Source: Myxococcales bacterium (GTDB lineage: Bacteria; Myxococcota_A; Polyangia; Polyangiales; Polyangiaceae). Taken from it: DNA of 44,125 bases. Below are positions 1-44,125 of this stretch, piece by piece; the first letter of the stretch is position 1; each line of letters starts with the position of its first letter. Where the stretch lies: assembly GCA_023248745.1 (NCBI GenBank), contig JAHFDZ010000010.1, positions 1-44,125 of the forward strand, given 5' to 3'. The position numbers and the translations under genes were made by a program. Below the pieces are notes generated by a model. It was not told the DNA's origin. It searched no databases and saw only the letters and a list, made by a program, of their open reading frames with translations.

Positions 1-1499
1 TTCTCGGAATGGGTACGGCGCGAACGTTGGGGGGAACGCAATGGTCCGCATCGGCGCAAGCCCGGGCATTTCAGGAGCTTATGACGATCGATGCTTCGCT
101 CGCATACGCCGTTCTCTCACACGTCGCACTCGCCACCCAAGCACTCGCGACATTTGGACAGCGCGCAACGGTCGATCCCGTCATTCGTAGCCTTGCGTGT
201 GGCCAATCCATCGGTGCGTTCGCGCTCGCGGAACCTGGCGCCGGCAGCGACGCCGGTTCGCTGCAAACGCGCGCCGAACTCGGCGAAGGAAGCCGCTACG
301 TCCTGAGCGGTACGAAGGGCTGGGTCATGAATGCCCAAATCGCCGATGCTGTCGCGTTGTTCGCGCGCACATCGCCTTCTGACGACGGCCACAAGCCGCG
401 CATCACGGCATTTCTCGTCAACCGCATTGACGGATTTTCAACGAGCGACACGCCCCCAAAACTGGGTGTTGCGACGCTTCCCACGGGCTTCATCCACCTG
501 AACCAAGTCGCGATCGATCGCAGCGCGCGTCTCGGCGAAGAAGGACGCGGTTTTCGCGTCGCGATGGAGGTACTCAATCGTGCGCGGTTGTCGTTTGCAG
601 CCGCATGCATCGGGCTGTGCAAACGCATGATTCGGGCGACGATCGAGCGCGCCAATAGCCGCAGAGCATTCGCGCGTGCGATCGGTGACTTCGGGCTCAT
701 CAAGGACAAAATCGCCACCATGCTCGCCAGCACCTTCGCGCTCGAGAGCATGGTTTACGCCACAACCCAAGCCGTCGACCGTGGCGACGCCGACTACTCC
801 GTCGAGAGCGCGATCTGCAAGGTGTTCGGCTCGGAGACAGCCTGGCAAATTGCTCACGAAGCCATGAACATCGCCGCGAGCGTGGGCTTCTCCACAGAGG
901 CACCTTTTGAAAAGGCGCTACGAGATGCGCGCTTCGGTTTGCTCTTTCAAGGCACCAACGAAACGCTCCGTTGTTTCATCGCGCTCTCGGGAATGCAAGG
1001 CCCAGGGCGCGAGATCGAAGAGGTGTCCCGCGCCATGCGAGAACCCATCAAAGGATTCGGTCTCCTAGGTGATTTCGCGTGGCGCAAGGCGCGTAGCGCG
1101 CTTGGTCGTGAGCGCCTCACCCATCATCACGCGCTCCTCAATCGCGAAGCCGTACTGCTCGAAGAACACGCGCAAGCGCTAGCCCGCAATGTCGAAAAAG
1201 TACTGAGGCGCCATGGCCATCAAATTGCCGAAATGCAATTCAGCCAAAAACGAATCGCGGATGTGGCCATTGATCTCTACGCAATTGCTTGTGCGCTCGC
1301 ACGAACGACTGCCGTGCTCAACGCACGAGGAGAAAATGGCGCCAGACGCGCGCTCGACCTCACGAGCGTCTTCGTGAATGCCGCCGAACAGCGCCTCACG
1401 CAAAATGAAACCAACTTTGATCGCAATGACGATGAGCTGCGAAAAGCGATAAGCGCGCGTGCCTACGCCGACGGAACCTATCCTCTCGATGTCCTCTGA
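1..1499 (+). CDS. Acyl-CoA dehydrogenase family protein (5' partial)
   Basis: Flavoprotein that would oxidise an acyl-CoA to its 2,3-enoyl form. The frame is open to the left window edge, so the start is probably outside; the first ATG inside is at position 9. The family signature AEPGAGSDAG is near residue 75 (counted from that ATG), followed by the mid beta-domain, and the C-terminal helical domain carries the FQGTNETLR segment near residue 313. The length (over 496 aa) exceeds short- and medium-chain enzymes (about 380-400 aa), and the extra C-terminal helices resemble the VLCAD/ACAD9 or large FadE type. One oddity is a Gln (CAA at 948-950) where many family members have the catalytic Glu of the YEGT/FEGT motif. 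The 3' end overlaps the convergent downstream gene by 22 bp. The family call is secure; the substrate is unknown. Confidence 0.9.
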   Translation, partial: LGMGTARTLGGTQWSASAQARAFQELMTIDASLAYAVLSHVALATQALATFGQRATVDPVIRSLACGQSIGAFALAEPGAGSDAGSLQTRAELGEGSRYVLSGTKGWVMNAQIADAVALFARTSPSDDGHKPRITAFLVNRIDGFSTSDTPPKLGVATLPTGFIHLNQVAIDRSARLGEEGRGFRVAMEVLNRARLSFAAACIGLCKRMIRATIERANSRRAFARAIGDFGLIKDKIATMLASTFALESMVYATTQAVDRGDADYSVESAICKVFGSETAWQIAHEAMNIAASVGFSTEAPFEKALRDARFGLLFQGTNETLRCFIALSGMQGPGREIEEVSRAMREPIKGFGLLGDFAWRKARSALGRERLTHHHALLNREAVLLEEHAQALARNVEKVLRRHGHQIAEMQFSQKRIADVAIDLYAIACALARTTAVLNARGENGARRALDLTSVFVNAAEQRLTQNETNFDRNDDELRKAISARAYADGTYPLDVL

Positions 1500-2224
1500 A
1501 GCGTTTCGGGTGAAACGCACTCGCGACCACGCTGGGTCCACGCAAAGACCGCTCCGTCGGCGTCCCTCTCGAGCTCGAGGGAATGAGCAACGGGCAGAAA
1601 TGTGCCACTTTGAAGCGCAAATCCCACGGCGACACGCACCACCGTTTGTGCGTCTGCAACCACTTCGCGCTCGCCAACACGTCCAGTTCGAACGATCTCT
1701 TGCGAAGCCTTCGGACCATCCCAAGTTGCAGCGATGAGCGCGATGAAAAGTGCGGGCTCGGCGCCCGGTGGTGCGTCGATTCCTCCGAGCGACCAACGCA
1801 CCACCAGATGATGGTCAACTTTCCTGACAGCATCGCAATAGGGCTCAAGGTCACCCCGACGCGCAGACGGCTCTTTTCGGGTCTTCTCGATTGGCGCCGT
1901 CACGTCATCGAGCGACTCTGGCTTTAGCCTTGGCTCGGGTACAAGCACATCGCCCGCTTGCAGGCTTTCATAGAGCGCATGGGCCTGCCCGTCGTTGGGA
2001 TCGCGCACGAGCACGGCACGAAGCGTCTCGAGTGCGCGCTCGCGATGTCCTTGGGCCAAATAGATTTCAGCAAGCGTGACCGTGGGCAACGGGCTCGCCT
2101 TAGGCTCGATGCGTGGCTTGGATTCAGCGCCTCGAACGCTTGCCTCGGGCATGTTCAGGCCGCGCTCGACAAGACGCACCAGTAGGTCCTTCGCGACTCC
2201 AAGGAGCGACCGCTCTTCTCTCAT
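1478..2224 (-). CDS. Uncharacterised TPR-like protein
   Basis: This 248-residue protein has no function I recognise. Residues about 45-80 form a TPR-like helical hairpin (AEIYLAQGHRERALETLRAV followed by DPNDGQAHALYESL), so protein-protein contact is likely. The C-terminal half (from about residue 130) is a hydrophobic, beta-rich stretch without a motif I can name. There is no signal peptide or membrane segment, so it is probably cytoplasmic. It lies 39 bp after ribF on the same strand and may be its last operon partner. No clear Shine-Dalgarno sequence precedes the ATG at 2224. An internal ATG (Met 25, near 2152) is possible, so the start is uncertain. Confidence 0.65.
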   Translation of the reverse strand: MREERSLLGVAKDLLVRLVERGLNMPEASVRGAESKPRIEPKASPLPTVTLAEIYLAQGHRERALETLRAVLVRDPNDGQAHALYESLQAGDVLVPEPRLKPESLDDVTAPIEKTRKEPSARRGDLEPYCDAVRKVDHHLVVRWSLGGIDAPPGAEPALFIALIAATWDGPKASQEIVRTGRVGEREVVADAQTVVRVAVGFALQSGTFLPVAHSLELERDADGAVFAWTQRGRECVSPETLQRTSRG

Positions 2225-2263
2225 AACAACTACGCTAACCGCTTCCTCGAAGAGCGGAAATGG

Positions 2264-3199
2264 TCACTTCATGCGGTCAAAGCAATCTTGCGCGGCCACA
2301 ATATCGCGGCCAATTTGAGCCACAAGGTCATCCATTGACAGAAAGCGCTGTTCATCCCGCAGCCTGCTTAGCGTGCTCACTCGCAGCGTCTGACCATAGA
2401 GGTCGCCGACATAGTCAAGAATGTGAACTTCAACGGAGAGCTTTCGCTCGCCGCTGACGGTGGGCCTGTACCCAATATTGAGCACGCCGTTTCCAACACC
2501 TTCAACAACAACGGCGTAGACGCCACCCTTCGGGAGCATCTGCGCCACGTCTGCGAGGTTTGCGGTTGGGAAACCAAGTTGACGACCCAACTTCTGCCCC
2601 TCAACAACGCGGCCTGAAAAAAGATGAGGGCGGCCCAGAACGCGCGCAGCGGCGGCAACGTCACCGCGCTCAAGTGCTTGACGCGCACGTGTACTCGAGA
2701 AGGGCCCTTCGTCATCTGCCGCGAGCGAATGCACGTGAACTGAGAACCCGCGCGTTTGCCCGAGCAAGCCAAGTTGCTTCACATCACCGGCGCGCCCAGC
2801 ACCAAAACGAAAATTCTCCCCCAACATGACGGCCTTCGCGCCCAGAGGCACAAGAAGTTGGTCAACAAATTCCGCGGGTGAGAGCGCCGCGAACGCCAGG
2901 TCGAATTGCTGAACAAACACGTCGCGCGCACCCGCTTTGCCGAGCCATCGCGCGCGATCCTCAACCGTCGTCAAAAGTGCCGGAGCGCCGCTGCCCACCA
3001 CCGCCGCGGGGTGGGGGTCGAACGTTAGGACAGCTGGGCGAATCGTGATTCCGCTCTCTGCTGCAAGCTGGGCGAGTTCTCGCACCACGTGCTGGTGACC
3101 CAAATGGACACCATCGAAGTTACCAATGGCGATCGCTGTGTCGCCATCGAACGGCCCTTGGGTGCGCGCGTCCAGACCCGAAAGGCGAAATAGCTGCAC
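2264..3199 (-). CDS. ribF: Bifunctional riboflavin kinase / FAD synthetase RibF
   Basis: Converts riboflavin to FMN and then FAD in the cytoplasm. The N-terminal nucleotidyltransferase has the GNFDGVHLGH motif near residue 27 and the TFDPHP segment. The C-terminal riboflavin kinase domain has GRQLGFPTANL and GVYAV. The frame stays open upstream to 3448, but that would overlap the preceding lipoprotein gene by 155 bp. I chose the GTG at 3199 because it gives the normal family beginning (MQLFRLSG, then the GNFDG motif at the usual distance), a length of 311 aa close to other RibF proteins, and a GGTGA five bases upstream. GTG codons at 3208 and 3211 are alternatives. It lies about 95 bp after the lipoprotein gene. 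Confidence 0.95.
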   Translation of the reverse strand: MQLFRLSGLDARTQGPFDGDTAIAIGNFDGVHLGHQHVVRELAQLAAESGITIRPAVLTFDPHPAAVVGSGAPALLTTVEDRARWLGKAGARDVFVQQFDLAFAALSPAEFVDQLLVPLGAKAVMLGENFRFGAGRAGDVKQLGLLGQTRGFSVHVHSLAADDEGPFSSTRARQALERGDVAAAARVLGRPHLFSGRVVEGQKLGRQLGFPTANLADVAQMLPKGGVYAVVVEGVGNGVLNIGYRPTVSGERKLSVEVHILDYVGDLYGQTLRVSTLSRLRDEQRFLSMDDLVAQIGRDIVAAQDCFDRMK

Positions 3200-3293
3200 T
3201 TCATTCACCACAGCCCGCGACACTAGCAGCTTGCGCCAATCCGCATCACGAGTCTTACAGCCAACTCGGCGCAAGCCCCGACTCCGACTCAAC

Positions 3294-5033
3294 TCAATTC
3301 CAAAGCGTTCCCGCGTCAAAGCGAGCCTGTTCGTCTGCGTTGAGACAAGTTGCGCGATAGCGATCGGCAGCGGTGGCAAAAGGACTACCAGCACCGTCGC
3401 TTTGCTTCGCGAGAGCGTCTTTTCGGGTCGCGCAATAGCTCTTGTCAACGGCGGGTGAGACTTCGAAAAATGTGCTCTGAGAAGTTACTTTCGCACGCTT
3501 GCCGCATGTCTTGCCGTCAACGCTCTGTTCTTCGCCCCCGAGACAAATCCCCATCTCGTTGGGCATCGTCCACGCTTGCCCAGTGAGTGGATAGATGACG
3601 TTCATGGAGAACGCACCCGGCGGCAGGCATGCATACAGGATGCGCACGCCGTCTCGCTTGCGACCCACCTGCATTGCAACATCGTCAATTGTCTTTTCGA
3701 ATTCTCCTACCGTCGCAGCACCGGTCATATCGTTCTCGTAGGGAGTGACGACGGTGGTAGGACCCGATGGATCCGCCGGATCGGGAACGCAAATGATCGT
3801 TGGCCTGATGACGGCGGTAATGGAGCCCCGAGCCTCGGGCGTCAGAACGTTTCGAGCGATCAGCGACGTGAGGCGGCCGTCGGCCGTTGGGTCTGCGTTG
3901 TAAGCCGTGATCGCCGACGAAAATAGGCGTGGCTTGTCCTGCGTTGTGCGGCGATAGGGATCCTTCGCATCGAGCTTTGCAAACGTAATGAGAGGCCACA
4001 ATGCACGGGCGAGCGAGCTTCCGATAATGGTGTCGGTCGCATCAATGACGCCGTCGCGATTCGAGTCGTACGACTGGGTCAAGAGGACACCAGGTTTGGC
4101 GAGGGCGAGCGAGAACGGTTTGCCTTCTGCCGACACTCTTTCATCGGCGGGCACGCCCGCGGTGAGCCGCACCGAATACGTGAAGTCTTGTACGAACAAG
4201 GGGTTCGCATTCGGAACGTGAAAGTCAGAAGCGAGCGTAATTTTGTTGGGATTCGCAACTGGCGCAGGCGGGGTTCCGTCGGGCGTCAAAGGAGGCGCTT
4301 GCAACTGTGCGACGTGAAAAAAAGGACGCTGCGTCGGAAGCGGAAGCGCGAGAGCCACGCTCACGTTCTCGAGCACTTGCCCTTCGGGCCGAACGCAATA
4401 ACGTCGCCCGTCAGTCAACGCCCAGCTGGCACAACGCTTTGCAAGTTCGGCGTCAGTGCTCACGTCAGCCTTCGTGGGCTCGCCGATTGTGAGCACCGAG
4501 TAGGCCGGTTTTGCGCCCGCGAGCACGGCCGTGGCATTGGAAATCGCACCACCCGCGACGTCACCGAGAGTTGGCAGATTTGAGAACTTGAAGCTCGGAT
4601 GAAAGTCGCCGTCGTAGTCGTAAAACGCGCGCATCTGGTACGCGCCCGGATCGACAGGTCCTAACTCAAAGACACCACTAACGGTTACATTCGCAACACC
4701 TGCTGGAGGGCAGTACTTTGCGCCACTTGGCTCGAAGTACAGCGTACTCATCAAGTCGTGAAACAACACGTCACCTTGCACGAGCGCGAGGCGCGACGAA
4801 CGAGTTCCGAGACCATCGGGTGGCGGCAGAAGACGTGTGTCAAACAGAAGCAAATTCGCATTCCCGACAACGTGGCCCGCCTCGGTACAAGGCGGTGGTC
4901 CAGAATAGAGAACGGTGCCCTTCACGATGCCCACAGGCGGGATCACGTTGAGGGAAGGCGGCACAACGCACGCGACCGTCGTCGCAAACGCAGCCAGGGA
5001 CCCGAGGAGAATTTTTCGAATCATCCGTCGCAT
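3294..5033 (-). CDS. Putative lipoprotein next to TonB receptor
   Basis: A 579-residue exported protein. The N-terminus MRRMIRK, a hydrophobic run and TTVACVVPP suggest a signal peptide ending at a lipidated Cys near residue 22, although the lipobox is weak (T-V-A before the Cys). A beta-rich region follows with IVKGTVLYSG and FELGPVDPGAYQMRAFYDYDGD (only the family-like parts noted), which resembles carboxypeptidase-regulatory-like or other surface beta-sandwich folds. No catalytic motif is visible. It begins 9 bp after the TonB-receptor stop, with GAGGTG near that junction as the ribosome binding site. The two are therefore almost certainly co-translated, and this may be a surface partner of the receptor. 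The substrate is unknown. Confidence 0.75.
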   Translation of the reverse strand: MRRMIRKILLGSLAAFATTVACVVPPSLNVIPPVGIVKGTVLYSGPPPCTEAGHVVGNANLLLFDTRLLPPPDGLGTRSSRLALVQGDVLFHDLMSTLYFEPSGAKYCPPAGVANVTVSGVFELGPVDPGAYQMRAFYDYDGDFHPSFKFSNLPTLGDVAGGAISNATAVLAGAKPAYSVLTIGEPTKADVSTDAELAKRCASWALTDGRRYCVRPEGQVLENVSVALALPLPTQRPFFHVAQLQAPPLTPDGTPPAPVANPNKITLASDFHVPNANPLFVQDFTYSVRLTAGVPADERVSAEGKPFSLALAKPGVLLTQSYDSNRDGVIDATDTIIGSSLARALWPLITFAKLDAKDPYRRTTQDKPRLFSSAITAYNADPTADGRLTSLIARNVLTPEARGSITAVIRPTIICVPDPADPSGPTTVVTPYENDMTGAATVGEFEKTIDDVAMQVGRKRDGVRILYACLPPGAFSMNVIYPLTGQAWTMPNEMGICLGGEEQSVDGKTCGKRAKVTSQSTFFEVSPAVDKSYCATRKDALAKQSDGAGSPFATAADRYRATCLNADEQARFDAGTLWN

Positions 5034-5042
5034 GAGCGCACC

Positions 5043-7502
5043 TCAGAACGTGTATTGCATAAAAGCCATAAAGCGCCGCCCGACATAATTGGTAAACGGA
5101 TGCTCCTGGTGCACGCTATTGAGAATATTGAAACCGGTAATGCTTGCTTCAACTCGATTACCAGGAAAGCGATAGCCAACACGCGCGTTGAGCATCGCGT
5201 AGCCGGGCAACGGCAACGACTTATTCACGATCGCATTCACCGAGGAGTCGTAGTCACGTTCGACCCAATCTTGCGGCGAAACATAGTGAAAGATGATCTC
5301 TCCATCGAGCCCGATTTTCGAACGACCTTGCACGCCAAGATTGAGCTTGTGCATGCTCGTGCGCTGTTCTTCGACGACGTCACATCCAGCCGGATGCGTC
5401 GGCGACGATTTGTTGAGCGCATAGTTGGCAAAGACGTCGAGGCCTTCAATTGGATATGCCTTTACGCCAAGCTCACCACCGAGAACGTTGAGTTCATTGC
5501 ATGAATTGACGAATCCCGAATAGCCGGCCACATAACGTCCATTCGACATTTCGAAAAGAGGGTCGCCCAGTCGGTCCGAAGGCGTGACAGCTTGACTCGG
5601 GAGCAGGGTCGTCAAGTCGCTTACCCGGTTGTAGTAAGCAGCGAGCTCAAACTCGATGAAGTCGAGGTCGCGATTGAGATACGCCAACTCTGCGGTCAAG
5701 ATGCGCTCGGGCCTGAGCTGCCCGATTTTCATTGTGTTTGTGTTCGCCTCCACGGCGCCGATTGGCAGTTGCACCCCGAGGTCGGTGTACCCCTCCAGAA
5801 AGGTCGGCTTTCGAAACGCGAGGCTGAACGTGCCACGGATCGTGGACTTTTCGGTCGGGTGATAGAGCAGGGCTCCGCGTGGAGAACCTTCAAGTTTCTT
5901 CGTGTAAGGCACGTAGTCGAGGCGACCGCTCAACACGAGTTCGAGCTTCTTTGAAAACGAAATAGCGTCTTGCGCAAACAAGCCAAAGTGGTGCTCATCG
6001 CGACTTCCACCGGTGTAAAATGACGCTGCGTTTCGCAATCGGTAGTTCACACCGGCGTTTACGGCATTGCCAATTTTGCCAATGGTGAACTTATCGGCGT
6101 ATGCCACTTCGGCGTCGGCCACGTTGCCTACAATGGGCGTCGGAACCAGCGATTGGCCGACGTATCCACTTGCGGCGCTATTTTCGAATCGTTGAAAATT
6201 GTAAAAGGTTCGAAAGGTAACTTTTTTCGTATTGATAAATGCGGTGATGTCCCCGAATCGCCCAGTCGTGTTGAAATTCTTGAGTAGTCCCGTCGCATAG
6301 AAATCCAAAAACCCTTGCGAGTAACCGCCGCCGAGTCCGAACGATATGTCCTTCGAGATGCGTTGCGTCGCTCGCGCATCAAGCCGCAGAATCTCGGAAC
6401 CCAAGTTCTGATCGTTAGAGAACGTCTTTACGTCCGTGCGGCCGGGAGGAACCTCTCGGCTCCAGCGTGGATAGCGCGAGTATCCTGCGCTCATTTTGTA
6501 CGCAAAGTTTCCTTCACGGCCCGTCGCACGAAACGATCCATACGCCGATCCGTCGTACGAACCACCAAGGCGGGCATGGTTTTTTCCGGTTCCTGGTGCT
6601 TTGGTAATGATGTTGACGACTCCGGCAACCGCGTCCGCACCGTAGAGCGCGGAGCCCGGGCCTTTGACGACTTCGATGCGTTCGATCTGGTCAACGTCGA
6701 TGCTGAGCGTTTCCCAAAAAGTTCCACCGAACCAGTCGACATACACGGAGCGACCATCGACCAAGACGAGCACTTTGTTTGCGAGGCGCTGGTTGAGCCC
6801 ACGCATTGAGATATCGTGCTGAGCTCCCGACTCCGCAATAATGTCCGCGCCTGCAACACGACGCAGTAACTCGGGAATCTTTGTAATGCCCGATAGGCGA
6901 ATATCTTGTTCTGTAATGATCGCAACGGAGCTCGGAGCGTCGAGCGGACTGAGCGCCGCGCCGCGCGAAGCGGTAACGACGGCTTCTTCGTAGACGCCTT
7001 CGGTACGGGCGGGCGCAACACCCTTAGGTTTCTTGTTGCCGGGTACTGGGAGAGGCGGAATTGGATCAATAGGATTTTTAGGGACGGATACCGGATCGTG
7101 GCCGGGGTCTGGAACGACCGGATCCTTCTTTTGGGCGGCCGCTTGCTGTGCTTTCTGCCGATCGAGTCGAACCTGAAGCTGCGCAACGATTTGAGTCGCT
7201 TCTTCTTTGTCGGGTTGATTTTGCTCGATGTAACTTCGGTAATAGGAAATGGCTGTTTCAATATCGCCGAGTTCTACGTACGCCCGTGCAATATTATAAA
7301 TAACGTTTGGGTGCGGCAGAATATCGTTGGCTCGCTTGAGTTCGCTAATGCCAACTTCATAGTTGCCATTGCCGATCGCAGCCATGCCCTTTCGAAAGTG
7401 GACACGAGCTTCCGTGCGAGCGTCACCCCACGCGGTGCCAGACAAAAGGCCCAAGGCGAAAACCGCACTGCATGTTACGCGACCAATGAGGCGCTTTCGC
7501 AC
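5043..7502 (-). CDS. TonB-dependent outer-membrane receptor with N-terminal TPR region
   Basis: An 819-residue outer-membrane transporter. A signal peptide ends near residue 26 (SGTAWG). Residues about 28-110 form two or three TPR-like units (NYEVGISELKRA, NVIYNIARAYVELGD). Residues about 120-165 are a Lys/Gln- then Pro-rich linker. The plug starts near 171 (YEEAVVTASR) and contains LVLVDGRSVY and IERIEVVKGPGSALYGADAVAGVVNI split across adjacent strands. The rest is the beta-barrel, ending in the aromatic FMQYTF expected for BAM recognition. The start is GTG with a strong AAGGAGGAG just upstream. The periplasmic TPR before the plug is unlike classical siderophore receptors. The ligand cannot be told from the sequence. 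It is followed directly by a lipoprotein gene. Confidence 0.93.
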   Translation of the reverse strand: MRKRLIGRVTCSAVFALGLLSGTAWGDARTEARVHFRKGMAAIGNGNYEVGISELKRANDILPHPNVIYNIARAYVELGDIETAISYYRSYIEQNQPDKEEATQIVAQLQVRLDRQKAQQAAAQKKDPVVPDPGHDPVSVPKNPIDPIPPLPVPGNKKPKGVAPARTEGVYEEAVVTASRGAALSPLDAPSSVAIITEQDIRLSGITKIPELLRRVAGADIIAESGAQHDISMRGLNQRLANKVLVLVDGRSVYVDWFGGTFWETLSIDVDQIERIEVVKGPGSALYGADAVAGVVNIITKAPGTGKNHARLGGSYDGSAYGSFRATGREGNFAYKMSAGYSRYPRWSREVPPGRTDVKTFSNDQNLGSEILRLDARATQRISKDISFGLGGGYSQGFLDFYATGLLKNFNTTGRFGDITAFINTKKVTFRTFYNFQRFENSAASGYVGQSLVPTPIVGNVADAEVAYADKFTIGKIGNAVNAGVNYRLRNAASFYTGGSRDEHHFGLFAQDAISFSKKLELVLSGRLDYVPYTKKLEGSPRGALLYHPTEKSTIRGTFSLAFRKPTFLEGYTDLGVQLPIGAVEANTNTMKIGQLRPERILTAELAYLNRDLDFIEFELAAYYNRVSDLTTLLPSQAVTPSDRLGDPLFEMSNGRYVAGYSGFVNSCNELNVLGGELGVKAYPIEGLDVFANYALNKSSPTHPAGCDVVEEQRTSMHKLNLGVQGRSKIGLDGEIIFHYVSPQDWVERDYDSSVNAIVNKSLPLPGYAMLNARVGYRFPGNRVEASITGFNILNSVHQEHPFTNYVGRRFMAFMQYTF

Positions 7503-7806
7503 GACTCTCCTCCTTGCTCACGGCCGGTTTGCCCGACCACATGAGCGCGAAAGGGAGTGTCGAACGATCCAGCAAGACGTGGCAATCAAATTGCCTCGCT
7601 CCCATCTTCGCGGGCACTGAGTCTCAAAACGTTGATGGCTTATGCAAGTGCAAGTCGCCAGAAGCGCCTCATGCGCGAGCGAAGTGAGACACTCTTGCGC
7701 ACTTGCGGCTCGCCAAACTCGCACTGCAGACATCAAGAGCTGGGCATTTGTCGGCAAGGACAGGGTGGCACGGCCGCCGGCACGCACGTTGCGAGTGTGT
7801 GCGCTT
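7503..7806. other. Divergent intergenic region, 304 bp
   Basis: This lies between the divergent TonB-receptor and cysteine-rich-protein genes and must hold the promoters of both. I found no convincing -35/-10 pair or palindrome. The strong AAGGAGGAG of the receptor gene is at its left edge. The frame of the right-hand gene stays open back to an ATG at 7642, but the encoded stretch (residues 1-55) is rich in Arg, Ser and Ala with no motif. I treat it as non-coding. Confidence 0.4.
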
Positions 7807-8463
7807 ATGGTCATCGACAAATCGACATTTCTCTATCTGACCAGCGCACTCGCCGTAGGGGGTGGCGTCGGCTACGTCGTTGCACGTGACAATCTGAACG
7901 TGCGCCCACCACCCCCGATAGAGCGCCCAGTCGCGCTCGGGCAGGCACCGATCGCGCAAGCTCCTTTCTCAGCGGCGAGCGCATTGCCCCCTCCTGTTCC
8001 CATCTGTGACGATAGCGTCGGCACGCCCGGTGACTGTCCGCCCGTCGGCTATTCGGCAGAGGAGGGCGGATGCGGCGCACTTCCGATGAAACGTTGTAAC
8101 GAATACAAACGAGCGCTCAAGCCGAGAGTCGCTGAACGCGCCGTTTCCTGCATCAACGCACTGAAGCCACATGAGCGCTGCGATCAGACCCGGCTAAGCC
8201 TGTGCGGGCACAGCGCACTCATGAATGCGTGCATCGAGCCCCCTGGACCTCCGCTTGAGGGAGGTGGCACGGCGCCACGCAACATCGACACGACTTGCAG
8301 CACCATCGTGCACGGCTGCGAAGGCGTCGCAGTCCGACCAACGCAATCGGAATGCCGAGCGTCACTCATGGGTATGACCTCTGTCGGTCGTGCTGCGATG
8401 GTGCAATGCATGAAAACGCACTGTGCGGACAAAGGCCTCGCAGGGTGCGAAAGCGGGATGTAG
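7807..8463 (+). CDS. Membrane-anchored cysteine-rich hypothetical protein
   Basis: A 218-residue protein I do not recognise. I placed the start at the ATG at 7807 because a hydrophobic anchor (FLYLTSALAVGGGVGYVVA) follows at once; the earlier ATG at 7642 would add 55 unconvincing residues. After the anchor come a Pro/Ala linker and a domain with 14 cysteines spread over about 150 residues (for example PGDCPP, GGCGAL, SLCGHS, HGCEGV, THCADKG). An even number of Cys beyond an anchor suggests a disulphide-bonded periplasmic or surface domain. No enzyme motif is visible. The ribosome binding site is weak. It lies 70 bp before the FKBP gene on the same strand. Confidence 0.6.
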   Translation: MVIDKSTFLYLTSALAVGGGVGYVVARDNLNVRPPPPIERPVALGQAPIAQAPFSAASALPPPVPICDDSVGTPGDCPPVGYSAEEGGCGALPMKRCNEYKRALKPRVAERAVSCINALKPHERCDQTRLSLCGHSALMNACIEPPGPPLEGGGTAPRNIDTTCSTIVHGCEGVAVRPTQSECRASLMGMTSVGRAAMVQCMKTHCADKGLAGCESGM

Positions 8464-8533
8464 ATCCCGCAGACTTTCAATTGCGACAGGCTTGCGTTGG
8501 TGAATTCTCCGACCAAGGCTAGCCTCGCCCGCG

Positions 8534-9130
8534 ATGACAGCCCACGATCCACTTGAGGCCGCCCAACTTCGCGTCGAAGCACTCGAGAGGGAAAATGCCG
8601 TGCTGCGGGCGCCCCAGCGGACGCGGCCGAATTTGCTATTTTCGATCCTCATCGCGACGGCCACGATCGTTGCACTCGTCCTCATCAGCGCGTTTGGCAT
8701 GGGCGTCGTGAAGGGCGTAACGACGGCGATCGAGGCGCGCAAGCAAATGGAAGCGGCCGCAAGCGCAACGCCTCAATCACCGCCCGCGTACGACCCCGCG
8801 ACAACGTCAAGTAAATTTACCAAAAAAGACATTCGCATCGGTACGGGCCGCACGGCAACCGCCGGCGATAAGATCGAAGTTCACTATCAAGGCACCCTCG
8901 AAAACGGCACGGTGTTCGACAGTTCGTACGATCGCAACGCACCGTTCACCTTCGAGCTCGGCACAGGAAAGGTCATCAAAGGGTGGGAGCGCGGCTTCGA
9001 CGGCATGAGAGTCGGTGGCAAGCGTCGCCTCACCATTCCACCCGAGCTTGCATACGGCAGCCGATCGATAGGAAAGATCCCAGCAAACTCGACACTGATT
9101 TTTGAGGTCGAACTCTTGGGTGTGAAGTAG
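8534..9130 (+). CDS. Membrane-anchored FKBP-type peptidyl-prolyl isomerase
   Basis: Catalyses cis-trans isomerisation of prolyl bonds, probably in the periplasm. This 198-residue protein has a short coiled-coil-like N-terminus (VEALERENAVL), one transmembrane helix at about residues 33-58 (LLFSILIATATIVALVLIS) and a linker. One FKBP domain spans about 95-198, with VHYQGTLENGTVFDSS, FELGTGKVIKGWERG, GKRRLTIPPELAYG and the final LIFEVELLGVK. All core active-site segments are present. A single anchor with the catalytic domain outside fits a folding helper for envelope proteins. It is followed after 21 bp by the PilZ gene. Confidence 0.93.
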   Translation: MTAHDPLEAAQLRVEALERENAVLRAPQRTRPNLLFSILIATATIVALVLISAFGMGVVKGVTTAIEARKQMEAAASATPQSPPAYDPATTSSKFTKKDIRIGTGRTATAGDKIEVHYQGTLENGTVFDSSYDRNAPFTFELGTGKVIKGWERGFDGMRVGGKRRLTIPPELAYGSRSIGKIPANSTLIFEVELLGVK

Positions 9131-9151
9131 ACGCGCCGAGGCGGGCAGATC

Positions 9152-9481
9152 GTGGACAATAGCCGCAACTACTACCGCGTCGAATATCCCTCAGGCGATC
9201 GGCCTTCGTTCGAATGTGCCGGCCGCAGTTACGAAGTGATCGACGTTTCCGAAATGGGCCTAAGACTCGCGGTAAGCGCCGACGACCCATGGGTCGAAAA
9301 TGAAACTGTCGTAGGCACAGTTACTTTTAGAGACAACGCGACGTGCAAAGTCTCCGGATCGGTCCTTCGAAAGACCGATGATGGAATCGCCATCGTGCTC
9401 ACCGAAGGCGTGCCCCTGCCAAGGGTGCTCGAGGAGCAGCGGTACCTCATCAAACGCTACCGGCGCACGGTCGACCCCTAA
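9152..9481 (+). CDS. PilZ domain protein
   Basis: A 109-residue single-domain protein predicted to bind cyclic di-GMP. It has both PilZ signatures: R5-x3-R9 in the SRNYYRVEY segment, and the D-x-S-x-x-G form in DVSEMGLRL near residue 30. The size is typical for a stand-alone PilZ adaptor. The start is GTG at 9152, with GAGG about 11 bases upstream. No output domain is attached, so it would act by binding a partner protein. It lies 21 bp downstream of the FKBP gene and may share its transcript. Confidence 0.85.
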   Translation: MDNSRNYYRVEYPSGDRPSFECAGRSYEVIDVSEMGLRLAVSADDPWVENETVVGTVTFRDNATCKVSGSVLRKTDDGIAIVLTEGVPLPRVLEEQRYLIKRYRRTVDP

Positions 9482-9493
9482 AATCGTTGAGCC

Positions 9494-9523
9494 TTGACTT
9501 TTGTATCACGATGTATCACATCG
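9494..9523 (+). promoter_or_regulatory. Possible promoter/operator with 10-bp-spaced direct repeat
   Basis: Just before the alpha/beta hydrolase start there is a TTGACT hexamer (9494-9499). Two exact copies of GTATCAC follow, at 9503-9509 and 9513-9519, starting exactly 10 bp apart. The second copy sits within the inverted repeat CGATGT-ATC-ACATCG (9509-9523). One-helical-turn spacing fits a regulator binding site. No good -10 hexamer was found, so the promoter call is weak. Confidence 0.35.
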
Positions 9524-9529
9524 TAGCTC

Positions 9530-10495
9530 ATGACAACGGCCAAGCGCTCCATTGCGCACCTTAAAGACGGCGATTTGCACTGGATCGAGCTCGGACAAGG
9601 GTCCCCGATCGTGCTCATTCACGGGCTCACCGACTCGCTGCAGACGTGGTCGCGGGTTGCACCCCAGCTCGCCCAAAACCACCGTGTGCTGATGCTCGAC
9701 TTGCCCGGGCACGGCCTGTCCGGGAGGCCGGATGCGAGTTACGAACTCTCCTGGTACGCATCCGTCGTCGGCGAATGGCTCGACACCATTGGCGTCGAAC
9801 AGACCGACGTCATTGGTCACTCGTACGGCGGCGGCGTCGCGCAATGGCTCATGCTCGAACGTCGAGAGCGCATCAGACGCGTTGGCTTGGTGGCAGCGGG
9901 AGGTCTCGGTCGCGAGGTCTCGATGGCACTGCGCTTCGCCTCGCTTCCGCACGTCGTCGAAAAGATGGGGCAGCCCTTCATGCGCATCGGCACTCAACTG
10001 GGCTTGGGCTCACTCGGAGCTGCCTACACGCCGCGCGAAATTGGCGAGCTCGGGTGGATGAATTCGCAACCCGGTTCTGCGCGTGCGCTCGCGCGAACGG
10101 TGCGTGATGTGATCGGTTTCGGCGGCCAACGAAGACACTTTCTCGAGCGCGCACACGAGGTTGCAGCATTGCCTCCGATGCACCTATTTTGGGGCGATCG
10201 CGATCCGGTCATTCCGATGAAGCACGCGGCGAGCATTCTCGAACACGTCGAAGGCGTCTCGCTCACAACATTCGATGGGTGCGGACACTTTCCGCATCGC
10301 GAAAAGCCAGACGAGTTTGTGAGCGCAGTGCGCGCGCTCGTGGAGCCTGAATTGGCGACCGTGGCACACATTCGGCGCGTGTACACATTCGGCATTGCGA
10401 TGCGACCTTCATGGATCGTGCGCGCATGGCGCAGCATCGCGCGAGGCATGCGCTCCGTGTTTTCGCGACGTGAGAAGAGACCGTTAGCCGCGTGA
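9530..10495 (+). CDS. Alpha/beta-fold hydrolase
   Basis: A 321-residue hydrolase, probably an esterase or related enzyme. The oxyanion-hole region is IVLIHGLTDSLQTW near residue 27. The nucleophile elbow is G-H-S-Y-G-G near residue 98, giving Ser as nucleophile. The acidic residue is probably the Asp in FWGDRDPVIP, and the catalytic His is in GCGHFPHREKP near the end of the core. A basic C-terminal tail (about 45 residues) is extra. No signal peptide is seen. It converges with the HAAS-type gene, with only 14 bp between the stops. The stop codon sits in the loop of CCGCG-TGA-CGCGG. Confidence 0.88.
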   Translation: MTTAKRSIAHLKDGDLHWIELGQGSPIVLIHGLTDSLQTWSRVAPQLAQNHRVLMLDLPGHGLSGRPDASYELSWYASVVGEWLDTIGVEQTDVIGHSYGGGVAQWLMLERRERIRRVGLVAAGGLGREVSMALRFASLPHVVEKMGQPFMRIGTQLGLGSLGAAYTPREIGELGWMNSQPGSARALARTVRDVIGFGGQRRHFLERAHEVAALPPMHLFWGDRDPVIPMKHAASILEHVEGVSLTTFDGCGHFPHREKPDEFVSAVRALVEPELATVAHIRRVYTFGIAMRPSWIVRAWRSIARGMRSVFSRREKRPLAA

Positions 10496-10509
10496 CGCGG
10501 TGTGCGTGC

Positions 10510-11190
10510 TCATTCGACGACCGCTTGCGTCGCAGGTGCGCGCAAGCGAACCATGATCCAAGCCGCCACTGATGCGTAGAGCACGAGGCTTGCTCCGGCC
10601 GAGAATCGACACGTGGTGTTGAGGGTCACCCACACGTGCTTCGCAATGTGGGTTTGAGCCAAAAGCAGCGGATTCACCCAAGGCTCACCGACGATAACGA
10701 GCGCTGCCGCTACTACAATGGGAACCCAGATACGCGCGGGAGGAACCGAAGCAGGACGCGCACGCACATAGAGCGCCGCGATAGCAAGGAACGCTGCGGG
10801 CGCTGCGAAGGCCTCGGCCCAAACAAGAACGTTCATCAGCGCAAAATTCATGTTGAATCTTGACCCCAGTGAAAACGTCAAGATCATTGCCGAATTGATC
10901 AGGGCCATCCCCGCAAGGACCAAGACCGCGCCTGCTGAACTCCAAAACAACGGGGCTCGCCACGTGCGGATTGGATGCCCTTTGGCATACTCGCGTGCAA
11001 TCGCACTCGGTTCACCCAAGCGTCGTGCGGCGATGAGGAACGCTTCTTCTTCGGACAGTCCACGCAACGCAAGCGCGTCGAGCTCATCGAGCAAGTGACC
11101 TTCAAGTTCGAGCAAGTCGTCACCGCTGAGCGCGTCGCTCGTCGCGAGTTGATTGCGTAGGTCCCACATTGCTTTTTCACGATCAAACAT
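10510..11190 (-). CDS. HAAS-type permease-prefix membrane protein, PadR partner
   Basis: A 226-residue protein. The N-terminal 65 residues are a cytosolic helical HAAS/permease-prefix type domain (ELEGHLLDELDALALRGLS, then EEEAFLIAARRLGEP). About four transmembrane segments follow (LFWSSAGAVLVLAGMAL, VLVWAEAFAAPAAFLAIAAL, WVPIVVAAALVIVG and a final one). The start is the ATG at 11190, which overlaps the end of the padR gene by 8 bp, so the pair is translationally coupled. In many bacteria a PadR repressor is followed by such a protein, thought to act in membrane signalling. The exact role is not known. Confidence 0.8.
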   Translation of the reverse strand: MFDREKAMWDLRNQLATSDALSGDDLLELEGHLLDELDALALRGLSEEEAFLIAARRLGEPSAIAREYAKGHPIRTWRAPLFWSSAGAVLVLAGMALINSAMILTFSLGSRFNMNFALMNVLVWAEAFAAPAAFLAIAALYVRARPASVPPARIWVPIVVAAALVIVGEPWVNPLLLAQTHIAKHVWVTLNTTCRFSAGASLVLYASVAAWIMVRLRAPATQAVVE

Positions 11191-11539
11191 GTGCTTGCTC
11201 CCATGACGTGGCGAGAACTGCAGAAACGAGATCCCATTGTGCGCGCTGCGTAGCGAGTGCCTTCTTTCCGGCAGCGACAAGCGAGTAGTAACGACGGCGG
11301 CGACCATTCTCGGCATTGCGCCAAGTCGCACGGATGAGCCCCTGCTCTTCGAGGCGATGCAAGATGGGATAGAGCATCCCGTCGGTCCACTCGAGCTTGC
11401 CGTCTGACAGTTCTTTCACGCGAGCGATGATCGCGTAGCCGTAGCTCTCGCCCTTCGCGAGAATCGAGAGCACGAGTGGCGTGGCCGAAGCCGCGACGAG
11501 ATCCTTTGGAATGGGATCGGAGCTCAACGTCTTGTGCAT
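11183..11539 (-). CDS. PadR family transcriptional regulator
   Basis: A 118-residue DNA-binding repressor. The winged-helix domain covers nearly the whole protein, with LSILAKGESYGYAIIARV, then GMLYPILHRLEEQGLI and the wing NGRRRRYYSLVAAGKK. The short C-terminal helix is typical of the PadR-s2 subfamily used for dimerisation. It is the first gene of a two-gene unit with the HAAS-type protein. The start ATG at 11537-11539 touches a strong nested palindrome, which suggests autoregulation. The effector is unknown. Confidence 0.93.
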   Translation of the reverse strand: MHKTLSSDPIPKDLVAASATPLVLSILAKGESYGYAIIARVKELSDGKLEWTDGMLYPILHRLEEQGLIRATWRNAENGRRRRYYSLVAAGKKALATQRAQWDLVSAVLATSWEQAHV

Positions 11540-11576
11540 AGAAGATCTATGTACATAGTGGTTCTATGCTTGTCAA
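11537..11576 (-). promoter_or_regulatory. padR promoter and nested palindromic operator
   Basis: Reading the minus strand, TTGACA (11576-11571) is followed after 17 bp by TACATA (11553-11548). Transcription would then start within a few bases of the padR ATG (11539). Over this lies a perfect 12-bp palindrome CTATGTACATAG (11547-11558), flanked by perfect 7-bp arms CATAGAA (11537-11543) and TTCTATG (11562-11568). PadR operators of the ATGT-n-ACAT kind are known, so an autorepression site is the natural reading. No Shine-Dalgarno sequence lies before the ATG, which fits a leaderless mRNA. Confidence 0.7.
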
Positions 11577-11597
11577 GCGCGCCGCCGAAAACATTCG

Positions 11598-12698
11598 CTA
11601 CCAGCCCGGATACTTGGCCTCGTTCGCCTCGCAGTCGAACGAGGCACTGCGAACGGCCGCAAGATCGCACGCAATCTCATCGATGACTTCGCGGAGTTCG
11701 AGCGATGCGATCCATCGGATTGGAATCACGTCGTCTCCATGAATCGTTCCGAGAAGCGCCCCAACGAGAGAGCCCGTAGAGTCGGAATCGCCACTGTGAT
11801 TCACCGCGAGTCGCACGCCGTGTTCGAAGCTCTTCGCAACGAGCGCGACATAGAGTGCAATCGCGAGTGCCTCCTCGCCAGTCCAGCCGCCGCCGAGCAC
11901 CTCAAGATCGCCGATCGATGGCTCGGCAATTTTCGACGCGAGCTGGAGCGATCCATCAATGGCACGCGAGACCTCGCTTGAATGTGCATGCGCGCGCAAC
12001 GTTGCACGCGCAGCATCGATTGCAGCAAGCAGCGTGTGGCCTTCGACGATCGATGCAATAATCTGCGCGAAGACGGCGCCCGCGAGATACCCTGTCGGAT
12101 TTCCGTGCGTGCATGCAGACACTTCTTTGCCGATGTCGAAGGCGGGATTCGACGCACCATCCGCCGTCGCGGAAGGATAGAGAAGTCCAACAGGCGCGAC
12201 ACGCATGATGGCGCCACATCCTTTCGAATCGTTTTCGGCAACCGTACCGAGCGTGTCCGCGCGCGACAACGCCGCCAAACACGTATTTCCCGGACCCCGT
12301 CGCGACCAAAGTTCACGATGCGTGACAAGCCAACCGTCTGGCGCACGCTGCTTTTGAAACTCCTCAATCGACATCACGGTCTTTGAACGCTGCGTGGCAT
12401 ACCAGCGAAGGTACGCAGCGTGGACAACGCTCGGCGGATGGCAGATTCCTTTCGACGCTTGCCGCACCTTGGCGCGGACCAATCCTTCGGCAGTGAAGAG
12501 CGTCATCTGCGTGTCGTCGGTGATCGCACCGATCCTTCCGTACGCGAGGTCAAACTCCTCGAGCCCACTTGGGCCGTAGCGCGCACGGATCGCATCGAGC
12601 GTCATGAACTCGATCGGTGCTCCCAACGCATCTCCGACGGCGCCGCCGAGCAAGCAGCCACGAATGCGCGCCGCAATGTTTGGCCTGATCCGCCCCAC
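11598..12698 (-). CDS. ADP-ribosylglycohydrolase (DraG) family protein
   Basis: A 366-residue enzyme predicted to remove ADP-ribose from a protein or small molecule. The family motifs are clear: GCLLGGAVGDALGAPIEF near residue 14, the metal-binding ITDDTQMTLFTAEGL near 60, and the second metal motif NHSGDSDSTGSLVGALLG near 305. All metal-coordinating Asp/Thr positions I can place are kept. The start is GTG at 12698 with AGGA a few bases upstream. It lies 23 bp after the PEGA-domain frame of the kinase locus on the same strand, so co-transcription with the kinase is likely. The substrate is unknown. Confidence 0.92.
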   Translation of the reverse strand: MGRIRPNIAARIRGCLLGGAVGDALGAPIEFMTLDAIRARYGPSGLEEFDLAYGRIGAITDDTQMTLFTAEGLVRAKVRQASKGICHPPSVVHAAYLRWYATQRSKTVMSIEEFQKQRAPDGWLVTHRELWSRRGPGNTCLAALSRADTLGTVAENDSKGCGAIMRVAPVGLLYPSATADGASNPAFDIGKEVSACTHGNPTGYLAGAVFAQIIASIVEGHTLLAAIDAARATLRAHAHSSEVSRAIDGSLQLASKIAEPSIGDLEVLGGGWTGEEALAIALYVALVAKSFEHGVRLAVNHSGDSDSTGSLVGALLGTIHGDDVIPIRWIASLELREVIDEIACDLAAVRSASFDCEANEAKYPGW

Positions 12699-12721
12699 CT
12701 GATCCTGATCGGCTCCGCCGC

Positions 12722-13327
12722 TCAGTACGGAACTTCCGGCTTGTACCCAGGCGGTACTCCCGGATCCTTCCCCGTCTGCGGAGGCTGCGCGAACACTCTC
12801 GTGTCACGCACCAGCTTCACTTGAACGGTCTTCGCATCCGCCATGAAGATCTTCGTTTCTGCTTTGAAACCCGCCTTTTGCACGACGACCTTGTGCTCGC
12901 GTTTTGCCGCGTCATCGCTGTACGAAAGTTCGCACGGCGTTGCGTTACACACTTCAACGCCATCTTCGCGCACGACCGCGCCTTCGGGTTCGCTCGACAA
13001 CCGAACGTGAAGCACGACAGGCTCGATCTTGGGTGCACTTGCCGAAACGGTGGGCGCAAGTGGAGCGGTCAATGTGGCGTTTGTGCTTGGTTCAACGGGC
13101 TTCTTAAGAACATCACGCTCGCTCATGCGACTGGCCGCGATGCCGCCAACAAAGATCACGACGCCTGCAATTAGCAGCGCCGCGAGAGCCCCTTTGCTCG
13201 TCCCGTTGCTCTGCTGACTAGACGCTGGTGGCAGCGGATCGGAATGCGGTGACACAACAGGCGAAGCACCGGACACGGGCGGCATCGGCTGCGTCGCGGG
13301 TGGAGGCTCGCTCGACGTGGTACTCAC
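12722..13327 (-). CDS. PEGA-domain membrane protein, probable C-terminal part of the kinase
   Basis: The frame encodes a Pro/Ser-rich linker, one transmembrane helix (ALAALLIAGVVIFVGG) and a PEGA domain (VRLSSEPEGAVVREDG, then KAGFKAETKIF), ending in a Pro-rich tail. This is the usual extracytoplasmic half of a myxobacterial Ser/Thr kinase, yet it is +1 to the kinase frame. The first residues of this frame upstream of 13327 (open to at least 13399) overlap the kinase and look like shadow sequence. A GTG at 13327 could start a separate protein, but it has no good ribosome binding site. I think it is the displaced C-terminus of the kinase; a separately translated partner is the alternative. Confidence 0.65.
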   Translation of the reverse strand: MSTTSSEPPPATQPMPPVSGASPVVSPHSDPLPPASSQQSNGTSKGALAALLIAGVVIFVGGIAASRMSERDVLKKPVEPSTNATLTAPLAPTVSASAPKIEPVVLHVRLSSEPEGAVVREDGVEVCNATPCELSYSDDAAKREHKVVVQKAGFKAETKIFMADAKTVQVKLVRDTRVFAQPPQTGKDPGVPPGYKPEVPY

Positions 13328-14261
13328 CCGTTGCCAGCCCAGAGAATGTCGCCGTGAGCGCTCCGCCCGCAGAACGCTTGAGCGCGCCCAAGACTTCATC
13401 CATTGACGAGAGGCGCTGATCGGGATCTTTCGACATGCATCGCAAGACAGTTTCTTCGAGCGCTTGCGAGATCTGTATCGACGGCAAAGTGACCCGCATT
13501 GGCGGCACTTCTTCGTTCACGTGCGCCATCAAGATGTTCACGCTGTTCGGCCGATCGAACGGCACCTTACCCGTGAGCATTTCGTACATGATCACGCCGA
13601 GCGCGTAGATATCGGTTCGGGCGTCTACGCGATCGCCGCGAATTTGCTCGGGCGCCATGTACTTTGGCGAACCCATAAAGAGGCCCGTTTGGGTGAGGTC
13701 CTCGCCTTTGTTGTCGCCAACCGCCTTGACCAACCCAAAGTCAAGAACCTTGACGAAATCCTTTTCGTCGCCGTGCTCGGTCAGGAAGATGTTCGCGGGC
13801 TTGAGATCGCGGTGAATCACCGAGAGCGAATGGGCTTCTCGCAATGCACGACATATTTGACGCGCGATGTGCGCAGCGCGCTCTTCGGCGAAAGGCGCCC
13901 CCTGGCGCAACGCTTTGTGAAGCGTCACACCCTCGAGGTACTCCATCGCCATGTAGTAGATGTCGTCGTCAGTCCGTCCGTAATCAAAGATCGTCACGGT
14001 GTTCGGATGGGTGAGCTTCGACGCAATGCTGGCCTCGAGGAAGAAGCGTCGATGGAACTCGGGATCGCTGTCGCCGGCATAGTTGGGGTTGAGGATTTTG
14101 AGCGCGCACAAGCGACCAAGCGGTGCTTGCTCCGCGCGATAGACCTTCCCCATGCCACCGCGAGCAATGAGCGCAGCAATCTTGAAGCGGTCATTGACCA
14201 CGCGACCAATCAACGGGTCGGGTGCCGCTCCTCTAGACGCCGTGCTGCTGCGATCCGCCAC
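13218..14261 (-). CDS. Ser/Thr protein kinase, apparently frameshifted at its C-terminus
   Basis: A Hanks-type kinase with all key residues: the Gly-rich loop ARGGMG (33-38), ALK Lys55, HRDLKPAN (150-157), DFG (174-176) and APE (203-205). The catalytic domain ends near residue 285. After GEYH (about residue 315) the frame turns into Arg/Ala/Cys-rich sequence and stops at 347 without a membrane helix. The overlapping frame supplies the expected linker, membrane helix and PEGA domain. A shift near 13300-13335 would give one protein of about 515 aa. The start is GTG at 14261 with GGGGGAAG upstream. It is divergent from the MYXO-CTERM gene and is followed by the ADP-ribosylglycohydrolase gene. 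Confidence 0.9.
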   Translation of the reverse strand: MADRSSTASRGAAPDPLIGRVVNDRFKIAALIARGGMGKVYRAEQAPLGRLCALKILNPNYAGDSDPEFHRRFFLEASIASKLTHPNTVTIFDYGRTDDDIYYMAMEYLEGVTLHKALRQGAPFAEERAAHIARQICRALREAHSLSVIHRDLKPANIFLTEHGDEKDFVKVLDFGLVKAVGDNKGEDLTQTGLFMGSPKYMAPEQIRGDRVDARTDIYALGVIMYEMLTGKVPFDRPNSVNILMAHVNEEVPPMRVTLPSIQISQALEETVLRCMSKDPDQRLSSMDEVLGALKRSAGGALTATFSGLATGEYHVERASTRDAADAARVRCFACCVTAFRSAATSV

Positions 14262-14503
14262 GCTTCCCCCACAAAAAAACGACTACCAACCGACTCTGAT
14301 TCCTACGCCAAAAACACACTCGCAGAGTAAACGCGCAAGAAGCGCAAACGGCTCCTTTGCAAGATCCTCGAACCGCACTTCTATAGGATAGTGTAGTCCG
14401 AGCGGGACCCCGAAGCTAGGAACCTACACGCGGCGCGGAAAGCCGTTCCGGTCTCGCTCGCCGCGCCCATTGAATCATGTTACAGGCCCCCCAAGGAAAC
14501 CCC
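14262..14503. other. Divergent intergenic region between kinase and MYXO-CTERM genes
   Basis: These 242 bp must serve both divergent genes. The ribosome binding sites GGGGGAAG (kinase, minus) and AAGGAA (plus) are at its edges. A TTGCAA followed by TATAGGAT (near 14358-14389) may be a promoter of the plus gene, but the spacing is poor. Nothing else was recognised. Confidence 0.35.
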
Positions 14504-15283
14504 ATGAAAACCGCGTTTCGATCGCTTCTTGGTCCTGTTTCAGCCATCGCCTTGGCCTTTGCGCTCACGACTGCGGTGCCAACGTCCCTTGCGGCGGGCA
14601 AAATCGAGGTTCAAGGCAAAGAAATCCAAGAATCTGGGGGAGAATGGCAGATCAAGATGAGGATCGACCTACCCAAAGCGCCGTCGATGCTGAGCGTCAG
14701 CATGAACGCCACCTTCAGCAAGGTCATGGTCTACGAGCGCGCCATCATGGAAAAGGGCAAGCCGCCAGTCCTCAACAAACTGCGCGTCGATCCTGCGCAA
14801 ACGCAAAGCTTCTCGATGATCGTTCACTTTGCAGACACGAGCGGTAAGGTTTTCAAGTCGACGAAGTATGAATTCCCCGTCAAGCGTTCGTCGGGCTTCT
14901 TCGAGGCCGGTGAATACCTCATGAGGCTCACAGGCCCCGAGGGCGACATCGGCGTCGCTCAGCGCGTCATCCTCAGCGGCGAAAACGAACCCGTCTACCG
15001 CGGTCCTATCGAGTTCATCGAACAAGTGGGCGATGCTGGCACAACGAAGAAAGAAAACGGTCCCGTGACCGCGCCCGAAAGCCAAGAGGTTGCCCCAGTC
15101 GGCACCGCATCGTCACTGATTCCAGGCAACGCGTACGACAAAACTCCCGACGAAGAACTCAAGACGCGTCCCAAGGGTTGCGGTTGCGACGTCGCCGGCG
15201 GCCCGGCCTCTTCCAATATTGCTTGGACCGCAATGGGCCTCGGCGCACTTCTCGTGTTCTCACGTCGTCGCAGCCGGTCATAA
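14504..15283 (+). CDS. Secreted protein with MYXO-CTERM-like sorting signal
   Basis: A 259-residue exported protein of unknown function. I chose the ATG at 14504 (MKTAFRSLLG) because AAGGAA precedes it and a normal signal peptide follows (ALAFALTTAVPTSLAAG). The middle part is a beta-rich domain (VSMNATFSKVMVYERAIM, GEYLMRLTGPEGD). The C-terminus has KGCGCDVAGG, a hydrophobic helix (IAWTAMGLGALLVF) and a basic tail (SRRRSRS). That is the MYXO-CTERM layout, which marks proteins for cell-surface display in Myxococcota. It is followed after 6 bp by holA and may drive its transcription. Confidence 0.82.
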   Translation: MKTAFRSLLGPVSAIALAFALTTAVPTSLAAGKIEVQGKEIQESGGEWQIKMRIDLPKAPSMLSVSMNATFSKVMVYERAIMEKGKPPVLNKLRVDPAQTQSFSMIVHFADTSGKVFKSTKYEFPVKRSSGFFEAGEYLMRLTGPEGDIGVAQRVILSGENEPVYRGPIEFIEQVGDAGTTKKENGPVTAPESQEVAPVGTASSLIPGNAYDKTPDEELKTRPKGCGCDVAGGPASSNIAWTAMGLGALLVFSRRRSRS

Positions 15284-15289
15284 GCGAAC

Positions 15290-16294
15290 GTGACTCCCGA
15301 AGGCGCGCTCGACAACGCTCGCACAGGGTCGCTCAAGCCGGTCTACATCGTAACCGGAGATGAGCGATTTATCGTCGATGAGGTACGCGACACGCTTCGC
15401 AACGCCGCAATCGGTGCGGCAATCGCTGCCTTCAACGAAGACAAATTCACGGCCGGCGAGTCCGACATCAAACGCGTGCTCAGCGCATGCCGCACGCTTC
15501 CGATGATGGCCGCCAGAAGATTCGTGCACGTGCGCACCATCGAGCGATGGGACGGTGCCGAAGCGCTCGATGAGCTCGCGGCCTACGCAGAGGCTCCCAA
15601 CGAATCGACGTGCCTCGTCATCACGGGCGAAAAAGTTGATGGAAGACGCAAGCTTGCAACACTAGGAAAGAAGCTTGACTACAACGTAGTCTGCAACACG
15701 CTTGACGATCGCGCCATCGTCAAATGGATCGTCGCAAGATCACAAAAACTCGGCCACGCGATCGATCAAGAAGCAGCGCAGCTCATTTGCCAACTTGTCG
15801 GTCCCACTCTCGGATTTGTGAACGATGCGATCGATCGGTTGACGCTCTACGTTGGCCCTGGCCAACCGATCACAGAAGAGGCGATCGCGCTGTGCATTGT
15901 GAGACTACGCACCGCCGATGTGTGGGCGCTCGTCGACGCTGCCGGACAGCGCAACTTGTCGCTTGCGCTCTCTTTGCTCGCAGATGTGTATGACCCACGC
16001 GATCGCGGCCTACCCATGCTCGGTGCACTCGCGTGGTCGGTGCGGCAATTTCTCAAGTTTGCGCTCGCACTCGAGTCGGGCCAAAGCGCTGACGCCGCCG
16101 GACGCACCGCCAACATTTTTCCTGCAGGCAAAGTTCGTGATTTCACACTGCGCGCAAAAACGCTGCGGGCGCGCGACGCCGAACAATGGCTCGTCGTGCT
16201 CGCTGAAACCGATGCTGCCTTGAAGAGTTCGCGCAGACCGGCTGACTCCATTCTTGAAGAAGCCCTCGTTCGGTTGTGCAGACAGCGAGCGTGA
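15290..16294 (+). CDS. holA: DNA polymerase III subunit delta
   Basis: A 334-residue clamp-loader subunit that opens the sliding clamp. It has the HolA layout: an N-terminal AAA-like fold beginning SLKPVYIVTGDERFIVDEV, the TLPMMAARRFVHVR strand, and a C-terminal collar domain with the typical MLGALAWSVRQFLKF segment near 245. As usual for delta, there is no working Walker motif. The start is GTG at 15290. The stop is directly followed (1 bp) by the ATG of the B12-binding regulator, so the two are coupled. The family is poorly conserved in general, but this match is clear. Confidence 0.9.
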   Translation: MTPEGALDNARTGSLKPVYIVTGDERFIVDEVRDTLRNAAIGAAIAAFNEDKFTAGESDIKRVLSACRTLPMMAARRFVHVRTIERWDGAEALDELAAYAEAPNESTCLVITGEKVDGRRKLATLGKKLDYNVVCNTLDDRAIVKWIVARSQKLGHAIDQEAAQLICQLVGPTLGFVNDAIDRLTLYVGPGQPITEEAIALCIVRLRTADVWALVDAAGQRNLSLALSLLADVYDPRDRGLPMLGALAWSVRQFLKFALALESGQSADAAGRTANIFPAGKVRDFTLRAKTLRARDAEQWLVVLAETDAALKSSRRPADSILEEALVRLCRQRA

Positions 16295-16295
16295 C

Positions 16296-17135
16296 ATGGA
16301 CATCATCTCCACCAAAGAAGTTGCCGAGGTCCTGGGCGTGAGTGAAGCAACCGTCAAGCGGTGGGCGGACGCCGGCACGCTGAAGTGCTTTCGAACAGTC
16401 GGTGGCCATCGCAAATTTCGTCTGCGCGACGTTCGTGAATTTCTTGGCGGGCAGATGATCGCGCGCGAAAGCCTCGATGTCCTGCACGCTTCAGCAGATC
16501 CACCGACGCACGAACAGGTCGAAGCGCGAACGCTGGCGCTTTCGTCAGACGTCGATGGTCTCGTATCGCTCATTGCAAATGAACGAATGAAGGGCCAATC
16601 GCTCGCCCATGTTTTCGACGACGTTATCGCGCCAGCGATGTCGAGCATCGGCGAAGCGTGGGCCGCAGGCAAGTTGACTACCGCACAAGAGCACGTCGCC
16701 TCGAACGCCCTCATTGAAGCGATCGCACGCGTGAGACCATTGGTCGAGCGCCCTTCGCGACACGATCGCGGGCGCGCCATTTGTACCTGCATTGGTGACG
16801 AACAGCACGATATCGGCGTTCGAGTCGTCGGGCTCATTTTGTCGGCCGAAGGATTTCGAACCTCAATGCTCGGCGGCAACGTCCCAACCACCGACATTGC
16901 GCTCATGGTCGCAAGCGAGCAGCCGGCATTGGTTGCGCTAAGCGCTTCGGGTCACGCCAATCTCGACCGTTTGCGAAGCGACGTAGCGATCGTCGCTGGC
17001 GCCGCAGCCGCTTCAAAGACACGTGTTCTCGCCGGCGGACACGGTTTCGCACGGCTTCCTAGCGTGCCCAGCAATGTTTCAAGGTTCTTCAAACTGCAGG
17101 AATTTGTGACGCTCCTGAGAGAGCCAAAGACTTGA
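16296..17135 (+). CDS. MerR/BldC-like regulator with CarH-type cobalamin-binding domain
   Basis: A 279-residue predicted transcription factor. Residues 1-50 are a helix-turn-helix with wing (VSEATVKRWADAGTLKCFRT, then GGHRKFRLRDV). About 75-150 is the four-helix cap domain with W122-x9-E132-H133. About 160-275 is a Rossmann-type B12-binding domain with E169-x-H171-x-x-G174. These match the W-x9-EH and ExHxxG motifs of CarH, the light sensor that uses adenosylcobalamin. The residue after the Trp is Ala, where Thermus CarH has the His that binds cobalt in the light. The ATG at 16296 gives the proper N-terminus. Light or B12 sensing is inference; the target promoters are unknown. Confidence 0.88.
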   Translation: MDIISTKEVAEVLGVSEATVKRWADAGTLKCFRTVGGHRKFRLRDVREFLGGQMIARESLDVLHASADPPTHEQVEARTLALSSDVDGLVSLIANERMKGQSLAHVFDDVIAPAMSSIGEAWAAGKLTTAQEHVASNALIEAIARVRPLVERPSRHDRGRAICTCIGDEQHDIGVRVVGLILSAEGFRTSMLGGNVPTTDIALMVASEQPALVALSASGHANLDRLRSDVAIVAGAAAASKTRVLAGGHGFARLPSVPSNVSRFFKLQEFVTLLREPKT

Positions 17136-17292
17136 ATTTACTTATAAAATCGGAAAATGCGGCCAGGCAGCGATCGCCTCAGCCGCACAGGTTGCCCCTT
17201 TACTTTCTCTGAAGACGCCTCAACCTTTGTCGTTGCGGCCAAGCCCAAGGCGAGCCACAAAACAAGTTCCTACCGAATTGGAGTATTCCGAG

Positions 17293-17991
17293 ATGCACGT
17301 CCCCCAACGGGTGATCCGGCCTCAGCTAACCTGGGTTGTCGAGTCCCAAGTCCCAACAAAACATGGCTTGCTGTCGATGCACGTTTTTCGTGCGCAGTCC
17401 GCCCACGACGCCGCGCACATTCCAAGCGATTCGCCGCACGCAGCCACGAGCCTCGACCTTCCGCTTGAGCACGTGGCAATGGTCTACGGCGACATCCAAG
17501 GCAGAGCTGACTTACCCGTGCGCATTCACTCTGAATGCATGACAAGCGAGGTATTCGGCTCCCTGCGCTGCGACTGCAAAGAGCAGCTCGATTTTTCGTT
17601 GCGCGAAATCGTTCGACGTGGATGCGGCATGGTGATGTACCTCCGCCAAGAAGGCCGCGGCATCGGCCTCGCAAATAAAATTCGCGCCTACAAACTTCAG
17701 GCATTGGGGCACGATACCGTCGACGCCAATCGCATGCTCGGGCTCGCCGACGACGCGCGAAGGTACGAGATTGCCCGCGAAATGCTGCTTCATTTTGGCA
17801 TCAGAAGCGTAAAGCTGATGACGAACAACCCGGAAAAAATCGCTGCACTCGAGTCGTTGGGCATCACCGTCACGGGGACTCTACCTGTGCATATCGATCC
17901 CAATGAGCATTCGCGCAGCTATTTGGAAACGAAACGCGATCGCATGTCGCATTCGATTCCGACATTTCTTCCTGTGACGACGTTCCGCTGA
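17293..17991 (+). CDS. ribA: GTP cyclohydrolase II
   Basis: First step of riboflavin synthesis: it opens GTP to the diaminopyrimidine with release of formate and pyrophosphate. This 232-residue protein has the zinc ligands C-x10-C-x-C (SECMTSEVFGSLRCDC), the catalytic YLRQEGRGIGLANKIRAY region and the final VEANR-like VDANRMLGLADDAR segment. There is no fused RibB domain. The frame is open to 17227, but the ATG at 17293 has GGAG nine bases upstream and gives the family length. No FMN riboswitch was recognised in the 157 bp before it. That gap has an AT-rich patch (TATAAAAT near 17144) that might be a -10 box. Confidence 0.93.
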   Translation: MHVPQRVIRPQLTWVVESQVPTKHGLLSMHVFRAQSAHDAAHIPSDSPHAATSLDLPLEHVAMVYGDIQGRADLPVRIHSECMTSEVFGSLRCDCKEQLDFSLREIVRRGCGMVMYLRQEGRGIGLANKIRAYKLQALGHDTVDANRMLGLADDARRYEIAREMLLHFGIRSVKLMTNNPEKIAALESLGITVTGTLPVHIDPNEHSRSYLETKRDRMSHSIPTFLPVTTFR

Positions 17992-18012
17992 GCAGAGTTC
18001 GCCGCCACCATT

Positions 18013-18043
18013 GCGAGGCCAGTGCGCTCGGCCTGCTTTTGTT
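18013..18043 (+). terminator. Possible Rho-independent terminator after ribA
   Basis: AGGCC (18016-18020) and GGCCT (18030-18034) form a 5-bp stem with a 9-nt loop. It can be extended by GC/GC pairing past one bulged base, and it is followed by CTTTTGTT. It lies about 25 bp after the ribA stop. The stem is short, so the call is tentative. Confidence 0.35.
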
Positions 18044-18069
18044 CGCGGATTGTGTTCACATGATGCCGC

Positions 18070-19212
18070 ATGCGCAGGGTGCTTCTTGGGCTTTCAATCG
18101 CGCTCCACACTTCGTCAGCGCGAGCCGACGACGAAGTCGCGTTTCGCGCGCGGCTTTGGCAGCCGCGGATGGGAATTGATGCGGGTTCTGTGCTGCAACC
18201 CGTTAGCCTAGGCGAACCGGGACGCTGGTTTCTGATGAGCCAGGTGTCTTACGCCTATCGGCCACTCTCGCTCCGACTTCCAGAGAACACGCCGCTGGTT
18301 GCGCACGCGGGGTACCTCGATCTCACAGGTGGCGTCGTGCTCACACCATTCCTCTCCGTGGGCGCGCACATGCCGTTTGTCGTCTCCGACGGTCGCAACG
18401 TTGGAGGGTACCTTCAGCCATCGGTTTTCGCGCTCGGTGACGCGCGCATCTCGATTGACTCGGCCATCGTGAACAACAAGAAAGGCGCCGCGAGCGTTGG
18501 GCCCGGTCTTGGCTTGCGTGTGACGGCATCGCTACCTACGGGCGGGCGATCGAGCGCGTTTTCAGATGGCTCGCCAATGATATCATCTGATGTTACATTT
18601 GAATACGCTGCTGCCGTGATCGCCGTGCAAGGGACTCTCGGCTTTCGGTTACGAACGGCGCACCGCGAGTTGCGCGACGCCGTGCAAGGCACGCTCACTC
18701 TTGGGAACGAACTTCCTTTCTCCGCTGGGTTTCTCCTGAGGCCACATCCAGTATTTCCGTTTCTTGACCAAAACGATCGCCACCGCTTCGAGTTCGCCAT
18801 CGAGGGTGCACTACCAGCAGGCCCTGTAGCGCCCTTCGCAAACGGAAGCGCACGCATCGCGCCGGTATCACTCGTTTTCGGCGATCGTGTGGCGTTGGGC
18901 TCGAGATGGTCGCTGCGCGCAAGCGTCCATGTAGGCCTGTCCGATGCGGTCGGTACACCCCCACTTCTTGCAACAATCGGTATTCAGTGGGCGCCTGTGC
19001 GTCCCGATCGTGACCGCGACGGTGTGCCCGACGAAATCGACGAATGCCCCGAATTGGCGGAAGATCATGATGGTGTGGCCGATCACGACGGCTGCCCAGA
19101 AGACGACGCTGACGATGACGGCATTCCTGACAAGGAAGACGCGTGCCCGATGACAACCGGAGTAGAATCCGAAAAGCGGGTTCTCAACGGCTGTCCGCAA
19201 CTCTCACATTGA
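18070..19212 (+). CDS. Outer-membrane beta-barrel protein with thrombospondin type 3 repeats
   Basis: A 380-residue exported protein. A short signal peptide (MRRVLLGLSIALHTSSARA) is followed by about 290 residues of alternating beta-strands typical of a barrel. The C-terminal 60 residues are Asp-rich calcium-binding type 3 repeats (DRDRDGVPDEIDECPEL, DHDGVADHDGCPEDD, ADDDGIPDKEDACP). Such repeats often link a barrel to a peptidoglycan-binding OmpA domain, but here the protein stops just after them (NGCPQLSH). No OmpA domain is found in any frame downstream. It is followed by the HEAT-like gene almost without a gap. Confidence 0.85.
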   Translation: MRRVLLGLSIALHTSSARADDEVAFRARLWQPRMGIDAGSVLQPVSLGEPGRWFLMSQVSYAYRPLSLRLPENTPLVAHAGYLDLTGGVVLTPFLSVGAHMPFVVSDGRNVGGYLQPSVFALGDARISIDSAIVNNKKGAASVGPGLGLRVTASLPTGGRSSAFSDGSPMISSDVTFEYAAAVIAVQGTLGFRLRTAHRELRDAVQGTLTLGNELPFSAGFLLRPHPVFPFLDQNDRHRFEFAIEGALPAGPVAPFANGSARIAPVSLVFGDRVALGSRWSLRASVHVGLSDAVGTPPLLATIGIQWAPVRPDRDRDGVPDEIDECPELAEDHDGVADHDGCPEDDADDDGIPDKEDACPMTTGVESEKRVLNGCPQLSH

Positions 19213-19220
19213 GTAAACGA

Positions 19221-21134
19221 ATGAGGCGACCTTTTCGACTCGCGCAAATTGCAACTATCGCCGCTACATTTCTTGTCAGTAGCGTCACATTGTCAGCGCG
19301 TTCGCCAAAGAAACCCGATGAAGGACCGATCCCGCTCGGCACTTCATGGCTTCAGCCGACGGGCAGCGATGGGGCAGCCGCAGGCCGAGTCGTTGCACGC
19401 TTGGCAGCGCTTCGCGACGGTGGCCCGGGCCTCATCGCAATCGCCAACGGCGCGACCCTCTCAACGTTGCCTCGAACCGACCGCGTGCGCCTTGCACGCG
19501 CACTCGTCAAGATAGCTGACCAACCCGCCGCGACGACCGGGCTCAGTGCGATCGTCGATCTGATTCGAAGCGGCGACGAGATCAGCACATACGCGAGCGA
19601 GGTTGCGCTCATTGGCCTTGCCAACGCGCATACAAAGGAAGCACTCGGTAGTCTCTTGCGCGCTGCGCGTGGCGGCGCAATGAATCAGACGAGGGAAATC
19701 TGGGGAGCTTTTCCGCCTCGTGACCCAAGCTGGCTTGTCGACAGCGCACCGGTTGCACTCGTCGCGGAGGCTGCCCGCAACGGTGATTTGCGCGCACTCG
19801 AATGGTTCGCCGCACGCCTCACGCAGCTCAAGGGAGACTCTCTTGCCGAGGCTCTCTTCGTGATGGCTGAACTCGGTGACGAACGCGCACTCGAATCTGC
19901 TCGGAACGTGGTCTTGGGACCACCCCGGCTACTCGCCGTGGCTGTTCTTGTCCTCAAAACGTTCAATGCAAAAGATGCAAACGCAAGGCTGATCGCGCTC
20001 ATGCAACCGCTCGGAACGCGCGGCCATGCGTTCGGAGTTGCGATCCGAACGAAAAGTGCAGAAATATTACCGTTCGCGTTACAAATAGATCCCGCCGAAG
20101 CGCCTTCCACCGTCGAGATGCGCATCGCTTACCTCGCCCTCATGGGTGGCTCTGCGGCCACGGCGACGATTGGCAAGTTCCTTACCGATTTGAGCCTAAC
20201 CGGCGGGAAAGCGAAAATTGCTGAGACCGCCGCACAAACGCTAGGGGCGATGCGCACGCGCGACTCTCTCGAAGCTCTCGCGAAAGTTACGACCGGCAAG
20301 GCCCTCTTGGTCGCGCGCGGCCCGGCGTTTCTTGGCTACGTGCTGCATCGACAGGGAGGCGGCCCGGCCCATCCGGCGATCGAACGCGAGCTTCTGCGCA
20401 TGCTCATTTCACAACGAGAAGACGAACGCGGCGTCGCCGTGCGCGTTCTTGGCGAGAATGGCAACGACCTATCGTGGACCACACTTCAGGGCGATAAATC
20501 CATCTTCGTTCGTGAGCAGCTTGCGATCGTTTTGTCCGAACGCGGACCGCTCTCTGTGCTGCAAGATTTTACAAAGAAGACCAATCCTAAGCGCCTGAGG
20601 TCACTCGCACTGTCAGCGCGCGTATTGCGTGACGACCCTGAGCTGTCGCTCCGTACGCTCGAGGATGGGGCGCCTCCAACTTTGTCAACGTACTGGACTG
20701 TTCGTCACAACAAGCTTTCGCAGTGCACAATCGCCGACGCCGATATTGTGTCGCACGAGGTTCGAATTGGCATGGTCCTCGGCTGCATTGCCCGCAAATC
20801 GAAGGCTGCACAGTGGGCTCTTTTGCAACATCTTCCCGTGGAACCAGACGCGCGTCTGCGATTTTCGATCATGAGAGAACTTCGCGCCGATGCCGCACAT
20901 GAAGCCAGCGTCGTCACGTTCGCCGAAACCGATCCCGATCGGTCGATTCGCAACTGGGCAAGAGGAGGCGCAGAGCCGAGCAAAGAACTCGAATCGCGCG
21001 CACTCGATACACGCGCAAATGTAAGCTTGTGGCTTACCTTTTCGGGATACGAACTAGAGCCACAATTCGAGTACACCTTCACGCCGCCACCATCGCCTAC
21101 CGAAAGCCTGCTAGACGAAATTCTTCATGAGTGA
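19221..21134 (+). CDS. Secreted HEAT-like repeat protein
   Basis: A 637-residue protein with an apparent signal peptide ([21 protein letters not shown]). It is built almost entirely of paired alpha-helices of the HEAT/armadillo kind, for example [40 protein letters not shown] and [20 protein letters not shown]. No enzyme motif is seen, and it is probably a periplasmic scaffold. I chose the ATG at 19221, because starting at 19143 would place 26 polar residues before the signal peptide and overlap the barrel gene by 70 bp. The end overlaps xseB by 8 bp. Confidence 0.72.
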
Positions 21135-21375
21135 CACGCCGAGCACAGAGCCATCATTCGAAGACGCGATGCGTGAACTCACACGGATCGTCGAGCACCT
21201 TGAGCGTGGTGACCTTCCGCTCGAACAATCGATCGCGCTATTCGAACAGGGCATCAAGCTCGCGCAATCGTCACAGAAGCAGATCGATTTGGCGCAAAAG
21301 CGAATCGACGAGCTGCTTAGTGTCGACGCGGATGGCAAAGCGAAGACGAAGCCGTTTCGTACCGACGAGGGATGA
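21127..21375 (+). CDS. xseB: Exodeoxyribonuclease VII small subunit
   Basis: An 82-residue helical partner of XseA, the nuclease that degrades single-stranded DNA to oligonucleotides. It shows the family pattern [21 protein letters not shown], then [17 protein letters not shown] and a C-terminal heptad-like helix. The length is normal. The start overlaps the HEAT-like gene by 8 bp, so translation is coupled. xseA is not in this window. It converges with the SH3 gene, with 12 bp between the stops. Confidence 0.93.
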
Positions 21376-21387
21376 TCCGCGAGTGGC

Positions 21388-22308
21388 TCACTTGCCAATC
21401 GCTTGGCGGTAGACCCATCCTTCGCTCGAAAATCCATCGCCAAAGCGCACCTTGTACCAGCCGCCTTGTTGGTCAACGACCTTAACTTCTGTACCGCGCG
21501 TGAGGCTATCGAGCCGATTTGACGATGCCTTTGGGCCATCCCGAATGATCGCTTTGCCGAATGTGATGCGCGCGACATCGCTCGCCTTCGCGACTGTTCC
21601 CGCATCGCCTTCGACACTTGCGGCGCCTTCACCCGAAAAGGTGAGATGATAGAGAATCGAGTAGCGCGGGTTGTCGTGCTCAATGCCGGTAAGCGACACA
21701 CCCGTCATCGCCTCCTTTGCGCACGCCAGCAAATCGTCGGCCTTTGCGATCGCGGTAGCCTTACCAAGCTCAACTGACACTTTGTTGGTGCCAAATTCGG
21801 CACCTAGAACGAGGCTCAATTTTCCGCTCGCGCCACGCGCGGCGGGGCACATCGCTACTTTGCGAAGCCGCGGTTCGAACGCTGCATTGACGTCACCAAG
21901 CGCGCCGCACTCTGACGCCTTGCGATGCGTTTCGCCATCGGGCGTTCGGCACGAAAGGGTGTACGGCTTTGCGATGGATACAGGCACCGCGACGACACTG
22001 CCTCCGCTCGCGCTCGGTGCGGCCATGCCCGCGGAAGCCGCCGCGCTTGCGGTTGCAGCGGATGGGACGATCGGCGCCGTAGGCTCCTTCGATACGGGCG
22101 TGGGTGCTGCTGGGCCCACTCGGACATCGAGAAGACGCGGCCAAGCGATGCCCACAGCAAAGCCAATCACCGCGACGACGGCGACCCCAATCCAGGAACG
22201 CTGTTCGTCACGTGCGGTAGGAAGTTGCACGCGTGGTGGAGCCTCGCCCATCTCGTTTGGAACTACCACGACGCGAGGCGTTCTTGGAACTTCAGCGCGC
22301 GAGCTCAC
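21388..22308 (-). CDS. Membrane-anchored SH3-domain protein
   Basis: A 306-residue protein with one transmembrane helix at about residues 39-60 (WIGVAVVAVIGFAVGIAW) and an Ala/Pro/Ser-rich linker. The middle domain has four Cys (SCRTPDG, SECGAL, AMCPAARG, LLACAKEAM) and loosely resembles the C-terminal domain of AgmX/TonB-like myxobacterial proteins. The end is a bacterial SH3 domain (ITFGKAIIRDGPKASS, then VVDQQGGWYKVRFGDG and EGWVYRQAI). It probably binds a periplasmic partner or the cell wall. It is the last gene of the sigma/anti-sigma group. Confidence 0.75.
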   Translation of the reverse strand: MSSRAEVPRTPRVVVVPNEMGEAPPRVQLPTARDEQRSWIGVAVVAVIGFAVGIAWPRLLDVRVGPAAPTPVSKEPTAPIVPSAATASAAASAGMAAPSASGGSVVAVPVSIAKPYTLSCRTPDGETHRKASECGALGDVNAAFEPRLRKVAMCPAARGASGKLSLVLGAEFGTNKVSVELGKATAIAKADDLLACAKEAMTGVSLTGIEHDNPRYSILYHLTFSGEGAASVEGDAGTVAKASDVARITFGKAIIRDGPKASSNRLDSLTRGTEVKVVDQQGGWYKVRFGDGFSSEGWVYRQAIGK

Positions 22309-22364
22309 CCGAAGAGAACGCCGCTGTCGTCGCCGCTATTCGAGCGCGGTCGGTGAGAAGTGGC

Positions 22365-22919
22365 TTATTCGGCAAGCTTGAGTTGCACCAAAAAGGCCGC
22401 ACGTTGGGGCTTCGTGGCTCCGCCGGCATCACCCTTGACCGAGCGCCTTCGATCCTTGAAACCGCCAAATTTCCAGGCCATGCCTCGTTCGAGCTTGACC
22501 TCGACAACGTGCGGTCCTGGAGCGGCATCACGCAACGTAACCGTAAACTTGTAGGCCTTTGGACCCTTGCCGGCGACTTGCGTCGCGCAACCGATCTCGA
22601 GACTGAGGCCTTCGGCGATCGCCTTCTTGAGTGGCACGCATTTATCGTTGCCCTTCAGAGGGAGCGACAAATCGTCGAACTTTGCAAGCGGCGGGTCCCA
22701 ATCGAAGAAACACATCTTGTCGTCGGGCTTTGGACCGCCGTCGGGCGTTGGGCAGTGGTTGACGTCTCCCCGCACTCCGCTCTGCACGACGACCTCGAGC
22801 CGCGGTGGCAGTAGCGCCTTGGTTGGTATGCGCACGTCAGCCGACGCCACCTGAGCAGCGAGGAACGCGCCTGCCGAGGCGACGAAAACCGCAAGGCCAG
22901 TCGGCAGCGCGCGCTTCAT
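22365..22919 (-). CDS. Secreted hypothetical protein
   Basis: This 184-residue protein has no function I recognise. It has a clear signal peptide (MKRALPTGLAVFVASAGAF, cleaved near ASA) and a compact domain with four Cys (NHCPTPDGG, KMCFFDWD, DKCVPLKK, EIGCATQ). A basic patch (FKDRRRSVKGDAGG) lies near the end. Its ATG shares one base with the stop of the anti-sigma factor gene (TGATG), so it is translationally coupled to it. The paired Cys and export suggest a periplasmic role in the same stress circuit, by context only. Confidence 0.65.
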   Translation of the reverse strand: MKRALPTGLAVFVASAGAFLAAQVASADVRIPTKALLPPRLEVVVQSGVRGDVNHCPTPDGGPKPDDKMCFFDWDPPLAKFDDLSLPLKGNDKCVPLKKAIAEGLSLEIGCATQVAGKGPKAYKFTVTLRDAAPGPHVVEVKLERGMAWKFGGFKDRRRSVKGDAGGATKPQRAAFLVQLKLAE

Positions 22920-23500
22920 CACCGGTCTCCGCCTGGCGTCTCGTCATCATCGTCGTCTTCGTCAAACCAAACCACGACGGCGGCCGACATGCCTGGTGCA
23001 GACTGACCTGGCTTTGGCAAGAGCACAGAAACCTCTGACGGTGAAACAACGTCAATCTCTTTGCCGTCATCAGACTCGACAACGGCCGCTGACGCGATTG
23101 GCGCATTGCCCTGCGTCGCAGAATAGCGATTCATCCCGACGTACACGAGCGCGCTCGCCGCCATCGCGGCGATGGTCGTCACCGTCACCGCTGCAAAAGC
23201 GAGTCGATTCGAACCTTTGCCTGCGCTCTTGCGCGACGCGAACGGAACTACGTTCGACGCTTGAGTCGTGCTCTCAGACTCGATCTGCGCCATCACCACA
23301 TCGGTAACCGATGGGAATGTACGCGCGGCTTCGTTCGCACGAACGAATTCGCCAATCGCCGGCTCAGAGATTGCCGAAACGAATCGTCGCGCTTCAGCAT
23401 CACGCGACAAAAGACCTTCCACCTCTTCAAGCTCAGCGTGGCTGAGTTCTCCGTCAGTGTAGGCCATCAATTGTAGCTTGGTCACCATCGACAAGCTCAT
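22919..23500 (-). CDS. Transmembrane anti-sigma factor
   Basis: A 193-residue protein directly after the sigma factor gene. The N-terminus (KLQLMAYTDGELSHAELEEV) matches the anti-sigma N-terminal helix pattern but lacks the HxxxCxxC zinc motif. A transmembrane helix spans about residues 98-121 (AFAAVTVTTIAAMAASALVYV). The periplasmic tail ends in an acidic run (WFDEDDDDDE). By family behaviour it would hold the sigma factor at the membrane until an envelope signal releases it. TAGGAAC lies just before the ATG. Confidence 0.8.
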   Translation of the reverse strand: MSLSMVTKLQLMAYTDGELSHAELEEVEGLLSRDAEARRFVSAISEPAIGEFVRANEAARTFPSVTDVVMAQIESESTTQASNVVPFASRKSAGKGSNRLAFAAVTVTTIAAMAASALVYVGMNRYSATQGNAPIASAAVVESDDGKEIDVVSPSEVSVLLPKPGQSAPGMSAAVVVWFDEDDDDDETPGGDR

Positions 23501-23573
23501 GTTCGTTCCTAACCCCTCATAACCGTCGTTGTTACAAATGCTTCGTAGTCGTCGCTTAATCTGATTCGCTTAT

Positions 23574-24428
23574 TCAGTCTTGCCGCTCAGCCGCCGAGCC
23601 ACCCTTGGGCATTGCACCCACATGCTCGAGGTAACAATCAGCCAGCGCCTTCTGGAGCTTCTGTCTTGCGTGAAAGAGGCGACTCATGATCGTTCCCTTG
23701 GATACACCTAATGCCGCGGCCATTTCGTCGTAACTCAGGCCGTCCACTTCTCTCATCACAATAACCGCGCGGTGGTACTCAGGAAGGTCTTCCAGGGCCA
23801 CTTTCAGGCGCCCTGCAATCTCCTTACGCTTGACCTGTTCGAGTGGATCAGACCCCTCGACTCGACTCAAAAGTGGCATCTCGCCATCGAGTGTTTCTTC
23901 CAGGTCACGCGTGGTGTCGTCGAGGTCTGCTACCCGCCGGCTTGGTTTGCGCATCAGGTCAATCGCGAGATTGGTAATGATGCGGTAGAGCCAAGTAAAA
24001 AAGCTGGAACCACCTTGAAACGACGCCAAGTTCCGATGCACTCGCAAGAATGCATCTTGCACAAGCTCTCTCGCGTCGTTTTCGTCGCGCACCAGCGATA
24101 ATGCAATCGCGAATGCCCTTCGTTGATGACGCTCAATAAGCTCACGAAACGCTCGAGAATCTCCTCCTTGCGCTCGTGTTAGTAGCTCGCGGTCTTGCTC
24201 GGCCTCCTTCGCTCGTTGTTCTCTCAGGTTTGACGCGACCTCGCGCCGCCTATTCACAGGAAGCGCGCCGGTAACCGCCAATACCGCTTCCGGCGCTACA
24301 TTGGATGCCTCATCCGCAGATAAGTCCTCGACATTCGGTGCGCGCGAACTCGCCGTGCGTTCACCGCTCGGGTCCAGCTCTTCGAGCTCGAGCTCGGCGT
24401 TTTCGGGAGAGCTCCGCACAGCGGACAT
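23574..24428 (-). CDS. Sigma-70 family (ECF/RpoE-like) sigma factor
   Basis: An RNA polymerase sigma factor of 284 aa from the ATG at 24428; an ATG at 24485 is less likely. The first 85 or so residues are an acidic, low-complexity extension unusual for ECF factors. Region 2 is RAFRELIERHQRRAFAIALS, then DARELVQDAFLRVHRNL and FFTWLYRIITNLAIDLMRK. Region 4 is LEDLPEYHRAVIVMREVDGLSYDEMAAALGVS (shown in part), followed by the SRLFHARQKLQKAL helix. The next gene encodes its membrane anti-sigma factor, and the gene before it encodes an HtrA protease. This suggests an envelope-stress response. Confidence 0.92.
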   Translation of the reverse strand: MSAVRSSPENAELELEELDPSGERTASSRAPNVEDLSADEASNVAPEAVLAVTGALPVNRRREVASNLREQRAKEAEQDRELLTRAQGGDSRAFRELIERHQRRAFAIALSLVRDENDARELVQDAFLRVHRNLASFQGGSSFFTWLYRIITNLAIDLMRKPSRRVADLDDTTRDLEETLDGEMPLLSRVEGSDPLEQVKRKEIAGRLKVALEDLPEYHRAVIVMREVDGLSYDEMAAALGVSKGTIMSRLFHARQKLQKALADCYLEHVGAMPKGGSAAERQD

Positions 24429-24486
24429 AGGTCCAAGCGTATGCGCAAACGAACGGAATGCACACGGAATCGGTGCAGCCCCCAAA

Positions 24487-24522
24487 CGTTCGCTATCACG
24501 TTCGCTGTCACGCTCCCTATCG
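24487..24522. repeat. Three tandem 12-bp repeats before the sigma gene
   Basis: CGTTCGCTATCA (24487-24498), CGTTCGCTGTCA (24499-24510) and CGCTCCCTATCG (24511-24522) lie head to tail. The first two differ at one base and the third at three. They sit between the HtrA stop (which overlaps the third copy) and the sigma factor start on the minus strand. A regulator-binding array in the sigma leader is possible. Confidence 0.6.
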
Positions 24523-25716
24523 CGGCTTTGCTGATGGCGTCACGGGCTTACCTGGATCGGGAAGCTCGGTAAGCGTCACCTTTACGTCGATAGACTTACC
24601 TTGACGCACAAGCGATAGGACGACCGTTTTGCCGACACCGCGAATGCTTGCCGCCCAGCGCAAATCAACCTCGCGTTTCACGGCTTGGCCGTCGAATGCC
24701 ACGATCACATCGCTGGCGAGCACGCCAGCACGGTCCGCAGCCCCACCACGAACCACCGAATTAACCACCGCGCCGTGTGTGAGTGGCTTACCGCTCTCGT
24801 CGACCCACTTGTTCTGGAGGCGCTCATCGATGGGCACCTCGCGAATATCGTGGGGCATGAGGCCAATCGCGCTGCGCGTGATCTTGCCGTCGCGAAGGAG
24901 CAGCGGCAAAACCTCGCGAATCATATTCATCGGAATCGCGAAACCGATGCCCTGACCATCACCGCGAATCGCCGTATTGATGCCAACCACCTGTCCCTTC
25001 ATGTTGAGCAAAGGGCCGCCGGAATTGCCTGGGTTGATCGACGCGTCTGTTTGGATAAAATCGAAGTAGCCGCCCACAAGAATGGGAACCTCTTCTGAGG
25101 TCCGTCCTTTTGCACTCACGATGCCGGCACTCACCGTGTGATCAAGACCAAAAGGGTTTCCGATCGCCACAACCCAATCTCCAACCTCAATAACTTCTGA
25201 ATCACCGAGTGGAATGACGGGCAGGTCAGTCGCGGTAATTCGCAGCACGGCTAGATCGGTTCTTTCGTCGCGACCGATGATGTTCGCCGAGAAATTGCGA
25301 CCGTCAGTGAGCTTGACTGACACGACGCTTGCGTCCTTGATCACGTGGTAGTTCGTTAGGATGAGGCCGTCGGGTTCGATGATGAAACCCGTGCCCAAAC
25401 CCTTGATCGCGTGCTTGCGCATGCGACCCGAAAGCGCGCTCTTCTCTTCCTTGTCGCCGACGACGTTGATGAGCACGACCGCTGGATCGGCAGACTTTGC
25501 GATTGGCGCAAAGCTAAGCGGACGCATTTGAATTTCAGGGACGGATGCGCTTGACGGCGGAGGCACGTACGCCATCGCAGACGACGTGGCTGTCGCGTGA
25601 GGGGCAGCATCTGTCATCGCACCCGCACCACGACCGCAACTTGACTGAAACGCAACCACGACAGAAGTGAGCGCAAAAAAAAGAGCACCGGTGAGGCGTC
25701 GTGATTTGCCCGACAT
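24517..25716 (-). CDS. HtrA/DegP-like serine protease with PDZ domain
   Basis: A 399-residue envelope protease. A signal peptide ends near a Cys (FQSSCGRG), possibly lipidated though the lipobox is weak. The chymotrypsin-like domain carries the full triad: His in LTNYHVIKDA, Asp in ERTDLAVLRI and Ser in NPGNSGGPLL. One PDZ domain follows (VVRGGAADRAGVLASDVIVA). It ends in a Pro/Lys-rich tail. The ATG at 25716 shares a base with the stop of the DUF1844 gene; a TTG one codon earlier is possible. Its place just before the sigma/anti-sigma genes resembles the link of MucD with AlgU in pseudomonads, in a different order. Confidence 0.94.
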   Translation of the reverse strand: MSGKSRRLTGALFFALTSVVVAFQSSCGRGAGAMTDAAPHATATSSAMAYVPPPSSASVPEIQMRPLSFAPIAKSADPAVVLINVVGDKEEKSALSGRMRKHAIKGLGTGFIIEPDGLILTNYHVIKDASVVSVKLTDGRNFSANIIGRDERTDLAVLRITATDLPVIPLGDSEVIEVGDWVVAIGNPFGLDHTVSAGIVSAKGRTSEEVPILVGGYFDFIQTDASINPGNSGGPLLNMKGQVVGINTAIRGDGQGIGFAIPMNMIREVLPLLLRDGKITRSAIGLMPHDIREVPIDERLQNKWVDESGKPLTHGAVVNSVVRGGAADRAGVLASDVIVAFDGQAVKREVDLRWAASIRGVGKTVVLSLVRQGKSIDVKVTLTELPDPGKPVTPSAKPR

Positions 25717-26003
25717 CAAATATTTTTCTGCGCTTCAACAAAGCGAAGACGAAGCTCGACGAGCACCTGATGAATCAAACGCTCTTCGTCACCCGCCAAG
25801 TTACCTTTTGTTTTCTCTTCGAGCATGGCGATCATGTCGATCGACTGACGCGCCAACGGGAGGTCGCGCACGACCGCCTCTCCGTCCGGATGCGGGGCAT
25901 CACCGAGATGCATCAATGCCGAATGGTGGAGTGAGAGAATGAGCGTCGTAAAGTCGGTTGACGGTAATGTCTCGTCGGAACGACCTTCGGGTGTTGTGGC
26001 CAA
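25716..26003 (-). CDS. DUF1844 family protein
   Basis: A small helical protein of 95 aa. It fits the DUF1844 pattern: FTTLILSLHHSALMHLGDAP, then ARQSIDMIAMLEEKTKGNL and EERLIHQVLVELRLRFVEA. The function of the family is not known. The start is TTG at 26003, with GGGGAG about ten bases upstream inside the end of the preceding small gene. The stop overlaps the htrA start (TGATG), so the three genes are tightly coupled. No membrane segment is seen. Confidence 0.85.
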   Translation of the reverse strand: MATTPEGRSDETLPSTDFTTLILSLHHSALMHLGDAPHPDGEAVVRDLPLARQSIDMIAMLEEKTKGNLAGDEERLIHQVLVELRLRFVEAQKNI

Positions 26004-26009
26004 GGCTGC

Positions 26010-26219
26010 TTACTCCCCGTCGTCATCGTCGAAGTCGTCGTCTTCGTCGTCTTCGTCAATGCCGGGTTGGGTTACGGCGACCGATTCGCAGTTGGCAGCG
26101 CCATCTGGAAGAGCGGCGAGGTGTTTCTCGATGTCCTTCTCGTTAAACACGCCCTTCTTGATGTTGCGATCGCGGACGCGGACGTCCCACTCCCAACTTG
26201 GCACTGTTTTCGTCGTCAT
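26010..26219 (-). CDS. Small acidic-tail protein
   Basis: A 69-residue protein. The ATG at 26219 is preceded by GAGGTG at good spacing; the longer open frame upstream has no support. The first 45 residues are a conserved-looking basic/polar domain (WEWDVRVRDRNIKKGVFNEKD, split at about residue 28, then IEKHLAALPDG). The last 18 are almost all Asp/Glu. Similar small proteins with an LPD motif and an acidic tail occur in Myxococcota as far as I recall; their role is unknown. It begins the DUF1844-HtrA-sigma gene run. Confidence 0.65.
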   Translation of the reverse strand: MTTKTVPSWEWDVRVRDRNIKKGVFNEKDIEKHLAALPDGAANCESVAVTQPGIDEDDEDDDFDDDDGE

Positions 26220-26296
26220 GGGCACCTCGTAGCAGTGTCGGCACCTGGAAATCAAGGCGGACTGCGAAATCAAGCGTCTTCGGGACCGGCAGCCGT

Positions 26297-27388
26297 CTAA
26301 CGATGGGTCTTTTCCCACTCGGCGTAGGCATCGAGCATGCTGCCGATGCTTGACCATTTGATTTGGCCCTTAGCGACGCGCTTGTCGACCTCGGAAAGGA
26401 AGCTGTCGAGAATGGCTTGCTCTTGGCTCGAAATCGACCAGCTGCCCCAGACCCAATAGAAGGTATTGAGCTTGTTCGGATCGCGCAGCGCGATCGCTGC
26501 ATCGAGTTCGGCCATCGCGCGCGTCACGTCTTCTTTTGTGAGACTGCACGTAGGCAACGTCGTGCCAGGGTTGGTCGCTTCCTCCTCGAGGCACGGAAGC
26601 GTTCCGCTCCCCGGGATGATGACCAGCTTGCCGTTCTTGTCGTCTGTCAACCAAGTTGCCGAACTCGCGACCCGCCACGGATGGAGGCGTTGTGCAAGCT
26701 CGATCGGGTACGACGTATGGCATACCGGGTCCGTCGATCCTTTACACGAAAGGTTCTTGTACTCGGCAGGACGACTATCGGCGGGCATGCCATAAAAACA
26801 GAGAACCGTCGCGGCAGTCGTCGCCGTGAACCCTGCCTCGGTCACACCTTTGACCCAGTCAACATTGCCGCAGTTGCCCGAGATATGGTCAAGACGATTG
26901 ACACTTGGCGAAAGTTGCTCGTATCGCATTTTGGCTTGAGCGGTGAACTGCTGGACGGTGGTGACATCGACGCCGCCAATCGCTGCGTGTGAACCAACCG
27001 AGTGACCGCGCGCCTCGAGCGCTTTCCAATCGAACAACGCAGGTGGGCCCGCGGCCGCCGACACGCAAGAATCACGAGGTTCGAACGTTAGCCGACCACC
27101 ATGACTTTCGAAGGTCTTTGCGAAGGTGTCGAGCGAGGTGAAATAGGTTTTGTCGAACGTCTTGTTTTCGAGATGAAGCGTCATCCCGAGAAGAAGCGCA
27201 GACGCTCCGCCCGCGTCGCCGGTCACTGGCGCATCGACGGCGATAGGCGCGTCACCCGCAACCTGCGCATCGCTCGATGCGTCGATTCCACCATCGGTAG
27301 GTGCCACGGTGGTGCTGCATCCTGCCGACGCGATGCTCGCAAACAAACCAAGCGCACCTGCAACTCGAACGCTGTCGCAATGTTTCAA
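26297..27388 (-). CDS. Polysaccharide-deacetylase-like lipoprotein
   Basis: An exported protein of 363 aa. I chose the TTG at 27388, because AAAGGTGA lies seven bases upstream and a normal signal peptide follows (VAGALGLFASIASAGC), ending at a lipidated Cys. The GTG/ATG-type start at 27448 would add 20 residues before it. A disordered Asp/Ala-rich linker follows. The main domain has a NodB-like layout: LTLHLENKTFDKTYF-like strand, GGRLTFEPRDSC, and the metal-type ARGHSVGSHAAIGG (H-x-x-x-H). The first Asp-Asp motif is not evident, so activity is uncertain. Eight or so Cys suggest disulphides. Confidence 0.68.
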   Translation of the reverse strand: MKHCDSVRVAGALGLFASIASAGCSTTVAPTDGGIDASSDAQVAGDAPIAVDAPVTGDAGGASALLLGMTLHLENKTFDKTYFTSLDTFAKTFESHGGRLTFEPRDSCVSAAAGPPALFDWKALEARGHSVGSHAAIGGVDVTTVQQFTAQAKMRYEQLSPSVNRLDHISGNCGNVDWVKGVTEAGFTATTAATVLCFYGMPADSRPAEYKNLSCKGSTDPVCHTSYPIELAQRLHPWRVASSATWLTDDKNGKLVIIPGSGTLPCLEEEATNPGTTLPTCSLTKEDVTRAMAELDAAIALRDPNKLNTFYWVWGSWSISSQEQAILDSFLSEVDKRVAKGQIKWSSIGSMLDAYAEWEKTHR

Positions 27389-27711
27389 AAGCTTTTCACC
27401 TTTCAGCAACGAACCCCGAAGGCAGGATCGGACAACGTTACGCCCCACGCAACCCTCTTATTGCTGCCATGCGCGCCAACACGCCCACCGCGCACCCGTG
27501 AGAACGTCCCGTCCGGTTAGCAACGCGATGCTTCGGTGGTAAACGTCCGGCACACTCCCACCGCGCCCGTGAGAACGTCCCGTCAGCGACGCGTTGATTC
27601 GGTGGTAAACGTCCGGCACTCCCACCGCGCCCGTGAGAACGTCCCGTCAGCGACGCGTTGATTCGGTGGTAAACGTCCGGCACTCCCACCGCGCCCCGCA
27701 CGCCCCCAACG
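27389..27711. other. Intergenic region, 323 bp, largely tandem repeat
   Basis: This lies between the slyD stop and the start of the deacetylase-like gene. Two thirds of it is the 64-bp tandem repeat listed separately. The remaining left part (27389-27486) must hold the promoter of the lipoprotein gene on the minus strand; I see no clear -35/-10 pair. A long open frame crosses it (27438-28049, minus) but follows the repeat out of phase and is not a gene. Confidence 0.5.
27487..27697. repeat. 64-bp tandem repeat, about three copies
   Basis: Two identical 64-bp copies lie at 27560-27623 and 27624-27687. A diverged 73-bp copy precedes them at 27487-27559, and ten bases of a fourth follow. The unit begins ACCGCGCCCGTGAGAACG and ends CGTCCGGCACTCCC. 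GGTGG and CCACC, 16 bp apart, pair across the unit boundary and could form a hairpin. AACGTCC occurs twice per unit. The period is not a multiple of three, so it does not encode a repeat protein. It may be a dispersed intergenic element amplified in place. Confidence 0.9.
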
Positions 27712-28275
27712 TCAATTAAGGATCGGCTCTTTCCGCGCCGGAACCAATCCCGCTTCCCTCGCCTCTTCGGCTGCATCTTCAGCGCGGCTCTCGTCGTATG
27801 CGCGAGCCGCCTCTTCGATTTCAGCCTCGGTGGCGGGTCGCACGGATAGAACCTTAACGGCGTACCAGAGTGTCTTGCCGGCGAGTGGATGGTTACCGTC
27901 GACCACGACTTCATCCTCGCGCAGCTCGAGCACGCGCAGCTCCACTTCGTCGCCATCTTGACCTTGCGCGATGAGCTCATCGCCAACCTCGACGTCTGTA
28001 TCGGCGGGAAGTTCGTCGCGATCGAGAGCGAAGATGAGGTCGTCGTCATAGACGCCGTAGCCCTCTTCGGGTGCGATCACGATTTCTTTCTCTTCGCCGG
28101 CGCGCATGCCAACAAGCGCCTTCTCGAGACCAGGCACGAGCATTTCGTAACCATGTACGTAACGAATTGGTTCGCCTTCGGGAAGCGAGCTGCTGTCGAT
28201 CAAGTCGCCCTCTTCATCGCGAAGTGCATACTCGACTTGAACGTAAGAATTGGCCTGAACGAGGGAGTCAAACAT
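27712..28275 (-). CDS. slyD: SlyD-like FKBP peptidyl-prolyl isomerase
   Basis: A 187-residue cytosolic folding helper. The FKBP half is VQVEYALRDEEGDLIDSS, then RYVHGYEMLVPGLEKALVGM. The inserted IF chaperone flap follows (GYGVYDDDLIFALDRDELP to DGNHPLAGKTL), after which the strand WYAVKVLSVR closes the FKBP fold. The tail is acidic and helical and lacks the His/Cys-rich metal-binding end of E. coli SlyD. The ATG at 28275 has GAGGAC eight bases upstream. It lies 19 bp after the aconitase-family gene. Confidence 0.92.
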   Translation of the reverse strand: MFDSLVQANSYVQVEYALRDEEGDLIDSSSLPEGEPIRYVHGYEMLVPGLEKALVGMRAGEEKEIVIAPEEGYGVYDDDLIFALDRDELPADTDVEVGDELIAQGQDGDEVELRVLELREDEVVVDGNHPLAGKTLWYAVKVLSVRPATEAEIEEAARAYDESRAEDAAEEAREAGLVPARKEPILN

Positions 28276-28294
28276 TCGTGTAAGTCCTCACGTG

Positions 28295-30334
28295 TTACAG
28301 GTCATCGGGGCTCGCGATGCAACCAGCAACCGCACTGGCAGCAACCACAAGCGGGCTTGCGAGGTAAACTTTGCCTGGCCCGCTGCGTCCGGGGAAATTC
28401 CGGTTTTGCGCGCTTATCGTGATTTGATCAGGCGAATCGCTCACGCCTGGACCAGCCTTGATGCACGCCCCGCAAGACGGATCGACCAGTTCGGCTCCGG
28501 CGCGTCTAAAGATATCGAGATAGCCTTTGGCTTCGGCATAGCGGCGAATGTCTTGCGATCCGAATTGCACATAGAAGTGTACGTGGTCGGCCACTTTTTT
28601 GCCGCGGTCGAGCGCTTTTTGTAGCACTGCCGCGTACATATCCATGTCGGCTTTCTTGCCGCCGGTGCACGAACCACCGTACGCGATGTCAACGCGCACA
28701 TCGTCACCACCACTGATCAATTTGAGGTCCTTGAGCGCGACGCCGTTGCGCGGGTCCCCTGGCGTTGCAACCATGGGCTCGAGCGTCGCGAGGTCAACGT
28801 CGAACGTAGCGATGTACGAAGCGCCCTCGTCTGCGCGCACAATGCGTGGACGAACGTCTTCGGCTTTGAGCCCGCGCTGCGCGACAAGGTAGTCGACGAC
28901 GAGCTCGTCGGCTTCAATGATGCCTGTGAAACCACCCGCTTCAACAGCCATATTGGTAAGCGTTGCGCGTTCATCGAGGCTGAGATGCGCGATGCCGTCG
29001 CCTGCAAACTCCATCACCTTGCCGATGCCTTCGCCCGACTTGAAGAACGGCAAGCTGAGAAGGTGAAGCATGATGTCTTTCGCACACACGCCGCTTTGCA
29101 GCCTATTTCGTAACACGAAATGTGCAGTTTCTGGCACGGTGATGCGAATGTCGCGCGTCTGCCAAGCCGCAGCCATATCGGTTGAACCAACGCCGAACGC
29201 AAAGCAGCCGAGCGCTCCGGCCATGCAAGTGTGAGAATCAGTTCCCATGACGAGTTGTCCAGGTAGTGCGATTTCTTCGACCACTTTGTTGTGGCAAATC
29301 GCTTCGCTGCCCACGAGCTTCCCGTCGCGATGCACTTCGCCGTAAACCTTGATGCTGTGCTTCTGTGCAAATGTATCTTGCACGGTTGCGAGCTTGTTTG
29401 CTTGCTCGGCGAGTCCCATATCGCGATGCGCCTTGGGCATCACGAGGTCGAGAAACGTGAGGTGATCGCGAAACGCAAACACGCTTTCGGGTTCGGTTAC
29501 GCGAGCGTCCTTGCCGAGCGACGCAGAGAAGATCGCTTCGGCCATTGGCGTGACGTACTCATGTGAAAAGCGAACGTCGGCGCGCGCGAAGAACGCGTCG
29601 CCTGGCTTGACAGCAGGAATGCCCACTCGGTCGTTTGCCGCGTCGGCGATAACGTGCGCGGCAAGAATTTTTTCGCACAGGGTCATAGGGCGAGGTGCTG
29701 TGGTGATTGCGGGCGGCGATGTTGTACCGGCGAGGCGCGCGCGGTTGTACGCAAAGAGTCCGCCATGCCGAACGATAGCCGCGCTGATCGGATCGAGGCC
29801 TTTGGTAAACTCGTCAATCGGTATGGATTCGCCGGCCTTGATGCGATCGATCAAACCGAAGTCGGTGCTCGTGAGCAGACCGATATTCTGCGAATTCTGG
29901 CGATAGATTTTCTCGATGCTCTTGGCAATGACGAGCTGAACGCCCGCCTTGAGCTCGCTGTAAGGGGCCGTCTCTCGACTTGAGCCGCATCCCTTTGAAA
30001 TGCCACTGACGATGACACCGAAGCCACCACTCTTGACGGCGTCCGGCTTGATGTGACCACCGCGCAAGCCAATGAGGCAGTACTTTGCGAGAGTCTCGTC
30101 GTAGTAGTAGCAGACCCATCCGGGCGTAATTTCGTCTGTCGAAATGTTGTTTACGAGCGGCTCATCTGAAGCCACCTCGACCTCATGGCCGGCTAGTTGT
30201 GCGGTCACTTTTGAGGCATCCTCGGTCAGATAGAGGATGCGCCCTTCGATGCGCACCGAGTCGCGAACCTCGCCCATGGGCTGAGGAATATCATGGCAGA
30301 AGCACGCGTGGGGCTGAGTCGGTTGACGAAACAC
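28295..30334 (-). CDS. Aconitase/isopropylmalate-isomerase family, swivel domain first
   Basis: A fused hydro-lyase of 679 aa with a 4Fe-4S cluster. Residues about 25-215 are the swivel (LeuD-like) domain with NISTDEITPG and the substrate loop GCGSSRE. About 235-679 is the catalytic (LeuC-like) part, with GTDSHTCMAGALG and DPSCGACIKAGPG supplying the three cluster Cys. The order is the reverse of usual aconitases, and the HEAT domain of AcnB is absent. It could be an aconitase, an isopropylmalate isomerase or a relative. The GTG at 30334 has GGAGGTG upstream but lies only 24 bp from the divergent gene. The ATG at 30277 leaves room for promoters, so the start is open. Confidence 0.9.
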   Translation of the reverse strand: MFRQPTQPHACFCHDIPQPMGEVRDSVRIEGRILYLTEDASKVTAQLAGHEVEVASDEPLVNNISTDEITPGWVCYYYDETLAKYCLIGLRGGHIKPDAVKSGGFGVIVSGISKGCGSSRETAPYSELKAGVQLVIAKSIEKIYRQNSQNIGLLTSTDFGLIDRIKAGESIPIDEFTKGLDPISAAIVRHGGLFAYNRARLAGTTSPPAITTAPRPMTLCEKILAAHVIADAANDRVGIPAVKPGDAFFARADVRFSHEYVTPMAEAIFSASLGKDARVTEPESVFAFRDHLTFLDLVMPKAHRDMGLAEQANKLATVQDTFAQKHSIKVYGEVHRDGKLVGSEAICHNKVVEEIALPGQLVMGTDSHTCMAGALGCFAFGVGSTDMAAAWQTRDIRITVPETAHFVLRNRLQSGVCAKDIMLHLLSLPFFKSGEGIGKVMEFAGDGIAHLSLDERATLTNMAVEAGGFTGIIEADELVVDYLVAQRGLKAEDVRPRIVRADEGASYIATFDVDLATLEPMVATPGDPRNGVALKDLKLISGGDDVRVDIAYGGSCTGGKKADMDMYAAVLQKALDRGKKVADHVHFYVQFGSQDIRRYAEAKGYLDIFRRAGAELVDPSCGACIKAGPGVSDSPDQITISAQNRNFPGRSGPGKVYLASPLVVAASAVAGCIASPDDL

Positions 30335-30357
30335 CGCACCTCCGCAATGAAGGGAAA

Positions 30358-31263
30358 GTGCGAATTGCGGTGCTCGCCACGAGCTATCCAGAAAATGAGG
30401 GAGATCCTTCGGGACACTTTGTCCAAACGGAGATCCGCAAACTCGAGGCCGAAGGCCATATCGTTACGGTAATTGCGGGGCGAGGGAGTGCGTTCGGTTG
30501 GCCCGGGACCTTGGCACGGCTCCGTGAACGACCTTGGCGTGCGGCTGTAGCCCTGCGTTGGGCAGTCAGCGCAACGCGTCAGCTTCGCACCCACGAGATC
30601 GACCATGCGATCGCCCATTGGGCTGTGCCTTGTGGTTTTCCAATCGTGCTCGCGAGCCTGCACGAACGCGCAACACTCGAACTCGTTTCCCACGGAGCTG
30701 ACGTGCGTTTACTCCTTCGTCTGCCCGCCCCATTGCGCGAGCACATCGTCAATGTTCTTGCCGAACGCGCAGCTGCATGGCGATTCGTTTCGACCTCACT
30801 GATGCAGTCGCTGTGCGACGTGCTCAAAAGCGAAACGGCCGCAAAGGTGAGGTCGATCGCGCACATTGCGCCAGCTCCAATCGAATTACCTGTCCTGGCA
30901 CCGCGCGATGCGCCAATCGGCTTCGGCTCACAAGAATATGCCGTGTCGGTGGGACGATTGATTGCGAGCAAGCAAGTTGACGTTGCGATCGCTTGGGCGG
31001 CACGTCGCGGAGTCCCACTCGCGATCGTAGGAGATGGGCCCGAGGAGCAAAGGCTTCGCGTCGTTGCGGGCCGAATGGGCGCAAACGTTACTTGGTTGGG
31101 TAAGTTACCGCGCGTGCAGGCCCTATCGTGGATTCGTGACGCTCACGCGCTCGTGGTGGCGTCGCGAGACGAGGGGCTCTCGACGGTTGTGCGCGAGGCA
31201 GAGCACCTGGGGACGAACGTGATCGACTTGACCACTGGATCTCGGCCCCAAAAACAAGTTTGA
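30358..31263 (+). CDS. GT4-like glycosyltransferase, short C-terminus
   Basis: A glycosyltransferase of the GT-B fold, 301 aa from the GTG at 30358. It begins VRIAVLATSYPENEGDPSG, as in GT4 proteins, and AAGGG lies close upstream. The C-terminal half has YAVSVGRLIASKQVDVAI, LAIVGDGPEEQRLR, VTWLGKLPR and the donor-sugar motif region ASRDEGLSTVVREAEHLG. It stops about 20 residues after this, where GT4 enzymes usually have 40-60 more residues. The end may be trimmed, or a frameshift near the CCCCAAAAAC run at about 31245 is possible. It converges with ftsZ. Confidence 0.8.
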   Translation: MRIAVLATSYPENEGDPSGHFVQTEIRKLEAEGHIVTVIAGRGSAFGWPGTLARLRERPWRAAVALRWAVSATRQLRTHEIDHAIAHWAVPCGFPIVLASLHERATLELVSHGADVRLLLRLPAPLREHIVNVLAERAAAWRFVSTSLMQSLCDVLKSETAAKVRSIAHIAPAPIELPVLAPRDAPIGFGSQEYAVSVGRLIASKQVDVAIAWAARRGVPLAIVGDGPEEQRLRVVAGRMGANVTWLGKLPRVQALSWIRDAHALVVASRDEGLSTVVREAEHLGTNVIDLTTGSRPQKQV

Positions 31264-31315
31264 GCCCCCACCGGGAGGATGGGAGCTCGAAGGTCAAGAA
31301 AGTTGATAAACTATT

Positions 31316-32584
31316 TCAGCGCGGCTTGCGCTGGTACGCAGGAACATCCCAATCCGTGTCAAAGGACGGAAAGTCCGACGTAGTCGCGGGACGCGCAGGT
31401 ACGCGAACCGACGACGCTGCGCCACGCGACTCGTGCGCGTGCGCTGGGCGGCGTGAGCTCGCGAAGGCTGGTGAACTCGATGGCTCGTAAGAGCGAACCG
31501 ATGGCGCGGGCGCGATAAACGAAGGTCGCGACGCGGGTATGTGCGAATGCGCCTGCTGCTGTTGAGGGGGCGCGACTTGCGAACGCTGGGTGACTTCGTG
31601 AATCGTGTGCTGTTCGACGACTTCGAAACCCGTTGCAATGACAGTGACCTTGACACTCTCACCGAGTGTTTCGTCGATGGTCGCGCCGAAAATGACATTC
31701 GCGTCTTCGTTCGCTTGCTCTTGAATGAGCGAGGTCGCCTCGTGGATTTCGCTCATCTTCAGGTCGGGGCCGCCGACAATGTTGATAAGGACACCGTTGG
31801 CTCCCGCCACTGAGATGTCGTCAAGAAGCGGCGATGCCACAGCCATTTCGGCAGCCTGACGCGCTCGGTTCTGACCCTTTGCAACGCCGGTTCCCATGAG
31901 GGCGCGACCTTGGCCAGCCATGACCGTTCTTACGTCGGCAAAATCGACATTGATTAGGCCAGTTTGGGTAATGAGATCGCTGATGCCTTTGATCGCTTGA
32001 TAGAGGACTTCGTCGGCTTTTCGACACGCTTCGATAAACGTGAGTTCATCGTCGCCGAGAAGAAGCAGTTTTTGGTTCGGGATCGTGACCAACGTATCGA
32101 CGTTCTCAGCAAGCATCGCGAGGCCGATTTCTGCGCGACGTGAGCGTTGGCGACCTTCGAAGAGAAAGGGCTTGGTGACCACCCCAACCGTAAGAGCACC
32201 CTCTTCACGCGCCAGTTGTGCAATCACCGGTGCCGCTCCGGTACCCGTTCCGCCACCCATACCGGCCGTGATGAACACCATATCTGCGCCGGAAATGAGC
32301 TCCTTTAGGCGAGGCACATCTTCGAGCGCCGCTTTGCGACCCCGTTCGTGATCCGCACCCGCACCGAGGCCGCGCGTTACCGTGTTGCCAATGTTGATCT
32401 TGGTCGGAGCCGCGTTCGCATTGAGCGCTTGCGCGTCTGTATTGACGACGATGAACTCCACGCCCTCAAGGCCGAAGTTGATCATTGTGTTGACGGCATT
32501 GCCGCCCGATCCGCCGACGCCGATCACCTTAATGCGCGCTTGGTATTCTTGCGTATCATCGGCAAAATCAATTGAGAAACTCAT
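31316..32584 (-). CDS. ftsZ: Cell division protein FtsZ
   Basis: The tubulin-like GTPase that forms the Z ring. This 422-residue protein has the N-terminal GVGGSGGNAVN near residue 22, the signature GGGTGTG at 110-116, and the T7 loop NVDFADVRTVM near 210 that completes the neighbour's active site. A variable linker rich in Gln, His, Pro and Ser follows. The conserved C-terminal peptide (TDWDVPAYQRKPR) binds FtsA and other partners. A very strong GGGAGGAT precedes the ATG, in a 140-bp gap after ftsA that may hold its own promoter. Confidence 0.99.
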   Translation of the reverse strand: MSFSIDFADDTQEYQARIKVIGVGGSGGNAVNTMINFGLEGVEFIVVNTDAQALNANAAPTKINIGNTVTRGLGAGADHERGRKAALEDVPRLKELISGADMVFITAGMGGGTGTGAAPVIAQLAREEGALTVGVVTKPFLFEGRQRSRRAEIGLAMLAENVDTLVTIPNQKLLLLGDDELTFIEACRKADEVLYQAIKGISDLITQTGLINVDFADVRTVMAGQGRALMGTGVAKGQNRARQAAEMAVASPLLDDISVAGANGVLINIVGGPDLKMSEIHEATSLIQEQANEDANVIFGATIDETLGESVKVTVIATGFEVVEQHTIHEVTQRSQVAPPQQQQAHSHIPASRPSFIAPAPSVRSYEPSSSPAFASSRRPAHAHESRGAASSVRVPARPATTSDFPSFDTDWDVPAYQRKPR

Positions 32585-32724
32585 GTGAATATCCTCCCGG
32601 ATTTTTCGTTCATCAAACGCAAAAATGTGGTTCGCCTCAACCGCACTAATGCGCGCAAATCAGTCCTTTAAAGGTTATGGAACTGGTACTCGAAATTTGT
32701 GACTTTCCGTCTGGTGATCACCTG

Positions 32725-34005
32725 TCAGAACGCAGCGCGAAGCCAGTTCCACAAGCCTGAACCCTTTTTTGGGGCAACATCCGAATGTTGCGGACGCCCT
32801 TCACGCCGGGGAGCGGCCGTGCCTGCTGATTGTGCCGGCACGTAGTGAGCGTCACTAATCGCTTGAGCGCCGTACTTTACGAGACCCACCGCAGTCGCGT
32901 ACTCGGGCCCATGAACAAGCTGGGTGATGCCTTTGATACCCGTTGGCAGACCCACTCGAACAGGCATGCCGAGGATCTCTTCGGCGAATTCGATCATCCC
33001 CGGTAGCAAAACGGATCCACCGGTAATGACGGCACCCGCCGCGAGCTGCTCGAGCATGCCGGTCGCCTCGATGCGCTGGCGAGCCGCGGCAAAAATCTCT
33101 TCGACGCGCGGTTCGATGAGATCGCTGAGCACACGCCTTGCGGCACGACGCGGAGGGTGTCCTCCGACACCGGGTACCTCAATCTCTTCGTCATCGGCAA
33201 CCATGCGCCCAAGAGCGCACCCTGCAAGACGCTTCAACCGATCGGCCTCGGCGATGGGCGTGCGAAGACCGTGCGCAACATCGCTTGTGATGTACTGACC
33301 GCCGACTGGAATCACGCTTGTGTGCGCGATGCCTCCGTCAACGTAGAGGAGAAGATCGGTGGTGCCGCCGCCAATGTCGATGACCGCAACGCCAATTTCT
33401 TTCTCGTCATCGGAGAGAACAGCTTCCGAACTCGCGAGAGGCTGCAGCACGACATCGGCAACCGTAAGGCCACAGCGCTCTGCGCAACGGATAACATTTT
33501 GCACACAATTGGTTGCAGCGGTGACGAGGTTGACCGCAACCCCTAGGCGCACGCCGCTGATGCCAATCGGATCACGAATGCCATCTTGGCTGTCGACCGT
33601 GTATTCGCGCGGAAGCACGTGCAGAATTTGCCTATCGGCATCGATCGGAATCGCACGCGCGCCTTCGAGTGCGCGCTCCACATCGGTGCGAGACACCTCG
33701 CCATTGCTGATGGCAGCGACTCCGTCGGAGATTTGCGAGCGAACGTGACTGCCGGCGATGCCTGCGTAGACCGTGCGAATCTCGACACCCGCCATGGTTT
33801 GAGCGGCGTCAATCGCATCGCGAATTGATCGCACCGTCCAGTCGATGTTAACGACGATGCCACGTCGCAAGCCACGACACGGTGACGTGCCAACGCCAAG
33901 GATCGTGATGCCATCCGCGTCGACTTCGCCCACTACGGCACAGACTTTCGTCGTGCCGATATCGAGCCCAACGACAATTTCGCCCTGCGAGTGTGCGTTG
34001 CTCAT
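32725..34005 (-). CDS. ftsA: Cell division protein FtsA
   Basis: An actin-like ATPase that ties FtsZ to the membrane. It is 426 residues from the ATG at 34005 (MSNAHSQG); an upstream ATG at 34026 would add seven. Motifs are VVGLDIGTTKVCAVVG at the N-terminus (phosphate 1), the phosphate-2 motif VIDIGGGTTDLLLY, and the adenosine motif AVITGGSVLLPGM. The C-terminal amphipathic helix GLWNWLRAAF is the membrane anchor. It follows ftsQ with a stable hairpin between them and precedes ftsZ, the standard order. Confidence 0.98.
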   Translation of the reverse strand: MSNAHSQGEIVVGLDIGTTKVCAVVGEVDADGITILGVGTSPCRGLRRGIVVNIDWTVRSIRDAIDAAQTMAGVEIRTVYAGIAGSHVRSQISDGVAAISNGEVSRTDVERALEGARAIPIDADRQILHVLPREYTVDSQDGIRDPIGISGVRLGVAVNLVTAATNCVQNVIRCAERCGLTVADVVLQPLASSEAVLSDDEKEIGVAVIDIGGGTTDLLLYVDGGIAHTSVIPVGGQYITSDVAHGLRTPIAEADRLKRLAGCALGRMVADDEEIEVPGVGGHPPRRAARRVLSDLIEPRVEEIFAAARQRIEATGMLEQLAAGAVITGGSVLLPGMIEFAEEILGMPVRVGLPTGIKGITQLVHGPEYATAVGLVKYGAQAISDAHYVPAQSAGTAAPRREGRPQHSDVAPKKGSGLWNWLRAAF

Positions 34006-34089
34006 CGTATGGTTCGAATCGCACACTCAAATAAGTCGGGCCAAGAATTCGCGAAAAACTTGTCCTACTAGCGACTACTCATATTGCGG

Positions 34090-34115
34090 GAGGGGGGAGG
34101 AAGCCTTCCCCCCTC
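34090..34115 (-). promoter_or_regulatory. Strong hairpin between ftsQ and ftsA
   Basis: The 26 nt form an 11-bp stem (GAGGGGGGAGG paired with CCTTCCCCCCTC, allowing one G-T wobble at the tenth pair) around a four-base loop AAGC. It starts 8 bp after the ftsQ stop. No T-run follows on the minus strand, so it is not a classical terminator. A processing, stabilising or attenuating element is possible. Confidence 0.55.
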
Positions 34116-34123
34116 GACCGTTT

Positions 34124-34981
34124 CTACCGCATGCGGACGACGATTCGATCTGGACGCGCTTCGTTATCGAGGAGCACGAGGTCTGCCCGGTTTGAGCGAC
34201 GTTCCGTTTCATCGATCACCCGCGCGGCTTGAACCAACTTCCGGCGGAAAGGTGGCGATCCAAGGCGGAGCGTGAGGCCATCCTTGCCCACGACGGCACT
34301 CATCGCTTCATCGGTCGCAAAGTGAATCTCTTGCAATGGGTATTTCTTGTCGAGTGCGCTGTCGGCATATGCCGCGGTTAGTTCCGATGCTTGACGAATG
34401 AGGCGTTCAGCGCCCGCACGATCGGCCGTAAAACGATCGAGCGTGAGTCCGACGACCAGAGGCAATTCTTGCGGATCGGTCGCCTCGAGCGGCTTAAAGA
34501 TCTGTCCCTCAGCGGTCGCCAAATAGACGCGCTCAAGTGCAACCATCAGCGCGGCTTGGCGTTCCTTCACCGCGATACGGATCGTTGACGGTAACTCTCG
34601 GGTGATGATGACTTCACCGAGCCAAGGATCCTTGAGCAACGCGCGTCTTGTGCTGTCGGGATCGACTCGAAAAATGTTATCGCCTTCGTGAACGCCCGAC
34701 TCGGCTGCAATGACGTCCGCTTTTCGGACCCGCGCGCCTTGAACTTCAATTTTTTTTATCGTCAACCGTGGTGACGTCGTCGCATAGCTCCTCAGGCAGA
34801 GCGCACCGGCCGACGAAAGTGCACCGAGCACGAGAGCACCGGAAATGAAGCGCATCGCCCGCAAGAACCGCCCAGTCTTGGGCGCCGCCGCGTGATTGAA
34901 GTCGAGCTGCTGCTGTCCCACCTCCTCGACCTGAGGCGCGCTTTTTTGCACACGCGTTCGCCGATTGAGGGGTGGAGCCAT
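34124..34981 (-). CDS. ftsQ: Cell division protein FtsQ
   Basis: A bitopic divisome protein of 285 aa. It has a short cytoplasmic N-terminus and one transmembrane helix near 43-65 (FISGALVLGALSSAGALCL). A POTRA domain starts at LTIKKIEVQGARVRKADVI, with GVHEGDNIFRVD and DPWLGEVIITRELPSTIRI. The FtsQ beta-domain then runs to the end. It would bind FtsB/FtsL in the periplasm. It lies 55 bp after murC, where murB and ddl are found in many other clusters. Confidence 0.93.
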   Translation of the reverse strand: MAPPLNRRTRVQKSAPQVEEVGQQQLDFNHAAAPKTGRFLRAMRFISGALVLGALSSAGALCLRSYATTSPRLTIKKIEVQGARVRKADVIAAESGVHEGDNIFRVDPDSTRRALLKDPWLGEVIITRELPSTIRIAVKERQAALMVALERVYLATAEGQIFKPLEATDPQELPLVVGLTLDRFTADRAGAERLIRQASELTAAYADSALDKKYPLQEIHFATDEAMSAVVGKDGLTLRLGSPPFRRKLVQAARVIDETERRSNRADLVLLDNEARPDRIVVRMR

Positions 34982-35036
34982 CGTTACCTCGGGATCCTTG
35001 CTCTCTTCAGGATGAGGACAAAGACCTTAGAGTCGT

Positions 35037-36470
35037 TCAGGGTGACAGCGTGGAAAGCAGTTCTCGAACAGATGCGTTAATGTCACCTGCTCCGAGTGCG
35101 ATCACCATGTCGCCCGGTTCGAGGAAACTGAGCAACTTTCGTGCGACCTGCTTCTTATCGGGCACGTAGTGAACTGCATGGTGACCGTGAGCACGAATCG
35201 CGCGTGCGAGCGCTTCGCCACTTGCGCCTTCGATCGGTGTCTCGCCGGCGGGATACACTTCGGTAACAAGCAGCAGGTCGGCTTTGTTGAATGCGCGCGT
35301 AAATTCCTCGAAGAGTGCCTGCGTCCGCGAATACCGATGCGGTTGAAAAGCCACAACGACGCGCCGATCAAACCCGCGCTGCGCTGCGTCGAGTGTCGCT
35401 TCGACCTCAGCAGGATGGTGGCCATAATCGTCAACAAGGAGGACATCTCCATCACGGCCATTTTTGGAGAACTTTGGCGACCCCACAATCGTGAAGCGCC
35501 GCTGAACCCCACGGAACGATTCGAGTGCGTCACGCGTCACACTCAGAGGAACTTCGAGTTCGTCGGCGACCGCCACGACCGAAAGCGCATTCAGAACATT
35601 GTGCGCACCGGGCATGTGAAGCGTGAATTCGCCCAACGACTCGCGAGCCCGCATCACTTCAAACGTCGTGAGTAGACCGTTGAACCGAATATTGCGCGCT
35701 CGAAAATCGGCCTGCTTCGACGCACCATAGGTGACATACCGACGCTCGATGCGCGGCAAGATGGCTTGAACGTGCGGGTGGTCGATGCAAAGAACGTTGA
35801 GGCCGTAGAACGGTACGCGATTGGCGTGCTCAACAAATGCATCCTTGATCCGCTCATGCGTTCCGTAGTGATCGAGATGCTCGGCATCGATATTGGTGAT
35901 CACGGCGATGGTGGGCGTGAGTTTCAAAAATGAGCCATCACTTTCGTCGGCCTCGGCAACAAAGAGATCGCCAGCGCCGAGGCGCGCGTTCGAACCCAAC
36001 GAATTGACCTTTCCGCCAACAACCACCGTTGGATCAAGACCCGCAGCGCGAAGAACTGTCGCGACGAGAGAGGTCGTCGTCGTTTTGCCGTGTGACCCGG
36101 CAATCGTAACGTTGTATTTTACACGCATCAGTTCCGCGAGCATTTCGGCCCGAGGAATGATTGGGATCTCGAGTGCTTGAGCCCGAACAAATTCGACATT
36201 CTCGCGTGAGATCGCGCTCGAATAGACCACCACATCTGCGCCTTCAACATGCGCTGCCGCGTGCCCGAAAAGGATGCGAACTCCCAATCCTTCGAGCCTC
36301 TTTGTGTTGTCGTTTCCCTTGAGATCGGAGCCGGAAACGTCGAAGCCGAGCGTGCAGAGAATCTCTGCGAGACCACTCATGCCGATGCCACCCACGCCAA
36401 TGAAGTGAACGTGCCGTACGCGACCGCGAAACATGCCTACGTTGGTACTCGCGCTGCGACCGTGAGTCAT
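35037..36470 (-). CDS. murC: UDP-N-acetylmuramate--L-alanine ligase
   Basis: Adds L-Ala to UDP-MurNAc, the first amino acid of the stem peptide. This 477-residue protein has the N-terminal HFIGVGGIGMSGLAEIL Rossmann motif, the ATP loop GSHGKTTTTSLV near 125, and the middle-domain ADESDGSFL and DAEHLDHYG motifs. The C-terminal domain has DDYGHHPAEVEATL. The ATG at 36470 lies 8 bp after the murG stop; Met 13 (MFRGRVRHVHFIG) is an alternative start. No murB fusion is present. Confidence 0.98.
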   Translation of the reverse strand: MTHGRSASTNVGMFRGRVRHVHFIGVGGIGMSGLAEILCTLGFDVSGSDLKGNDNTKRLEGLGVRILFGHAAAHVEGADVVVYSSAISRENVEFVRAQALEIPIIPRAEMLAELMRVKYNVTIAGSHGKTTTTSLVATVLRAAGLDPTVVVGGKVNSLGSNARLGAGDLFVAEADESDGSFLKLTPTIAVITNIDAEHLDHYGTHERIKDAFVEHANRVPFYGLNVLCIDHPHVQAILPRIERRYVTYGASKQADFRARNIRFNGLLTTFEVMRARESLGEFTLHMPGAHNVLNALSVVAVADELEVPLSVTRDALESFRGVQRRFTIVGSPKFSKNGRDGDVLLVDDYGHHPAEVEATLDAAQRGFDRRVVVAFQPHRYSRTQALFEEFTRAFNKADLLLVTEVYPAGETPIEGASGEALARAIRAHGHHAVHYVPDKKQVARKLLSFLEPGDMVIALGAGDINASVRELLSTLSP

Positions 36471-36478
36471 CTCACGAT

Positions 36479-37543
36479 TCAGCGTTGCGCGAGCTGGATG
36501 AGATCGTCCGCAACGTCGACGGCCGCGGTCGGTCGACCCAATGTACGCGCGGCTTGCGCCATTGCTCTTAGGCGACCGCGATCGTCAAGCAGGTGACCTA
36601 TTTGGTGTTCGAGCCAATTGCTTGTGGCGATCTCTTGGCGTGCCCAAGCGGCAGCGCCAGCCGATCCCAACGCCGCGGCGTTCTTCGCTTGATGATCGTC
36701 GGCAGCATGCGGGAAAGGCACTAGCAATGATGGTCGCCCGATCGCGGTGATTTCAGCTAAGGTGACCGCACCTGCGCGCGAGACGATCAAGTGTGCTTCT
36801 CTAAGCGCGCGCGGCATATCGTCAAGAAACGGAACGACGTTGACGCGATCCTCGCCATCATAGGCAACGCGAACCGCAAGCTCGTCCGTGGGGCCCGATT
36901 GATGAATCACCGAGAGCGAAGGAAAGCGCCCGAGCAATCGCCTAACCGCTGGGGGGAGACGTTCGTTGAGCGCGCGAGCGCCTTGACTGCCACCTAGCAC
37001 GAGAAGCACCTGTGGCTCAGACGGCGGATACGTTGCACTCGAAAATCCAGAGCGAAGCGGAACACCCAAAATTTGCGCGAAAGATACGCGTGCTGCAACC
37101 TCTGGATATGCGGCGTACAGGCGCTTGGCAAAACGTAACAACACACGTTGTGTAAGGCCCATCACTGAATTTGGTTCAAGCAACGCAAGCGGAACGAACG
37201 AAAGCGATGCTGCGAGCGAGACCGGTCCTGCGGCGTATCCTCCTACGCTCAGAACGACGTCTGGTTTGCACCGTCGCAACAGGCCAAGCGCCGTGAACAT
37301 CGACGCACCCGCGGAGATCATGTTGAGAAAGGCCCTCGTCGACTGCACGCCCTTGAGCGGTTCAATCTCCATGAGTTCAAGATCGAAGCCCGCCTTCGGG
37401 ACCACTTGCACTTCTTGCCCCTTAGCGGTTCCCACAAATGTAACTGTTGCTGCGTATTTTTGGCGAAGAACCTCTGCGACAGCGAGAGCCGGATAAACGT
37501 GTCCGCCGGTTCCTCCACCTGCGATAAGCACGCGCACCGTCAA
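36479..37543 (-). CDS. murG: UDP-GlcNAc:lipid I N-acetylglucosaminyltransferase MurG
   Basis: Makes lipid II on the inner face of the membrane. This 354-residue GT28 enzyme has the Gly-rich loops GGGTGGHVYPALAVAE at the N-terminus and GGYAAGPVSLAAS near 103, and the third loop VLGGSQGARALNERLP near 183. The donor-sugar region SRAGAVTLAEITAIGRPSLLV (split at the Gly) follows. The length is typical. Its start overlaps the ftsW stop by 4 bp (ATGA). Confidence 0.98.
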   Translation of the reverse strand: MTVRVLIAGGGTGGHVYPALAVAEVLRQKYAATVTFVGTAKGQEVQVVPKAGFDLELMEIEPLKGVQSTRAFLNMISAGASMFTALGLLRRCKPDVVLSVGGYAAGPVSLAASLSFVPLALLEPNSVMGLTQRVLLRFAKRLYAAYPEVAARVSFAQILGVPLRSGFSSATYPPSEPQVLLVLGGSQGARALNERLPPAVRRLLGRFPSLSVIHQSGPTDELAVRVAYDGEDRVNVVPFLDDMPRALREAHLIVSRAGAVTLAEITAIGRPSLLVPFPHAADDHQAKNAAALGSAGAAAWARQEIATSNWLEHQIGHLLDDRGRLRAMAQAARTLGRPTAAVDVADDLIQLAQR

Positions 37544-38790
37544 TCCTCGGCTCCGAGAAGATCGGGCATGTCTGTTGAACGTGCGCTTGGCTCTAACGCT
37601 TCGTGACGCTCATTGCGAGAAGGCGCTTCCTGCACTTGCCTCGTGATGCTGAGCAAAATGCCCACCGCGGCGGCGTTCACGAGCAGTGACGATCCCCCGT
37701 AGCTGACGAACGGCAGGGTGAGGCCCTTGGTCGGCAGAATCGCAAGCGCGACCGATAGGTTGACGAGGGTCTGGACCGCAAAGAGTGCCGAAATGCCAAA
37801 CGCGAGATAGGAACCGAAATCGTCGGGCGCGCGCAGGGCCGCACGAATTCCGCGCGCGCAAAGTACGACGTACACCAGCGAGAGCGACAGAATTCCGATG
37901 AAGCCAAGTTCCTCACCAATAATGGCGGACACGAAATCTGTATGTGCCTCTGGCAAATACAAAGTTTGAAGGCCGCGCCCAAGTCCAACGCCGTGGAAAC
38001 CTCCGGAGCCGAACGACATCACCGATTGAAACGGTTGGTACGCGAGATCTTGCCGGTGCTTCTCCATATCGGCCCAAGCGAGATAGCGCGCAAAGCGGTA
38101 AGGCGAATACCTGACCGCAAGGATGGCGAGTCCGCCGCCCGTCAGAATTGCACCCATGATGTATCCAATCTTCGCGCCTGCCATAAAGAGGAGCGTGAAG
38201 GTCAGAAGCAAGAGCACAACGGCGCTACCGAAGTCGGGTTGCTTGAGACACAGCAACATCAAGAATCCGGCAACGATGAGATGCGGAAGGAAACCGACGG
38301 TAAAGGACTTTACCTTGTCGGCCTTCTTTGCCAGCGAATACGCTAGCCAAATGATCAGCGCGAGCTTTGCAACTTCGGCGGGTTGCACATTGATAATGCC
38401 CAGGCGAAGCCACCTTGCAGCGCCTCCACCACGATGACCTAGACCAACGATTGTCGCGATGAGCATCGCAATTACGGAAAACAGAACCGGATACGTCAGC
38501 TTGTAGAGGCGATGGTAGTCAACTTTGCTGACAATTGCCATGACCGTGAGAGCAGCGACGCTGTAGCCAAATTGTTTGAGCAAGAAGTACTGTGGATCGT
38601 GCCTCGTTACGGTCGCGAAGATCTCTGAGGCGCTGTAGACCATCACGAGACCAAAACCGATGAGCGCGATCACGACCGCTCCCAGCACTTGATCGACGGG
38701 CCCCGTAACCCTCGATTCCACCGGCGCAGCATCGAGAGGTGCGGCCAAGATGGTTCTCACGTTCGTTCGCAAATTTCGTGCGAAGGTCAT
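37540..38790 (-). CDS. ftsW: Septal peptidoglycan polymerase FtsW
   Basis: A SEDS-family glycosyltransferase with about ten transmembrane helices. It is 416 aa from the ATG at 38790, which overlaps the murD stop by 4 bp; the longer frame upstream lies inside murD. Diagnostic parts are GLVMVYSASEIFA, RWLRLGIINVQPAEVAKLA (around the conserved Gln-Pro), the extracellular loop FHGVGLGRGLQTLYLPEAHT, then DFVSAIIGEELGFIG and LPFVSYGGSSL. The active-site Asp lies in the EAHTDF segment. It should work with a class B PBP (ftsI), which is not in the window. Confidence 0.96.
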   Translation of the reverse strand: MTFARNLRTNVRTILAAPLDAAPVESRVTGPVDQVLGAVVIALIGFGLVMVYSASEIFATVTRHDPQYFLLKQFGYSVAALTVMAIVSKVDYHRLYKLTYPVLFSVIAMLIATIVGLGHRGGGAARWLRLGIINVQPAEVAKLALIIWLAYSLAKKADKVKSFTVGFLPHLIVAGFLMLLCLKQPDFGSAVVLLLLTFTLLFMAGAKIGYIMGAILTGGGLAILAVRYSPYRFARYLAWADMEKHRQDLAYQPFQSVMSFGSGGFHGVGLGRGLQTLYLPEAHTDFVSAIIGEELGFIGILSLSLVYVVLCARGIRAALRAPDDFGSYLAFGISALFAVQTLVNLSVALAILPTKGLTLPFVSYGGSSLLVNAAAVGILLSITRQVQEAPSRNERHEALEPSARSTDMPDLLGAED

Positions 38791-40139
38791 CGCGCCCCCA
38801 GCTTGAGCACCGCCTCGGAAAAGGCATCGCCCCGCTCTTTGTAGTCGCGAAACATGTCGAAGCTCGAGCACGCCGGCGAAAGCAAAACGGCATCACCCGA
38901 GATCGCAAACTTCTGGGCAGCAAGCACCGCCTCACGCATCGAAGTCGCACGCGCTGTCGGCACTCTCCCTTCGATGGCTTTGTCGATCGCTAGCGCAGCT
39001 TCGCCGATGAGTACGGCGCCCCGACCGCGAGCCACAAGCGCGTCGACAAGCGGAAGGTAGCTGCCGCCCTTGTCACGGCCGCCCGCAATGAGCACGATTC
39101 GTGGCTCGCTGAGCCCGAGCACGGCCGTGACGGCGGCGCCAACATTCGTGCCTTTTGAGTCGTCGTAGTAGCGCACACCGTCAAGCTCGCGAACGAACGT
39201 TGTGCGATGCGGAAGCCCGCGAAACGTAGCGAGCGTTTCGCGAATCGCATCCGGTTTCACACCAAACTTTGTCACGCATGCAATCGAAGCAGCCACGTTG
39301 AGTGCGTTATGTCCGCCCGCAAGCAGGAAGGAGCGCCGATCGTAGCGTTCGCCAGAACGCCGATCGATCACCGCGGTATCGGTGAGGTCGACATCGCCGC
39401 CAGGACCAAACGTCACGTGCTTGCCAAGACCGCGTGAAGCTTGAGCTGCGCAAATGAGATCACTTACGGGTACAATTGCTTCATCGCCCACTTCTTGGCG
39501 AAGAAACGCGTTACCTTTTGCGTCCGCATAAGCTTCAAAAGACGTGTACCGATCGAGATGATCCTCAGACACATTGAGAAGAAGCGCGCTCGCCGGGTGA
39601 AACCGATCAACGCGCTCCATCTGGAAACTTGAAACCTCGACGACCAGGTAGTCGAACACGTCGTCGACGTGATCCGCGAGTGGCGTGCCGAGATTGCCAC
39701 CGACAAAGACTCGCCTTCCGCTTGTTCGCAGAAGGTCTCCAATGAGCGTCGTTGTTGTCGATTTCCCGTTCGTGCCACCGACCGCAATCACCGGGACAGT
39801 CTCCGCAACGAAGCGCGTTGCAAGTTCGACCTCACCCCAAACCAGAATGCCGCTCGCTTCGGCACGCTTCAGGGCCGAAAAAGATGGGACGCCAGGAGAA
39901 ACGAGCACAACGTCAACATCCTTGACTTGCTCAAATGCACTCGGCCCACAGATCAGCGGAACCCCGAGCGCTTCGAGCGTTCGGGCATACGCGCCCAGCT
40001 GATGGAGAGGCTTCTGGTCGAAACCCACAATGCGTGCACCACGTCGGAGCAGCAGCCTCGCAGCGGCGGCGCCACTGATGCCCAGTCCGACAACCGCGAC
40101 GCGCTTGCCGGCGATCGAAGTTATGGTTGAAGAGGACAT
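38787..40139 (-). CDS. murD: UDP-N-acetylmuramoylalanine--D-glutamate ligase
   Basis: Adds D-Glu to UDP-MurNAc-L-Ala. This 450-residue protein has the N-terminal AVVGLGISGAAAARLLLRRGA fold (split after residue 20 of the match), the ATP loop GGTNGKSTTTTLIGDLL, and EVSSFQME and NVSEDHLDRY in the central domain. The C-terminal domain has YYDDSKGTNVGA and ends near SFDMFRDYKERGDAF. All Mur-ligase marks are present. The start is ATG, 7 bp after the mraY stop is reached in the opposite reading order of the cluster. Confidence 0.98.
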   Translation of the reverse strand: MSSSTITSIAGKRVAVVGLGISGAAAARLLLRRGARIVGFDQKPLHQLGAYARTLEALGVPLICGPSAFEQVKDVDVVLVSPGVPSFSALKRAEASGILVWGEVELATRFVAETVPVIAVGGTNGKSTTTTLIGDLLRTSGRRVFVGGNLGTPLADHVDDVFDYLVVEVSSFQMERVDRFHPASALLLNVSEDHLDRYTSFEAYADAKGNAFLRQEVGDEAIVPVSDLICAAQASRGLGKHVTFGPGGDVDLTDTAVIDRRSGERYDRRSFLLAGGHNALNVAASIACVTKFGVKPDAIRETLATFRGLPHRTTFVRELDGVRYYDDSKGTNVGAAVTAVLGLSEPRIVLIAGGRDKGGSYLPLVDALVARGRGAVLIGEAALAIDKAIEGRVPTARATSMREAVLAAQKFAISGDAVLLSPACSSFDMFRDYKERGDAFSEAVLKLGAR

Positions 40140-40146
40140 GGTGCGT

Positions 40147-41295
40147 TTATCTGAGCTTTAGACTCGAGAGCGCAACCAGGGCCAACAAAACGGAGATGAT
40201 CCAGAAGCGGACAATGATCTTGGGCTCAGCCCAACCCTTCTTCTCAAAGTGGTGATGGATGGGTGCCATCAAGAAAATGCGTTTCCTGGTGAGCTTGAAG
40301 AACGTCACCTGCACCACCACGCTGACGGCCTCGATAAAGAAGATGCCACCAACGATCACCGACAAGAATTCGTTCTTGGTGAACACTGCGCACATCCCGA
40401 GGCCGCCGCCCAGCGAAAGCGCGCCAACATCGCCCATAAATACTTGGGCGGGGTACGTGTTGTACCAAAGAAAGCCCATGCCAGCGCCCACGATCGCGCC
40501 GCAGAAAATCGACAGCTCGCCAAGATTTTCGACGGGTGCAATATCGAGATAGCGCGCAACCACGAGGCGCTGAGAGACGTTGGCAATGCCGAGCGTCGCG
40601 CCAGCAAGATACGCCCAAACGAGATATGTGCCGGCGTTGATCATCACCGGACCGATGGCGAGGCCGTCGAGACCGTCAGTTAAGTTGACGGCATTGGACG
40701 TCGCAACGACGACAAAAACAACAAAGGGCAAGTAGGCCCAAATAGGGATCACAATCGGATGTTTGGCAAATGCGAGAAACGGAATCGACAGGTGCGTGCG
40801 TATTTCCCACCAGTCGGCAGGGACGGCAGTCTTCGAAAGAAAGACGTAGCTCAGCGCAGCGCCCCCGATGAGCACTTGGCCGGCGAGTTTGTAGCGCCCA
40901 GGCAGACCCTTTGAGTTGCGCCACTTGATCTTAAGATAGTCGTCGAGATAGCCAATCACGCCATAGCCAGCGGTTACGGCAGTCGTCGCCCATACGAAAA
41001 CGTTGTGCGGATCGCACCAGAGGATCGTCGGGACCAGCACCGACACGATAATGAGCGCGCCACCCATCGTCGGAGTGCCTGCTTTGGCGTGGTGTGAAAC
41101 GGGTCCGTCATCACGTACGACTTGCCCTATTTGCTTGCGGCGCAGTTCGCGAATGAACCAAGGCGCTACGAAAAACGAAATCAGCATGGCCGTGAGCGTG
41201 GCCATGATGATGCGAAAGGGGACGTACCGAAGGACGTTGAGAAATCCGAGCCACTCGACTCGATTGCGAAGCGGGAAAAGCAACTCGTAGAGCAT
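40147..41295 (-). CDS. mraY: Phospho-N-acetylmuramoyl-pentapeptide transferase
   Basis: Transfers the muramyl pentapeptide to undecaprenyl phosphate, making lipid I. This 382-residue membrane enzyme has about ten helices. Catalytic and binding motifs are GTPTMGGALII, the Asp pair in GYLDDYLKIKWRNSKGL, NLTDGLDGLA, MGDVGALSLGG and the His cluster PIHHHFEKKGW. The ATG shares one base with the murF stop (TAATG), so translation is coupled. Confidence 0.99.
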   Translation of the reverse strand: MLYELLFPLRNRVEWLGFLNVLRYVPFRIIMATLTAMLISFFVAPWFIRELRRKQIGQVVRDDGPVSHHAKAGTPTMGGALIIVSVLVPTILWCDPHNVFVWATTAVTAGYGVIGYLDDYLKIKWRNSKGLPGRYKLAGQVLIGGAALSYVFLSKTAVPADWWEIRTHLSIPFLAFAKHPIVIPIWAYLPFVVFVVVATSNAVNLTDGLDGLAIGPVMINAGTYLVWAYLAGATLGIANVSQRLVVARYLDIAPVENLGELSIFCGAIVGAGMGFLWYNTYPAQVFMGDVGALSLGGGLGMCAVFTKNEFLSVIVGGIFFIEAVSVVVQVTFFKLTRKRIFLMAPIHHHFEKKGWAEPKIIVRFWIISVLLALVALSSLKLR

Positions 41296-42719
41296 TAGGT
41301 CGCCTTGATGATGGTCGAAAGGCCAACCACCACTCGCTCGAGGCCAATGCTTCGTGAGCCTTTCACGAGCACCACGTCACCTGGCAAGATGCACTTCGAG
41401 GCCTCAACAAGGGCCGCTTCGGCATCGGGAACGCAGCGAACGTGAGTGCCAAACTCCTCAAGGCGCTCGTAGGTATGACGAACGGCTTCGCCACACAAGA
41501 TGATCCATCCAGGAGAAGCGTCTTGGATGAGCTGTGCAAGCTCACGGTGACTTTCCACGCTGAGCGGACCGAGCTCTTTCATGTCGCCCAAAACGAGACC
41601 AACGCGGGCGCCACCTGCCACTTCGGCAACCATCTGGAGCGACGCGCGCATACTCGAGGGATTCGCGTTGTACGTATCGTCAATTAACTGAATTGTTTTT
41701 TCGACGATAACGCGCGCACGTCCCTCCAACGCCGTGACCGTTGACAGTGCGTGCGTTATTTCCGCCTCATCGAGCGAGCCACCAATCGCCTCTGCGGCTG
41801 CAAGGGCCGCGAGAAAATCGATTGCAGCAGCCTCTCCGACGAGCGGTAGAGCTACGCGCAATCGTCGCCTACCACTCAAGACTGCGAGCTCGGCACCGGT
41901 CGCAGTCGGCGTGCGAGACAGAAGCTGCACGTCGTTGCCAGCGTTCTTCCCGAAGCGAATCGATCGCGCTGAGGTACGCATGAGCTGACCCAAGGCCGCA
42001 TCATCGTCACCATTGACGATCGCAATACCCGCGCTCGCAAGCGACTCGAAGAGGGCGCCCTTTTCACGCGCAACGTCACTGCGCGTGCCGCCTACCCCCT
42101 CGGCGTGTGCAACACCACAATTGAGAATCACGCCAACGTCGGGCTTTGCGATCTCTGCAAGCTGCGCAATTTCGTTGGGCAAGCTCATACCCAGTTCGAA
42201 CACGGCCGCATCGTGCGAAGAGGCGACCGTAAAGATCATTGACGGTAGGCCGACTCGGTTGTTCAGGTTTCCGGCCGTCGCCATAACGCTGCGTCGCTCG
42301 CCAAGGAGCGCAGCGGTGAGAATGCGCGTGGTCGTTTTGCCCGCGCTACCTGTAATGCCAATAACTCTTGCGGCTTCTTGTACTTTTCGCCAGCGTGCAA
42401 GGTGGGTACGCGCGAGCGCACCCCACGCAACAAGCGTGTCGTCGACCTCGATGACATTCGCTTGAACGTCTCTTCCGTTTCCGGCACGCACAACGATCGT
42501 GATTGCACCCTTCGCTACTGCATCGGGTACAAACTGATGGCCGTCGAAACGCTCGCCCTCGAGCGCAACGAAGATGCATCCCGGCCTCACGGCGCGCGTG
42601 TCCGTGGTGACACCAATACCAACGATTGCATTGGTTTCATGAACGACACGTCCACCGGTGGCGGCGGCAACTTCCCAAGTAGAGAACGTTGCGTCGTTCG
42701 GTGGGATCGGTGTCGCCAT
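41295..42719 (-). CDS. murF: UDP-MurNAc-tripeptide--D-Ala-D-Ala ligase
   Basis: Adds the D-Ala-D-Ala dipeptide to the stem peptide. This 474-residue protein has the N-terminal domain FVALEGERFDGHQFVPDA, the ATP loop GITGSAGKTTTRILTAALL and the central FELGMSLPNEIAQLAEIAKP. The C-terminal domain has DDTYNANPSSMRASLQ, typical of MurF, and VLGDMKELGPLS. The start shares a base with the murE stop (TGATG). Confidence 0.98.
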   Translation of the reverse strand: MATPIPPNDATFSTWEVAAATGGRVVHETNAIVGIGVTTDTRAVRPGCIFVALEGERFDGHQFVPDAVAKGAITIVVRAGNGRDVQANVIEVDDTLVAWGALARTHLARWRKVQEAARVIGITGSAGKTTTRILTAALLGERRSVMATAGNLNNRVGLPSMIFTVASSHDAAVFELGMSLPNEIAQLAEIAKPDVGVILNCGVAHAEGVGGTRSDVAREKGALFESLASAGIAIVNGDDDAALGQLMRTSARSIRFGKNAGNDVQLLSRTPTATGAELAVLSGRRRLRVALPLVGEAAAIDFLAALAAAEAIGGSLDEAEITHALSTVTALEGRARVIVEKTIQLIDDTYNANPSSMRASLQMVAEVAGGARVGLVLGDMKELGPLSVESHRELAQLIQDASPGWIILCGEAVRHTYERLEEFGTHVRCVPDAEAALVEASKCILPGDVVLVKGSRSIGLERVVVGLSTIIKAT

Positions 42720-44125
42720 CAGCGCTTGCCATGATGACGCGAAAGTGCGTGTCGCGCGATCTCGCGGTCATCGAAGTGCGACGTTTGCGTGCCCACAATC
42801 TGATAGGTCTCGTGTCCTTTGCCCGCGATGAGTACGCAATCGCCGGGCCCCGATGCGGCGATTGCAAGATCAATTGCCTTTTCGCGGTCGAGCTCAATCG
42901 CGTAACCACGGCCCAGTGTGAGCGCATGATTGAGATCGAGCGCTCCTTTTTGAGACGGAGACGCCGAAGCCGTTCGCGCACCGAGTTCGATCGCCCGCGC
43001 AATTGCCATTGGGTCTTCGGAACGCGGATTGTCGTTCGTGATAATCGCAACGTCGGCGTATCGCACCGCGATCTCACCCATCATGGGGCGCTTACCGCGA
43101 TCTCGGTCTCCACCGCATCCAAAAATGCAGGACAACCGACCCACAACGAGCTTGCGGCACGTCGTGATGGCGCGCGCAAGTGCGTCGGGCGTGTGCGCAT
43201 AGTCGACGAGAACCAATGGTTCATGCGCTTGACTATCGCATCGCTCGAGTCGCCCAGGCACGCCATTGGCTGACGAGAGCGCTCGGAGCGCAGCCTCGAT
43301 ATCAGCGTCAAGCGATCGCACGATGCCAATCGTCATCAACAAATTCTCGAGGTTGTGTGCCCCTATCAATGGCGATGTGAGAGAAAATAAACGTCCGTCG
43401 ACGCGCACATTGGCCACGATGCCGCTGGCTGTTATGCGGGCGCGCTCGGCATAGACCGTTGCCGAAGGGTCCTGACAACTCACCGTGTAAGTTGGGACGA
43501 TGCGTTGATGGGCAAGTTCCTTTCCTAGCGCATCGTCGACGTTGAGCACCTCAGCACCCGGAGCGTGCGAGGTGAAGAGGCTTGTTTTTGCAGCTCGATA
43601 TGCCTCCATCGACCCGTGAAAGTCGAGGTGATCTTGCGTAAAGTTCGTGAGCGCCGCAGAGCGCAGCCGCATGCCACGAACGCGATGTTGCACAAGCGCG
43701 TGCGAAGAGATCTCGATGGCAGCAAACTCGGCGCCGCGATCGCGCATCGACGCGAGAAGGCGCGCCATGACATCGGGTTCAGGCGTCGTGTGCTGCGTCG
43801 CCGTGGACCAGTCGTCAAACGTTGCACCAACAGTGCCGATCACGCCGCAAATTGACGACGAGGAATTGAGCGCCGCTGCAACGAGATGAGTGACCGTCGT
43901 TTTGCCATTGGTGCCCGTCACGCCCACAACTTCCACGGTGAACGAAGGGTGACCATAAATCGCGGATGCAACCTCACCCGTAACGAAGTGCACATCGTCA
44001 ACGACTAGCGCTGACACTCCTTCGGGTAGGCGCTCAAGATCAGCGGCAGCGACGAGAACGGCAGCCGCGCCTTTTTCAACGGCATGAGGCACGAGCTGCA
44101 CACCGTCGATGCTCACGCCTTTGCG
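42719..44125 (-). CDS. murE: UDP-MurNAc-dipeptide--meso-diaminopimelate ligase (5' partial)
   Basis: Adds the third residue of the stem peptide. The frame runs off the right window edge, so the N-terminus (likely 40-70 residues) is missing; the GTG at 44116 is internal. Motifs are VVGVTGTNGKTTVTHLVAAAL (ATP loop), NFTQDHLDFHGSMEAY and VDYAHTPDALARAI. The substrate motif is DNPR (in ITNDNPRSEDP), which is typical of enzymes adding meso-diaminopimelate rather than Lys. It heads the part of the wall cluster visible here. Confidence 0.97.
   Translation of the reverse strand, partial: RKGVSIDGVQLVPHAVEKGAAAVLVAAADLERLPEGVSALVVDDVHFVTGEVASAIYGHPSFTVEVVGVTGTNGKTTVTHLVAAALNSSSSICGVIGTVGATFDDWSTATQHTTPEPDVMARLLASMRDRGAEFAAIEISSHALVQHRVRGMRLRSAALTNFTQDHLDFHGSMEAYRAAKTSLFTSHAPGAEVLNVDDALGKELAHQRIVPTYTVSCQDPSATVYAERARITASGIVANVRVDGRLFSLTSPLIGAHNLENLLMTIGIVRSLDADIEAALRALSSANGVPGRLERCDSQAHEPLVLVDYAHTPDALARAITTCRKLVVGRLSCIFGCGGDRDRGKRPMMGEIAVRYADVAIITNDNPRSEDPMAIARAIELGARTASASPSQKGALDLNHALTLGRGYAIELDREKAIDLAIAASGPGDCVLIAGKGHETYQIVGTQTSHFDDREIARHALSRHHGKR

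Follow-up and report, generated by a model that had tools for sequence, protein, structure and literature searches.

The holA locus and its regulator gene

The window analysed here, a stretch of 44,125 nucleotides from a Myxococcales bacterium of the Polyangiaceae (contig JAHFDZ010000010.1), contains a gene for a B12-binding regulator of the HTH_17/BldC type at positions 16296 to 17135 of the plus strand. As noted in the preliminary description, the gene lies between holA and ribA. All three run in the same direction. The upstream gene holA encodes DNA polymerase III delta (PF06144/PF21694; 15290 to 16294, plus strand), and its stop codon is separated from the regulator start by 1 bp. The GTP cyclohydrolase II gene ribA (PF00925; 17293 to 17991, plus strand) follows behind a gap of 157 bp.

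The translation of 279 amino acids begins with MDIISTKEVAEVLGVSEATVKRW, and the ATG start is conserved in the orthologs. Orthologs with 88, 83, 58, 58 and 48% identity, together with a low dN/dS within the genus, show that the reading frame is not a chance product; an antisense ORF overlapping it (16010 to 16906, minus strand) was taken as a shadow ORF. Within the genus, dN/dS was approximately 0.05-0.07 for the full length, 0.007-0.015 for the DNA-binding domain, 0.034-0.058 for the cobalamin domain and 0.17-0.31 for the linker, values that are rough because dS exceeds 1. Both domains are under strong purifying selection. A search of viral contigs for relatives returned short matches to the DNA-binding domain only.

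The protein consists of an N-terminal DNA-binding domain (amino acids 3-50; 16302 to 16445), a cap four-helix bundle (amino acids 82-150; 16539 to 16745) and a Rossmann-type B12-binding domain (amino acids 158-255; 16767 to 17060), corresponding to the Pfam matches HTH_17 (1.4e-13), B12-binding_2 (2.8e-10) and B12-binding (1e-11). The first domain was also supported by NCBIfam, a PDB sequence search and alignment, the second by predicted helices and a PDB profile alignment, and the third by the latter as well. Translation and alignment confirmed the earlier reading of the motif residues: W122 and A123 (16659 to 16664) occupy the position of W131-H132 in Thermus CarH, E132-H133 (16689 to 16694) completes the Wx9EH motif, and E169-Q-H171-D-I-G174 (16800 to 16817) represents the lower axial cobalt ligand motif.

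Elsewhere in the window, the minus strand carries a gene for a TonB-dependent receptor of 819 amino acids with an N-terminal TPR stretch, next to an unknown protein of 579 amino acids (3294 to 7502); relatives of this pair adjoin a kinase in two other genomes (G014, G063), and its best NCBIfam resemblance is to the TOL_0244 family, below cutoff. An ADP-ribosylglycohydrolase family protein (PF03747, 3.4e-72; 11598 to 12698, minus strand) is encoded near a Ser/Thr kinase gene, and a cell-division and cell-wall cluster (31316 to 44116, minus strand) comprises ftsZ, ftsA, ftsQ-like, mur ligase, murG-like, ftsW-like and mraY-like genes.

Relationship to CarH and CtMerR

The best PDB match over both domains was CtMerR of Chloracidobacterium thermophilum (8JBS; E 4.7e-29 with the single sequence, 5e-37 with a profile), followed in the sequence search by photocobilins, CarH and methionine synthase. 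BldC structures matched the DNA-binding domain (6AMA and 6AMK by sequence, 6AMA also by fold), which together with the HTH_17 match bears out the proposed BldC/MerR-type domain. An AlphaFold2 model was weak (pLDDT 58) and built from three close sequences, so the ranks obtained with it in Foldseek, full-length TtCarH first, CtMerR second and then photocobilins, are supporting only. In the model, W122 ends one predicted helix (103-123) and E132/H133 start the next (129-150), as in CarH, at low confidence. The placement of the W-EH region in the cap helix bundle is carried mainly by sequence alignment to CarH and CtMerR, with which these helices agree.

The preliminary description had called the protein CarH-like, which holds for the architecture, but the name CarH itself is too strong. 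It scored 67.9 bits against the 400-bit cutoff of the NCBIfam CarH model NF052513. The RxWERRY recognition helix of the CarH MerR winged helix is absent; the regulator has VKRWADAG instead, and the best Pfam match of its DNA-binding domain is HTH_17. In a tree of the cobalamin domain, the protein falls outside the canonical WERRY-type clade: the WERRY proteins cluster together (90/78), separately from a holA-linked group (93/82), both with moderate supports. On these grounds, judged from sequence, the regulator is not a CarH by strict definition. Its resemblance to BldC is limited to the domain (55 bits against a cutoff of 77 for NF033787).

Within the cobalamin domain, the CarH motif ExHx2G-x41-SxV/T-x22-27-GG reads E169-x-H171-x2-G174-x41-S216-A-S218-x28-GG247, with Ser for Val/Thr at S218 and a spacing to GG that is one residue longer. 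The light-responsive signature defined by SignatureFinder is present at GxxW, EH and GxxxP, while the GxxH position holds D168 with the Gly one residue upstream (G167). The CarH dimer salt bridge R176-D201 corresponds to Q170-N195 in the regulator and to Leu-Asn in CtMerR.

With CtMerR, the regulator shares a BldC/HTH_17-like DNA-binding domain with a VKRW helix, fused to a cobalamin domain with the Wx9EH cap and the lower axial His, and the lack of a His after the Trp. It differs in having Ala where CtMerR has Arg, in lacking GxxH, in its setting between holA and ribA, and in its clade, CtMerR being a long single branch apart from the holA-linked group. Its likeness to CarH of Thermus thermophilus and Myxococcales comprises domain order, Wx9EH, ExHxxG and GG, whereas RxWERRY, His132 and the Arg-Asp dimer pair are missing and the host genome lacks a phytoene synthase. 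In the photocobilins SasPcob and AbDPcob, too, the second His is absent from a light-sensitive cobalamin domain (Gln and Tyr, respectively), but these proteins contain a bilin-binding domain and no HTH domain. The sequence evidence identifies the protein as a genuine B12-binding regulator of the CarH/CtMerR type, with adenosylcobalamin (AdoCbl) binding predicted, and it presumably works like CtMerR or CarH.

The Ala after the Trp had been regarded as a mark of an unusual protein, a view that did not survive comparison. In the eight intact orthologs at the holA locus this residue is Ala, Ala, Ala, Thr, Phe, Ala, Ala and Phe, so that none of the seven other copies has His. All intact copies retain the Trp, the Glu and the His, the cobalt His, and also S216 and GG; for the G063 copy, the alignment covers the 3-prime portion of the gene only. 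Among the sampled relatives in the alignment, 8 of the 15 proteins whose DNA-binding domain is of the WERRY type, TtCarH among them, have His; no HTH_17-type protein does, and CtMerR has Arg. The literature points in the same direction: many, not all, myxobacterial CarH proteins carry the His (PMC9304148), and a LitR paper of 2016, cited in PMC9758184, calls it semi-conserved in its title. As far as these comparisons go, the His-less condition is ordinary for the lineage and no peculiarity of the window protein.

The earlier suggestion of a light response with a different end state has a published precedent, since CtMerR, with Arg at this position, changes from a tetramer in the dark to a monomer in the light (PMC11796333; PDB 8JBS/8JBT). 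Dissociation by light without the His is not guaranteed: reports on TtCarH H132A conflict, with disassembly described earlier and, later and by one group, a mostly tetrameric state in the light with a hydroxo-Co(III) product (PMC10442372). Three further HTH_17-type proteins (L017, L077, L083) keep the Trp and have ER for EH and Tyr or Phe for the cobalt His, an apparent further loss of B12 binding.

Linkage to ribA and decayed relatives

Twelve genomes were compared at the holA locus, eight with an intact cobalamin pocket (the G063 copy being split across two contigs) and four with a decayed one. In all eight intact orthologs the regulator gene is adjacent to and co-directional with ribA, and the pair is kept even in G029, where holA is approximately 1.3 kb away from the regulator. 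The downstream RibA of the window passes the RibA cutoffs (212.9 against 205.85; 232.5 against 148). Of the three proteins with a GTP cyclohydrolase II domain found in the genome, it is the only one to do so. The second is RibB; its C-terminal domain reaches 71.7 against the cutoff of 205.85 and lacks the C-x10-C-x-C seen in RibA, and the third belongs to PRK07198/NF005536 and fails the RibA models. Because neither of these qualifies, the linked ribA was ruled out as an accessory copy.

Two further observations concern flavin and GTP cyclohydrolase genes. A RibF-like flavokinase/FAD synthetase gene is located in the window at 2264 to 3448 (minus strand), with relatives close to holA elsewhere in the family; this fits either a clustering of flavin-related genes or simple synteny of housekeeping genes. 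On contig C293 of G000 (L163), an NF005536-type GTP cyclohydrolase II is followed by a second protein of 405 amino acids; we take this to be possibly a uracil-catabolism pair of the URC1/URC4 kind.

The other four genomes (G026, G065, G018 and G019; loci L011, L068, L012 and L013) have holA and the regulator, with no ribA downstream in any of them. Their DNA-binding domains are 77% identical to that of the window protein and 98-100% identical among themselves, while the cobalamin domains share 18-33% identity with the window protein and have lost the Trp, the cobalt His (replaced by Ser, Tyr or Asn) and the GG motif. The contrast between intact copies, which always have ribA next to them, and pocket-less relatives without this linkage is new. 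Since the decayed four form a single clade (100/100) on a long branch in the cobalamin domain tree, the association counts as one or two events and not as twelve observations. In keeping the DNA-binding domain and losing the Trp, they resemble the B12-independent CarA of Myxococcus xanthus, which, however, keeps the B12-binding motif, whereas the four lost the cobalt His too; the window protein is not decayed. They may represent a further, independent origin of CarA-like regulators.

The search for an operator, as recommended earlier, found none in the window. The 157-bp gap between the regulator gene and ribA (17136 to 17292, plus strand) is the candidate site of a ribA promoter or operator; in a consensus scan, sigma-70-like promoters upstream of ribA turned up in two relatives, G029 and G079, but not in the window. 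Upstream of the regulator in the pooled relatives, 10 direct repeats with a period of 9-13 were counted against a shuffle mean of 2.5, a number reached in 2% of shuffles. This excess is modest, the matches are overlapping windows from three genomes (G014, G026, G079), and no such repeats occurred within the regulator-ribA gaps; we do not claim them as an operator.

Adenosylcobalamin, light and the probable mode of action

The remark that no carotenoid gene is nearby can be extended to the entire assembly (95% complete), in which no match to the phytoene synthase family was found. This genome and two others of the same genus that carry the regulator gene (G001, G003) yielded no phytoene synthase, photolyase, CobS or cobalamin riboswitch, absences that are provisional, as the genomes are draft MAGs of 88-95% completeness. 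What makes the regulator unusual is the riboflavin gene next door and its survival in a genus without the usual light-protection targets.

Our preferred reading, held with reasonable though not high confidence, is an AdoCbl-dependent, CtMerR-like transcriptional regulator that most likely represses its own regulator-ribA unit. The apo form would be inactive or loosely associated. AdoCbl would bind base-off with H171 as lower ligand, the adenosyl group being capped by W122, E132 and H133, and binding would lead to oligomerisation and to DNA binding through the BldC-like domain, most likely with repression of the regulator-ribA unit as the outcome. Light would cleave the Co-C bond, and because no His follows W122, the product should be aquo- or hydroxocobalamin and not the bis-His form; the oligomer would probably dissociate or loosen all the same, as CtMerR does. 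Besides the match to CtMerR, the retained pocket residues, the selection on both domains and the linkage to ribA, this reading is favoured by a protein of the cob(I)alamin adenosyltransferase family encoded in the genome. Points against this mechanism are the GxxH signature position, the dimer salt-bridge residues, the lack of an operator in the window, and crtB and photolyase going undetected in the genus.

The missing light-linked targets tilt the balance towards the B12 level as the signal, without settling it. A sensor of the AdoCbl level with incidental light sensitivity, which would match either the flavin supply (through ribA) or a regulon related to B12 to the AdoCbl available, is a less probable but serious alternative. 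It accommodates the target-free and riboswitch-free genus, the purifying selection and the single RibA that passes its cutoffs. It also agrees with the B12 inventory: the genome encodes one MetH-sized B12 protein and several other proteins with B12-binding domains, and in six genomes whose copy is intact (G000, G001, G003, G029, G014, G079) a B12-binding_2 domain occurs in just two proteins, the regulator and one large MetH-like protein. Against it, the pocket contains the residues on which the light sensitivity of CarH and CtMerR depends, so that illumination would affect the protein in any case; crtB, and in some cases photolyase, is found in related genera that carry this gene; the absences come from draft MAGs; and the logic linking B12 to riboflavin is speculative. 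In its most specific form, a CarH-type light receptor lineage re-used to sense the AdoCbl level and to govern ribA, and with it the committed step of riboflavin synthesis, where the genus has no photoprotection targets or cobalamin riboswitches left, the idea is tentative and somewhat less likely still.

A classical light repressor acting in trans on carotenoid or photolyase genes, with targets lost in the genus of the window only, appears improbable. The crtB-family proteins occur in G029, G014, G063, G079 and G032, and G029, G014 and G079 have no other CarH-like candidate. Yet strong selection persists where these targets are missing, no crt or photolyase gene adjoins the regulator in the compared loci, and on the only contig holding both (C190 of G014) it is approximately 39 kb away from crtB. 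A reading on the pattern of M. xanthus CarA, in which the window protein acts without B12 and its cobalamin domain is vestigial, is very improbable: its four decayed syntenic relatives have clearly reached such a state, but this protein and the remaining intact orthologs keep every AdoCbl-contact residue, with an omega of ~0.03-0.06 for the cobalamin domain.

For the preferred AdoCbl-dependent regulator and its relatives, the comparison has consequences beyond the locus. The bis-His histidine should not serve as a criterion for recognising B12 light sensors or for ruling them out, as it tracks the canonical WERRY lineage in our sample. The holA locus offers a natural series within one bacterial family, running from intact to decayed pockets beside a DNA-binding domain that has hardly changed, and the loss of B12 control could be dissected along it. 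Finally, the locus ties a B12 sensor to riboflavin synthesis, a connection that is directly testable.
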